Part shown: positions 1-64,000 of the stretch, piece by piece | How positions within the stretch are numbered: position 1 is the stretch's first letter | Layout: each line of letters begins with the position of its first letter | From: Isoetes taiwanensis | Taxonomy: Eukaryota; Streptophyta; Lycopodiopsida; Isoetales; Isoetaceae | DNA: 64,000 nt | Assembly: GCA_021234155.1 (NCBI GenBank) | Contig: JAJEKV010000091.1 | Location: 434,001-498,000 of the forward strand | Direction: 5' to 3' | Notes under the pieces: model-generated | What the model was told of the DNA's origin: nothing | Databases searched by the model: none | Seen by the model: only the letters and a program-made list of their open reading frames with translations | Made by a program: the position numbers and the translations under genes

Positions 1-1447
1 GATATGAAATGGTTCCTAGATGTTTGTTTTTCAAAAATTTCTTAGGGACCCGACTGGGTCTCTCAAGGATTGTGATTTGCTCATTGATATATCAAATTTT
101 TATGAGATCACATGAAATTTGAAAAATGAGTAGCATTTTTAGGCTACGTTCATAGAAAATTAATGTTATCTTGAAATTTGTATTCCATGTTGAGTGTCAT
201 GAGATTATATCATATCATCAAAACTATTGAATTGAGTGTATTTCAAGGTGCGATTTGTGCCAAACTTGTGAAGAATTTGATTTTGCCATTGAATATGGTG
301 GTACAACTTTGAGTTAATCTTACAATTCAGGTGTTCATATTTAAAATCTCATAAGTATCATGAAGAACTAGTCCTTAATATGGAGAAGGGATTGAGGGAC
401 CCATACGGGTTGATGAACCCAAACAGGTTCCTGAGACAACTCTAGTGTTAAGGAATCCTTCTAAGTTTCTGTTTAGTATCTTAAGTGACCTATGTATGTG
501 AAATAGGATTTAATTAGGAAGAGAAGTGCAGGGGAGAAGTGGGAAGTAATGTTAAGTTTTGGGCAGAAAAGAGTCGCTTGTTCTCAAGGGCCATAACTTT
601 TTCTAGGAAGCTCAAGATTGAGGTGATTTTGGCAGGGTGCGTAGAGGACACTTGAATTGACTAAAACTTTCAAAAATACCCTATTGGAAGATGGTCCAAT
701 AAAAAGATTTTTAGACATTCCCAAACTGTTGCGCCTAGAACATTTTAGATGGTTATTTTCAGATTCTAAGGCATATAAGCGTCAAAAAATAAAATAGTTT
801 TTTTTTTTTTTAAACTAATAGTCATAGAGACGTTTTCAAGGCTTTTTTCCATGCTTGTTGTTGAGTGCCGCCATAGCCACCGTGATGTTCGCCATAACCA
901 TCGTGATAACCGCCATAGCCGTCATTACTATACCTTCATGCTGTTGCTTCATAAGTTCTCGCCAAATACCAACCCTGCAGGCCTTTCCTTGTGCTAACTC
1001 TTCTTTGTTATGTCAATGGCTCGTGATCAAACAAACTCGTGAGCCTTAAGACTTGCATTGTAGCCCAACTTTTGCTTAGTTAGATTTGAAGTTAGCCAAG
1101 ACCCCAGGTGTAATCAAACCTATTCTCGACCTGCTTGCACACTGCTTTCTGCTGGATTTTTCTATACCCTATCCTATTTTCCATCTGAGTGTGCACTTTT
1201 TTCATTAAGTTTAATGCTTTGGGTGTCAGTTACACCCTTGCAGATCATCCAGATGAGGTCTAGGCCCATCAGAATATTATCCTTCCCCACGATAGATACA
1301 ATTGAGCTCATCAAAGGACGTTTAAAGGATTATGGATCTTGCTACTATTAGTGATGCCCAGGAAATAGTAAAAGGTGATTCCAGCTGGAAATAGGGGCAC
1401 CGATTACATATACCTTGGTGATGGGGAGTGTATTCTATAGGGGGAAT
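1..1447. other. Unassigned repeat-like flank of element A
   Basis: No protein family is recognisable on either strand. The text has the look of retroelement non-coding DNA: phrases such as 'gggccataactttttctagg' around 586-607 and an oligo-T run near 800-812. The reading frame near 855 uses a non-ATG start and is low complexity. The stretch ends exactly at the target duplication of element A. It is therefore part of whatever older sequence A inserted into, together with 14401 onward. Confidence 0.4.
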
Positions 1448-1476
1448 ATTTAAGTCGTATTTAATTAAAGTGGGAC
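1448..1476 (+). repeat. Element A left target duplication and TIR
   Basis: ATTT at 1448-1451 is followed by the 25-bp TIR at 1452-1476. It matches the reverse complement of 14372-14396 at every base. The sequence just inside continues with GGGACT-type text that reappears imperfectly inside the right end. Confidence 0.8.
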
Positions 1477-3720
1477 TCATTCCATTCCCATTTTTTTTCT
1501 AACCCGCTAATTTACATAAAAAGTAGCACCTCTAATTCAAAACTATCCTTAATTCAATTTTTGAATAAAACTCAATCCGAAGCCAGGTCAGTAGCTTTTC
1601 CTGTGTTCGCGAAGTCGAGAACAAAAAACAATGCAATCAAAACAAAGGAAATTCATTAAAGTTTGAAACCAAAGATCTAGTTGAAAATGAATTTTTATTA
1701 ATAAATTGAACAGATATAATGTATTTTACATCGGACGCAGAGACCATGGCGGTCTTTGCCGCCACTACAAGCTACATCATCTTGGTAGGTGGTCCACCTT
1801 AGGGATTAACTTGTGGCGCTTCTTCATGCCGCCCTCAGAAGCCTTGGGGGCAACCTCAAGAGTGTGGAATGCCTCACGGGAGGTGCCTCTCGAGCTACCG
1901 CCCACTCGCCCACCCGACTTCTCCACTCGCCCCCCGCAGCCTTTTCATCGAATATGCTCCTTCCCCAACCTCCGCGGATGTTATGCAATGCTTGCAAGAT
2001 GCCTTGAGCTTCCCCGGACTTTCTTTGTTCTTCGGGCCGTTTTTATCCCTGTGGTGTAGCGAAAGCAACCTCTCGACCATGAGCAACCTTGTCCCAAAGG
2101 CCGGGGCAAGAGTGTAGCGTGACCGGATCTGTGCCGTAACGGTATTTCTTCCGCCTTTGAGCCGGATCTGTGTCGCCTGGAGCGGCCTCTCGCGGATGCC
2201 TCGAAAGCAGGATCTGTGGCCGGTGTCGGATCTGTGCCTAAACCACCTGAGCAAGGAGAGTATGATTAACAATTACGGTGCCATTAGTCAAAACGAAGAA
2301 AAGAATGTTGAAATCAAATTACAACGGAGAACATTCATTCCATACAACCGCATCCAATGACGGAAGGTGTCTTTCTCGACTCAGCGAAATCGAAAAGGCC
2401 CATAAAAGTCAAAGTACAACCATTCTCATTAGAATATGGTTGCATCCAATCACACACGAAGCATACAAATGCTTTTGTCAACGAGACAATAAAGATGCTT
2501 TTCTCGACTCACGAAGTCGAGAAAGGCCCAGAAACCCAATGTACAAGCATTATCATAATAGATTGTGGCTGCATCCAACCACACAATCAAACATACAAAT
2601 GGTTTCATCAACACGAGCATGCCTTTCTCGACTTGTGAGTCGAGAAAGGCATCGAAAACTCAATATACAAGTATATTCATTACAAAATGGTCAATACATG
2701 TGTTCACGCTCGACACAATATTCACACAATTTGACTATCTCAAAGCAGGGGTCACTCTTTTTGTTCACCAAAGTATTTGTCGCCCATAGCTTTCATGATC
2801 GGCTTGCTCGGATCGGGTTCCGTGAGGCTTTCTGATAGTTCGTAAGCACATCGGGCGACAAGAATGGCAAAGAGGATTCCGCCAAGACAGATGTAGTCCG
2901 AGGACAACCACCTATCCGCCTCTCATATTCTTCAGGTCGATATGGCTTAGCAATGATTGTATTTTGGCGCTATGATAGCACTTGTAGGCGAGTCGCCTAT
3001 GATCGGGCCGTTGTGTTTGCCATAGTCCCGAATTGCTCATAAACCCCGGCCCAGCCTTTTCACCATTATAGGCTTCCCTTTGTGATGGCTGGATCGAGGT
3101 CCTTCACATGCTCGACCCTTTCGCTTCCCCAAACTAACTTGAACTTCAAAACTGAAATGCCGAGAACACTAAGAACATTGACAATATTTTTCTTTTTGCC
3201 ATACAAGACCATATGCCCACTTCAAATCCCCTCGCCTGTGCACCATTCAATAATTTTAGCTCTAGGCCCTGATACACTATTTTATGCTCGCTTTCATTGG
3301 GATCTCATGAGGTGTTAATCTCGGGACGCCTTTGTCGTGGGTATACCGCAGCCAATACCCATTGACGCCAAATATTACAAGCTTGGTGGGACCACCGATC
3401 CCAGCTTTGGAGTTTGGCTCACCATATTTCCGCTCATCTGGATCCAAATGCGGATCATTATCTTTTCGTGTTCTTTCGGCCGTGGAGCGTTGTCTTGCTC
3501 GATTGTCTTTGTCCTTTTCATTCTCCTCCTCGCGACGCGAACCGCGCCCAATGACAATGATCCCGAGTCGCTGAGCTGGAATTCCCTCAAAATGATGACA
3601 TCCGCCGAAGGAACGAGTTTTCACTCGCGAGTCGAGAATGAAAAGAAAAGGTATTGAAAGGAACGAGTTTTCTCGACTCGAGAAATGAGAAACACCGATA
3701 GAGCAAAGTAAACTCACCTC

Positions 3721-6700
3721 AATCTCAAGTTTTCAAGAATGTGTTCAAAAGATTCGTCCAAACCTTCGACATTCTCATCTCCTCCGCCTTTGTCTCCCTC
3801 GCCCCTCGCCGCCTTTATCGCCTCCATTTGTCTTCCTCCCCTTGAAATGCTCATGAAGAATCCGTGTATGACCGAATGGTTTCAACCATGTCCTTATTTC
3901 CAACCACGGATATAGGTTTCATTCCAAACAAAGATAGCCCCCCCGAGAGAACAGCCATTCATGTACCACTGTGATACAATTTGATCTTCCTCACTTCGCC
4001 GGGTTATGAAGTACTTGATAACTCTTGGCCGGATAGGAATTCTATGTATAGGACCCTGTCGCACCATCTTTGCTCGACCTTGTCCATCGATGGAACATCC
4101 TCCATAAATCTGCCCCTTCCGTGGTTCCATCCGCTTTGAGAGATCATGAACTTGTCGAGATAATGATGCTCGCTAGACCACCACTTATCCAGTCGATCAC
4201 GATCTTGAAATCAAAACCAAAACTATGTTGGCAAAGCTTGGTGCCTTCGGCAAGCCAAGTCCGCACTCATGATCAAGTTCAGATATGGAGTGCATGATCT
4301 TGTTGGTGAAGTTAATATCACCTGCCCATTGGGAGACAATAGCTTGTTTGATTGCCCTAGATGCAAAAAAGACAAGGAAACCGAAAGTATCCAGGTCGGT
4401 CATGTCCGTGACATCGCCTTGTACCAACGCCTATGTCGCCTTTGTCATAAAAAAGGGTGGGTCTTCATCATATTGATGGCAAATAGTGCCACGGTCCAAA
4501 AGCCGCCTGCACCCACCAAATCCCTTTGTGTCCCAAAGTAACCAGAAATGGGGAGCTATCGCCCGCCTTTAAATGGGACCACCCTCAATCCAAGCTTCCT
4601 TTCGTAATTGCCATAGCACGCTCGGGAAAGGAAGGGTTTTGACGCTACGCTCAGCTTTTGGTGTTGATGTAGGGTTGACATAGACGGTTCAATTCCTTCA
4701 TGTCTTCCTCATCAAGGGCAGCCTTTTCCTTGTAATAATCAAAATCATGGTATTCATTAGATGCAACGCTGCGTAACTCCGATGCCTTTTTCTAACGCCG
4801 CCGCTTTTAGGATCGTGGGGCATAACTTTGGCGCCCCGCATTTTAGAACTCCTCGGGTCTTCCTTAGCAGGATTGTTCCTCCAAGATTTTGCCTTGTAGG
4901 TCAAGCGCTTTTGTCCGTGAGGCCCCTCATCCTCTTCATGAACCGCTTGTCAAACAACTTGGGGTCCGCCTCGCTTGGAAATTCTCCATTGCTGCCCTTC
5001 AACTTGCCTCTTGTCCATTGAGCCCATATGTCGGGCCCATTTCTCCCTGCACCGCCTCACCGCTAAGAATGAGGTCATATTGGTCCCAGAGAGACTCCCC
5101 GCCTTTCTTGGTGTTCTCTTTTCTTCTCCTCTTCTTCCTCCCTCGCTATCTTCCTCGTCCCTCCAAAGAACATATCTCGCATAGTTTCTCAAAGGTCTTC
5201 CACTTATCCGAGGGAGCCCTCGCCTTTAGGACGCCGAGGACAACCCAATGCTTTCCATCAAGCCTTCAGCGTGTATGATCTGGTCGATAAGGGCCGATTT
5301 CGCATAATGTTCCAATGTCGAGCATGAAAGTATCTACAAACACCCTAATAAACAAAGAATAGTAGTTCGGGTTTTCTCGACTCATGAGTCGAGAAAGTCC
5401 CTTGAATGTCTAATTTTCTTTTTTCTTTCTGGTTTTCTCGAAGTCGAGAAAGCTCGCGATCCTTTTGATTTTCTCAGAAATTACTCGCTTTCTCGACTCA
5501 GCGAGTCGAAAAACCCGATGATAATCGGCAAATGTTAGATGGTAGGGCTTTCGCTCGGTCGAGAAAGTCCCTTTGAATGTCTAATTTTCTTTTTCTGCGG
5601 CTAGGGTTTTCGACTCATGAAATCGAAAGCTCGCATCCTTTGATTTTCTCATTCCACGGCTTTCTCGACTCATGAAGTCGAAACCCTGATGATAATCGGC
5701 AAATGTTAGATGGTAGGGCTCGACTCGCGAAGTCGAGAATGGAAAGATTCGTCGAGTTATTTACCTTACGTAGCTGGCAATCACGCTATTGTGTTCTGGC
5801 AGTGGCACGCCGGCTGGTTGCTGGCGTCTCCGCCGAAAGAACTCTGCACTCTCGCTTGGCATATCTATCCTTGATCCTTTGCGGCACCCTCCTTCTCCGC
5901 CTCGCAATACTTGAGCCGCCCTCACCGAATGCTCGACCGTCTACAACCCGTAAACCGGACGCTTTTTCCCTTCGTATCTTCCTCGACTTCCAACTGAACA
6001 ACTCACCCGCCGATCTGCTAAAAGGTATGACATCCGCAGGCATTGATCTGCGCAATGATGTCGCACCATCGTTCGTAATCTCCAAAGATGTGTGCTGGAT
6101 TAAATTCCCGTGGTTGAACAAGACGGCATTCCCTGCAAACCTTCACCGCCTAATGTCCAAAGAGCCAGCCAGTGTGATATTCCCAACGGATAATACCGAA
6201 GCTAGACGCCCCATTTTCTGTGGCCCTCTATGTGAAATCCTGATCCGATCATCCGATCGAGGTTTGGAGACTTCGACCATATCTTCGCCTCCTTCGCCAT
6301 CCGGATTCCTCCCCTCGTGGTGTCATCATCCCCATCTTTGTTTTTTTGGTGGACTTTTTGTGTATGAACCACAACTTCATTTCCCAATCAGAGTGTTGTA
6401 GAGTCTTCAAAGACAAAGAGAAGTGAAGCTCCCCGTATTGAAACAGCTTTTTCCCCGACTCGAAATCTCCATACCAAGCTCCCCGGATGTTAGGGTTCCG
6501 CCTCCTTCATCCCTTCCAGATCCTTCCACCCAAGGTTCTCGACACTTTAAAGGCGCCGGGCCTTTTTTTCTGGTGCCCTTAGCCTTGCTCATGGAAGAGT
6601 GAGAATAATTTGAAACCGCTAATTTTTGGTGTGATAGAACTTACTCTTCCGCGCAGCCCTCGACATGTAGTGTTAAATGCTTTGAATCAAGCAGAGATCG

Positions 6701-6980
6701 AGAGCACAACACCGATTTTCTTGTACTTGTCTCCGGAGCTCTTCTTGTCCCTTTGGTGTAGAAACAGATCTTTCTCCTTCCCACTTGTCGATACCTCGAC
6801 ATACCACCAAGAATCTGGCCGCCGCTTCAAGAAGCTCGCCTCCGATCCCTCGATGACGAAGAATGGAGTTCGACCAAAGATCACCAAAGAGTCCGCGGTG
6901 AATGCCGCAAGATGAAAGGATGGATCGCTTAAGGTATTCCTCGACAAAAAGAAAACCTCGTGAGCTCACCCGGGTGTTTG
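3721..6980 (-). pseudogene. Shattered minus-strand gene of element A
   Basis: Several minus-strand segments read like protein but change frame every 30-80 codons. They include a Trp/charged-rich piece around 6687-6947, a Cys-containing piece near 6060-6170 (reads CRECRLVQPREFNPAHIF), a Lys/Arg-rich piece at 4698-5020, and pieces at 4197-4427 and 3894-4130. A Gly/Asp-rich stretch near 3725-3835 ends in a stop. The palindromes at 5372-5739 and 3618-3639 fall between segments, perhaps in former introns. I do not recognise the family. By position it would be a second gene of element A transcribed opposite to the transposase. It could instead be several unrelated captured fragments. Confidence 0.35.
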
Positions 6981-7876
6981 TCTTCTTCTTCTTGTCGCCG
7001 GTAGAAGCATCCTCCGGCCCCTCGCTTCTTGATCTGAGTCATGTCGAGATGCCCTCTCATCCTCTTCTGACCCTCTCAGAATTAAGTCTCCTCCGCGCGT
7101 TGAGTTTTAGGACCGCATGTAAAAAAAGATCGGGCGTGTTCTTTAATTTGAAGTTAAGGACATGCAATCATTTATGAAAAGAAGCGGCTAAGGGTACAAA
7201 GACGGGCGGCTTTAGCCCGCCAAACACTATTTCAAATTTAATCACATCAAGGGACTAAGTGAGCTGAGCGAAGTTTATCTTCCCCGCAAGATTGGGGACC
7301 TCGAGTTCGAGGGGAGCATCGACCGTTAGCGACTTCGAATGGCGCCACGACGCTGTAAGCTGCTAACAAATGCATATGTGTTTTTCCCCGACCAAGCAAG
7401 ATCCTATTGCAAGCGCTGATTTGATCGATGAGCACGAGCTAAGGTAGGAAGCGAGAGGAGCTGCCGCTGACACCTGAACTCTACATCAAGCGGCGCCATG
7501 GAACGGGGATACGCGAGAATCGCAGGATACAAGTATTAGATGCTTAATACACTTTGAAGAGACCGGCCGAAGAAGCAAAGACTCTAGGTGAGGCATGGAT
7601 CCGTGATACAAAGGGCTCAAGGAATTACCGCGAAGAGGTGAGTTTCGTGAGATGCCTATGTTATTTCGCTTGTAGAACATGCCGTATGTGTTTAAATAAT
7701 GGAACCGGCCGATAAGCTCGACGGATTCATCGCTTCCTTTGTCCAAAGATTTTTCAGCTTCGGGTGATTTACTCGGTTGAGAGATGCCTCAAGGAAACAA
7801 TGGATCGGGGGTAAAGAAACAGCCCGCTTTTTAGGTGTGTTTTTCATGGACCGCTTACTTGGAATGTTGTACATAG

Positions 7877-8567
7877 ATCAGGCCGGGATAGGTTCAATAT
7901 CAGATAATGGCTTTATACGCATCACGCATTTTCGCTTGATATTGCACAAATTTGACGCTTAATGTCCAAAAATACGGCCAAAAAATTCTCCGCCGCCGAA
8001 ACTTTCGTGCGTTTAAAACAAAATGTTCTCACACGCTGGTGTCTGGTTCGCCAGTAGTTTAAACAGTATTTTCGCTTACGCAACCGTAAATAGTTTCGCT
8101 GTTTAATGAACCTGTTTCGCTTTATCAAAACATCTTCGCCAGAAGTTTAAACAAAATAACTTCGCCAGTTTAACGCTACCAAATATATATAGAAAACTTC
8201 GCGCAGTTTAAAACTTCCGCTTTGCTTACGCCAACCGCCTCTTCAAGTAGTTTAAACGCAAAGAATGTTTACGCCAAACAAAAAGCCGCTGCAAGTTTAA
8301 CCTTTTATTTCTTCCGCCACGCGAAAAGAGTTTCGCCAGAAGTTGAACATAAGGCTTCACGCCGAAGCCTACGGTGGGGATTCAAGGCCACTTAGACTTC
8401 GAAAAGAAAGTTCGCAGAAGTTTAAATGGGAAGGTTTCGCTACGCCGAAACTTTTTTTTCCACGGGCGGTATTAAATACAAAAATACGATTTTCCCAAAA
8501 ATACGTGATTTTTGCACTTTATACGCCCTGAAAAATAGTTTCATACGCATGTAACCTATCCTTGATC
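7877..8567. repeat. Possible nested MITE-like insertion with GTTTAAAC array
   Basis: The boundaries carry imperfect inverted similarity: GATCAGG...GGATAGGTT at 7877-7895 against AACCTATCC...GATC at 8552-8567, plus matching TATACGC text just inside both ends. Between them, about 7990-8440, a degenerate array repeats TTCGCCAGAAGTTTAAAC-like units on one strand. There is no coding potential. It could be a small non-autonomous transposon inside element A or a local satellite. Confidence 0.4.
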
Positions 8568-8626
8568 AGGCTAGGACTAAGGCCCGTGAGATGCGGTTCA
8601 AATGCATCCTCTTGTAGTTAGTCGGA

Positions 8627-9800
8627 GAGGGCCTCCATTCGTCCAACCACTCCTCTTCGCAATATTCGAGGGAAGATGGTTCAAGGAGAGGGCTCGCATA
8701 AAGCTAGAGGCACTTGGGACTAAAAAACGAGAATAGAAAGTGCAAGACTTGTAGAGAATGCAAGCCTTGGCTTCCTCTCTGGGTTTCCCGGGTTAGTTGT
8801 AGAGGCCTCCACCCAACCGAGCCCCTCCCCTTCGCAATACTACTCTAAGATGGTTCAAGGAGAGTGACTCGACCGGGTCGAGGCCACCGCTACCATACAA
8901 TGTGAGAATTGGTCGGCTAAGGATTCTCGACTGCGAGTCGAGAATCATCGTTATCGCCGTTTATTTCTCGACTAGCAGTCGAGAATGCCTTTGCCATCCA
9001 ACTCCGGGTTAGTACACACGGAGTGCTCGCTGGTTGCTGGCATTCCCATTCATGGCGGAATGCATAGCAAGCTCTATGGTTTCCGCGCAGAGTTGGTTTC
9101 AGAAACTATATTCTCGACTACAAAGTCGAGAATGCCTTAGCCATCGAGAACTCCGATGGTACACATGGAGTGCCGGTTAGTAAGGCATTCTCGACTCGCG
9201 AGCCGGAATGCATACAGCAAACTCGTGGGTTTCCCCAATGGTTGTTGGAGTTAGCCTGCCGTGACAAATCAAAACAACTTCCTTCGCAATGTTCGAGGAA
9301 AGATAGAAGGAGAGTTTGTTAAGATCGGCTCTGGCCAGCTCTAGTCTGCTAGAAAGCCGCTTCTACTCGCGAGGTCGAAAAGCTACCGTCAGCCCTACAA
9401 TGATTAGTCGCCGAGGCCTCCACCCAATCGAGCCCATCCCCTTCGCAATATTCTCATCAAGATGGTTCGGGGAGACGGTCTTTGATTGGGTAGAGGCCAC
9501 ACCGACAACACGTGAGAATTGGGTTAAGAGTTGGCTGGCAGACAAAGGAAAACCACTTCCCTCGCAATGTCCGAGGAAGATAGAAGGAGAGTGGTTAAGA
9601 CTGGCCTCGCAGGCCAGCTCTAGAGTGCACTAGAGCTCGCGTTTTCGACTCACGAAGTCGGCGAAAGCGCCAAAGAACTTCGCGGGTTAGTCACGGAGGC
9701 CTCCACTCCGCCGGAGCCAGTCCTCTTCGCAATATTCGGCGAGCATGGTTCGAAGGAGAGTGGCTCGCAGACCGGGTGGAGGCACCGGCGACGCACAAAG
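8627..9800. repeat. Diverged tandem units with GGCCTCCACCC fold-backs
   Basis: A motif of about 100 bp recurs near 8627, 8795, 9410 and 9690, with shorter relatives near 9270 and 9556. Shared text includes GAGGCCTCCACCC, CCTTCGCAATATTC and AAGATGGTTC, then GGAGAGTGGCTC and GGGTGGAGGCC. The first and last pieces are complementary (for example at 9412 and about 9487), so each unit can fold on itself. The CTCGACT palindromes are interspersed between units. Confidence 0.6.
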
Positions 9801-10989
9801 AGCCATTGGCGGTATCACATTCTGGACTCACCGTCGAGAAGGTCGCAGCAGGTTCTAAAGAATGTGAAGACATTGGGTAGCTGTGCAATAACGGATCATG
9901 AGTCGAGAATCCCTCAATGTACAAATCCAGTGTGTACACCCTCTTCTCGCCTCGCGAAATCGGGGGAAGTTCTCGACTCGCGAGTCGAGAAAGAAGGCCT
10001 CGTACTTCCCGGACTGCTGGCAAGCTGAAGTATTCCCAACTCGCCACTCCCTTCTCGCATGTCTCCCCGCAGTGGATTTGCCGTGAGTTAGAAATGGAGA
10101 TTCCGTGAAGCAATTCCTATTCTTAGTTCTTCTTTGGGAGAAAGACATTCCTAGTTATGTTCTCATAATGCTCGCAATATCTTAGTTCCTAACACCAGGT
10201 CTCGATGATTTCTATCTCGGTTGCTTGCTACTACTCTAACCACTATTCTCACTTGTGCCCTCGCACAATGTATTCAATTCAACCACAAGCAAGAAAAAGA
10301 TAACAAAAAAACAGAAAAAAATGAGATCAATGAGAAAACAGAGAACAAAGGAGAAGAGTACGTAGAACAAAGGGAGAACAAAGACAGAGAAATGAGATTA
10401 AAAAAAGGGTATGATATTACAAAAACATACCCGAAGATTTGTTTGATGAGGAGGAGGCTTCCGAAGTTCGCCTTCCATGTGGGTATAGTCGCTGGCAAAG
10501 CGTGAATAAGGATTTCTGTCAGAAATTGTATCGAGATCAATAAGAGCCTCTAACAAATGTAATATAAGTAAAAATGCACTAAAGGACTTACGAAAACTAA
10601 AAAGCAAGACTAAAAGGGCCTCACTTTCTTCTCGCTAGCGGTAACGCCCGCCGAACAATGAATTGCTATGAGAACTTCCCGGCTGAAGCCGCCCCCGATC
10701 CGTCGACCAAGCCGCTGTCATAAGATGGCCTTGGAATCGCCGGGTTCGACGATCGCCGATCGGTAAAGCGGGCTTAAGAAACAGGGAGGATGAGTGATCG
10801 AGAAAACAGGGGAGGAAGAATGGTCGGGGAGAGGAAGAGGGTGCAAGCACTGGCCGCACCCTCAACCCCGTAAAAAGTGCAATAATAAAAACCATTGTCA
10901 CGCAGGGCCATGCCCTCCATGACGCGCGGCAAGTGGATTGTCGACATGGCCACGGTTTCAGCCTCTGAAGAGGCGCCACGTGGACATGA

Positions 10990-11270
10990 CAAGATATGAA
11001 AGGGTAGGTTATGTGTTTATATATGCTATCTTATGTATTTAATAAGGTTTCAATGGTTGAATAGTTTCAATGGTTATATATGTTTACAATGTTTACATAT
11101 GGTTTAGAATGAGTGTGGTTGTATGCTTTAATATGGTTATATGATTTTAGTTAATATGGTTGTATGATTTAATATGATTATATTTAATATGTTTGTATGG
11201 TTTTATATGGTTCATATGGTCATATTTGTGGTGTTTGGGGCTATATGGTTTTAATGTGAGCTTTTTTCAT
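10990..11270 (+). repeat. AT-rich TATGGTT-type short-period repeat
   Basis: ATATGGTT, GTTGTATG and similar words recur about every 11-16 bases through an AT-rich stretch just upstream of the transposase relic. It is non-coding. The preceding 10150-10990 shows no recognisable gene on either strand. Confidence 0.5.
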
Positions 11271-11639
11271 TCAGGGAACATGTGAGATGAGTAAAATGGA
11301 GCCGTGGAAGTCCAAAGGAGGCCATTGCCCTAGGCTCCAATGGAGGAAGATGGGTTGCCTTTTGTTGCACCCTTGCAACTGCATCGGTATTTTGCAGAGG
11401 GTATAATAACCGCAGCTGATCCATTTGATAGTGTGAATGATGAGAGGTCGGGAGATGAACATCTTGGAGTTGGCATTGTGAAGCTTCTTATCGGTTGATA
11501 CAATCATGTCCCGTGGAAGCTCTAGTGATTGCATTGTGTGCTCGAGTGGCTCGGAGTCCCAAGCTCAGATTGAGATGGCCAATTAGATATATTACACACA
11601 AGAATGGTGATACTCTAGATTGCCCTATCGAACTACACA

Positions 11640-14200
11640 CCCCCAAGGCCCACCCAAGGCCATGTGGAAGATTTGGTGGTCGATGAGCATCCTTTGATCA
11701 CAAGGAAGAGACGCTATGTCTTTCATAAAAGGCAGCCAAAAGGTGCCCAAGAGGCCTAGAAGTGACAAATATTTAGAAAGGATGGAAAGTATGGCACCAA
11801 CCAAAGAAAACCCGAGGCAATTAGGGAACAAGAGTGTTGCAACCTAGATTGCACAAAGGCAGTACAATGTGGATGACCTCGTGGCGGATAAGGTCCCAAT
11901 ACATTGGACAACTTCAAAAGATAGGATTAATTTCATTTACTCCTTGTGTAGGAATTCCAGCTATGATGAAAACACAGGATCTGCTACTATATCAATTGAG
12001 GGGCATGAAGGTATGTATGAGAGCATTGAGATGGATTCTTGGGGTGAGCAAGTCTTCATTTTACGATACTTGGGAGCAGGTTAGAAAAGGGCACACTTTG
12101 TTCCAACATGGTAATGCACTCACTTTGAAAACTAGAGCAAATACTCTAAAGGCCATTGCAGTCTTCTTGAGAGCTTTGTGAGATACATGTCTCAATCTAT
12201 GCCTCACAAGTCGAAGGTGAACGAAAGCACGCAGCGCGAGTGGTGCAAAGAGTGTTGCCACAACACTATATCCGTAAGGAGTGCCTTAAGGAGGTCAACT
12301 CCATCCTAGAAACCACCGGAGGTAGGCCTCTTTCTCAATCACATTTTAGTAAGTTATGGAGCACTCACTTCTGACGTGGAGTGTCCTACAACACATGCCA
12401 TTCTCAAAGTGCAACACTTGCATTCAACTCAAGGATACACTTGCATCAACCGCAATAGAGAAAGAAAGAATGGCAATTAGGGAGCAATTTGCGATCACCA
12501 AAGGGACCAAATATCATGTAGACAGTTGTATTGGCAAAGTGGAGAACATTTTCCGAGATGCAAATGGACAAATTTTTGTGTATAATTCATGATAAGATGG
12601 ACCAACACAAGACTTTCTTGCCAAAGCTAGATCCTTTACCCAAGCGTTGTCAAAACGCTTTTCGATGAAAGTAAGTCCGGCGGGTGTATTAACACATGGT
12701 CATGGAACCGAACATATGGTCATTTTGTGCTTGATCTATGGAGAGATGATCCAAACTTCCATGTGAGCTCTATTTTCAAGTGCCCGAGAACACTAGAGAA
12801 AGGATCGATAGAAGGGAGGAGGTATTCCCCTTCAAAGACCCATTTTGAGGCTTTGATGGATGATCAACCGCTTTGTTACCAAAGGCGGATAAAAAGCTCA
12901 CATCCAAGGTGTCTAGTGAATCAAGGAGGACTTGGGATGATTTCCCCTTACTTGAGAAATCAACGCCTCGAGGAGCTATGTGTTCAGCTTGACACCTGTT
13001 GGAAAGAAAACAAGAATAGATGGATGTTTGGGGCAATGTCATACTTGACAAAGAAAGTGGGAGTATTCAAAGTTGTGAAAGTGGGATTCATGATGGTTGG
13101 GCATACGATGATGATATAGATGGATTCTTTGAACTTTCTCCACCAAGCTCAAGAGAGAAAAAACGTGACCACTCTCCCCCGAACTAATGGATGTGTTTGA
13201 GAGTGCATTGACCCCAACCCAATGGCTTTCTTGATGGATGAGGTTGCAGATTGGAAATCATTTGTAGAAGGATACTTGCTAGATGGTAAGGACCAGCTTG
13301 ACAGACACACAAAGCCACTTCAGTTCAAGTTTTGGGTTAGGGATGGAATACCAATCATGCAATATAAGTGGAGACCAGTGACAAGTTGTGGATGCCCATA
13401 CAAGGTATCGAAGTTGTGGCAAAGGGGTGTCTCTGGTGAAGTTCTCATTCCTAAAGGGCAACCAAAACCACTACCTCCCTTCAAGACAGTCAAAGACTCT
13501 AGCCAACTGGTGAAGGGCATCAAGGATTACATAACACACCGGGATGATGTTCGAAATGGAAAGCACACCTCCACTCTTAAGAAAAATCAAATGGACTCCC
13601 TAATCAAGTCTTGGGGAGAAAGTTGTGACATGCTTGGAAACCCAATGACCATGTGGGAGGGAGCTAAGAGACGGTTCTTGCCGAGTCAAGATGGGAGGGT
13701 TCTCAAGGTGCAAGCACGTCTAAGAATGCTCACTTGGGTCCCAACAAGGGTTCCAAGTGGTTTGTGGGAAGTAAGGCCTCAAAGCCGAAGTGGTTTGATC
13801 TTCCCGAAAGTGGGATCCCTTTGAGGACATCAAGGAAGGATACTTTGTGCTAGTAAGGCCCGATGATGAGGACATCCCAATATGGTTAGGGGTGGCACTC
13901 TCTGATGTAACCACCACTATGCCTGATGGAGAGGAGTTGCGTCCTCGATTCCAAATTCAATATTGGGAGCCCATTGGGAGACACAAGAAGGGCAACTTGA
14001 AGGAGCAATACACCGATCTACCGGGAGAAGAAGTGGAGGGCAATTATGCCGACCCTCAAAGGAGGGAATTGGTGGAGTGTGTGGTATGGTCATATCCAAG
14101 TTCTCACGTTGCAAAGGACAACACACACAAGATCCCAAGAAGGGAGATGGACAAGGCCATGAGCAACCTCCATGCTATATCATTGTATGAGGGCACATAA
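11640..14200 (+). pseudogene. Transposase relic of element A (DDE-like, MDQ family)
   Basis: In three interleaved frames the plus strand reads as one long protein. A possible zinc-binding start (ECCNLDC, near 11830) is followed by a conserved-looking block at 11869-12084, then SKSSFYDTWEQVRKG and a Cys-rich CNTCIQLKDTL segment near 12410. The IIHDKMDQHKTFLPKL segment near 12585 and a THGHGTEHM segment near 12690 follow. C-terminal parts are at 13222-13720 and 13840-14200 (stop at 14198-14200). The MDQ-then-HG pattern is what I recall from a widespread, poorly named family of eukaryotic transposase-like proteins with an RNase H-like fold; that assignment is from memory. Numerous frameshifts and stops make it non-functional. 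Its position next to the right TIR supports the transposase role. Confidence 0.6.
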
Positions 14201-14371
14201 TATTGAGAAGTTTGAAAACTATCTCAACTAGTGGTTTGTAAAATTTATGAGGAAAACAAGTAACCCAATTCTATGTGTGTCATGTGTAATTCTATTCAAG
14301 CAATCAATTCAGAAATTTCTTTTATGGTGTGTGAGTCCCATTTTCAGTCCGAGTCCCAAAATTCAAGATTT

Positions 14372-14400
14372 GTCCCACTTTAATTAAATACGACTTATTT
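14372..14400 (-). repeat. Element A right TIR and target duplication
   Basis: The inverted TIR copy at 14372-14396 ends in CGACTT and is followed by ATTT at 14397-14400. The transposase relic stops about 170 bases upstream, the usual transposase-near-one-end arrangement. Confidence 0.8.
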
Positions 14401-15689
14401 CTATATAGCCCAATATGCCTATGATAGGGACACCCAAAGGTTTGTACGCATGGAAGGTCCAGAGGATTTTATACTTGAACTTTTGCAAACTATATAGCAG
14501 TAGATGGCGGCTCAGCCTATGAGGTATCAGAGGCAAAGATGGAAAGGAGATACCAATTTTGTGTAGCTCATGAAAGATATGCCCAAAGAGTAGTAGCACG
14601 AGAAGCAGAGCACGCAGCGAAACAAGAAGCCGATAGGCCAGGTGGGTTAGTTCTACCCCATGCAAGCTCCATAAGGATTAAAAGGCAAGCCTCCAAGCTA
14701 TGGGCAGCGTAAGCATGGCTAACTCGTTGGCCCTAAGATGGTGGTGGCTATAGGCTCCCTCCCACTACCACAGCCACACTCCAAAGGGCCCAGCCAGAGA
14801 CAGTTACATTATGAGAGATCTGCAAGCATCAGAAGTCCAGTGAACTTCTGATATAGAAATTGCCCTTCCGGAGATTGATCCGTGAGTTTGCCCAAGAATT
14901 CAAGATGGACCTAAATTCCAAATTCATGCCATGCTCGGGATGCTACAGAAGACTATTTGATAGCATTATTTGATGATGCAAATCTTTGTGCTATCTATGC
15001 GAAGCGAGTTACATTATGCCCAAGGATATGCTCGCAGGATTAGAGGAAAGAAACGTTGTGTCATGTCCCAGGATTAGAGGAAAGAAACTTGTGTCATTTT
15101 TGTATGGAAAACTTTCTAGTGTTTGTTTTAAGGAAAAAATGAATTTAATAACATTAACGTCAACATTTCAGGATTTCATTCTTCAAAGTACTCTAGTGCC
15201 TTCATCCCTCTCTGCTTTCTATCTTGCTTCCATGGACTATTCTAAGCGACTCCAGTGATATCCTGATGTGAGCATTGGTATTCACAGATCCCTAAAGGAA
15301 GAGGAGTTAGTCATCTAACTCGTTTCTTCCTCTCCACTTTTAAGGAAGGGCAAGTATTATTTGTTGTCAAAAACTTAGCGGCTGAAGCAGAAGCATTATG
15401 GTAGGCACTCCAAGCTCTATAGGCAATGGCGTGTCATAAGAAGATCAATAGCCGAATAGTTACTTTTATTTTGATGCACCACAACCTTGTCATAGCAGTC
15501 GTAGGCCATGATATAGCTGCATGGATGAGCATGAAGATGCTAGTTGCCGCACCTTTAGCAACCTCTTTCCCACCTGAGATTGCATCAATGACTACTGTTA
15601 GCATCAACCCCGGCGTCACTCTTCTTCGCCATCAGAAGTAGCCTACGGCCCTTTCACCCACGCATGAAGAGGCAAGGCTGAGCTCGTGA
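14401..15689. other. Unassigned stretch right of element A
   Basis: The only hint of coding is a plus-strand open stretch at about 14503-14709. It is rich in Glu, Ala and Arg (reads VDGGSAYEVSEAKMERRYQF) and may belong to the retroelement gag that follows. The rest, including 14710-15420, shows stops in all frames and no family I recognise. Confidence 0.3.
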
Positions 15690-16455
15690 AATGACCATGA
15701 TATTTATTCTTTGTTATGCTCATGCCTTTGGCACCATGAGTATCTGTAGCCATAATTGGCAAATATATTTTATATTATATAAGTATTTGGGTTTTAATAT
15801 GGTCTATTTTGAATTAGCTCCATCTTCTCTAGACAGGGATCGAAACATTCCCTGGGCTACCCCAATTGATAGTTATGAAGAGGCAGATGGCAGAGCTTCA
15901 GGGTTTTGTTTTGCAGAGGAACCCACCACCCATAGTTTAGAAATATAGCCCTAAAGTGCCAACTAGAGAAACCAACCAGATGCCATCGCCACCAGCACCA
16001 CGACGAGTTCTTGTTAATCCCGCACATCCTAAGCGCGCATGCAATTCTTCGACATCTAGTTCAAGCTCAGACTCTACCGACTCCTTGGATTCCAAAACAG
16101 AAGTTGCGAAGACTAGCAAGAAGGACTATCAGAAGACAGTGGATTCTGCCATCACTAGCATGCGCAATTTTTCGGGAAGACTAGATCTAGAATGGACGTT
16201 GAGTCATGGCTTTACAAGATGCAAAAATTCCGTGCCTCTTATGGGATGGCAGATAAGGACACAGGAAAGGTTGCTACCACAAACCTCAACAGTGTTGTGC
16301 ATATTTGGTAGAAAGGGTACGCTAAAGCCTATGGGTTAACCATGAATAGTTGCAGGTTTAAGAAGTTTGTTAAAGCATTCAAGGCCCACTATGTTGCAAG
16401 AGCCCATAAATGCCAACAGATTCAGAGTTTTTATTTATTGGAGCAAAAAAAAAGG
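15690..16455 (+). pseudogene. Retroelement gag fragment
   Basis: A Ser/Asp-rich stretch at about 15956-16170 leads into a segment reading WLYKMQKFRASYGMADKD and later SCRFKKFVKAFKAHYVA. This pattern resembles the capsid region of Ty3/gypsy gag proteins. Several frame changes and stops are present, and a poly-A/G run at 16443-16460 ends it. Element A may have inserted upstream within this same retroelement. The family call is by general resemblance only. Confidence 0.4.
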
Positions 16456-16554
16456 GGAAAGAAAAAACATGTTAGTCTAGGCATATATTGATGAGTTTTA
16501 TGTGCCTGCACTTGTATGTGCCAGCCATTACTGAAAGACATGCTTTATTGAAGG

Positions 16555-18250
16555 ATTATAGGGGGACCTTCACGAAACTTGGTCCTCAGGGCAATATTGA
16601 CATTCTGAGTCCATTGGCAGAGTCAAATTATGGTTCCGGAGAGGGGACATTGCCCATCCGTCCCCAGGGCCTTGGGGAGTGGACTTTTGGGACAAGCAGT
16701 TTCCGGGGGGTTTTTAGGATCTGTGCTTTGGTATCAACACCCCCTATCTACATCAAGACAGGCGCAAGGTCCTGGTCAAGTCTGACAAGGATAGAGCCTC
16801 CGAAACGTAAACCCTGTGAGTTGCCAGGTTCTTGAAGGGTTTGCATTTTGGGGGCCGATTTTTTTATCTTTTGCACTTCAGACATAGCCAAGAAGCTACA
16901 ATGGAGATCATGAAGTAAGGGGAACTAACGGAATAGAGTTCGGATCTGTTCTCCTCTCAATGTGGCAATTAGAAGTCGAGGCCACTTTTGGAGTAGCAAG
17001 GCTTTCATAAATTCATAATTAATGCATAGTATGAAATTAAATTCTGATCTTTTGTCAGTTGGCTTCCTAATTCAACACCAACACACAGCCTAATTTTCGC
17101 AATTTCCGGAAAAGATCTAGATCAAAGAGTTAGCATTAGAATGGTCCGAGCAACCCATTGTGGGGCAGCCGAGCTGGCACCCTTCCCCTAGCCGAACAAG
17201 CGTGGGACCTTGCACGACCACCTCACAAGAGGAGAGAGTCCGGACCCCAGGAGGCGGGACCCCAAAAAGTTTCCGAGGCAGCCTTTCCTGGCGTCACTAA
17301 CTCGGGGGGACGTATGCTAATGACCACTCTCCCGGAGCCCATTTCCCCTCTTTGGCCATTGAATCCTCCGTTCAAGGGCCCTTCTTCAAGAAGGTACAAA
17401 AGATTCCAAGATCGGTTCGGGGGAGCTTATAAAACCGCGAAGCTTCCTACGGGCGACCGTGTAGAAACTGGAGTGTTTTATCGTTCGGGCACTGTGGAGG
17501 CTTCGGAATGGCAATTCAACTTTGCAAAGTCGTCTGGAATGGTGAAATTATCCTATGGAGCAAGTTATACAGTCAAGTTTACAAAAGAAATAAATACCTA
17601 CGCTCAGCATCCATATCCTAGGCCAATTGACTATGAGTGTGCTGGACATGAGCTACTTTGGCGTTTCTTGGAGGAGGTGGTCTTCTGGCCACAAAACTTG
17701 GTTCTCAGGGCAAAGTCAATGTTTTGAGTCCATTGACAGAGCCAAATCACGATTCTGGAGAGGGGACATTACCCTTCCATCCCTAGGGCCTTGGGGAGAG
17801 GACTTTTGAGGCAAGCAGCTTGGGGGTGGTTTTAGGGTCCATGCTCGTGTCAATCCCCCCCAATGTCGAGACACGGCACAAGATCCTAGTCGTATCTGAC
17901 AAGGATAGAGCTTCTGAAATGTAAACCCTGTAAGGTGCCAAGTTCTAGAAGGGTTTGCATTTTGGGGCCGAGTTTTGGGCTTTTGCACTTGGGATGTGGT
18001 CGAGAAGCTGCAGTTAAGAATGCGAAGCAAGGGGAACTGACAGAATGGAGTTTGGATCTGTCGTCCTCCCGATGTGGCAATGAGAAGCTGAGGCTTGCTT
18101 TTGTAGTAGCAAGACATTCATAAATTCGTAATTAATGCATATTACGAAATTAAATTCTGATTTTTTGTCAGTTGGCTTTCTAATTCATCACCAGTATAGA
18201 GCCCAATTTTTGGAATTTTTAGAGACGGTCTAGATAGAGGTCACCAGCTG
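16555..18250 (+). repeat. R1 repeat, tandem pair with about 1.1-kb period
   Basis: Text around 16585-17130 recurs at 17705-18250 with about 1115 bp offset. Both share 'gagtccattg', 'ggagaggggacatt', 'gtaaaccctgt' and 'attaatgcat' landmarks. The same family reappears inside element C, in both orientations (32135-32650, 33265-33790, and parts of the 825-bp units at 34601-36630). It has no convincing protein: the open frame at 17158-17727 starts in GC-rich repeat DNA and is not conserved among copies. It could be an LTR or another non-coding transposon part. Confidence 0.6.
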
Positions 18251-18311
18251 AAGAATACATAACAGCTTCAAGAATCCTTCAGATCATGTTCATGCATGTA
18301 TCATTGTCAGA

Positions 18312-18690
18312 TCATACCCAAGAAAAAAGACAATAATGGACAAAACATACGGTTAGTGAACAAAAGTTCACTCGAACAAACTTGGCATACTCCTCACGAG
18401 CTTGATTAACGATTTTCATCGTAAAGTCCTCCACTTGTTCATCCCCCTTGAACCATAGCTCCGTGTCAAATATATCAGGCAACATTATTGTCGACCCTAG
18501 TATCATGTTAATGTTGCTTTTCCTATGGTGCTTCCCAAACCTTCATCATCCTTTTGAGAAGCACCCTCACTTACTTCTTTAACACCTTCATTTGCTGGAG
18601 CCTCGTTTCATAGTCCTCATCTTCAAGTGGAGGAGGGGGTCCACGGAGGACTCCCTTCCTTCTCATGCTCTCGACGGCTCCTACACCAAG
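18312..18690 (-). pseudogene. Minus-strand gene fragment, unidentified
   Basis: Two adjacent minus-strand stretches look like coding DNA. One, near 18570-18690, reads SMRRKGVLRGPPPPLEDEDY. The other, 18312-18506, begins MILGSTIMLPDIFDTELWF. They are separated by stops and a frame change. I do not recognise the protein. It may be a captured or truncated host exon pair next to the SINE at 18716. No continuation is visible further left because R1 DNA begins there. Confidence 0.3.
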
Positions 18691-18715
18691 CTATAAATTA
18701 GAAATATCATACATT

Positions 18716-18838
18716 ATACTCGTATGTACAAAAGATGGTCGTCACACAGATGCAAAAAGGTAGTTGCATAAGCCAAGATTTGAACTCACAACCTTCTAGT
18801 TGGAAGTCACACACCTTTGCCAAATGCGCTACCAATAT
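18716..18838 (-). repeat. tRNA-like SINE copy (left of gypsy LTR)
   Basis: The reverse complement carries an A-box-like TTGGCAAAGGTG and a B-box-like GGTTGTGAGTTCAAATC about 35 bases apart, followed by the conserved tail text TTTTTGCATC and ACATACGAGTATA. The same layout is seen at 47109-47830. It ends within a few bases of the LTR start at 18840, with the SINE's 5' side facing the LTR. Confidence 0.6.
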
Positions 18839-18839
18839 T

Positions 18840-19242
18840 TGTTAAAACATTCTCTCATGTCTTTCTCATATGTGGGACGGCATCTAGGAGGTTCTAGAAT
18901 ATTCTAGAACCTACATATGCGCGACACTTGGCATGATCTCATCCATTGGAGTGGCGCGATCCTGCTAGAATATTCTAGAACCTACATGCATGCGCGACAC
19001 TTGGCATGATCTCATCCATTGGAGTGGCACGATCCTGACCGTTGGCCTAGATATATAAGGGGGCACCTCCTTCTTGTTGAATCATTCCAGTTCAACGCCA
19101 ATTTCTAGGCATCTGTCTCGTGTTCCTGCTTGCCTTCGGGCCATTGTACTCTTGATTCCTGTTCATATATCAGATTCTTTGCTGATCTTGGCGTATTTCT
19201 TTTGTATTTTCCACGTATTTTCCTTGTTATCGCGTAGATTCA
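18840..19242 (+). repeat. 5' LTR of the plus gypsy copy
   Basis: It begins TGTTAAAAC and probably ends ...GATTCA before a TGG-starting putative primer-binding site at 19243. It aligns along its length with the reverse complement of 46766-47108. A 71-bp internal tandem duplication (18895-18964 and 18966-19038) explains its greater length. A TATATAAGG box at 19052-19060 is the likely LTR promoter. The LTR ends are inferred by comparing the two copies. Confidence 0.7.
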
Positions 19243-19289
19243 TGGCAGTTTGAACCGGAATCCCTTACCGGTTCCTGCCTGCTCTGTCT

Positions 19290-19321
19290 CTAAGGGCAAA
19301 AGTATGCTGGTGGGTATCAAA
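19290..19321 (+). repeat. Element B left target duplication and TIR
   Basis: CTAA 19290-19293, then the 28-bp TIR 19294-19321. It matches the right TIR at all 28 positions. A Cys/Ala-poor, AGCACC-rich stretch follows and then non-coding DNA to about 19560. Confidence 0.92.
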
Positions 19322-20591
19322 TAAACGCGGTTCAGCACCCAGCACCAGCACCCTTCATACTTTTTTTTCCACCCTTCATCAATTATAGTCTAACCTATTT
19401 TATGCCCGTCATTTCACATAGGCCGTACCCGTTCTAATCATAACCTGCTTACCGCCCACCGTTATTAATGAATGTGACCCGAAGGGTAGCGAATTTTGAA
19501 TTTGTAAATTGCAACCGTCTGTCTGTTCCCCAACTTTTGCTACTCCGGCCAAATAGCCCGCGGAGAAGAAGCTCGAGAATTTCCGCATTCACTCTAGTAT
19601 TCCAAAACTCAAACGCACTAAGGTGAAGAAGGTTGTTAATCCGCCGGCTCAGCCAGTAATTCCAACGGATGCCATGCGCAGGGTAAGCAAAATGCACTGC
19701 CAATTTTGATATGGGCTTACGGTGCCTTGTTAATTTGTTTTTCTTGCTTTCTTCCAGCCCAGAAGGAACGTGCCCCTAAGACCGGACCTGGCTGATTGCC
19801 GAACAGAGGAGGACTTCCATGCTTATGCGGGTCTACCAAACAAGGGTGTACATCCCTCTCAATTTCGAACGGATGTCATTTCTGCTGCAGAGTATAACGA
19901 GGTTTGGGATACCAATGGTGTCATTCCCAACAAAACATCAATTGACAAAGTAAGGCCAGAGCATGAAGAAGCTTTAATTGAACTGCTGAGCAAGATATAC
20001 CCAGAAGGGTTGAAGAATAGAGAAGTAAGGAAGACGATTTCCTATCTATTTGCATTCAACAACTGCCAGAGGGCCAAGCAGGATCCAGAAAATTTCAAGG
20101 TTAATTGGGCAGCAGTGGCAGCAAAAAGTAGGGCCTATTCGAGCAAGGTTAAGAGTGAACCCAGCACCAGCGGCCCTGTGAGCATAGCAGAGCCCAGCAA
20201 ATCACAGCAGACAACAACACCTGAAAGCATAGCAGAAAGGCCAGCCTCAGCAGGCACTGGTGTAAAATTAGAAGGGAGGTTGTCATTCAGGAGTACTGCA
20301 ATGTGCCCAGCAGCGTTCTCAGCTTATGGGGAAAATATTGCCCGCCTGGAAAGCATGATCCAAGGTATGCAGGATGCCCTAAAAATGCAACAGAGTGATC
20401 TAGTGTCCAAGAAGGAACTAGTTGCACAATCTCAGGCAAAGGGCACCTTCTTCTCGGTTGTAGAGGGGAAGTTGCAGACCATAAAGGACAATATTAATAA
20501 TAATAATAATTGATATTAACGTCTACGGGGGCCTAAGAAGGCCATGGGACAAAATTACATGTTTGCATATCACAGTGAAATTGTCTTTTCT

Positions 20592-20993
20592 TTAGATAGT
20601 CTCCCTCTTGTCTATGTTTTCCAAGAGTTCCTTTACAAATGCACTCACTCCACAAATTGTTGAAGGACAACCAAAGAAAACAGGTAAGGTTGAGCTCCAG
20701 TTCAAATGGGAAAACTGTGTCCTGAGGTTACTGTATTTTGGGCAGCGGAAGATCACATGTGCTTCATCTTCTATTTCTTGTAGATCGCATGTGCATAGGC
20801 GCTCTTCCCTTGGGATGCCTTGCCATCTACCTTTCTCAATTAGCAAGCGATGCGAACTCATACGGATTCTTGCAACAGCCCTAATCATGTTTGGGAACAG
20901 TTTAGGATGGCTCAGATACAATTGTATTCTATGTTCTCTGGTAGGATTGAAATCTGTGATGTAATATGTAACTTTATTTTTGTTGCCTAGCAT
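20592..20993 (-). pseudogene. LINE-1 C-terminal zinc-binding (zf-RVT-like) segment
   Basis: The frame ends at 20592 and reads RMSSHRLLIEKGRWQGIPRE, then a Cys/His cluster (CTCDLQEIEDEAHVIFRC). This matches the typical C-terminus of plant LINE ORF2 and the equivalent segment of the second LINE (53394-53576). It sits downstream of the RT and is separated from it by about 480 broken bases. Confidence 0.65.
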
Positions 20994-21474
20994 AACAAAC
21001 CTTTGGAAAGCCTATTGTCGGTACTGTTTATGGTGGTCCCTGCTAGTGAAGCCAAGTTTACAAAGCCATGCATTTAGCTCCTTAAACCAGTTTTTATCTC
21101 CCTTATCGCTCAGATGAATAGAGCTTTTAATCCTGAATGTACTAAGGTGGTTTTATCAGGTAGTTTTTGTACAAGAAATCCAATGTTATGTGCATTGCCA
21201 AGACTTCTAAGGGGCAGCAGCCTCTTTCAAAGAGCATAACCTCATAAGATGTATAGCGTTTAATGCCAAAAGACATATGCATGAATGCTTTTTATATGCT
21301 TTCTAGTTCTTGCCACTTGGATTTAGCAAGGGAGGGCCCCCAGATTTCACATGCGTATAGCATTACCGGAGTGACCAGTGCATCGAACAACTATTTTTTA
21401 AGAGGCCATGCGCAAATGCTTGCCCCGCTTACATTGGTTTACCATACCATAGAATGCTTTATAGGTCGCCGCTA

Positions 21475-23797
21475 TCACGACAGTCCCACGCCAGTGGTCC
21501 ATGGTCTCTGATTTGCATGTACTTCATGGCCTAGATATTTGTATGATTTCACCTGCTCAATAATCTGTCCATCATATGTTAGAGATGGGCCCCCCTTCCC
21601 GAAGCACATTACCTTTGTTTTGGACAGATTAACATAGAGGCCAAACTGTGAGCATAAATCTTTAAGCGTATCTAATTGCATTTGAAGGTCGTTTCTTCGA
21701 GTGGGCTGCTAGTAAGAGGTCGCCGAAGATATAGTAGCGTAATTATGAGATCATGATGAAGTTGGGAAAAGTTGCATCCTCGCTGCCTTGAGAAGGTCTT
21801 CAAGCTGGTCTATGTACAACCAGAATAGAGTGGGCGAGAGCGGGCAGCCTTGTTTAACTCCGGCGTCACCGATTATAGTCTCTGATAGTCCTGTTGGTGT
21901 GCTGATTTTGCCTCTTACTCTTTCATATAATCTGCCTATGCCTACAACCCATGCTTCTGGAACTCCAATTTGTTGGAGTCTGTTAATTAACAACTGGCGT
22001 GGGACTGTATCAAATGCTTTCGCAAAGTCTATGAAGCAGCAAAAAAGCTTCTTACCATGTGCTTTAGATTCTTCTACCAATGCTCGGAGAGTGAGAAGAT
22101 GATCTAGTGTGGAGTATTTGGGGCGGAATCCAGCTTGTCCATGAGCTCTAATGTTTTGTGCCTCAGCCCATGTGGAGAGTTTTGCATCAAAAATTTTTTC
22201 CAAACAGTTTTGCTAATACGGGGCTGATCATTAGAGTTCGATAATTACCTGGTTCATAGACATCTCCCTTCTTGTGGATGGGGTATATCAGGCTCGTGAT
22301 CCAAACATTTGGGAATCCATCAACAATGGCTTGATTGAACAAGTCGGTGATAACCGTTGCAAGTTCTTCCCCACCAGCTTTTATGTATTCTGCAATCAAA
22401 CCATCAATGTCACAAGCTTTTCCATTGGCCAGATCACTAATTCCCTTTTGCACTTCATCCACTTCTATGCAAAAATGTGTAGCATCAGTTGGTGGCAGGT
22501 CTAGTTTGTTCACTCCTTTAAAATAAAGGTGCATCGCATATGTTTTCCAGACATGGAGGTCAGTTAGGCAAAGTTGTTGCTTGGGTGGAGACAGGCCATG
22601 CCAAAAACTCTTGGGTTCTTTGCAGCAACTCATTGGCCGGTCTCGCTTGTTTATTTTGCTTCCATATCCGCTTCTTGGATCTGACCAAACGTCTATATGC
22701 TTTTAGACCAGTTGAAGTGTTTGCTATTTTCCTGGCTTCTTTAAGTTCTTTATCATACCAACCATTCCTGGGTTGTGTAGCAGCAGCAGAGCGTCTGGGG
22801 CCATAGATGTTATATGCACTATTCACCAGCAACCTGTTGAGAGCCAATGCTCTTGCATTTATGCTGGTATGCTGCAGAATGGTGGGCAGCCCTTCTTTAA
22901 TGCGTTCATAAAATCCTTCATCCTTGGCAGCATTGTATCTTGGTTTCCTGAAAATAGTGTTTTGCTTGGCTTCCCTACAAGCCTCAATAGCAAAGCGAGA
23001 GCGGTGCATGGTCCGATTAAACTGAAAGTCTTTTATATTGAGATCCTTGATCAATCCAAAACTTTCTCGGCGAGCCCGCTAAATAGTCTATAGTTGAGTA
23101 TGTGAAATGATTCTCGGTTTAAGCCTCGAAAGTGTAGCCAAATGAATGCCATGGTCATATGCCATTGTAGATGATCATATCAAGTGAGGAAAGGAAGTTT
23201 AGAACCCATTGTCCAGCTTGATTGACTTCTTGATGCAGGCTTGTTCAGAAAATATCTCTCTCCCATTGTTCACTTAATAAGCTACTTGGTTCACCGCTAC
23301 AAAAACTTGCACCTTTGTTTGAAGATTTCCGTCCAGCCATTTAAGTCCCTATGATCAAGACATCACGCCTTGTTTCCATCTGTTAATCGCGTAACCCAAG
23401 TCAAGGCAAATGTCCCAAGATGGTGATAAACCCGAGGCGGATATATAGCAACCTATAATGATCAGATCTTTATTTCCATTAATCGGGGATGCTTTTATTC
23501 AACCGCCACATCTTGTTTATCTTCTTCATCCATGTGTTCAAGCCGTAATTCTTTGCCAAATTTGTTTGTGATAAAACAGGCTACTCCGCCATGTGGTCTA
23601 CCTCTTTTGGGTTTTGGGTGCCATACTGAGCCTAACTGATACATTTCAAAACTTGACATCCTGGCGCACTGATGCTCCCAAGTTTCAAGCAAAAATAAAA
23701 TGTCTACTTCCCCGTTTCTTAACCAGCCATCTTTGGTTGTACTCCTTTTCGGTCCTTTTGTGTTCCAAAGAAGATACGAGACTACTGGCGGGGCCAA
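21475..23797 (-). pseudogene. LINE-1 ORF2: endonuclease and reverse transcriptase
   Basis: The endonuclease part (23495-23797) includes LLWNTKGPKRS and DILFLLETWE. The RT begins near 23054 (linker) and 22633 and includes CFIDFAKAFDTVPRQLL and GVKQGCPLSPTLFWLYIDQL (21820-22120). A thumb-like NLSKTKVMCFGKGG lies near 21600. The catalytic YADD position near 21735 reads IFGDL with a frame change, and most of the endonuclease between about 23100 and 23490 is missing or broken. It is therefore inactive. Confidence 0.75.
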
Positions 23798-23900
23798 TGG
23801 TGTTGCTCAAGCCTGCCCTGGATTCCCTATGCGGCCTTGTCTCTAATTATGACTTGGCCATTTCTGTATATTGCCCATTTGCCATCTGCTCTAGCTTCTT

Positions 23901-24494
23901 TCACTTTGCGTAGAGCCTCTGGCCGGTCCGGGAGTTGCTTTGCCATGTTAAGTCTTCACATATTTTGAAGGCCGTTCCTTTGAGATTAGGGCCACTCTTG
24001 AGCAGCTCCGTCCTTGCCGATTCATCACGGCATTTAACCAGTATATGTCGTGTTTTTCCCTCAAGTTTTCTTCCAGTCCTCCATGCATCCTGTATGACGT
24101 TTGTATCTGCTTTAAGCTCTTCTGCGCAGAAGTTTGATGCTACAGTTTTGGCATCTTCATCATCGATTTCTGGGATACCGATGAGTCTAACCCTTGTCAT
24201 TCTTTTCTGTTTTTCACGCTCTTCTGATAGGACTGATTGCACTTCTTGTTTAATATTATTTTCCGTCACTGTTATGGCCTGGGTATCTTGTTGCTTTTCC
24301 AGAATCTCTATTCTTGCAGTTAGTGCTTCTACTGTATCCTGCAACTGTGCAACTCGGTCCAGAAGAGTGCGAACCTGTATTACCTCCTCGTGTATAGCAT
24401 CTATCCTGCTGACAGATTTCATCAGGGATTCCCAGGCGACGGCCGTGATCTGGAACTCCTCATCATTTTGGGTCTTTTTCTTACTCGTACCCAT
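23901..24494 (-). CDS. LINE-1 ORF1-like RNA-binding protein
   Basis: An uninterrupted 197-residue frame starts with an ATG (MGTSKKK). It contains a coiled coil over about residues 25-95 (VRTLLDRVAQLQDTVEAL). A segment matching the RRM-like core of L1 ORF1p follows: RVRLIGIPEIDDEDAKTV, then VIQDAWRTGRKLEGKTRHI and ARTELLKSG. ORF1p trimerises and coats LINE RNA. It may be shortened at its C-terminus (ends RTGQRLYAK). It is the best-preserved LINE frame in the window, but its partner ORF2 is dead. Confidence 0.6.
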   Translation of the reverse strand: MGTSKKKTQNDEEFQITAVAWESLMKSVSRIDAIHEEVIQVRTLLDRVAQLQDTVEALTARIEILEKQQDTQAITVTENNIKQEVQSVLSEEREKQKRMTRVRLIGIPEIDDEDAKTVASNFCAEELKADTNVIQDAWRTGRKLEGKTRHILVKCRDESARTELLKSGPNLKGTAFKICEDLTWQSNSRTGQRLYAK

Positions 24495-24839
24495 CTCCGG
24501 CTGTCGCTTTAAATATAGCCTTTTCTTACTCGTACCCTATCACCACGTCCTGCATTGTCTTCAAGCATTGTCAGATCCTAATGCAGGTGCCTCTGCTGGG
24601 ATTCATTCTTTGGAGAGGGAGAAAGATATGGCATAGTATATGCTGAAGTCCCTCCTTGAAATGGAGGGTGGGCCAACAGATGAAACCATGGTACAAAAGG
24701 TGGCTGCACTAACTGCTGAGATTGCCAACAATGAGTCCCTCCTTGCAAAAGCCCAGCAGCACTTACAGAATGTCACCAGGCTGAGGGAGATGACCAAGAG
24801 AAATGATCAGCTGGTCAGCATCACTCCAATACCATTCCG

Positions 24840-25000
24840 ATTGCCAATTGGAGATGAGGAGAGATGCTCCATCTGTGGTCTTGCATTCCAGGATGATTAC
24901 ACCCTCAGCCTGCGTATGAAATGTGGACATCATTATCATGTGAGCTGCCTCAGTTTGCTCATGGAAAAAACATGCTGCCTCGAGTGCTCAGAGACTATTC
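24840..25000 (+). other. RING-type zinc finger in the cargo gene
   Basis: The segment from 24865 reads CSICGLAF, then KCGHHYHVSC, then CCLEC. This gives C-x2-C, C-x-H-x2-H-x2-C and a final C-x2-C, the ligand spacing of a RING-H2 finger with a slightly short last loop. It follows about 70 residues of predicted coiled coil (24640-24840). In host proteins RING fingers recruit E2 ubiquitin-conjugating enzymes. Activity here is only inferred, but all eight expected ligands are present, so this segment has not decayed at its key positions. Confidence 0.7.
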
Positions 25001-26282
25001 CTACAGGGTTAGTGCAGGAATTGGGGAAGCTTAATACAGTAAATCAGGAAGTGTTATATGCTGGAGCATCTCACAAAACCGAGAATAAGATGATTGATGT
25101 TGATGAGCATGTAGCCACAACTCTTGATAGCAACAGGAAAAGGAAACAAGTCAATACACCAAGAAGTAAAAGGACCCCAGGATCAGCTAAGCACAAGTCT
25201 ACAAGGGTGAAAACTCCACAGCCAAGACATGGAAAAAAAGGTACATGCCTGTTTTTAGGGTCTCAATTTGAATTGGCAACATTAGAAGATGCTGTAGACA
25301 TTGGACAGCAAATTACCAGCAGTCTGCAGCACACTGCAGCACCTGGCAGCACAGTGCTGAAGACACCAACCCATGCAGAATCTAAGGGGGATTCAAGTAG
25401 TACTGATAGTGCTACCAATTATCACATAGTTCCAAATTCTGCAGCTGCCTCTACAAAGGCCTCCTCTAACACGGTTGCTGCAGGGAAGGAGAACGATGGC
25501 GAAGATGTCGACAAGCAAGTTCATGCAGTCGTTTCCAAGGTCAACAAGTTGACACGGTCAAGGACGAGGAAGGTTGTGGAAGAAGAGAGTGAGGGTGAGT
25601 CGGAAGTTGATCTTGATGAAGACGTCCCTATAGAAGTAGCATTTGGAAAAAAAAATAAGGCTAATGTAATCTTTCCATATGTATTTCAGGCAGGCAAACC
25701 TTGATTGCTCAAGACAACCCTAAACCATCAGCCAAAAGGTTTTTGTTTTAACAATTAATATATTCTGTTTTATTTCACCTTGAATGTGCAAATTTTAGTT
25801 TGGATAATTCATTCAACTTAGGCTTGAGTAAAAACTTGTCTGTAGGAAAAGAAGGCAGCCAATGGTTATACTTAGTGAATCTGATGAAGAAGACAATATA
25901 GATAAAGGAGTGCCAGCACAACCTCTAACATACAAAAGGTGCCTGTTATCCTGTTATATTTCAGAATGTGTATTCTCTACAAATTTCAGTTGGTAATTGG
26001 AGCACATCCTTGCATGCAGGAGAACAAGGCAGGTTGTGAATGATGAAATGGAGGATAAAGCACGAAAGGCCACTGCAAGGGTTACTGATAGCCAAGAAAC
26101 ACCAATACATTGGGGGCAGGGAGATACTAATACAAATGTATCTGACTCAGCACTCTCCATCATCTGGTAGCAAAGCTAAAGCAGAGTCCAGCAGATCGCA
26201 GCAATGTCCAGCACGCTCGATAGCACTTCCCAGCACAGCATGGTAGCAGAGTCCAACACATGTCGCAGCACAGTCCAGCACA

Positions 26283-26897
26283 ATGCAGTACACATCGACA
26301 GTAGGTGCAAACGTTGAGGGATGGGAACCCAGACAGAAGTTGATGGTGCTTGACATAAATGGTGTACTGGCACAGACACAACAGAGGAGAATGGGTCACA
26401 AAATCTTGCCTCCACCTCTAACGAACCATGTTGTAAAAGAAACTGCAAGTAAGTACCTCATTTGCAGACCAGGGTATCATGAGTTTGTGGAGTGGGCACT
26501 GCAGAGGTTTGATATTGTGATCTGGAGTGCTTCTCTACTTCGGAATACAAGGGATATGGTGGATGCATTGTTCCCAGATTTGCGGACCAAATTCTTGAAG
26601 GTATATGGTCAAGATCAGTGCTATGCATGCGAGCATCCAACCAGCATAGCAAAGCAACTTTTTTTCAAGGAGTTGAAGGTTGTACTTGAGGATTTTCCTG
26701 AATATCATGGTATGATTTTCTTGGTAGATGACAGCCTACACAAAGGGTTTCTAAACCCTGCATGCACAACCGTTCCTGTTATGCCTTTCAAGGGGCAGCT
26801 TGAGGACAACTTTTTGCAAAAGTTTGTGTGTCCAGCATTGGATTACTTGTCTTCCTCATACAGTAGAAGAAACAATCTCACAGCTAGGCATCACTGA
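26283..26897 (+). pseudogene. FCP1/NIF-like HAD phosphatase domain
   Basis: The open segment holds HAD-superfamily landmarks in order. LMVLDINGVLAQT comes first (nucleophile Asp at about residue 24 of the segment; the second Asp of DxDx is Asn). Then come YHEFVEWALQRFDIVIWSAS, a FWDQ-equivalent YGQDQC, KELKVVLEDFPEY and FLVDDSLHKGFLNP. This is the arrangement of FCP1/SCP-type (NLI-interacting factor) domains that dephosphorylate Ser/Thr, classically on the RNA polymerase II CTD. A DxNG version is, from memory, common in a plant subfamily, so the Asn need not be a mutation. The stop at 26895 may be a late frameshift, as similar text continues in another frame to about 26990. Linkage to the RING part is by position only. 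Confidence 0.65.
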
Positions 26898-28649
26898 TGC
26901 ATGGTTGCAAAGGAGACAGTTGATGTGCTGGATTATTGTCTCAACAACTATCTTGTCTCAGCCAATTATATCCTCAATGCTCCAGAAGAGGTATAAAGGC
27001 AGTTGCTGGGCACCATTCCTGACGACTCTAACCACTCTGAAAACTTCAATGACTCATGAAAATACCATTGTACACTACCCTTTTGTAATATATATATATG
27101 ACTTACTTTATGTAATCTTGAGTATTGATTCCAAGTAATGTCTCTAATACAACATAAAAATTCCAGATAAAGGTCTTCAAAATTTAAGACAAAGGTCTTC
27201 AAAATTTAGATAAATACTGAAATGATGAAACAACTATGTCAAACTTCATATGGTAGACTGTCAAGGATCATCTGATGGATAGCCCCGTCAAGGGAAAACC
27301 TGTTGGTGTCGGGAATTTGATTCATCTCAAACTTGATTGCTGTGACATGATGACTGTATTGATACCTTTGTTTTGAAGCAGCTCCCAACTACCATCGGGT
27401 TGGATAGCATAGTATACACCAGCCAGCATATGTTCATCGACATTAAAGGTCTGACCCCAATTGTAGTGTACAATCTTGTCAAGAACATGCCTCGGCTTAA
27501 CGCACTTCACCACATAGAAGTCTGCATTCTCTTGATTGTCCTCCTCGGCTACAACTGCAAAGTTTGTCACCTTCCTCTATGTTTCCACTAAGCCACTCCC
27601 CATCACCTTCAAAAAATGCCTCGTCAATTTCATCATCAGGTGTTTCGCCAGTAGACTTCATAGGCTTTAGTGTCACATACTTCCAATTCTTCAACCTGTG
27701 CCTATTCACACAACATGACCAGTTTCCATTCAAACAATTACTACAGAAACAACTTAAACCTCTATGAGCCACCCTTGTGGTCGATTTGGACATGTATGTC
27801 CGGATGCTGTGTATTTCCTTGGTCCTTTCCACCCTGGCATAGTCCAGCCGGTCAGTCCTATCAACATCATCCTTTCCAATTAACCAGAAGTACCTGCAAA
27901 GAGACAGCAACAAGTATTGCGGCTCACAGGCAACATAATACAGCACTACTCACACACTGACCCCAATTTTTGGTCCACAGTTGTTTTTTTGTTGTACGGA
28001 AGTGTTGTTTTATGCCAAAAACAACACCAAAATGGCCCCAAAAGTCCACGTGGCCCGTTTATCCGGATTTGCACAAAGAGACAGTGGTTTTTTGGCAAAA
28101 AATTCCACGGTGGTTTTTCTGGCACTTTTTTGTTTTTTTGTCAACGTGTCCTTTTTTTCAGTGTTGTTTTTACCGAACTTTTTCGACGTGTGATTTTTTT
28201 CTTGACTGTTGTTTTTTTTAGGAGCCACGTGTTGTTTTTCCTTAAAATAAGACACGTAGATTTAAATATTGCTATACGTGAAAGACTAACTTACAACAAT
28301 GGTTTTTAAAAAAACCACATGTTATTTACAAAAGAATCGACCGCGTGTTATTGAAATCTATCTATTGTTTTTAGTGCTATTAAGTATTGTTTTTGTAAAA
28401 TAAGGACATGTAAAAGAGCATTATAATAACATATAGAAAAAACAAGGTGTTGTTTCTAATTGCCTTTTAGCTAATGAAATACTGACACGTAGTATACTTT
28501 TTAAATAAAAAAAAGTTATTTTAACTAATCGAATATTAACACGTGGCATATATTTTTAAATAAAGAATTACTATTATGACATATAGAAAAACCATTGATG
28601 TTTCTAACATATCTTCTAACCAATCAAATATTGCCACATGGCATAGATT

Positions 28650-30560
28650 AAAATAATAATATATACTACAATTTAAAAATCAATATGATTGTATTTAAAA
28701 TAAGAAAGCTTGTGGGAATCTAGTGGATCATTAAGTTTAACTGCTTCTTTGATAAATCATTATATGCAAATAAATACATGCCATTAAAACCATTGGAAGG
28801 AAAAGATGTTCATAATTTACAGCAGATAATTTACAGCAGAATCGAGAATTGGAAAAGAAAAATACTGATAAAAAATTGTAGACTAAAACCATGAAGTTGG
28901 ATATATTTTTTTCGTAAAGGCAAGTATTTGCTTAATACAATGCAGACTGCAACTAGTCTGATATTAGATTCAAATGAATCAATTTGGAACTACCTCTTCC
29001 ACATACTCCACTCTTATATCAAGATACAAAATTTGAATTTGAGAACAGACAATTTCACCTGGTCATGTAGTGAGGAATCTCCTGCTTGCCATAGTTTGGT
29101 TTGCGATGATCGATACCCCTTCTTCTTAGAAGGTTACGCAAAATCTACGATTCGAATCAACCGACAAACTTCATGCGGCAAAACCGCCCTTTAGGCCTTT
29201 CGAAATTGTTCTCAAACTTTGCAAAGTCGCCCCTATTGCACTGTTTGCTTGCCACCGGTAGGATCGCCTCCTGCTTGAATTAACCCTCGCCATGGCAACC
29301 TCCTTGCCTCCTCATCTGCGATGCAAAATGCTTTAGCATGCCCTAAAACAAGATGCTCGGTCCGAAAAACCTACGTCTTTGGTGACTTCATTCGATTTCC
29401 ATCTCTCAAGATTTCGTGAAGAACACAACAGATTGGGCTATTGTTGTGATCGGGGAGGATGTGATTCCTTCGCAACAAGAACCGCATGCAAACCGTATGA
29501 TCATCCGTTCTTCTTCAATGCTAAATCGCCACGCTTTATATCCGAACAAAGATAATTTGTCCACCGGTTATAAAAAGAAAACAAGAAGAACAAAGAAGAA
29601 AAGTAAAGAGTTAGAAGTAAAACCTAGCCCCCGCCCTTGCAAATCCGGCCAGCCTTGCCCTTGCAAATCCAGCCCCCGCCAAAATTAAAAATCGAAAAGC
29701 AACAAAACAAAAACGTAAAAAGTGTAACCCGCTAGCAAAGAATCGGGGACTACTGAAGGATCCTCGGATCCGCTTGTCATGCCGATGATGACGCCCTTGA
29801 CTCTCTTTCTCGATCCCAAGATTTGTAATGGGAACACCGGATTTGCCATATCCAAGAAGGAAAAGAAGGAAAATAGCCCAAGGAAAAGAAGGCTTGAAGG
29901 AAAAAAGAGGTTTCCATAGCCTAAGGAGCGATGTTAGCACATGCCGATCTCTTTGTGATCCTGGATTTGTAATGAGGACGCTGGATTTGCCATATCCAAG
30001 AACAAGCAAGGCCACTAAGGCCAGCCCTTGCCCTTGCCCTCGCCATCGCCATCGCCATCACTAAGGAAAAGAAGGTCGCCATAGCCGGAAGGAAAAGAGG
30101 TCGCCATAGCCGGGAAGGAAGGATAAGGCCGGAAGGAAAGGTGCGCGCACGACCCAAAGCGGGAAGGTCGACAACCAATAGGATGATACTACGAGGATCA
30201 CAATCCAAACCGCTTCATCGGCGCCAAATCTCGTCCCCGCTTCATCTCGGCAAAAAAAAACCTATACTACAATTTATTTTCGACGTTGTAGTTAGGTATA
30301 ATGACCCCCAATGAATATTAGTTGGGGACATTTTCCACTTTGGGGAGGGGTCTTCCTTCAACATAGCATCCACCGCCATAGCTTCCACCTTCATAGCTCC
30401 GGTGCCGTCTATACACCCTTCGATGTTGCCATAGCTTGGCGACATATAGAAAGGCAGGCCAAACAGGCGTTGTCGCCCGCCAGAGCTCTGTTTTGAATAA
30501 AGTCCGTCCACCATAGCCAGAGCTTGGGATTAAACAGCGTCCGTCGCGAAGGGTATTTCT
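28650..30560. other. Non-coding or decayed DNA inside element C
   Basis: I see no convincing gene. Short duplications occur: a GGATTTGCCATATCCAAGAA unit at about 29840 and about 29985, CCTTGCAAATCC units near 29635-29690, and CATCGC/TCGCCATAGCCGG runs at about 30040-30115. The style of the text resembles the decayed minus-strand gene of element A. A relationship is possible but not shown. Confidence 0.3.
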
Positions 30561-30599
30561 TGCAATCTCCATGAAATGAGTGGAGAAAATTGAAATTTG

Positions 30600-31070
30600 C
30601 GAAAGTTGACATGCACATGATGATGTGGCATGCCATTGGTGATATGTCATACCAAGCAAGCAAGATAAACTTCTGACTAGGCCAAAAATATAAAAATGTG
30701 CAACTTTGGTTTCCCATGGGGTGATGTGGCAAATTTTTATGGCAAGATATGGGTGATGTGGACATGATGATGACTATGCAAGCTTTTGGGCATGTTTGTC
30801 TCCGTCTCGATGCAAAAAATGTAGGGTTCACATTATGGGATGCTTCCCTTGCCACAAGTGGTTAGGATTTTACAGCGCATGAACAAATAGCATGGAAAAG
30901 ATGATGTGGCACTCTAAGTGTGATATGGCATGCCAAGTAAGCAATTTCAAGTTTTTGACTAGGCCAAAAATGAAAAGATATCGAACTTTTCATTTGATGA
31001 TGTTGGCAAATTTTGGGTGACATGGCAAGATGGTGGTGACGTGGACATTTAATAGAATGAAATTCCATTT
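30600..31070. repeat. ATGATGTGGCA-type diverged repeats
   Basis: Two related blocks (about 30600-30790 and 30890-31055) share GATGATGTGGCA, TGACTAGGCCAAAAAT and TGATGTGGCAAATTTT words. An inverted relative lies at about 36715-36850 beside the right satellite array. 31070-31320 holds nothing recognisable. Confidence 0.5.
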
Positions 31071-31322
31071 TCCCTGTTGTGGTTACATGGACGACTCGTG
31101 AACAGTGGGTTGTTGAATCTCGTGAGTCCAGATTGAGGGCTTCTAATTCCGCAACATTTCAAACAGACTAGAAGGTTATGTACATGTCCAATAATACAGG
31201 CGCCTACACAAGGCAAACTTGTGGACCATGATATATGATCAATCCTTGGTCCTTTGTACTTCTAGAAATATTCTCTAGATAACCATTGAAACATTCTTTA
31301 CAAAGTCAAGTCTACAAACCCA

Positions 31323-32085
31323 TAATGCTCAACATGCCAATATGGCTCAAAACACGCCACCTAAGCTCCAACATGCCACCTAGGCTTCAACATGACAAGG
31401 TGGCTCAACCATGCCACGTGGGCTCCAACGTGCCAAGGTGTCTCAAACATGCCACCTAGGCTCCATCATTCCAAGGGTGCTCAAACATGCCACCTAGGCT
31501 TTAACATGCCAAGGTGGCTCAAACATGCCACCTAGGCTCCAACATGCCAAGGTGGCTCAACCATGCCATGTGGGCTCCAACGTGCCAAGGTGGCTCAAAC
31601 ATGCCACCTAGGCTCCAACGTGCCAAGGTGGCTCAAACAAGCCACCTGGGCTCCACCATGCCACGTGGGCTCCACCATGCCAAGGTGGCTCAAACATGCC
31701 ATGTGGGCTCCAACATGCCACCTAGGCTCCAACATGCCAAGGTGGCTCAATCATGCCATGCATGAGGCTCAAACATGCCACCTAGGATCCAACATGCCAA
31801 GGTGGCTCAAACATGCCATGTGGGCTCCATCGTGCCACCTAGACTCCAACATGAGGCTCAAACATGCCATGTGGGCTCCAACATGCTACTTAAGCTCCAA
31901 CATGCCAAGGTGGCTCAAACATGCCACCAAGGTGGCTCCAACATGCCAAGGTGATGCCACCTAGGCACGAACATTCCGCCTAGGCTCAAACATGCCAAGG
32001 TGGCTCCAACATGCCACCTAGGCTCCAACATGCCACCTAGGCTCCAACATGCCAAGGTGGCTCAAACATGCCATGTGGGCATGAT
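31323..32085 (+). repeat. 19-bp satellite array, left (forward)
   Basis: About 40 tandem units alternate between CATGCCACCTAGGCTCCAA and CATGCCAAGGTGGCTCAAA, with CATGTGGGCTCCAA variants. The two unit types make a 38-bp higher-order step. Long open frames within the array follow from the repeat periodicity (three units are 57 bases) and are not evidence of a protein. Confidence 0.9.
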
Positions 32086-32134
32086 GACTAGGACTTCATG
32101 CAAGAAATATAATAACCTTTGGAATTTTTGGTAG

Positions 32135-33790
32135 AGGCGTTTTGTCGTTCGGGCAGTACAAAGGCTCCGGAATGGAGATTCGACTTCGCCATGCCATCCG
32201 GAACGGCGAAATTACCCTAGGGACCAAGTTACACGGGCATTTTTTGCAACGAAATAAACACGAACCCTCTACATGGCAGTATTCTGCAGCCACGTCTTAG
32301 ACCAATTGACTACGAACATGTTGGATATGAGCTACTTTGGCGCTTGTTGGAAAAGGGGCAGTCTTCTGCCCACGAAACTTGGTCTCCAGGGTAATGTCAA
32401 CGTTTTGAGTCCATTGGCAGAGTCAGTTCACAGTTCTGAAGTGGAAAAGTTGCCCGTCCGTGGCCACGGTTCTTCCAGAGAGGACCTTTGAGGCGAACTG
32501 CTTCCGGAAGGTTTTAAAGGTCCGTCTTCTGGCGTCAACACCCTCCCTCTACGTGATGACATTATGCAAGATCCTGGTCGAATCTGACTAGGATATAGCC
32601 TCCGAAACGTAAACCCTGTGTGTTGCTAGGTTATTGAAGGGTTTACGTTATGGGGGTCGATGTGGTGGGTGGAGTCATACGAGAACCCAATAACTACTAG
32701 CATGTGTATCTGAGGCGTAAGAAAAGCAGGAGAGCACCCCAGAATGCACAAGAAATCATCCACACAAGATACCAGAAGAAGGCAGCACCAAAACCGAAGG
32801 AAGGACGTCAGATGCAATCACATCCACGCAACACACTCGACTGAAGTGAACCCACAAACCAAGAAGCCTATGCACGGACAGAGAGGAACATCAGACACCA
32901 AGCAGGCATCCATGCAACACACCGAGCATAGCGGACAGAGGGGAGGGGAGAGACAGCACCACTCGGGAGAGGGTTACAAGAAGGCATGACAATCCAAGCT
33001 CTACCACCTCACACGGGTTCCTAAAGCATCCAAACAAACCAAACCTCAGATGCTAGAAGGGCGAAGAATATAATCATACTCTCCACCAAATCGAACCCCA
33101 ATGGTCCCTATGCTCCTCCCCCGCAGGGGGAAGAGCTGGAGAGGAGGGACCCACCCCTAAAGGGCTAGAAGACCAAGCCCCAACCAAAGGTTGAGGCCAC
33201 TAGCCCCCAACCTCCCTTAAGGAGGGAAGGGGGACTCATGAAAGGGCAATCTAGCAGAGCCAGAATCTGACTAGGATGTAGCCAGGTCGGAGTTTTAGTC
33301 GGTTTATGTTTCGGAGGCTACATCCTAGTCAGATTCGACCAGGATCTTGCACAATGTCATCACGTAGAGGGAGGGTGTTGACGCCAGAAGACGGACCTTT
33401 AAAACCTTCCGGAAGCAGTTCGCCTCAAAGGTCCTCTCTGGAAGAACCGTGGCCACGGACGGGCAACTTTCCCACTCCAGAACTGTGAACTGACTCTGCC
33501 AATGGACTCAAAACGTTGACATTACCCTGGAGACCAAGTTTCGTGGGCAGAAGACTGCCCCTTTTCCAACAAGCGCCAAAGTAGCTCATATCCAACATGT
33601 TCGTAGTCAATTGGTCTAAGAGGTGGCTACAGAATACTGCCATGTAGAGGGTTCGTGTTTTTTTCGTTGCAAAAAATGACTGTGTAACTTGGTCCCTAGG
33701 GTAATTTTGTCGTTCCGGATGGCATGGCGAAGTCGAATTATCATTCCGGAGCCTTTGTACTGCCCGAACGACAAAACACTTGGGTGTCTA
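32135..33790. repeat. R1 copies in inverted orientation with 0.6-kb loop
   Basis: 32135-32650 is R1 in plus orientation. 33265-33790 is nearly its reverse complement, sharing for example GACCAATTGACTACGAACATG and TTGCCCGTCCGTGGCCACGG on opposite strands. The loop, 32651-33264, has no recognisable gene. Similarity between the arms looks very high, which suggests recent formation or gene conversion. Confidence 0.8.
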
Positions 33791-33794
33791 CACG

Positions 33795-34600
33795 GTCGAC
33801 CGCAGGGGGATTCGACCCCATCTCCGGGCATGGTCCCCAGAGCATACACAGAGAACTCCATGCAAAGTTTCGGATGTGTGAGTCTCCGTCTTGACGCTCG
33901 AGATGTAAACCCTAGCAAACCCTAGGGTTTGATAGGGTTTACATTCTGGGGATGCTCCGATGACCCAGAGGGCCCAGGATCTGACGTGGAATACCCGTGC
34001 TGGATTACCCTAATGGCACTGGGAGACAGAGCCAAATTTCCCGGTGCAGCATACCTTTCGGAGACTCCCCTTCACAAGCCCCTTTCCAGTGAAGGGGAGT
34101 CTAGAAAAGCATGCTGCGCAGGGGGATTCGACCCCATCTCCGGGCATGGTCCCCAGAGCATACACAGAGAACTCCATGCAAAGTTTCGGATGTGTGAGTC
34201 TCCGTCTTGACGCTCGAGATGTAAACCCTAGCAAACCCTAGGGTTTGATAGGGTTTACATTCTCGATGTCCGGCGACCCGTAGGGCCCGTGATCCGACGT
34301 GGAATACCCGTCTTTGGATTACCCTCATGGCACCGGGAGACAGAGCCAAATTTCCCCGGCAAGATACCTTTTGAGACTCCCTTCACAAGCCCCTTTCCAA
34401 AGAAGGGGAGTTCGAAAGCATGTCTCTTGGGGGATTTGACCCCATCTCCGGCATGGTCCCCGAGAGCATACACACAGAGAACTCCATGCAAAGTTTCGGA
34501 TGTGTTAGTCTCCGTCTTGACGCTCGAGATGTAAACCCTACCAAACCCTAGGGTTTGGTAGGATTTACATTCTGGGGATGCTCCTCTGATCAAGAGGGTC
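33795..34600. repeat. About 312-bp tandem repeat with AAACCCTA palindromes
   Basis: About 2.6 units of 310-316 bp. Each contains a 38-bp near-perfect palindrome built from AAACCCTA/TAGGGTTT at 33905-33942, 34221-34258 and 34531-34568. Other shared landmarks are GACCCCATCTCCGG and GACGCTCGAGATG. Confidence 0.85.
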
Positions 34601-36630
34601 GTGGAACTTGTCCCCTAGGGTAATTTCGGCATTCCAGATGACATGGAGAGGTCGGATCGCCAATCCGGGGCCTCCTCCATGCCCCAAAATAAAAAACGTG
34701 GTCTAAACCCTGTCAGGGCCAACGGTGGCCATCCCAATCAAAAATCGAGGGTCTAAAGCTCACCCGGAAATACCAGGGATTTTCCTGTACGCTCGGGGCC
34801 ACTTGGCAAGCCAGCTGGCTGAAAACCATGATTTTTCCCCGCCCCATGCATTAATCATGAATTTCCGGATCATAAACACAAAGAAAAGCACGATATAAAA
34901 ATCCGGTCTCAAAAAGGTGAAATCTTGGCGGGATGTGCGATGACGCCGCACACGCAAGAGAAAATGCACCGGCAATAGAAGCACAAGCGAGCAGGCATGA
35001 GACGAAGCTTAGAGCCAACCCCCTTCCGGAGGCCACCGGGTCGGTAACGTCCTACTGGGCAGTGGAGCTAGCTTTGCTTCTCCGTGGTCACATGTATACC
35101 ACCTAGCAGTCCTAGTGCTGCTATTCTCACTTCGATCTTCTACCCGGGGCCTCGGGGTGACCCCAAGTATCTTGTTCTCGCAGCTAGTCCAAGTCCAAGG
35201 GGTGAGGGCCGGGCCGGACCCCCACTCCAAATCCGAGAACTGGCTCTCGCCAATGGACCCTAACATCCCCATTACCTAGAGACCAAGTTTCGGTAGGCGT
35301 AAGACCACCCCTCTCCAAGAAACGCCAAAGTAGGTCGCTTTACTACACACTTGTAGTCAATTGGCATGGAGGTGGATGCCAATACCTCCTAGTGGGGGTA
35401 AGTGATTGATCCCCCGGGAAAACCGGGTAGTGGAACTTGTCCTCTAGGGTAATTTCGCGCCCGGGACGATGTGGAGAGGTCGGATCGCCAACCGGGCCTC
35501 CTCCATGCCCCAAAATCGAAAAACGGTGGTCAAAACCACCGCCACCCAACGGTGGCCATCCCAATCAAAAATCGAGGGTCTAAAGCTCGCCTCAAAATAC
35601 CGGGGATTTTCCTGTACGCCAAGGCCACTTGGCAAGCCAGCTGGCTGAAAATCAGGATTTTTCCCCGCCCATGCATTAATTATGAATTTCCGAGCATAAA
35701 CACAAAAAAACACGATAAAAATCCGGGTCTCAAAAAGGTGAAATCTTGGCGGGATATGCAACATGACGCTGCACACGCAAGAGAAAATGCACCGACAATA
35801 GAAGCACAAGCAGAGGCATGAGACGAAGCTTCGAGCCAACCCCCTTCGGAGGCCACCGGCCTGTGAACGGCCTCATGAAAGCAAAGGGAGCTAGCTTTGC
35901 TTCTCCGTGGTCACATGTATACCACCTAGCAGTCCTAGTGCTCCTATTGTCACTTCAATCTTCTACCGTGGCCTCGTGGTGAACCCCAAGTATCTTGTTC
36001 TTCTTGCAGCTAATCCAAGCCGGGGGGGAGGGCTGGCTGGACCCCCACTCCCGAATCGAACTGGCTCCGCCAATGGACCCGGAACATCCCCATTACCTAG
36101 GGGACCAAGTTTAGGTGGGCAGAAGACCACCCCTCTCCAAGAAACGCCAAAGTAGGTCGCTTACTACACACTTGTAGTCAATTGGCATGGAGGTGGATGC
36201 CAATACCTCCTAGTGAGGGGTAAGTGATTGATCCCCGGGAAAACTCGCCGTGGAACTTGTCCCCTAGGGTAATTTCTCACCGCTCCGGACGACGCCGCAG
36301 CGAGGTCGGATCGCCAATCCGGGGCCTCCTCCATGCCCCAAAATCGTAAACGTGGTCTAAACCCCCCACAAGGCCAACGGTGGCCATCCCAATCAAAAAT
36401 CGAGGGTCTAAAACTCATCCGAAATACCGGGATTTTCCTATACTCTCGGGGCCACTTTGGCAAGCCAGCTGGCTGAAAACCAGGATTTTCCCCGCCCCAT
36501 GCATTAATTATGAATTTCCTGAGCATAAACACAAAGAAAAGCACGATAAAAATCCGGGTCTCAAAAAGGTGAAATCTTAGCGGGATGTGCAAAGATGACG
36601 CTGCATACGCAAGAGAAAATGCACCAGCAT
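34601..36630. repeat. About 825-bp tandem repeat, 2.5 copies
   Basis: Units start with GTGGAACTTGTC at 34601, 35430 and 36250, 829 and 820 bp apart; the third is cut at about 36630. Each unit includes a minus-oriented R1 segment (about 35220-35400, 36050-36230) and AT-rich text with CATGCATTAAT. No coding function is seen. Confidence 0.85.
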
Positions 36631-36847
36631 ATATACCTTTCGGAGACTCCCTTCACAAGAAAGGGGCAGCCGTCGAGGTGCTGCCTCGCCTCCTGTTTGC
36701 GGACATCCAAGGTCCATGTCACCATCATCTAGCCATGTCACCTAAAATTTGCCAACATCACCCATCGAAAAAACCAAAGATGGACATCTTTGGTTTTTGG
36801 CCTAGTCAAAACTTGACCTTGCTTACTTGGCATGCCATGTCACCACT

Positions 36848-38394
36848 TGGGGTGCCTAGGTGGCATGCTTGAGACTAGGTGGCATGCCCGAGCCACCTTG
36901 GCATGTTGGAGCCTGCATGGCATGTTGGAGCCACCTTGGCATGTTTGAGCCTAGGTGGCATGTTTGAGCCACCTTGGCATGTTGGAGCCCACGTGGCATT
37001 ATAGAGTCCACGTGGCATGTTTGAGCCACCTTGGCATGTTGGAGCCTAGGTGGCATGTTTGAGCCCACCTTGGCATGTTTGAGCCTGGGTGGCATGTTGG
37101 AGCCTAGATGGCATGTTTGAGCCACCTAGGAATGTTGGAGCCTAGGTGGCATGTTGGAGCCCACGTGGCATATTTGAGCCACCTTGGCAAGTTGAAGCAT
37201 AGGTGGAATGTTGGGCCCGCGGGCATGTTTGAGCACGTTGGAGCCTAGGTGGCATGTTTGAGCCATTTTGTCATGTTGCAGCCTAGGTGGCATGTTTGAG
37301 CCACCTTGGCATGTTTGAGCCTAGGTGGCATGTTGGAGCCACCTTGGCATGTGGGAACCACCTTGGCATGTTTGAGCCTAGGTGGCATGTTTGAGCCACC
37401 TTGGCATGTTCATGTTTGAGCCACCTTGGCATGTTTGAGCACGTTGGAGCCTAGGTGGCATGTTTGAGCCACCTTGGCATGTTGGAGCCACCTTGGCATG
37501 TTGGAGCCTAGGTGGCATGTTGAGACCACGTGGCATGTTTGAGCCACCTTGCCTTGTTAGAGCCTAGGTGGCATGTTGGAGCCTGTGTGGCATGCTTGAG
37601 CCACCTTGGCATGTTGGAGCCCACGTGGCATATTTGAGCCACCTTGGCAAGTTGGAGCATAGGTGGCATGTTAGAGCCCGCGTGGCATGTTTGAGCATGT
37701 TGGAGCCTAGGTGGCATGTTGGAGCCACCTTGGCACGTGGCATGTTGGAGCCCACGTGGCATGTTTGAGCCTAGGTGGCATGTTGGAGCCTAGGTGGCAT
37801 GTTTGAGCCAACTTGGCATATTTAAGCCTAGGTGGCATGTTGTGAGCCACCTTGGCATGTTGGAGGCTAGGTGGCATGGTGGAGCCCACGTGGCATGTTT
37901 GAGCCACCTTGGCATGTTTGAGCCTAGGTGGCATGTTGGAGCCTAGGTGGCATGTTTGAGCCCACCTTGGCATGTTTGAGCCACCTGGCATGTTTGAGCC
38001 TAGGTGGCATGTTGGGAGCCTAGGTGGCATGTTTGAGCCACCTTGGCATGTTTGAGCCTAGGTGGCATGTTGGAGCCACCTTGGCATGTTGGAGCCTAAG
38101 TGAGCCTGCATGGCATGTTTGAGCCTATGTGGCATGTTTGAGCCACCTAGGAATGTTGGAGCCTAGGTGGCATGTTGGAGCCCACGTGGCATATTTGAGC
38201 CACCTTGGCAAGTTGGAGCATAGGTGGCATGTTGGAGCCTGCGTGGCATGTTTGAGCACGTTGGAGCCTAGGTGGCATGTTTAAGCCATTTTGTCATGTT
38301 GGAGCCTAGGTGGCATGTTGGAGCCACCTTGGCATGTTTGAGCCTAGGTGGCATGTTAGAGCCACCTTGGCATGTTGGTGCCCACGTTATGCAA
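36848..38394 (-). repeat. 19-bp satellite array, right (inverted)
   Basis: The same 19-bp family on the opposite strand: TTTGAGCCACCTTGGCATG and TTGGAGCCTAGGTGGCATG, about 80 units with some higher-order blocks (for example 37120-37260 and 38150-38290 are near-copies). With the left array it forms a pair of inverted satellite arms 4.8 kb apart. Confidence 0.9.
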
Positions 38395-41300
38395 AAATAG
38401 GTGTTAAGTAATTGAAGTAGTTGAAGTAACTTGTGTTACATGGAATACTAGTATAAGAACATGTGATCGTGCACGTGCATCACATGTAGCAAATCAAGTA
38501 CTCTGTCCTACCACTATAAAGACCCGTGATATGGAAGGATAGGACATGTAGAGAATCAAGTACTCTTTCCTACTTCTATAAAGACATGTGAGAATAGAAG
38601 TATTACACATGTCGTAATTCATGTATTCTTTCCTACAATGCCTTAGCAAATAAAGTACTCTGTCCTACTACTATAAAGACATGTGAATGGAAGTATAGGA
38701 CATGTAGAGAATCAAATATTCTTTCCTACATCTATAAAGACATGTGACAATAGAATTATTAGACATGTAGAAATTCAAGTACTCTTTCCTACAGTGGATT
38801 GTATTATAAAATGACATGTCACAATAGAAGAAACTACAAAACAACAGTGGATGTTTTAGTCCACTGAAAAAAGAACACCATTATCGAACAAAACCATACC
38901 TTCACAAATCCACATGTAGGATTCTTTGAAAACAGGACATGTAGACCTACCAAAACTGATGTTTTCAACAGTGGACCAAAAACCGGGGTGAGTGTGTCAT
39001 CACATTACATCAGTTCACAGACAGCACTATTCAGCATATTACAGCACTACTCAGCACAGTACAGCAGTTCACAGACAGCATTACTCAACAGAATACAGCA
39101 GATGAAATCATAATACCTTTTGATGTCCCCGTTGTTGGTACCTTCATTCCAACGAGTTGCGAATTCACAGACATCAGCAGCACCCCTAAATCTCACCCCA
39201 TCATACTTGATCTGTTCTCTAGTGAATGCCCCTTTAAGGACTGCCCCTTGTCCATCATGCTCTCCCTTACCATGGGCTGTCCCAAAGAAATTCCATATTA
39301 TTTCCTTCTCTAGCTCATGGTGATATCTTGGTAGGAAATAGAATGGCCGGGCAGATTTGAATTGGCTAGAACAACCATCTGACCAAACTATATGCCTGGA
39401 GAATTCTACACCATTTGATACAAGCCATGAATTGTGCTTTCTAAGACAGTGCTGCACAAAAAGAGTGTCATGAATCTTGTCATCACTTAAGTAAAAATGG
39501 GTTTCCTTCTATAGCTTTCTGATCCCAGAGTTTTTATCTATCCTACACGTGATGTAGACGAGAATTGTTATCTGGTCATTGCCAGTGCTGGCTTTGAACC
39601 TCCCTTTGTATTTTTATGCTGTAATTCTCTGCAAAACCAATTACAGAAACAACAGTGTTATTTTGGATATTGTCCAGGCAACTCCTGAATTGCAAGGCCT
39701 GCCATCTAGCCCTGTAATTGTGTGGCACAAATATCTTCAATGTGGAACACAGATAGGAAATGAAATCCTTCACTGCCGTTCTCTTGTAAAACAATCTAAG
39801 AACTGGCTTTAGTTCTTTCTTTTTTTTCCCATTGCCAGTTGAGGTCCCGTCTTGTGCTGCACTTTCAGACTGTGTCCCACCAACTACCTTGGATTTCTTA
39901 CTTTTGTTTCCCTTCTTGGTCGCATTGGATCTTTTCTTTCTGCTGCCACCTGGTACTTCCTTGATAACGCAGTCTGCAACTCCACCAGCTTCTTCTGTCT
40001 CCACTGGAATCTGTAGCAAGGTCTGTAGGATAAAACAGAAGATTAGTGCAAGTTGAAAGCACAAAAGCAGTATTCAACGGATGACAGCACATCTCAGATG
40101 TTGCAGCATGCAATCTTTTCAAACATTTTCCATTCAATCAAGAACTCATGATCCTCTCTTTCTCTTGGACATATAGGAAGACTTTTTATGCCACACTTCT
40201 GACATTTCTGCATCAAGCAGTCATGTTTATACCATTCTTCACCCTCGCTCTTGTTGCAAACCACAGCCCTCCAGAGCTCGCTGCTTGAGTCATACGTATG
40301 TTGGCTGGCCAGACACTTCTCACCAGGTCCACAGACCTCACAACAGCACTTGCACTCTTCACCATGAAATCCAGTTTTCGCTGACCTTAAAGCATTCAGG
40401 CCTACCCTGGCATACTCCAACTTCATATTGTATATGCAACAACAGGTTTTCCTTTCTGATACTTTAAATAGGCTTCAACTTCTCGAAAGCCTTTAAGCAA
40501 ATAGGGTGTTTAGGATGTGCCTTTTTGTATTGTTGAAAAAGCTGCAGCTGAATGGTGGCCTTTGGTTAGAAATATTTATGCAAGAATAGCAAGGAGCTCT
40601 TGTATGGAAACTTATACCTGTGTGACCTCCATAAGGTGGAAGCCTGACTCTCCAACAGTGTTCACAACATCTTTCTTGCAAGGAGAGACTCTGCTATTTT
40701 GTTTCTAAAATTCTGTACTATGCTATGCTTGCAAGGAGGGGTGAGAGAATCGCACCTCAACCTCCTTTGGAAGCAAGACCACGGACCATATCCAAGGACG
40801 GCTTCCAATTTTCTTAATGCAGCAGTTGCAATTGTTGTCCTTTTGGAACCTATCATAAGAAATATTGCACATTATTCAATGAACATGTCCCAGCCAGCAG
40901 CACTCAGCAGATACAAGCACCTTCAGACATAAAGAAACACAGACTTGATTTCGTGTACTCAACAGATACAAGCACTTAAAAGCATAAAGAAGCACATGCA
41001 TGAAAGCAAGAATTAGATGTACCTAACAGCCCTGCCATAGTGGAATTGCATCTCGATTTTGTGGAAGAAGCCATCACCAGTGTCGAGGTTCTGGCTCTCC
41101 AAATATCATGGTTCCTTTGCCTCTTTGTGGCTACCATTGTCTATTTCAAGTTGTTGAGCAGCACCCCGCTGCCTTGCACTCCTTTGGATTTGGCAAAATT
41201 CCAGGTTCTGAGATTTCCATTTCGTGGTGATGAACCACCCTCTTCATCACATCGGTCTTGAGTTGGGGTGAATGCTTTTTGGTGAGCTTGTTGAAGTAAT

Positions 41301-41840
41301 CAACTACAGCTTGGCAATTTCTTGCCTGCGTCTCATGCTCAGATCTTCCCGTTCAACCGCTGCTTTTCTCATCTTATTCCGTAATCTGTATTCTCTCTTT
41401 CTTTCTGCATCCAATTTCTTATAAATTGCAGAGGACACTGGATCACGCGATATTTCCTGTGTTGCATTGACATCCAACAAATTTGGAACACTGTATTGGA
41501 ATTCATCAGGCCGAAAATCCAATGCTCAACGTGTGATTGCCTCCAGGCCGGTATCAGGGAGCGCCATGAAATTCTTGAGAGAGGGAGAATAAGTGAATTG
41601 GAGGGAGAATTCTCGCGGGCCATGAGATCAAAGTAGTTCTGGGCTCGATCGAATTTGCAACGTACAACCACTCGCACGAAAATCCAGCCAAAATCCCACA
41701 ATCATTTTCCTAACGGTTCATTGCTGAGGTGGATTGTGAGTACATGAAGGGCGTGAAAAAAATGACGGGCAGTTACACCCACCAGCATCCAAATTAAGCA
41801 AAAGCAGGGGTGCTTTAAGTGGGCTAAAACCCTGCTATAA

Positions 41841-41893
41841 GCATGCGTCCGGACGCATGCTTTTGATACCCACCAGCATACTTTTGCCCCTAA
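41841..41893 (-). repeat. Element B right TIR, adjacent 20-bp palindrome
   Basis: The TIR 41862-41889 is followed by the CTAA duplication 41890-41893. Immediately inside lies a perfect 20-bp palindrome, GCATGCGTCCGGACGCATGC at 41841-41860. No counterpart is seen beside the left TIR. A partial TIR-like CACCAGCAT also occurs near 41780. The palindrome may be a transposase-binding or end-specific structure (inference). Confidence 0.9.
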
Positions 41894-44800
41894 ACATTTT
41901 TTTGCTCGTATTTGGTGATTTTACATCTATGGAGGAGGTTTTGACTTTATTACAACAGGTCCAGCAGCTTGTTCAAGTATGCCAGCAGTTGCAGTTGGAC
42001 AATAAAGAGCTTAAGGAACGTGTTGCTTTACATGAATCTGCTTCTAGCTCTGGATTAACGCTATCAGAGCCTAAGATGAGCCTGCCAGAGAAGTTTGACG
42101 GCACTCGGTCCAAGCTCCACCCTCATAGATATTCCACGGTGCAGGAACAAGTTGGTTGATTGGTTTTCTCCTCACAGGAACAGCTCTAAGTTAGTTTGCT
42201 TCTCTATTGGAGAAAAAAGAGCCCCAGAGTTGCAAGATTTTGCTTCTTTCACTGCAGAGCTTGAGGCATGCTTTGGAGACACCGATTGTCAGCGCACAGC
42301 AGTCACAAAACTTTACAATCTAAGGCAAGGCTCTCGTCCAGCTTCAGTATACGTATCAGAATTTCGTCAAATTGCAGTAGATACTGCCTGGGATGATGTT
42401 GCACTTTGAGATTGTTTCCAAAGGGGGTTACATGAGGATGTCAAAGATATGATGTCCCTCAGACTTTGGAAGAAGCCATTAGATTTGCAGTTCGATGTGA
42501 TAATGATTTCTTATACGTAGGCAGGAGAGATGTAGTCAGATCTTCCCAATCACACAAGCATTTGTAGCTACACCCCCCTCCCTCCCGGTCTCATCTGTGG
42601 AATCCAGCAGGTCTGGACCTGAGCTTGTGCAGATTGATCGGATAGTTCGAGGACCTTTATCTGCAGCTGAGAAGCAGCGCCGGAGAGAGGCTAATCTTTG
42701 CCTCTACTGTGGAGGAGTTGGCTTCAGTTGGAAAACTTTAGGGGTCCGAGTAGTAGGAGCCTCTCGTCGGCTGGCCTCCTTTTCGCAGACTTCTTCCACA
42801 CTTTTTGACATGCATATTCCATCGGATAAGGTCAGCAAGGCATTGTTCATCTCTATATCATTGAAATCAGAGGTTGGAAGCATTGGTGCAACTTGATTGT
42901 GGTGCAAATGCTTGCTTTATGGATAGTGCATTCGTTAGTAAGCACGCCATCCCTAGAAGCAAGGTTGAGCATCCTGGTTCTGTCGAAGTGATTGATGGAC
43001 GAGAGATCTCCTCGGATGCAGTCACAGAATGTACTGTGCATCTTCAAGTTTTGTTCGAGGGAATTTCTTGTAATATTTCCTTTAATCTCATCGCTAGTCC
43101 ATATGCGCCAATAGTCTTGGTTCTGCCCTGACTCGAGCTACATAATCCACAGATTGATTGGCGTACTAGATCATTTCGATTTGCTGGTTCTAGCTCTAGT
43201 TCTAGTTCAACTGCAGTTCAAGCCTCTGCATCAACATCGACTTCAGTCCGTGCAGTATCGTGGGCTCCTGATCCCGTCCTTGCTGTTCCTGTTTCTGCTT
43301 CATGTTCTGATTTGACTCTTGCCTCTACTCTAGTTCATGCCCCCGATTTTGACCATATTCTCGATGATGTCCCAGCTTCAGCATCACCTCCAGTTTCTGC
43401 TCTTGTTCCTGCTCCTGCTCCAGTTCCAGTTCTAGTTCTTGCTCCTGTTCCTGCTCCAGTTCCAGTTCTTGCTCCAGTCCCGACTCCAGTTCCTGTAGAA
43501 AATCTAATCATCCTGCTGATAACTGATAAAACACCTCAAATATTCTTCTAGAGTCTAATTAATGTGCTCTGCTTGCTAGTTACTTTCTAGATGATGACCA
43601 GATGTCAGTGAGTGACCTCTCGAACAAAGTGATAGCCATAGATTAGAATTGATCAGGCCCTAGAATAACTTGTGATTGCTGATCAAATGTGGGATCACCC
43701 GACTTTGGCTCAAAGTAGGAGCATCGAGACAAGGCATCAATCTTCCCTTGGAGAGGTCCAGAATGATACCTGATCATGAAATCAATGCAGGATAATGCTT
43801 GAGTAGCCACTGGGCCTGGCGAAGCACTTGAGCAGACTGAAGTTATTTCAGATTTCAATGATCCGTATATAGACTGTGACCTTATGAGGAGATCCTTTCA
43901 GAAAACGTCTCCACTCCTCGAAAGAATCAACTATAGCCAACAGCTCTGTGCCATAAATTGAATAGTTGATTTTGACAGCCTGGAACTTTCACGAGTGATA
44001 GGCGATCGAATATAGCTCATGATCATCCCCCTCGTGTGACAAGATACTGCCAAGAGCAAAATCAGAAGCATCTGCTTCAACAACATATGGGCGTGAAGGA
44101 CCTGCATGAGCAAGAACTAGTACCATGGTAAAAAAATATATTTCATGGTAATGAAATCAGTTTTTGCTTCCATACTCCATTCAAAAGATACATCCTTTGC
44201 CCTGAAGCGTGTTAAAAGAAGGGCTATCTTCAAATAATTCCAAATACAATGCCGATAGAAGTTGGCAAATAAAAAGAAAACAGTGAATACCTCAGATGAA
44301 AGAAGGTATTTGCCACTCCAAAACAGTGCTGACCTTTTCGGGATCCATAGAGACTCTATGAGGAGTGATATGATAGCCAAGGAACTCCAATATCCTAATC
44401 GAACTGATACTTTTCAAGTTTGGCATGTAACTCATGCTCACAATGTTTCTGGAGGACCTGTCGAACATTCCTCTCATGCACTTCAAGAGTCTTAGAATAA
44501 ATAAGAATATCATCCAAATAGATGGTAACAAAAATGTCCAAGAACTCAAAGATGACATTGTTGGCTATATGCTAGAATACTGCTGGAGCATTGATAAGCC
44601 CAAAGGGCATAACTATATACTCAAAATGGCCATACCGAGTATGAAATGATGTCTTCCACTCATCACCCTCTCGTATCCGGATGAGATTGTAAGCATCCAG
44701 AAGATCAATCTTCGAAAACTAACGTGCACCCTGGAGCCGCTCCAACAACTCTGGAATTAGTGAAAGCGGATAGTGATTTGGCACTTTGATCCTATTGAGG

Positions 44801-46704
44801 CCACGATAATCAATGACGAGGCAAAGAGAATTCTTTTTGACAAAAAATATGGGTGCTCCAGCAGAAGGATGAGAATGTCGAATGAAGCCAGTAGCTAGAT
44901 TCTCATCAATATAATCTCAACCAACAGGACAATCATATGAACAATGTTCTGGGAGCTTGCTGGCCTTAGCTTTGTTAAAAACATTAAAGAAATCACCATA
45001 TATGTCTGGAAGCATTGGAGCAGATTTTTTCGGAGTTGAGCTAGCTGATATTGTAAATATTGAACATAGATCTTCCTTTTATATTTAATAAACTTGCGAA
45101 GAGAAATCTTCAAGATCCGAAACTGAGGACATGAAGAAGCCTCTACAGAAACAGGAACCTGGATAGGAGCAGGATCAAAAGGAGGAACAAGAGAAGGAGC
45201 AGGAGCAAGAGTGGGAACTGGAGCTGGGAGGGCATGAACTGGAGCAGGGACAAGAGTCGAATCAGGGCATGGAGCAGAAACAAGAACTGGAATATCAGCA
45301 AGAACAGAATCAGGAGCCCACAATACTGTACGGACTGAAGTAGATTTTGGTGCAAAGGCCTAAACTACAGATAAACTGGAATTGAGGCTAAAACCAGCAA
45401 ACCAAAAAGATTTAGTATATCAATCAATCTGTGGTTATGTAACTTGAGCCAATGCAGACCCAAGACTATTGGCGCATGTGGGCTAGCAATAAGGTTGAAG
45501 GAAATGCTACAAGAAGCTCCCTCGAACAAAGCTTGAAGAGGTGCAATACATTCTATGACTGTGCCCGAGGGGATCTCACGTTTACCAATCACACCAACAG
45601 AACTGGGATACTCAACCTTGCTTCTAGGGACGGCATGCTTAGTAGCGAAGGTACTATTCCTAAAGCAAGTATTTGCTCCAACCTTCTAAACTTTGGCTCT
45701 AATGATATAGAGATAGAATATACCCTTCATCATGTGTGGGAAGAGTTTGAGAAATGGCGGCCAACCATCAAGAGACTCCTATTACTTGGATCGGCCTCTG
45801 GAGTTTTTTGACTGATTCACACACTTAACAGGGCATCCACGAGCAATATGGCCAGATCCTCTATAGTACAGGCAAAGATTAGCCTCTCTCTGGTGCTGCT
45901 TATCAGCCACTGATAAGGGGCCTCGAACTGCACGATCGATCTGCATCGGCACTGGACTATCTGTCTCAGAGATGTCAGACGGAGCAGAGACTGGTACTAC
46001 AGGTGCTTTTGAGAAAACAGATTGATGGCGCATTTCCTGTCTCCGCTCAAACAGACGATTATCACAACGAACTGCAAATCTAATAGTTTCTTCTAGCATT
46101 TTGGGTCTTCTATAGACAATACCATGTCTTTGACATCCTCATCTAAGCCCTTCAAAAACAATCTCGAAGTGCAGCATCATTCCCAGGCTATATCTATAGC
46201 AATTTGATGAAATTCTAATGCATATACTGAAGCTGGAGGAGGACCTTGTCTGAGATTACTGAGTTTCATAGTAGTTGTGCACTGTCGATCTGTATCTTCA
46301 AAACACGCTTCGAGCTCAACAGTGAGAGCAAAAGTCTTGCAATTCTGAAGCCCCTCTCTCCAACAAAGGAGCAAACCAACTGAGAGCTGGTCCTGTGAAA
46401 AGAGAGTCGACTAATCCAACTTATTCCCGATCTGTGGGATACCTATGAGGATAGAGCTGAATGACAAACCTGATTCAAAAAGCTGCGAAGCTTGGCCCAA
46501 GTGCCGTCAAACTTCGTTGGCAAGCTAATCTTAGGCTCTGATGGCCTCAATCTAGAGCTAGAAATAGATTCATGTGAACTAACCCATTCTTTAAGCTCTT
46601 TATTGTCGAACTGCAACTGCCGACATACTTGAACAAGCTGTTGACTTGCTGTAATAAAGTAGAACCTCCGTAGAGATGAAATCACCAAATATAAGCAACA
46701 ACAA

Positions 46705-46730
46705 AAAAAAAAGCTTGGGATCAGAGCAGG
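46705..46730 (-). other. Unoccupied counterpart of the element B target site
   Basis: On the minus strand the leader reads CTGCTCTGATC, CCAA, GCTTTTTTT without interruption. The plus copy reads CTGCTCTGTCT, CTAA, then element B, then CTAA, ACATTTTTTT. This fixes both ends of B and its 4-bp duplication using a sister copy in the same window. Confidence 0.85.
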
Positions 46731-46765
46731 CAAGAACAAATAAGAAATTCTGGTTCAAACTGTCA

Positions 46766-47108
46766 TGACTTTACACAAAAATAAGGAAAATACGCGAAGA
46801 ATACACAAGAAATAGGGAAGAAATATGTCAAGATCAACAAAGAATCTAATATATGATGAAGAAACAAGAATACAATGGCCCAAAGGTAAGTAGGAACACG
46901 AGAGAGATGATTAGAAGTCTCAAGACTGGCATTGAGCCAAAATGGTTCAGCAAGAAGGAGGCGCTCCTTTATATATCTAAGACAATGGTCAGGATCGCCC
47001 CACTCCAATGGACAAGATCATGCCAAGTGTCGTGCATGTATATAGGTTTTAGAATAATTCAGAATCTCTTGAGAACAACTTTGCACGAAGATATAAATGT
47101 TTTTAACG
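46766..47108 (-). repeat. 5' LTR of the minus gypsy copy
   Basis: It aligns with 18840-19242 in reverse orientation, including the GACACTTGGCATGATC and ATATATAA box regions. It lacks the 71-bp duplication. Similarity is clearly below identity, so the two copies are not recent duplicates. Confidence 0.7.
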
Positions 47109-48010
47109 ACTATTGCCAGTACACTTGGCAAAGGTGTAGGACTTGTAATAGAAGGTTGCGAGTTCAAATGTGGCCTTGTGTAACTATTTTTTTTGCATCT
47201 TTGTGATGATTTGGTGGTGCACTTGGCAAAGGTGCATGACTTGAAGCTAGAAGGTTGTGAGTTCAAGCCTTGCTTTGTGCAATTACTTTTTTTGCATGTG
47301 TGTGATGATCATCTTTTTGTACATATAAAATATTCGTATGGCAGAATACACGTATGGTCACCAAAGTCAAGGTCTCTACATAATAACAGACAAAATCATG
47401 ATAATGATTCGCTGGCATAGAACATCAGCTCGAGTAGTCCATTCCATCCATCCATTTTTCTGCACACTTTTAAATATAGATTAAAATATATTATGGTGTG
47501 ATTGTAGTGCATTTGGCAAAGGTGCATGACTCGCAGCTAGAAGGTTGTGAGTTCAAACCTTGCCTTAAGCAACCATCTCTTTTGCATCCATGTGATGACC
47601 ATCTTTTGTACATATGAGTAAAATACTCGTATGGTACAAATACATGTATGGTCACCAAAGTCAAGGTCCCCAGATAACAACAGACAAAATCATGATAATA
47701 GCATTGGCTAGCATAGAACATGATGCTACATATACTTTTCGGCTTCTGGAAACCTTGCCTTATGCAACTATCCTTTTTGCATCCGTGTGATGAACATCTT
47801 TTGTACATATGAGTAAAATACTCATATGGTACGAATCCATGTATGGTCACCAAAATTAAGGTCTCTAGATAACAACAGAGAGAATCATAATAATAGCATT
47901 GGCTGGCATAGAACATCGGCTCGGGTAGTCCACTCCATCCATCCATCTCTCTGCACACTTTGCAAATAGGCTGAAACATGTTGTAGTGTGATTGTAGTCT
48001 AGAGTGTAAT
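47109..48010 (+). repeat. tRNA-like SINE copies in a 0.3-kb tandem block
   Basis: tRNA-like heads occur at 47109-47190, 47205-47345 and 47500-47640, with a head-truncated copy at about 47750-47830. Each full head has TTGGCAAAGGTG (A-box-like) and GGTTGTGAGTTCAA (B-box-like), followed by TTTTTGCATC and GTACATAT...ATACTCGTATGG text. The 3' flank, with TGGTCACCAAAGTCAAGGTC and TCCATCCATCCAT, is repeated with the heads, giving a period of about 300 bp. So part of the copy number is local duplication, not retroposition. Confidence 0.65.
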
Positions 48011-49079
48011 CGCATGGAGTCGCCCTATGAGACTACTCTAAGTTGCATCTCCCTGATCCGATGAGGTAGAAATGGAGTCAAGATCCCTTAGCTAGATGAT
48101 GCTACATACAACCTTCGGCTTCTGGAAATCATGGGAGTGTTATCAGATAGAAATGATACATCTAGAAAGGCGGATAAGGATCGGGTTCTACGTTGTTTCA
48201 ATTGGCTGCAGCTATCGGCTGGGTTACAGAAATTAGAAAGCTACTAGCATGATCTGTTAGTGGGTGACTTCAGGAAGGTTTGCGTGAATTGTTGTGAGAA
48301 AAACATGACAGAATACATCTATAGGGCATTGTTAGCCAGGAATGTGGAGAAAAATAAGAAGATCGGGGAGACCTCAGTGGCGAAGAAGAAGGGTACATAA
48401 GTCACGGGAGGATGGATGGTACAAGGGTGAAGCGGCAGGGTGCCATAAATTTAGATTTAAACATTTTTTTCTTTAAGATTCAATTTTTTTTTAATTTTCA
48501 TTCTATCTGTTCTTTGTTTTTCAATCCCTTGTTATGCCACATGACAGTCTGAAAAAATGTATAATATTTGTGATTCCAACTCTGGTCAGAAATTCATAAA
48601 TCCTTTTGCCATTCGGCAGTCCTAGGAGCGTGATCCCAAGGACGAATTTTGTGAGAAATTCCAGATGTTTGTAAGAGGCCATCCAAAATATAGTAGGAAA
48701 AGCTTGGATATGAAATTGGTAATTTCTTAGAGTAGATAGAAAGTGTGAGTGTGAGTTCTGCAATCGATGACATCAAGTATATATGAGGCAGATTATAGGT
48801 GTTAAGTGCAAAAGGAGGATAAATAGCCAAAACGTGGGAGTTAGGAATGGAGGAACCCATGGGACAGGGTGGCAGTAAGCATCTAACATCTGACATTAAA
48901 ACAGCTAACATGACAATACTAAAATAAGAATAGTAACTACAATCCGAGTGCATTAATATGGGAGGTGAAGCGAAATGAACCCACTGGCGAATCAAGTTAG
49001 GGACAGTTAGAGATAGCTACGGCCCATCAACGGGTGTGTGTAGATAGTATGAAAAGGCACACACAAAAAGCATAAAAAC
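48011..49079. other. Non-coding stretch before LINE-2
   Basis: No gene family is recognised. 48011-48460 contains diverged pieces similar to 47700-47760 (for example CTTCGGCTTCTGGAAA). 48480-49079 may be the start of the LINE-2 5' region. Confidence 0.3.
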
Positions 49080-49938
49080 AAGGGTAAACACAAAAGGCGA
49101 AAAGGAATACAGAATAAGATACGGGTCAGAGAGGTTCATCCTCCGCCGTACACCAGGATAGCGAGAGGTTCCAACCCACCAACTAGTATCTGTCATTCCA
49201 AAAGGCCATTGCTATTGCTATCATACATACAGGTGAATTGGAGAGAAAAGGAAGGAGGATACAGGATAAAGGGACAAAGGGTACGCCAGAGAATATAAGG
49301 AGGTAATCCCACCAACCTGGCAGATGTTGATTCAGATCCCGAGTTCACGACAATGGAAAGTGTAGGATGCATTTGATCACGGAATACTCGGTATAAAGGA
49401 AGACAGAATAAGCCATGGGACAATAAGGTCTTTCCTCCACCATGCACCAGGATAGCGAGGGTTCAACCCACAAACTGATATCTGTCAATCCATAAGCTGA
49501 GAATATCAATAACCATCAAAAATGACCAATGCAAAACGTCTTGAAAAGGGAAAACAACCCCTGACTCTATACATGCAACTGATTTACAACACAAATTTTA
49601 AAGACACAGAATGGCCAGGACACTAGTAATAAAGGCAGATAAATGTCAGGAAAAATGGGAGGCATCAACTACCACAGCCAAAACAATACCCGCCGCGATT
49701 AAGGACTCAGATACAACCCGAAATCACCGTTGCTCAATCAACATAGGAGAACGGGGGAATCATTTTTGGAGAGATAAAAGATTCAAAAAATTTGAAACAA
49801 ATGGAATTTGAATAGGGAATGGGAATACCGTTGGAACCCAGGTATTATAGAAGTAGATGCCAGGATCGGAAGAAAGAGAGAGTGTAGGCGTTTCTGCTCT
49901 TTTGGTGTGGCCAGACCAGCAAAAGGGGTTAGAACCAG

Positions 49939-50954
49939 ATGGCGGAAGCAACAGGAACAACACAACAAAAGAGGTATGAGGCAACGAAGGTAGCTGCTAC
50001 ACAACAGGACCTCAAGGACTCTTTATCACAGATGGATAAACAGTTAGAAGCAAGAATTTCAAGGACGGATGCACTGAAAGCCATCACAGAGATGGCCAAC
50101 CAGAATAAGGAGGACATCACCCAAATGGGGAAGGAATCGAGGGGACGAAGAAGACGGAAGAGAAGATACATTAGAGGATTGAAGAGATCGAGCAGGAAAA
50201 GGCAAACATCATGGAAAGGTTGGTGTCTCTAGAAAAACAGAATGTAGTTACGGATGCATGGCAATGTTTTGATAGGATAAAGCCACACATAGCAGAGCAT
50301 AAAAAGCATAAATTGACAAGAATTGCCGAAAAACCTAATGACGACATATACCTAGTGGCTGCAGAAATAATGGGAAGTGTCTTCAAGAAGCACCACAGCA
50401 TCATAGTGAAGGTAGTACGGGCATGGCACTGGAGAAGCAAGCCAAGGCACATCAATCTGACGCTAAGAGACATGGCGGCCAAGGAGCGGTTGCTTTGCAT
50501 GGGAGCCAGGCTGCAGAATGGGATGAAGGTACATGAAGCACTGCCAATGATGCAATGGCAGGGGCTGCAAAAAGAATTGGCCAAAGCCAGGGAACTGAAC
50601 CGGGCAAGAATACAGGTAGGGGTACGGAATGGGAGGGTATACATTATGAAGAGAGGAAGAGATCAGGTAGGACAAGAGCCGAAGCCGGGGATGGAGAAAA
50701 CAGGGACAACAGAGAAAAAGGATAGCCCCACGAAAGTGAAGATACAAAGGCCGACAGAAACCACTCAACAAGCCCTGAAAGAGTTGGCAGAAATGGGGAC
50801 ACAAATCCAATTGGTGTCCCAATTACAAAGAGAGGAAGAAAGCGAAAGAGGGGGAGGAAGGAAAATGGACAACAGAATAGGAACTGGGGAGCAACCAGTA
50901 GTCAGGATGATTGGACAGGCCAGGAAATCAGGACGGGAAGTGCAGCGACAGTAA
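49939..50954 (+). pseudogene. LINE-2 ORF1
   Basis: It starts MAEATGTTQQKRYEATKVAA and is coiled-coil-like in its first 70 residues. It then changes frame at about 50150-50210. The second part (50211-50954) includes an Arg-rich RNA-binding-like stretch (AWHWRSKPRHINLTLRDMAA) and a highly charged tail. The frame change makes it two pieces. Position and layout identify it as LINE ORF1 rather than any specific motif. Confidence 0.55.
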
Positions 50955-50985
50955 AGGGGGCGGGAGATGCAAAAGGGCAAGAAAA

Positions 50986-53580
50986 GGTAACCATATGGTA
51001 CTGGAATTGCACAGGGTACTGGAATGATGGGAAAAAACTGGAGGAAGAGATACGACATCATAGTCCTAGTACAAACTTGAAAACACAGTGCAAAAAGGCT
51101 ACCAGAAGAAGAAGGGTGTTGGAAAGATAAGAATTTTAAAATAGGGAGTGGAAATGCGGGTTTAGCCTACTATGCTCTTCCCGTGCATATTCTGGCTTGT
51201 GCACGGGAAGAGCATAGTAGATTACATGATAGTGAATGAAATGACAGTGCCTGAAATAGGAGACATCGAGCTGATGGAATGGCTGACCAGAAAGAGGAAA
51301 AATCACAGGCCAATACGGATAGAGATGACACAAAAAACTGAGGTAGGAGAAAAGGCAGCAGGCAGAGCTAAAAATAAGGTACAAGGAAGAGAGGGCAGAA
51401 CAGCTCCGAAATAGGGTTCGAGGGGAGCTCAATAAACAGGAATGGAGACATATTGAACTGGAGGAGGGGAAAACATTCTTAATGATATACTGATGAAAGC
51501 GGCAAGGATGGAATTTGGATTCAAAAGGGCAGAGAAAGATAGGGCGTTCGCCCCTTCAACCTGGCACGATGATGAGTGCAAACAACAAAAGAGAAGGACA
51601 AGAATGGCAAGGGGAACAATAGAGTATCAAGAGGAGAGATCTAGGTTCCTAAAGATGCTAAAAGCAAAAAGGAATGTGAATCTACTACACCGGAAATGGG
51701 ACCTTGCCAGGATGCTGAAAAAGCAGCCAAAGAGATTTTGGTCACAATTGAAAGGATGGAAAGGGACAGAACAGGAAAAGGGGATGGAAAATGTCACAAT
51801 AGACTGGGAACAATACTTGGACAGATTATACAAAATAGGGGCAGCAACAATAAGAATGCTGAAAGAAAGCCACGACCCATGTTTTACACCCCAAGAAATG
51901 GGAACAGCACTACAGAAAATGGCCAATAATAAGGCATCAAACCTATATGGACTCACGACAGAAATGTTGAAATGTGTAGGGATAGAGATCATAGACCAGA
52001 CAACAGGGATCTTTAACATGATAGTACATGCAGGGATGCCAGAGAGATGGAAGTATAAATAAAAGGGTAATACCAGTGCACAAAGGGGGTAGCACCTAGG
52101 AGCCGGGAAATTATAGAACGATTATGGTCGGTTCCATATTTGCAAAATGATTTGGCAAAGTCTTGGATCATAAGTTGAAAGGCTGGGCAGAAACAGACCA
52201 ACTAAGGGCACAAGGGCAAGCAGGATTCAGGCCAGATCATTCCACCATGGATCACTTAGTGACGTTCAGAATATTAAACAGTCTAGGATTCAAGAAACGA
52301 AGATGATATGTTGCTTCATAGATTTCAAAAAGGCATTTGATATAGTATAGAGAGAAAAATTGATACAAAGACTAATAGGGTTAAGGGCACCAGAAGGACT
52401 GGTTGGACCCATACCCCGTCTATATCAGAGGGTATATACAAAACTGGAAGAGGAAGGCAACGATATTGACTGTGATACAGGGGTAAAACAGGGCTGTCCC
52501 CTCTCACCCACATTATTTGGAATATACATAGATGCATTGCAGGAATTTATTACGGAAAAGCAAGGCCATGTGGCACCAAGCCTGGAGAATACCAAAGTAC
52601 GATGGACGAATGTTGACCATACTGGAGGAATTTTATACTGAAACAGGGCTTACAGTGAACCTCGCCAAGACAAAGATAGTGATGATTGGAGTCAAGGGAC
52701 ACCACAAGCCATTCAGATACCTGGGATCAGAACTCGAGGAAGCAGTAAAGTACAAGTACTTAGGGTACGACACTCATATGGTACTGGAAAGTGGTCAAAA
52801 GGGACAGATTCGTGGTTCCATGTGGCAATTGGTAGTTTCTATCTGATGAAAAATTACTATAATAGGAGCAGGGTGATTGACTTGAACATTAAATCATACC
52901 TATTCAGTACATTGGTAGCAAGCACACAACTATATGGGTCAGAGGCATAGGGGGCCGGGTTAGCAGAGGAAAAATGGGAAAAACACGAGGGAATCTTAAG
53001 ACAATGGCACAATCAGGAATTTAAGGTTAAAACAAATACACCATTAGCGACTATGGTGTTCGAGACAGGAGAAAAACTGGTGGAAGTAAGAGCATGGGGA
53101 CGAACTATTCGATACCTGCTGAACGAAAATGTCGTTAATAATCCAAACAAGCCGTCGACCATAGCAATACAAGAATCTGCTAGACAACACCTCATTTCGG
53201 GGCAAGGATGGTTCAGGGAAGTGGCACAATGGATCAAAGCCTAGGTATGGAACTCAGTCATATACTGCAACATGGGAAATGGGAGGACAGATGGATGACA
53301 GAAGCAATAGAAGCTTGGCTAAGAAAAAGAACAGGCCCGAAAACACAATGGCTACTAGATGTATTCAATCCGAACAGAGAAATAGGGTAGAGCTTGTATA
53401 AAAACAGCAGAATAGGAAAGGCAAAGAGGGACACGATAGCAATATTTAGGATGGGGAGCCATGACCTAAAGATAGAAAAGGGCAGATGGAGAAAAATAAA
53501 CAAGGAAGATCGAATTTGTATGATTTGCGACATGGGGGCAATTGAAGATGAAAACCACATGATGAGAGAATGTTAGGCGT
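50986..53580 (+). pseudogene. LINE-2 ORF2: endonuclease, RT, zinc-binding end
   Basis: The endonuclease start (VTIWYWNCTGYWNDGKK) jumps at the fold-back at 51167-51220 to its C-terminal part (VDYMIVNEMTVPEIGDIEL), so its middle is gone. RT pieces are FTPQEMGTALQKMANNKAS near 51885, CFIDFKKAFDIV near 52320 and DTGVKQGCPLSPTLFGIYID near 52480. The YADD box is not intact. The C-terminal end (53394-53576) has LKIEKGRWRKINKEDRICMI and a Cys/His cluster. Stops and frameshifts occur throughout. Confidence 0.7.
51167..51220. repeat. Perfect 21-bp hairpin inside the LINE-2 endonuclease
   Basis: Arms 51167-51187 and 51200-51220 are exact reverse complements, starting CTACTATGCTCTTCCC, around a 12-base loop. 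The endonuclease reading is lost exactly here. Confidence 0.9.
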
Positions 53581-53990
53581 ACAATGATATCAGGATGAAG
53601 TATAACAAGATCAAATGGGGAGAGCCAATAATGACACTAATGGCCCAGAGCAATACATTCATAGATTTAGCAAATGTGACTAATGAGATGTTAAAGAGAC
53701 ACCAACAGTGTTATGAAGAAAAAGAGATAACAATTTGATAGCACAATAATGTACATCAATGAATCCCACAAAGTATGGCTCAAAGCTCTCTATATCGAAG
53801 CTCACCCGCATGACTCAGATGTCAACAAAAGTGGCGTACTGGTAAAAATAATTACTTGACAAGCGGCCCAAAAGATGGCTATAAGACTGCAGCTAGTAGC
53901 CACCCTCTTTGGGGATGGGCTCGCCAATGTTACATAAGTCCAAGGGCCTCATGGCCGCAAGGACATACAAATGTATTCTATTCTATTCTA

Positions 53991-56254
53991 TATCACTAAT
54001 GAACTAGATGTTAGAAGTATTGAAGCCGACAAGTTCTTGAACATTGATCATTTTTGTGTTTCTGTTAGCAGAAACTTTAGTGAATTTAAATGCTTGTGTT
54101 GATCTTTGGTTGACGACAATGGAGCATGGTCATCGTAGGCTCACTAACAGTCAAGCCATCATCACGAGAGCTGTTATGAGCAAGGTAAGGGATTGTTGAC
54201 ACGAGATCAGAGGCGTTATGAGATGTTATGGCGCAATCGTATGAATGGTCATCTTCATTGAAATTGCCTTTTTCATTATTGTGTTAATATTTACTATTTT
54301 TGGTCTTGTTTTGCTATAAATTTTGGTGAGCTACCATCCATGCAATGCTCAATGTGTTGTTTGTTGTTGTAAGATGGTGCGTGGTGATGAAACCATCATC
54401 GCCTTTTTTTTTTTAAATCTTGTGATTATGTGATGCAGTGTTGATGAGTTGATGGCACCAACACCACATGGAGTTTTTCTCTGTGATGAATCCTCCTGGT
54501 GTTTATTCTTGGAATAAACTTGAACTAAATTGACTACATGTATTCTTTTTTCTTTTTACAGTACTTTTGTGGACGTGGACCATCAGGTATGTCTCACCCA
54601 ATGGTACATGTCCAGGTTGGAATCCTGGAAGGCGCATTTATTAGCTTTTGTTGTTGCCATTGAAAAATGTAAATAAATTGCAAAATGTTAAGCATTAGGT
54701 ATGCAATTTCTAATGTTTTAGAATGTAGATATTGGAGTAAAAAATTGATTTCCAATGATATAAGAACAAAACTTTCTTTTGTTCCAATGGTTAATGTTCT
54801 CATTGTATTCTGTATTTGTTTTTCCCAATGGTCAACGTGCCCACATTGTAAATATTCGATTTATACAGTAATCTAGGGACAACCGTGCTGCATTTTACCA
54901 TCTAGATTAGGGTTTTGTGGAATTTTTGTATGCTGGATATTTTAAAATTAGGGTTTCCAAGGCATGGCTATGATTGTGTATTTTTTGGCATATGCCGTAT
55001 TATGCTCTGGGCCGACGGACGAGATTTGGCTATAGTGAAATTTAGCTATAATCAATTAATTAATGACATCCATATGAAAACTAACTGGACATGGTTGACG
55101 TACACCTGCAAAAGAACAATGTTGTAAGCAAGATTTAAACGCACGGACTCTTGTTCGTATTTTTACTATGCATGGTTTCTTATTGGGTTGCAATACATGA
55201 GGGAGCACGTATGCCATGTCCATATCCATATATATCTTCTCTCTATCTTTTTGTGGGCTTGAAGTCTAAATCCTCCACCATTCTCTCTCTATCTGTTCAT
55301 TCTATTTTGTCCTCTCTCTATCTTTTTGTGGGTTTGGAGTCTAATTCCTCCACTATTTGTGGGTTTTTACTGTCTATCACTTTATACTAAATGCACCCTT
55401 TGTCTAGAAACTATTGTGTTACCACTACACCAAAATGCCGAGTTTCAATAAATCATAATAGAATACAATGAAGATGAAGATAAGGCATTGGGGCAAGTTT
55501 TAGTGTTTGTGCACCTTGTTTTTCCAATTTAGCTCAACGAGTCCAATTGCATCTCTTCTTGTCACTTTCATTTATTCACCCTGACATCCTTGCATTACAT
55601 TGTCCCCCTCTCCCTTGCATTACATTGTTTTCCCATCACAGAAAATTAATTATGGCTAGAATGGTTGAGTTGATGATTATTTCGAAGAGATGAACTGATT
55701 CTTAGAGTGTAGAAGGGGGGCATGATAAGTATCTTTAAGTGTGAGTACCACCTAGGATACATGATTGTGGAAGTGGCTAGCATACATGGTTGTTGAAGTA
55801 GAATCAATTCCCGCAACTTTGAGGGAGGATGCCAGGAGGATGACAACCAGATGATGTTACTTAAAATCCTATCATTTCAAGAGCCAAAGCAAACCAAAAT
55901 GTTTGATGGCTTATGCTCTTCTGGATGTGTCCCCCAATGTTTGCCAAGTATTTGCCAAATGTGCAATTGCACAAGATATGGATGATTTTCAAATGCAGTA
56001 CAAATTCAATGCTATTTTTAACACAACCTTGGTTTTTTTTTTACTGGGTGTTGCATGTCCTTGTCTTTAGTATGCCCTCAACCACCTGGGAATCGCGGTT
56101 ATGATCTCTTCCAATTTCCTGTTGACATAGAATTGCCGTAATGATTGTTCAGATAAGGCTTATGGTTCCATCATTGTTCCAACTTCAGAACAGTTTAGAA
56201 CGCATCAGTTCTGTGGTGGTTTGGGTAATCAACAGATGATGATCTTTTGCCGAT
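53991..56254. other. Intergenic region between LINE-2 and the SLAC/SLAH gene
   Basis: AT-rich and without a recognisable gene. A direct duplication of about 80 bp spans 55225-55365 (shared CTCTCTATCTTTTTGTGGG). The downstream side of the SLAC/SLAH gene (up to 56254) should include its 3' UTR. No clear polyadenylation signal can be chosen. Confidence 0.5.
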
Positions 56255-58471
56255 TTAACTGCTCTTATCAATGATCTTTGTAACGACTTGATCAGAATCA
56301 GAAACGGTTACACTTTTCAAGCACCCAAACAATTTCATAGTCTTTTGAGAACCTCCATCTACACAAATGCTATAATTTCCACTACCATCACTTTCTGAAT
56401 TTTTCCTCCTGTGCCCTTTCTGTCTCTTGCGAGTGATGGCAATTGCCATATCATTAGGAAATAGGGTGCCCCAGAATAAGTGCATCAGGGTCCATATGAA
56501 AAGCGTAAAGACAGTGATAGCTGATGCTATAGATAGAAAAGTTGCCATTGTTTGTGTCACAGGATGCCTGATCTTATTAGCATATCTTAGTGTGGCAAGA
56601 GAGAGTGCTGTCATTGGAAATGTATATGCCCACCAGGCAATAGAAAACCTATTAATTACAATACATAATAGTTAGAAGAAAACTAAGAACGTCCCCTAAC
56701 CAGAATGCAGCTTAAGAAAAGGGATAATTACTTGTATCCTCGGAAGAAGTTGATGCGAACCATCTGAAACATAGGAAGCAGACATAAATAAGGGATGTGT
56801 ATATGTAATCAGTTGAAGTTGGTTTTAGAGAACTTACAAGTGAAAAGTAGAGGAAGAGGCCAGTAAAATATATCAATCTACAAGAATAATCAAAGTCACC
56901 CATAATGTTTTCCCAAGCCAGACTTGCTGCACTTGGAGCTGCAACAAACATCAAGAAAACGGGATGCAAGTCCCTTGGAAGAACTTCATTGGTGGGTAGC
57001 CTTTGATAAAGAGTCACAAAGAGAACCAGATAATGAGCAAGTCCCACCGCCCAGAAGAACATTGCCACTTCTTTCCATCCAATTGTTGAAATCAAAAGTG
57101 CCCCTACAAAATTGCCAGCAATTGACAAATGTGTAGATGGATTGGCCACTTTTGATAGCCTTCTATCCCCTCCGGAAAGCCATTGTCCATATATTTTCAA
57201 CTCTAACATAAAAATAGGAGTCATGAAGATGCACCATGTTGCAGAGTGAACAGAAGTTGTAATCATAGATGGAATTCCCAGAGCTAAAAACATTACACTT
57301 AGCCATGGCGCAAAGAAGAAGTTTATACGAACTGGATGATAATATTCTCGTCGCACAGCTTCTAAGTAAAAGATGCACTTTAGCATGTAGGTGAAAAAGA
57401 CGACAATTAATGCACCAAGTGCCAAAGACCATAAAATCACATGGATAAAAGTAGGAATATGTAGAAACTTTGTTGCAGGATTCAATGTTAATTGTTTCCA
57501 AAGGATTGCTTGGCTGCTAAGACCTAGACAGATCCCATAAGAGCTAATAGGAAAGCGGAGAAGGAAAGGCCACTGCTGGTCTTTTGGTAAGAGAATGTCC
57601 TCTGATTCCTGAATCGAGAAGCTAAATGTTAGAGGAAGTATTAACTAACCTTCAAAATAGTCTACATTGAGACAGGTGATAAGACTTTTAATAATATTTA
57701 TGGAATTGAGAGTTGCTAATTTAAGAAGTTGTTTCATAAGTGCAAACGAACCTTTAATTCTTCAAGTTCAGCTCCCTGCAAAGCATCAAAATAACGACCT
57801 GCCGGCAGATCACTTGGAACATCAGAACATGTCTCTGGCAGATGAGATGTGGCATCCAGCTTTTCACAATGATCTTTATCTTTCAATCTGGACAACTGCT
57901 TCTCTAATCCAGGGATCAGTCTTGAAGACTTCGTTCGAAAGGACCGATAGCTTTCACTGTCTCCACTGTGTGAGCTGGTGAACATCTTGTTCTCTATAGG
58001 GGTTCCAGTGCCTGATTTTGAAGAAAAGCTTGGCCTTTTCGATGGAATAGGTGACCCTTCTAAACCAGTATGCTCTGCAACATGGCTGCCGTCTGTTCCT
58101 ATGTGGATTCTAACTTCGTGGGGAGCATCTATAATAGCAAATCTACTTTTAGGTGTAGCTGGACGCATTTTATCATCCCTTGAGCTTAAAACTCTGTCTT
58201 TTTCATCAAAGGAATAAGCTTCATTTCTATTATATACTTCATTGTCCTCCACAAATGGCATGGGAGGAGATGAAGGGGGCAGAATAGTAGCATTGGTTGT
58301 ATGATATGGAGACCTTGGAGAAGTATTGAAATGCATTGTTGGGCTTGGAGAAGTTCCCACAAAAACAGCATTTATAGATGGCAAATCGTTACTGGGTACC
58401 AAATCAATGTCCATTCCATGAAGCTCTATGTCTTTGAGGAGCGGAGGCCCCCTAGCATTGCGTTCGGCCAT
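56255..58471 (-). CDS. SLAC1/SLAH-type slow anion channel, four exons
   Basis: The exons join in frame: 58471-57752, 57608-56838, 56763-56732 and 56648-56255 (stop TAA). All introns have GT..AG ends, giving 638 residues. Residues 1-240 are a hydrophilic, Ser/Pro-rich N-terminus with FRTKS (178-182) and LEKQLSRLK (189-197), which resemble the regulated N-terminal motif of plant SLAC/SLAH proteins. About 250-575 is the ten-helix TDT/SLAC anion-channel domain (FPISSYGICLGLSSQ, AWWAYTFPMT, GTLFPND). The last 60 residues are basic and cytosolic. Such channels pass chloride and nitrate across the plasma membrane and, in SLAC1's case, drive stomatal closing after kinase phosphorylation. The ATG is the first in frame after upstream stops. 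There are no stops or frameshifts. The long N-terminus fits SLAC1/SLAH2/SLAH3 better than the short SLAH1/4. Ion selectivity cannot be read from this. Confidence 0.93.
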
Positions 58472-58800
58472 GTCTAACTAATATGTCAAGCAAGAGAAGC
58501 AATCGATCTTATTATGAATAAAGAAAACTTTGGATGCATTTAAGGCGCAGAGCAAGGATCAGAATGCTTAAAGCGCTCCGATTTCTTGAATGATTGAAAA
58601 GCTAAGGAAAAGGAAGCTGCAATGCAAAAAAGAAACTCTCTACAGCTCACCTCCTTGTTTTGTGCATTAGAACCTGGCAGACAGCATGAGCTCAGTTGTT
58701 GGATTGGGACCGGCCGGCGCCAGCTCTGATTGATGAAGCGACAACAGTCCAAATGAAATGTCTGTAACATTCAATGGAGCCCACTAAATCTCTCACGCAG
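58472..58800 (-). promoter_or_regulatory. Presumed 5' UTR/promoter of the SLAC/SLAH gene
   Basis: Upstream of the ATG on the minus strand, with a GC-richer stretch at 58700-58730 (CCGGCCGGCGCC). No TATA box or defined element can be assigned. A 5' UTR intron cannot be excluded. Confidence 0.35.
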
Positions 58801-59610
58801 TGTCCGGATTGCAGAGTTACGCTACTATATATTTTTCGATGGTTCCCATTTGGACATTCTTACATTTTTTAAATAAAGTCATGATGTGCCATTTACGCGT
58901 GCTGCTTGAGCTATGTAGTAACTTTTTTCCCCCTCATTATAGGATCCTAGGCCGGCAATTTACTCGGTATGTTTTTTTATGTTTCCTTTATGCGTTTTAT
59001 TTTTCTAACATTGGCTTGTGAGCCGCTGATGGGCAGTATATCCATGGCATTATTCCAGATCCACGGCTATTAACATTTCGCCCACAAAATTGCATGACAA
59101 ATCCTATGGTCTCGTAGCATTGCCATTAATAAACTCACAGCTTTTACAATACCATGGCCTCAAAACCATGGCCTGCACAATGACGGGACACCAGAATGAA
59201 TGACAGACAGCCCGAATGAGCCATCTATTGTCACTGCCCAAGAATCAAAGGAGCAGTCCAGAACCAATCCTCTGCTAATGCTCGCCCAGATATCCGAAGC
59301 AAACCCCTGTGCATCAAGCAACCCCGCCCTTGGCCGAAGGAACCTTGGGCCGAACCATGACTTGCTGTGCTCAACCATGGCTCGCTCTGCTCAACCATGG
59401 CTCGCTCTGCTCAACCATGCCGACTGCCTAAGCATACTCGATTTACTGGGTTCGAAAATCCACAACACAACATCTCCACTGAAAAAAAAATATCTTGCAA
59501 TCTGCTCACTACTCACTTTACAAATTTGCATTCTGCTCTGTACTCAGCAGCAACAACTTGCTACACATTGGCTCGAATTAAATTGGGTTTTCTCGAATTG
59601 TTTTCAAGAT
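58801..59610. other. Intergenic DNA with a 21-bp triplicate
   Basis: No gene is recognised. At about 59361-59420 a 21-bp unit containing GCTCAACCATGGCTCGCTCT is repeated about three times, which also produces a spurious open frame. Confidence 0.45.
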
Positions 59611-59611
59611 C

Positions 59612-59875
59612 ATGAAGGATTTATGCTACTCAGCAGCTGCACTATTGGGATGTCAGATCAGTTCTGCTACAAAAGTAGCCGAACATTGTTACGTTGAAGA
59701 AAAAGAGGCAACCGAGGTTCCGATAGGCATGATTTGGAAGGATATTCAGGGAGCTACCAATTGGAACGGAATGTTGAATCCAGTTGCTCCAAGCCTGAAC
59801 TCCATGGGCCGACAAGAGTGGCATGCAATCCTGACCTGTCTCTTCCCAATCTATGGCCAAATCCTTCTAAATTGA
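59612..59875 (+). pseudogene. Lipase-like (phospholipase A1/DAD1-type) fragment
   Basis: An 87-residue frame contains IWKDIQGATNWNGMLNPVAP. This resembles the WxxxQGxxxWxGLLDPL motif that starts the catalytic domain of plant class-3 lipases of the phospholipase A1 (DAD1-like) group. The expected following YGE..QA.YDAF motif is absent, and no serine-nucleophile GHSLG box is seen downstream. It is therefore at most a truncated 5' fragment, or a chance resemblance. Confidence 0.3.
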
Positions 59876-60383
59876 AACCATGCAAACACAAATCAAATTA
59901 AACAGCAATCTCCGGGCCTCAACCTTCAGCTGCCAACAAGCACCTCAATTCGTTGCAAATATACTCTCCACATACGATTTGGAATACAATACAGGGCCCA
60001 AATCTTGGCCCAACCATGCCAGAAATACTGCCCCCAAATACCAAACAAAAATATTGGAAGTTTATTTATGCCTCATCTTCTTAGCATATCACAACGTCAA
60101 ATTCTTATCTTCCCAAATGTAATGTAGTGCTGACTCTTGGGCTCACGTTTTACTTTAGTCGAACTTTCCTATACGTTTAGTCCATTTGGTGGTTGACTTA
60201 TTGATCTAAAATAGAAAAAGGGACAACTACCAAAATGCCCATACATTTTACAAAAATGACTAAGAGTAAGGTCATATGAGGAGGTAGACATGGTATAATC
60301 CATGTCCACATGAACCCTTATAAATTGTGTGGGTCGCATGATCAATGATGCCATATGTTCATAAATGATTGCATGAGCTTGCC

Positions 60384-61300
60384 TTTTTTTTTTTTTTTTT
60401 TTTTTTTTTGGAGAAACGGCAGTTTTGTATTCATATATATGATATAAAATTACAGCACAAAAAAACCCTAAAGATTTAGGAAAAAAATAAGAATCTGCAA
60501 TCAGAAAATAGAGCAGATGAAATAAGTTCAATACTCATCATAGAGCCGCTCAACATCTTCTTCGGATCAGCTTACTATAGGGAAAATTCAACCTTCCTCT
60601 GCTAAATCAAGTACTATAGGATCTTTTCCATAATTTCCAGAACCAATCCATTTGTTCCTTCAACTGTAGCAGTTCCTGTTAACCTTAATGACCAGATTTG
60701 GATGAAGCACAAATAATGATTCCAGTTCCCATTGTAAACTAGTAGACTAATTTGGACCAAAACCTAGATAAGATAAAAGGAGGACATACAGAGAGATAAT
60801 TACCCAAACCTTGTGCTTGAAGCAAATCATTCCCATTGTAGAGGTAGAGATCTCCTAAGCTCACCATGAATCTGAATCCGATAAATTCCACTAGGCCATA
60901 GCCGCCCAGCCCTAAAAATGATCCAAAATATGGTGCATTGTTGGAGAAGCCTCTAGGTCATCATGCTGCCGAACAAGCAAAAAGTTCAAGAACTAGCAAA
61001 TCCAAGCTCTCCCGCCACTTGAATCTCAAGATTTTTAATCCAATAACCTGACCGCATTTGCTAGGATACATAGAAACTCCCATATGTACCTAAAATATTT
61101 AGAGAAAGCACCAATGAATTGGAATAGGCTGCCACACTATTCCAGAAGCTGCCACACTATTCCAGAAGCTGCCACCTTCTTTCCAGGTCTGATCCTCTGC
61201 CTCCAAATTAGCCTGATCAATCAAAGATCTAGACAATGGAAAATTTTTGACCTCAAACAATTATCTTGAAGCTAGCGAAGCTTAGAACAAGCCCAATCCA
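60384..61300 (-). mobile_element. Probable retroposon 3' end with poly(A)
   Basis: A 25-base T run at about 60384-60408 is the poly(A) tail of something transcribed on the minus strand. The sequence before it ends in ATGAATACAAAACTGCCG and TTTCTCC, a typical LINE-type 3' end. Upstream (60600-61300) only broken frames are seen, so its 5' limit is uncertain. 61300-61680 has nothing recognisable apart from a 26-bp direct duplication at about 61134-61170. Confidence 0.4.
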
Positions 61301-61680
61301 CCAAACCACCCTTCAGGGCCCAGTTTCAATAAATAAACTGTAAGAGACCATAATACACCACCAAAGACTACGAGAATTGATAAATCACTCTGCCATGGCC
61401 ACAGAAAAAAACAAACATGCTGCTTCCATCCTCTTATTCTACGTACTTCCGCCAGTAAGAAATGGGAAAAAGAAAGAAAGTACTTTTCTGCCAGATTATA
61501 TTCGAAAGATTTAGATGCAGATCACCTGGATGAAGGCCATGGATCCTTGTCTGTGAGTCAAAGCAGAAGAAGTGCTTTCGCCTGGCCACAGATTAAAGTT
61601 TTACCCTAAAACATGCTAAGACCTTTCTCTTAAAGGATATCCTAAAGGATGCTGGCTTGTGCTACGACGTAAAAAAAATA

Positions 61681-61795
<115 letters not shown>

Positions 61796-61870
61796 CAAAG
61801 AAGATGTAATCACTCTCTTTTTTTTGTATGGGCAGTCCTATGGCCAATTTGGTCTCTATGGACATTAAAC

Positions 61871-62021
<151 letters not shown>

Positions 62022-62273
62022 GACCCCACGGACTGGGTGCTAGGGTTTCTGCTTGTGGAACTTGAGAAAGCCATAGCTCTCACATCTGATGTCGAGTTAC
62101 AGCGGGGTTGGGCTCGTTGGAAAGCTTATTTCGAGCTCTTTCCAACGGTGTATAACATTAATACTTTTGAATCAGTTTGATAGTCTGTAATTGGCATTTT
62201 CCGGGACTGTGTATAAGATGGGACGTCTAAAAAGGAGACAGATAAGATACAGGGGAAAAAGGGCTCCAAGGAG

Positions 62274-63259
62274 GTGGGCTCCAAGGCTGATTCCGGCTCC
62301 CTGGGGGCAAATAAATCTGTGGTAGGCAATGTCAAGAAGGTAAAAAATGAATGTAAAAGGCAGGGCAAGGAAGTTCACACAGAAGACATCTCGGATGACA
62401 CCTCGGATGGGGACTCTGGTACTTCTGCGGAATCTCTGGAGGTAGAGGCAACTGATTTGGGGCTGAAGGCTGACATATCCGGAGGGCTTGGGCCTGTCTT
62501 TGGGGCTGATTTGCAGCGAGCTATGGCGCCTTCTGGATTCTTGGGAGGAGAGATGCTAATGGGTCAATTGCTTACGGTGATGATGAAGCTACTAGAATCC
62601 ATGGAGCAGTCCGGGGAGGAAGCAGAGCGAGCAAGGAAGGAGGCGGCAGCCCATCAGGCACAAATGCTTAAGCTTTTGCAAGGTATGAATGAGTCTTTGT
62701 GTTCTTTAAAGAGTGAAAATATAGAGCTAAAGCAGCAACTAGCAAGCGTATCAGAGACAAAGCAGGTCATAGATCAAGCTGAGACTTCGAATAGGGGCTC
62801 AAATGATGGTTTTCAAGGAGCAATTGATGCTTTGAATGAGAAAATGGAGCACTTGGCTGATATGCATGAAAGGGAATCGAAGGCTAATAATTTCAAATTT
62901 CTGGCCTACCGAAAAAGGAGAATGAGGACACAAGCATGGCTGTTCAAACATTTCTTGCGAGAGAATATGCGAGTCTGCAGTGGATATTTTGGAGGCGCAC
63001 GGGTTGGAAGGAAGGGGAAGGAACACGGAATGTGTTGGTGAAGTGCGATCCAAGGAAGCAAAAGGCTCGGGTTATGCGGCGAACATTGCTTAAGGGCAAA
63101 TATATATGGGTCAATGACGACTTAACTAAGACCCAATTTCAGCAGAAGAGAGAAGATCTTAAGAGGATGAAGGAGGCAAGAGCGGCTGGACAACGTGCTT
63201 CTTTGGAGAGGCGGAAAAGTGATTGTGGAGGATGCATAGGAAGTAGCCGCCCGGGTTAG
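62274..63259 (+). pseudogene. LINE-3 ORF1 with one frameshift
   Basis: An acidic N-terminus is followed by a coiled coil at about residues 110-205 (SLKSENIELKQQLASVSETK). A frame change occurs near 62936-63000. The shifted frame reads TRNVLVKCDPRKQKARVMRR and GKYIWVNDDLTKTQFQQKRE, which matches the C-terminal nucleic-acid-binding part of L1 ORF1p. So a single frameshift separates it from an intact ORF1. It differs from the ORF1 of the other two LINEs. Confidence 0.65.
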
Positions 63260-63289
63260 TTTGTTTGAATGTAAATACGTTAAAAAGTA

Positions 63290-64000
63290 GTAAGATATGT
63301 GCTATGGATGACTTGTTAGCAAATGTAGACATAGTTTTCTTTTTTGGAAACGTGTGAGCATGAGGAAAAGGCTCTTCCGGATATTTCTGGTTTTTACGCT
63401 ATTGCATTCAGTATGGAATAAGAAGGGCTGGAATCTCAAAGGTACAATTGGTATTGCATGCTATGCTCAATGAAAATGTGCATGCAAAGTGTGTTTTGAC
63501 ACATAAGGCAACCGCACAATACATTTGGATTGAATTGCCGTGTAGGGGCAACAAGATATATGTAGCTGGTTGTTATTTCCCCAAGGGAATCACCCGTGTA
63601 TAACAAAGGAGATCCGGATAAGGATGACCCATTCTTTCACTTAGAGCAGGATATACTAGCTTTGGGTTTGGTTTGGAAGTGCTATTGTTAGGAGACTTTA
63701 ATGGGCGTATGGGAAACCATCAAAAGCGCCTTTGGTGGGCCTAGATGGAGAAGCGAATGGTTGGAAATGCCGGATGATAATTGGTGAAGACAATTGGATG
63801 GAGCGAGAACATCAAGACAATGGGAAATGGCTGACACCACCCTTGGGCGTCATGTCTTACATATGTGTAGTGGTTTTGAGATGGTGATCTTCAATGGCAC
63901 GGATAGGTATCCGAGCTCGTAAGCGCACTTGTAAAAATGCTAGTGTGGTGGATTATGTTATTGCCAAACCTACTTTTGCGAGAACATGTTATTAGCTTAA
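63290..64000 (+). pseudogene. LINE-3 ORF2 endonuclease, decayed and cut
   Basis: Readable pieces in several frames include QYIWIELPCRGNKIYVAGCY near 63508 and LLLGDFNGRMGNHQK near 63690. These are hallmarks of the apurinic-type LINE endonuclease (GDFN box). Stops and frame changes occur between them. The RT would lie beyond the window edge. Confidence 0.65.

Follow-up and report, generated by a model that had tools for sequence, protein, structure and literature searches.

A decayed and twice-invaded DNA transposon of Isoetes taiwanensis with a transposase gene and a candidate accessory gene encoding RING and FCP1-like domains

We analysed a stretch of 64,000 nucleotides from the genome of Isoetes taiwanensis (the window), in which two converging genes lie between a pair of terminal inverted repeats (TIRs) (Table 1). 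The TIRs are identical at all 28 positions and CTAA is present at both sides, so that these bounds, as given in the original prediction, were confirmed. The 28-bp TIR had exactly two matches in the window and none in 100 shuffles. The length of 22.6 kb given there is inflated by a nested LINE and a nested CACTA-like element of 11,044 bp. Without these insertions the outer element measures about 7.5 kb, and a giant element was therefore rejected.

The LINE interrupts the coiled-coil match of the plus-strand gene; a target-site duplication (TSD) of at least 7 bp was looked for around it, and none was found. The nested CACTA-like element contains 19-bp tandem arrays and a 477-bp inverted repeat. 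CACTA/EnSpm elements have CACT(A/G) termini and a 3-bp duplication. The CACACT ends and the 3-bp TSD belong to this nested element and not to the outer one, which starts with GGG, has a 4-bp TSD and so does not have the features of CACTA/EnSpm.

Table 1. Positions in the window of the outer element's ends, its two genes and the nested insertions
Feature	Position	Strand	Remark
Left TSD (4 bp), CTAA	19290..19293	.	
Left TIR, 28 bp	19294..19321	+	28/28 identical to right TIR
Cargo N-terminal domain (ORFA)	19758..20174	+	no Pfam match
Cargo coiled coil (by eye), first part	20280..20489	+	
Nested LINE (ORF1 and reverse transcriptase)	20508..24558, edges approximate	-	RVT_1 in ORF 21751-22212
Cargo coiled coil (by eye), second part	24559..24663	+	
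Cargo RING-H2 finger and basic linker	24760..25239	+	zf-RING_2 22.4 bits, cut-off 27.3
Cargo FCP1/NIF-type HAD domain, motif I DINGV (DxN)	26304..26894	+	PF03031 E 8.3e-19
Transposase C-terminal exon, match spread over two frames	27376..27892	-	
Nested CACTA-like element, CACACT...AGTGTG, 11,044 bp	27953..38996	.	TSD TCA at 27950-27952, 38997-38999
Transposase second and third catalytic motifs (WSDG, HGKGEHDG)	39143..39508	-	
Transposase first catalytic motif	39585..40004	-	family DFAENY is GFAENY in window copy
Transposase cysteine-rich region	40112..40420	-	
Transposase N-terminal exon, in-frame stop inside	41307..41567	-	
Right TIR, 28 bp	41862..41889	-	
Right TSD (4 bp), CTAA	41890..41893	.	

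For the minus-strand gene (gene 1), the protein database contains 56 homologues, one of which has a predicted structure with the RNase H/DDE fold. As had been proposed, gene 1 is a DDE-type (DDE/D) transposase; the RNase H fold is taken from the model of this homologue. The first catalytic Asp is retained in the copies L011, C1039 and L062. The window copy looks dead, because this residue is Gly and the reading frames are broken. A Pfam scan of 50 homologues gave nothing stronger than weak matches, with DUF4326 found in 5 of the 50 (best 6.7e-4), DUF6597 in two (best 2.4e-4), and six other domains in one each. A PDB sequence search with the transposase profile returned a single, non-significant row, and Foldseek alone gave zero rows at <=1e-3. 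Among viral contigs, 87 pattern stretches were seen for the transposase and 0 were confirmed as relatives; the TIR was searched in them and not found.

The plus-strand gene (gene 2, the cargo) starts upstream of the LINE: positions 19758-20489 encode its N-terminal domain and the beginning of the coiled coil. The N-terminal domain has matches in L011, C907, L047, L049, L050, L051 and L060, and in a second family at 32% identity. In L011, a single ORF covers both parts of the coiled coil. The original prediction of a coiled coil, RING-H2 and FCP1/NIF gene converging with the transposase stood best for the NIF domain, which matched the PF03031 profile at 68.3 bits against a cut-off of 21.8. The window copy (L017) retains all eight zinc ligands of the RING in the C3H2C3 arrangement, although its Pfam score is below the cut-off, and the coiled coil was recognised by eye. 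Since the reading frames run across the joints, we infer that the N-terminal domain, coiled coil, RING-H2 finger, basic linker and FCP1-like HAD domain form one protein. When 37 loci were queried for the RING, 31 had a match, and the eight ligands were complete in 14 rows including the window (two loci being counted twice); broken copies are numerous in the family. The FCP domain had no match in a PDB sequence search, and its single-sequence fold, with a pLDDT of 34, was left aside. A search by shared exact words, which is weak evidence, found no homologue outside this genome for gene 2 (E<=1e-3, 3986 candidates) or for its FCP part (E<=1, 209 candidates).

We then turn to the family. In the 1.658-Gb genome, the TIR (with up to 3 mismatches) gave 766 forward and 789 reverse matches, against 0 for the control; with the result of the shuffles, this led us to reject fortuitous TIRs. 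All five gene-bearing members read that were bounded by TIRs and TSDs, the window included, hold both genes. Both ends could be recognised in 20 distinct elements, and all 20 have a 4-bp duplication, varied in sequence from element to element. The transposase converged on the FCP1 exon at 25 of 29 other loci, these having been picked by that exon. The FCP loci were the best matches by protein similarity: of 4652 candidates, 150 were scored and 30 fetched. The elements seen without cargo were short ones that had neither gene; L054 had the 5' half of the transposase without the core, and no cargo in the 9 kb read. A second family (C344:15281-22638) has its own TIR and both genes, their order unchanged, with proteins 32-52% identical.

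The cargo dN/dS among diverged copies was mostly 0.06-0.28. Within the family, the mean FCP omega was 0.47, with values of at least 1 in 4 of 450 pairs, dN being lowered because the FCP loci were top matches by protein similarity. Close pairs (dS <0.07) had omega of 0.55-0.83. The ratios were 0.31-0.41 for shared variants and 0.64-0.86 for private ones; we do not rely on these, since frameshifted pieces inflate the private changes. By the dN/dS values gene 2 is under purifying selection. The distances of the modules gave mixed correlations in Mantel tests: r was 0.05 for FCP and RING (0.11, p 0.08, without C1039), 0.01 for FCP and transposase (0.33, p 0.0004, without C1039), and 0.28 (p 0.01) for RING and transposase. 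The modules may therefore be mosaic, or the sampling skewed.

The constant pairing, the second family and the low cargo dN/dS led us to conclude that the RING/FCP1 protein very probably belongs to the transposon as a functional component encoded by the element. The expectations that copies would share the TIR, both genes and 4-bp duplications, and that the cargo dN/dS would be below 1, agreed with the members read, and the idea of a transposon's own gene in place of a random capture was supported, among loci chosen by their FCP1 exon. A chance assembly, with an unrelated gene beside a transposon and fortuitous inverted repeats, might be suggested by the window copy, which by itself is broken and nested; with 1555 TIR matches against 0 for the control and five bounded members holding both genes, its probability is negligible. 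The NIF domain is widespread among eukaryotes, which would suit a single capture from the host followed by passive carriage. That plant transposons capture genes is also well described (PMC13317346). Against such passive carriage, two families that differ in their TIRs both have gene 2, with proteins as diverged as given above, and omega between diverged copies is well under 1, making this explanation very improbable.

The label 'phosphatase' for gene 2 is doubtful, because Asn replaces the second Asp of the active enzymes in the FCP1 motif. FCP1/SCP phosphatases have the catalytic motif DxDx(T/V) (motif I), whose second Asp serves as the general acid/base in SCP-type enzymes. The cargo domain resembles them (NIF, PF03031) as a HAD domain by profile match; it differs in its association with RING and coiled-coil regions, and in its motif I, which is DIN in 31 of 31 FCP rows. 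The second family (L062) has the Asn as well, and so do 4 further copies, one of which has lost the first Asp. Most copies do retain the first Asp, the WSAS motif with its serine, and the DD motif, and one may still consider, as was originally suggested, an active phosphatase, which despite DxN would have the RNA polymerase CTD or some silencing factor as its target; with the general acid/base replaced so consistently, we consider this improbable. Gene 2 could also be a direct transposition cofactor, acting in end binding, synapsis or RING-driven transposase turnover, and not an anti-silencing factor. The constant pairing of both genes and the adjoining of the conserved N-terminal domain to the coiled coil would fit this, and a convergent gene pair between TIRs is also the arrangement of MuDR. 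The results given here fit this reading and the anti-silencing one alike. We know of no precedent for a HAD domain in a transposition cofactor, and a cofactor role seems rather unlikely.

The outer element has multi-copy TIRs, a TSD of fixed length and an RNase H-like DDE/D transposase, which are the features of a cut-and-paste TIR DNA transposon. The TSD of Mutator/MULE elements is about 8-10 bp. The duplications here are 4 bp, as against the 9-10 bp given for Mutator/MULE in PMC6446971. Sola elements, such as Sola2 with Fanzor1, share TIRs, 4-bp duplications and a transposase with a second protein; the duplications are AT-rich in Sola2 and varied here (PMC3627910).

VANDAL/Mutator-like elements with VANC, and KIU elements, whose VANC contains a Ulp1 domain, are likewise plant DNA transposons with an extra self-encoded protein; in KIU, similarly, a domain captured from a ubiquitin-like pathway is fused to this protein, and the arrangement has long been conserved (PMC10398659, PMC13317346, PMC6446971). 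For VANC, sequence-specific anti-silencing activity has been demonstrated, whereas the role of gene 2 is argued from domains; KIU has a protease domain, not a RING and an FCP1-like domain; and VANDALs are described as non-TIR MULEs, whereas the present elements have TIRs and 4-bp duplications. Fungal TET/JBP dioxygenase transposons also place a chromatin/DNA-mark enzyme beside the transposase, which is thought to counter silencing; the enzyme is a different one, and one enzyme type is found there across many superfamilies, as against one architecture, one transposase lineage and one genome here (PMC12730594).

Together, we consider that the window element is probably a cut-and-paste DNA transposon with two genes, in a copy that has decayed and been invaded twice, with gene 2 as an accessory and anti-silencing as our reading of it. 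Gene 2 would be an accessory factor for the element's expression or transposition; that it acts in anti-silencing or expression control, we propose tentatively. The N-terminal domain, together with the coiled coil, would anchor the protein on element DNA or on the transposase, an E2 brought in by the RING would ubiquitylate a target in chromatin or transcription, and the HAD domain, without the usual second Asp, would serve mainly as a reader of phospho-peptides, possibly of the polymerase CTD. The element would thereby escape silencing, as VANC allows for VANDAL elements. This exact route is quite unlikely to be the right one, the biochemical role of gene 2, including the ubiquitin/CTD idea, being argued from its domains. 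It is conceivable, if on balance unlikely, that this is an ancient lineage whose own ubiquitin-ligase and phospho-reader protein reprogrammes host transcription or silencing (phosphorylated polymerase tails bound in the element's favour would be an example), an anti-silencing class distinct from VANC and TET/JBP. The RING and FCP1-like helper would be a concrete candidate for transposon escape from plant silencing outside flowering plants, and this lycophyte genome offers the helper in two diverged families, more than 1500 matches to the TIR of one family, and several bounded elements to work with.

We observed that the window element is bounded, as claimed, by two identical 28-bp terminal inverted repeats (TIRs), the sole matches to this sequence within the window, with the expected CTAA at the outer flank of each. 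The minus-strand DDE/D transposase (56 database homologues at E<=1e-3) and the convergent plus-strand RING-H2 and FCP1/NIF gene (gene 2) were also recovered; Pfam found both domains of the latter, the RING below its cut-off. The stated length of 22.6 kb holds for the bounded span, but this includes a nested LINE and a CACTA-like element. About 7.5 kb is left after removing both, compared with 7.4, 8.3 and 8.5 kb for its relatives (family 1) L060, C1039 and L011 (C907, 10.2 kb). The LINE splits the coiled coil of gene 2, a single query matching both sides of it. The LINE has an apparent (ATT)n tail at its 3' end, and a target-site duplication of at least 7 bp was looked for around it and not found. 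The CACTA-like element (11,044 bp, with a TCA duplication) interrupts the transposase. It is packed with degenerate 19-bp tandem repeats, whose orientation on the side of one end is opposite to that on the side of the other, and its middle is occupied by an inverted repeat of 477 bp (97%). The window transposase is very probably dead: Gly replaces its first catalytic Asp, and its coding sequence shows frame changes and an in-frame stop. Elsewhere in the window, the DUF7869 ORF is perhaps another transposase remnant, since one of 50 transposase homologues also weakly matched DUF7869 (E 0.043).

Features of the window and bounded gene-bearing elements of the genome
Feature	Location	Strand	Length (bp)	Pfam match
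Family-1 member, window	window 19294-41889		22,596	
Family-1 member	L011		8,488	
Family-1 member	C907		10,243	
Family-1 member	C1039:4279759-4288099		8,341	
Family-1 member	L060		7,394	
Second-family element	C344:15281-22638		7,358	
Palindrome just inside one TIR	L062:2262-2310; window 41830-41865			
LINE	window 20508-24558	-		
CACTA-like element	window 27953-38996			
ORF with DUF7869	window 12631-13119	+		PF25273, E 1.1e-13
SLAC1-type anion channel gene	window 56712-57644	-		PF03595, E 2.2e-30

The TIR, searched with up to 3 mismatches, had 766 + 789 matches in the own assembly (1,658,258,908 bp, 1110 contigs), and the reversed control had 0. Among the loci inspected one by one, drawn from the matches listed (first ~100 places), short elements predominated, with lengths of 251 bp or ~930 bp; when one representative of either length was set against the long elements, just 57-62 bp were in common per end. 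L012, L014 and other 251-bp elements are MITEs sharing only ends with the long element, and the same end sequences in L012 and L014 suggest recent spread. The predicted 4-bp duplications, of varied sequence, were seen in all 20 distinct elements with both ends recognised (11 + 1 + 8 from three sets, omitting a repeat row of one element).

All five bounded gene-bearing family-1 members carry both genes, convergent, as predicted for full copies, the C907 transposase having an internal deletion. L011 and C907 were chosen by TIR spacing alone, C1039 by its FCP1-type HAD (FCP) match, and L060 once cargo had been seen beside its TIR. The FCP-exon search of the genome scored 150 of 4652 candidates, and the best 30, which include the window, were taken with 1.5-kb flanks. 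Among the other 29, the transposase C exon was present in 25 and the RING in 23, each in the expected orientation; L023 had neither within these limits. Ten further TIR-bearing stretches were read, eight not seen before and two (C39, C32) in which coding sequence next to the TIR had already been noticed. They comprised six 251-bp elements, one 935-bp element, a lone TIR end without genes (L058), a complete element with both genes (L060, from C32) and L054 (from C39). The last holds the N-terminal, Cys-rich and first-motif parts of the transposase, with no core and no cargo within 9 kb; it may have been cut short or interrupted, or it may be a copy that lacks gene 2.

Protein 2 has the order ORFA (its N-terminal domain), coiled coil (by eye), RING, basic linker and FCP-like HAD. 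Querying 37 loci for the RING gave 31 matches, with all eight ligands kept in 14 rows (two loci counted twice). The second Asp of motif I is the acid/base of SCP-type enzymes. Since this motif reads DIN in 31/31 rows, with Asn also in four further copies and the second family, that Asp is, as read from sequence, absent from protein 2; one of the four, L050, has lost the first Asp as well.

The predicted dN/dS (omega) below 1 for the cargo was borne out in most of the copies compared. The FCP exon of C1039 (L051) against eight chosen copies gave dS 0.72-0.96, dN 0.13-0.15 and omega 0.14-0.19 (upper bootstrap limit <=0.33). Within family 1 the FCP mean was 0.47 (>=1 in 4/450 pairs); ranking of the sample by protein similarity pushes dN down, and neutral decay of inserted copies pushes it up. 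RING omega was 0.21-0.25 in six pairs at dS ~0.7 and 0.34 in one at dS 0.19; ORFA omega was 0.06-0.28 in pairs with dS >0.1 (0.39 in one 65-codon pair). Pairs with dS <0.07 (omega 0.55-0.83) are little informative. Module distances correlated poorly: r was 0.01 for FCP-transposase when C1039 was included and 0.33 (p 0.0004) when it was left out, 0.05 and 0.11 for FCP-RING, and 0.28 (p 0.01) for RING-transposase, a pattern compatible with recombining copies, with skewed sampling or with both. The RING exons of L011 and L048 differ at dS 0.68, against an average of ~0.10 for FCP exons in the 31-row sample; this possibly reflects mosaic copies, perhaps through gene conversion, or skewed sampling.

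The second-family element (in L062 extended by L064, one of ten stretches) has a 29-bp TIR and an AAGT duplication. Its transposase has 48 and 41% identity to family 1 in two Cys-rich pieces, 41% at the first motif, 52% in the core and 34% in the C part, where stops are present. Its FCP (40%), RING (34%, 8/8 ligands kept) and ORFA (32%, E 6e-13) all converge on the transposase. This element is also broken, its gene 2 hosting a family-1 MITE. The alignment score between the TIRs of the two families was reached by just 0.2% of 2000 shuffles. By eye, a palindrome, CGTCCGGACG, lies just inside one TIR in both families. Since both families have the same gene pairing, the pairing is older than their split.

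Among the papers listed in literature searches that did not extend to subscription journals and Repbase reports, none reported a transposon with RING and FCP1; a plant gene-capture review (PMC13317346) makes no mention of FCP1, phosphatase or RING. The nearest in kind are VANC and its Ulp1-bearing KIU form (PMC10398659; PMC13317346), TET/JBP in fungal transposons (PMC12730594) and Fanzor1 in Sola2 (PMC3627910).

Together, these studies establish a bounded, multi-copy transposon of two genes with a conserved protein 2. Protein 2 may aid expression or transposition of the element; our leading guess is anti-silencing by its RING ligase, which the HAD domain would aim at phosphorylated transcription or silencing proteins.
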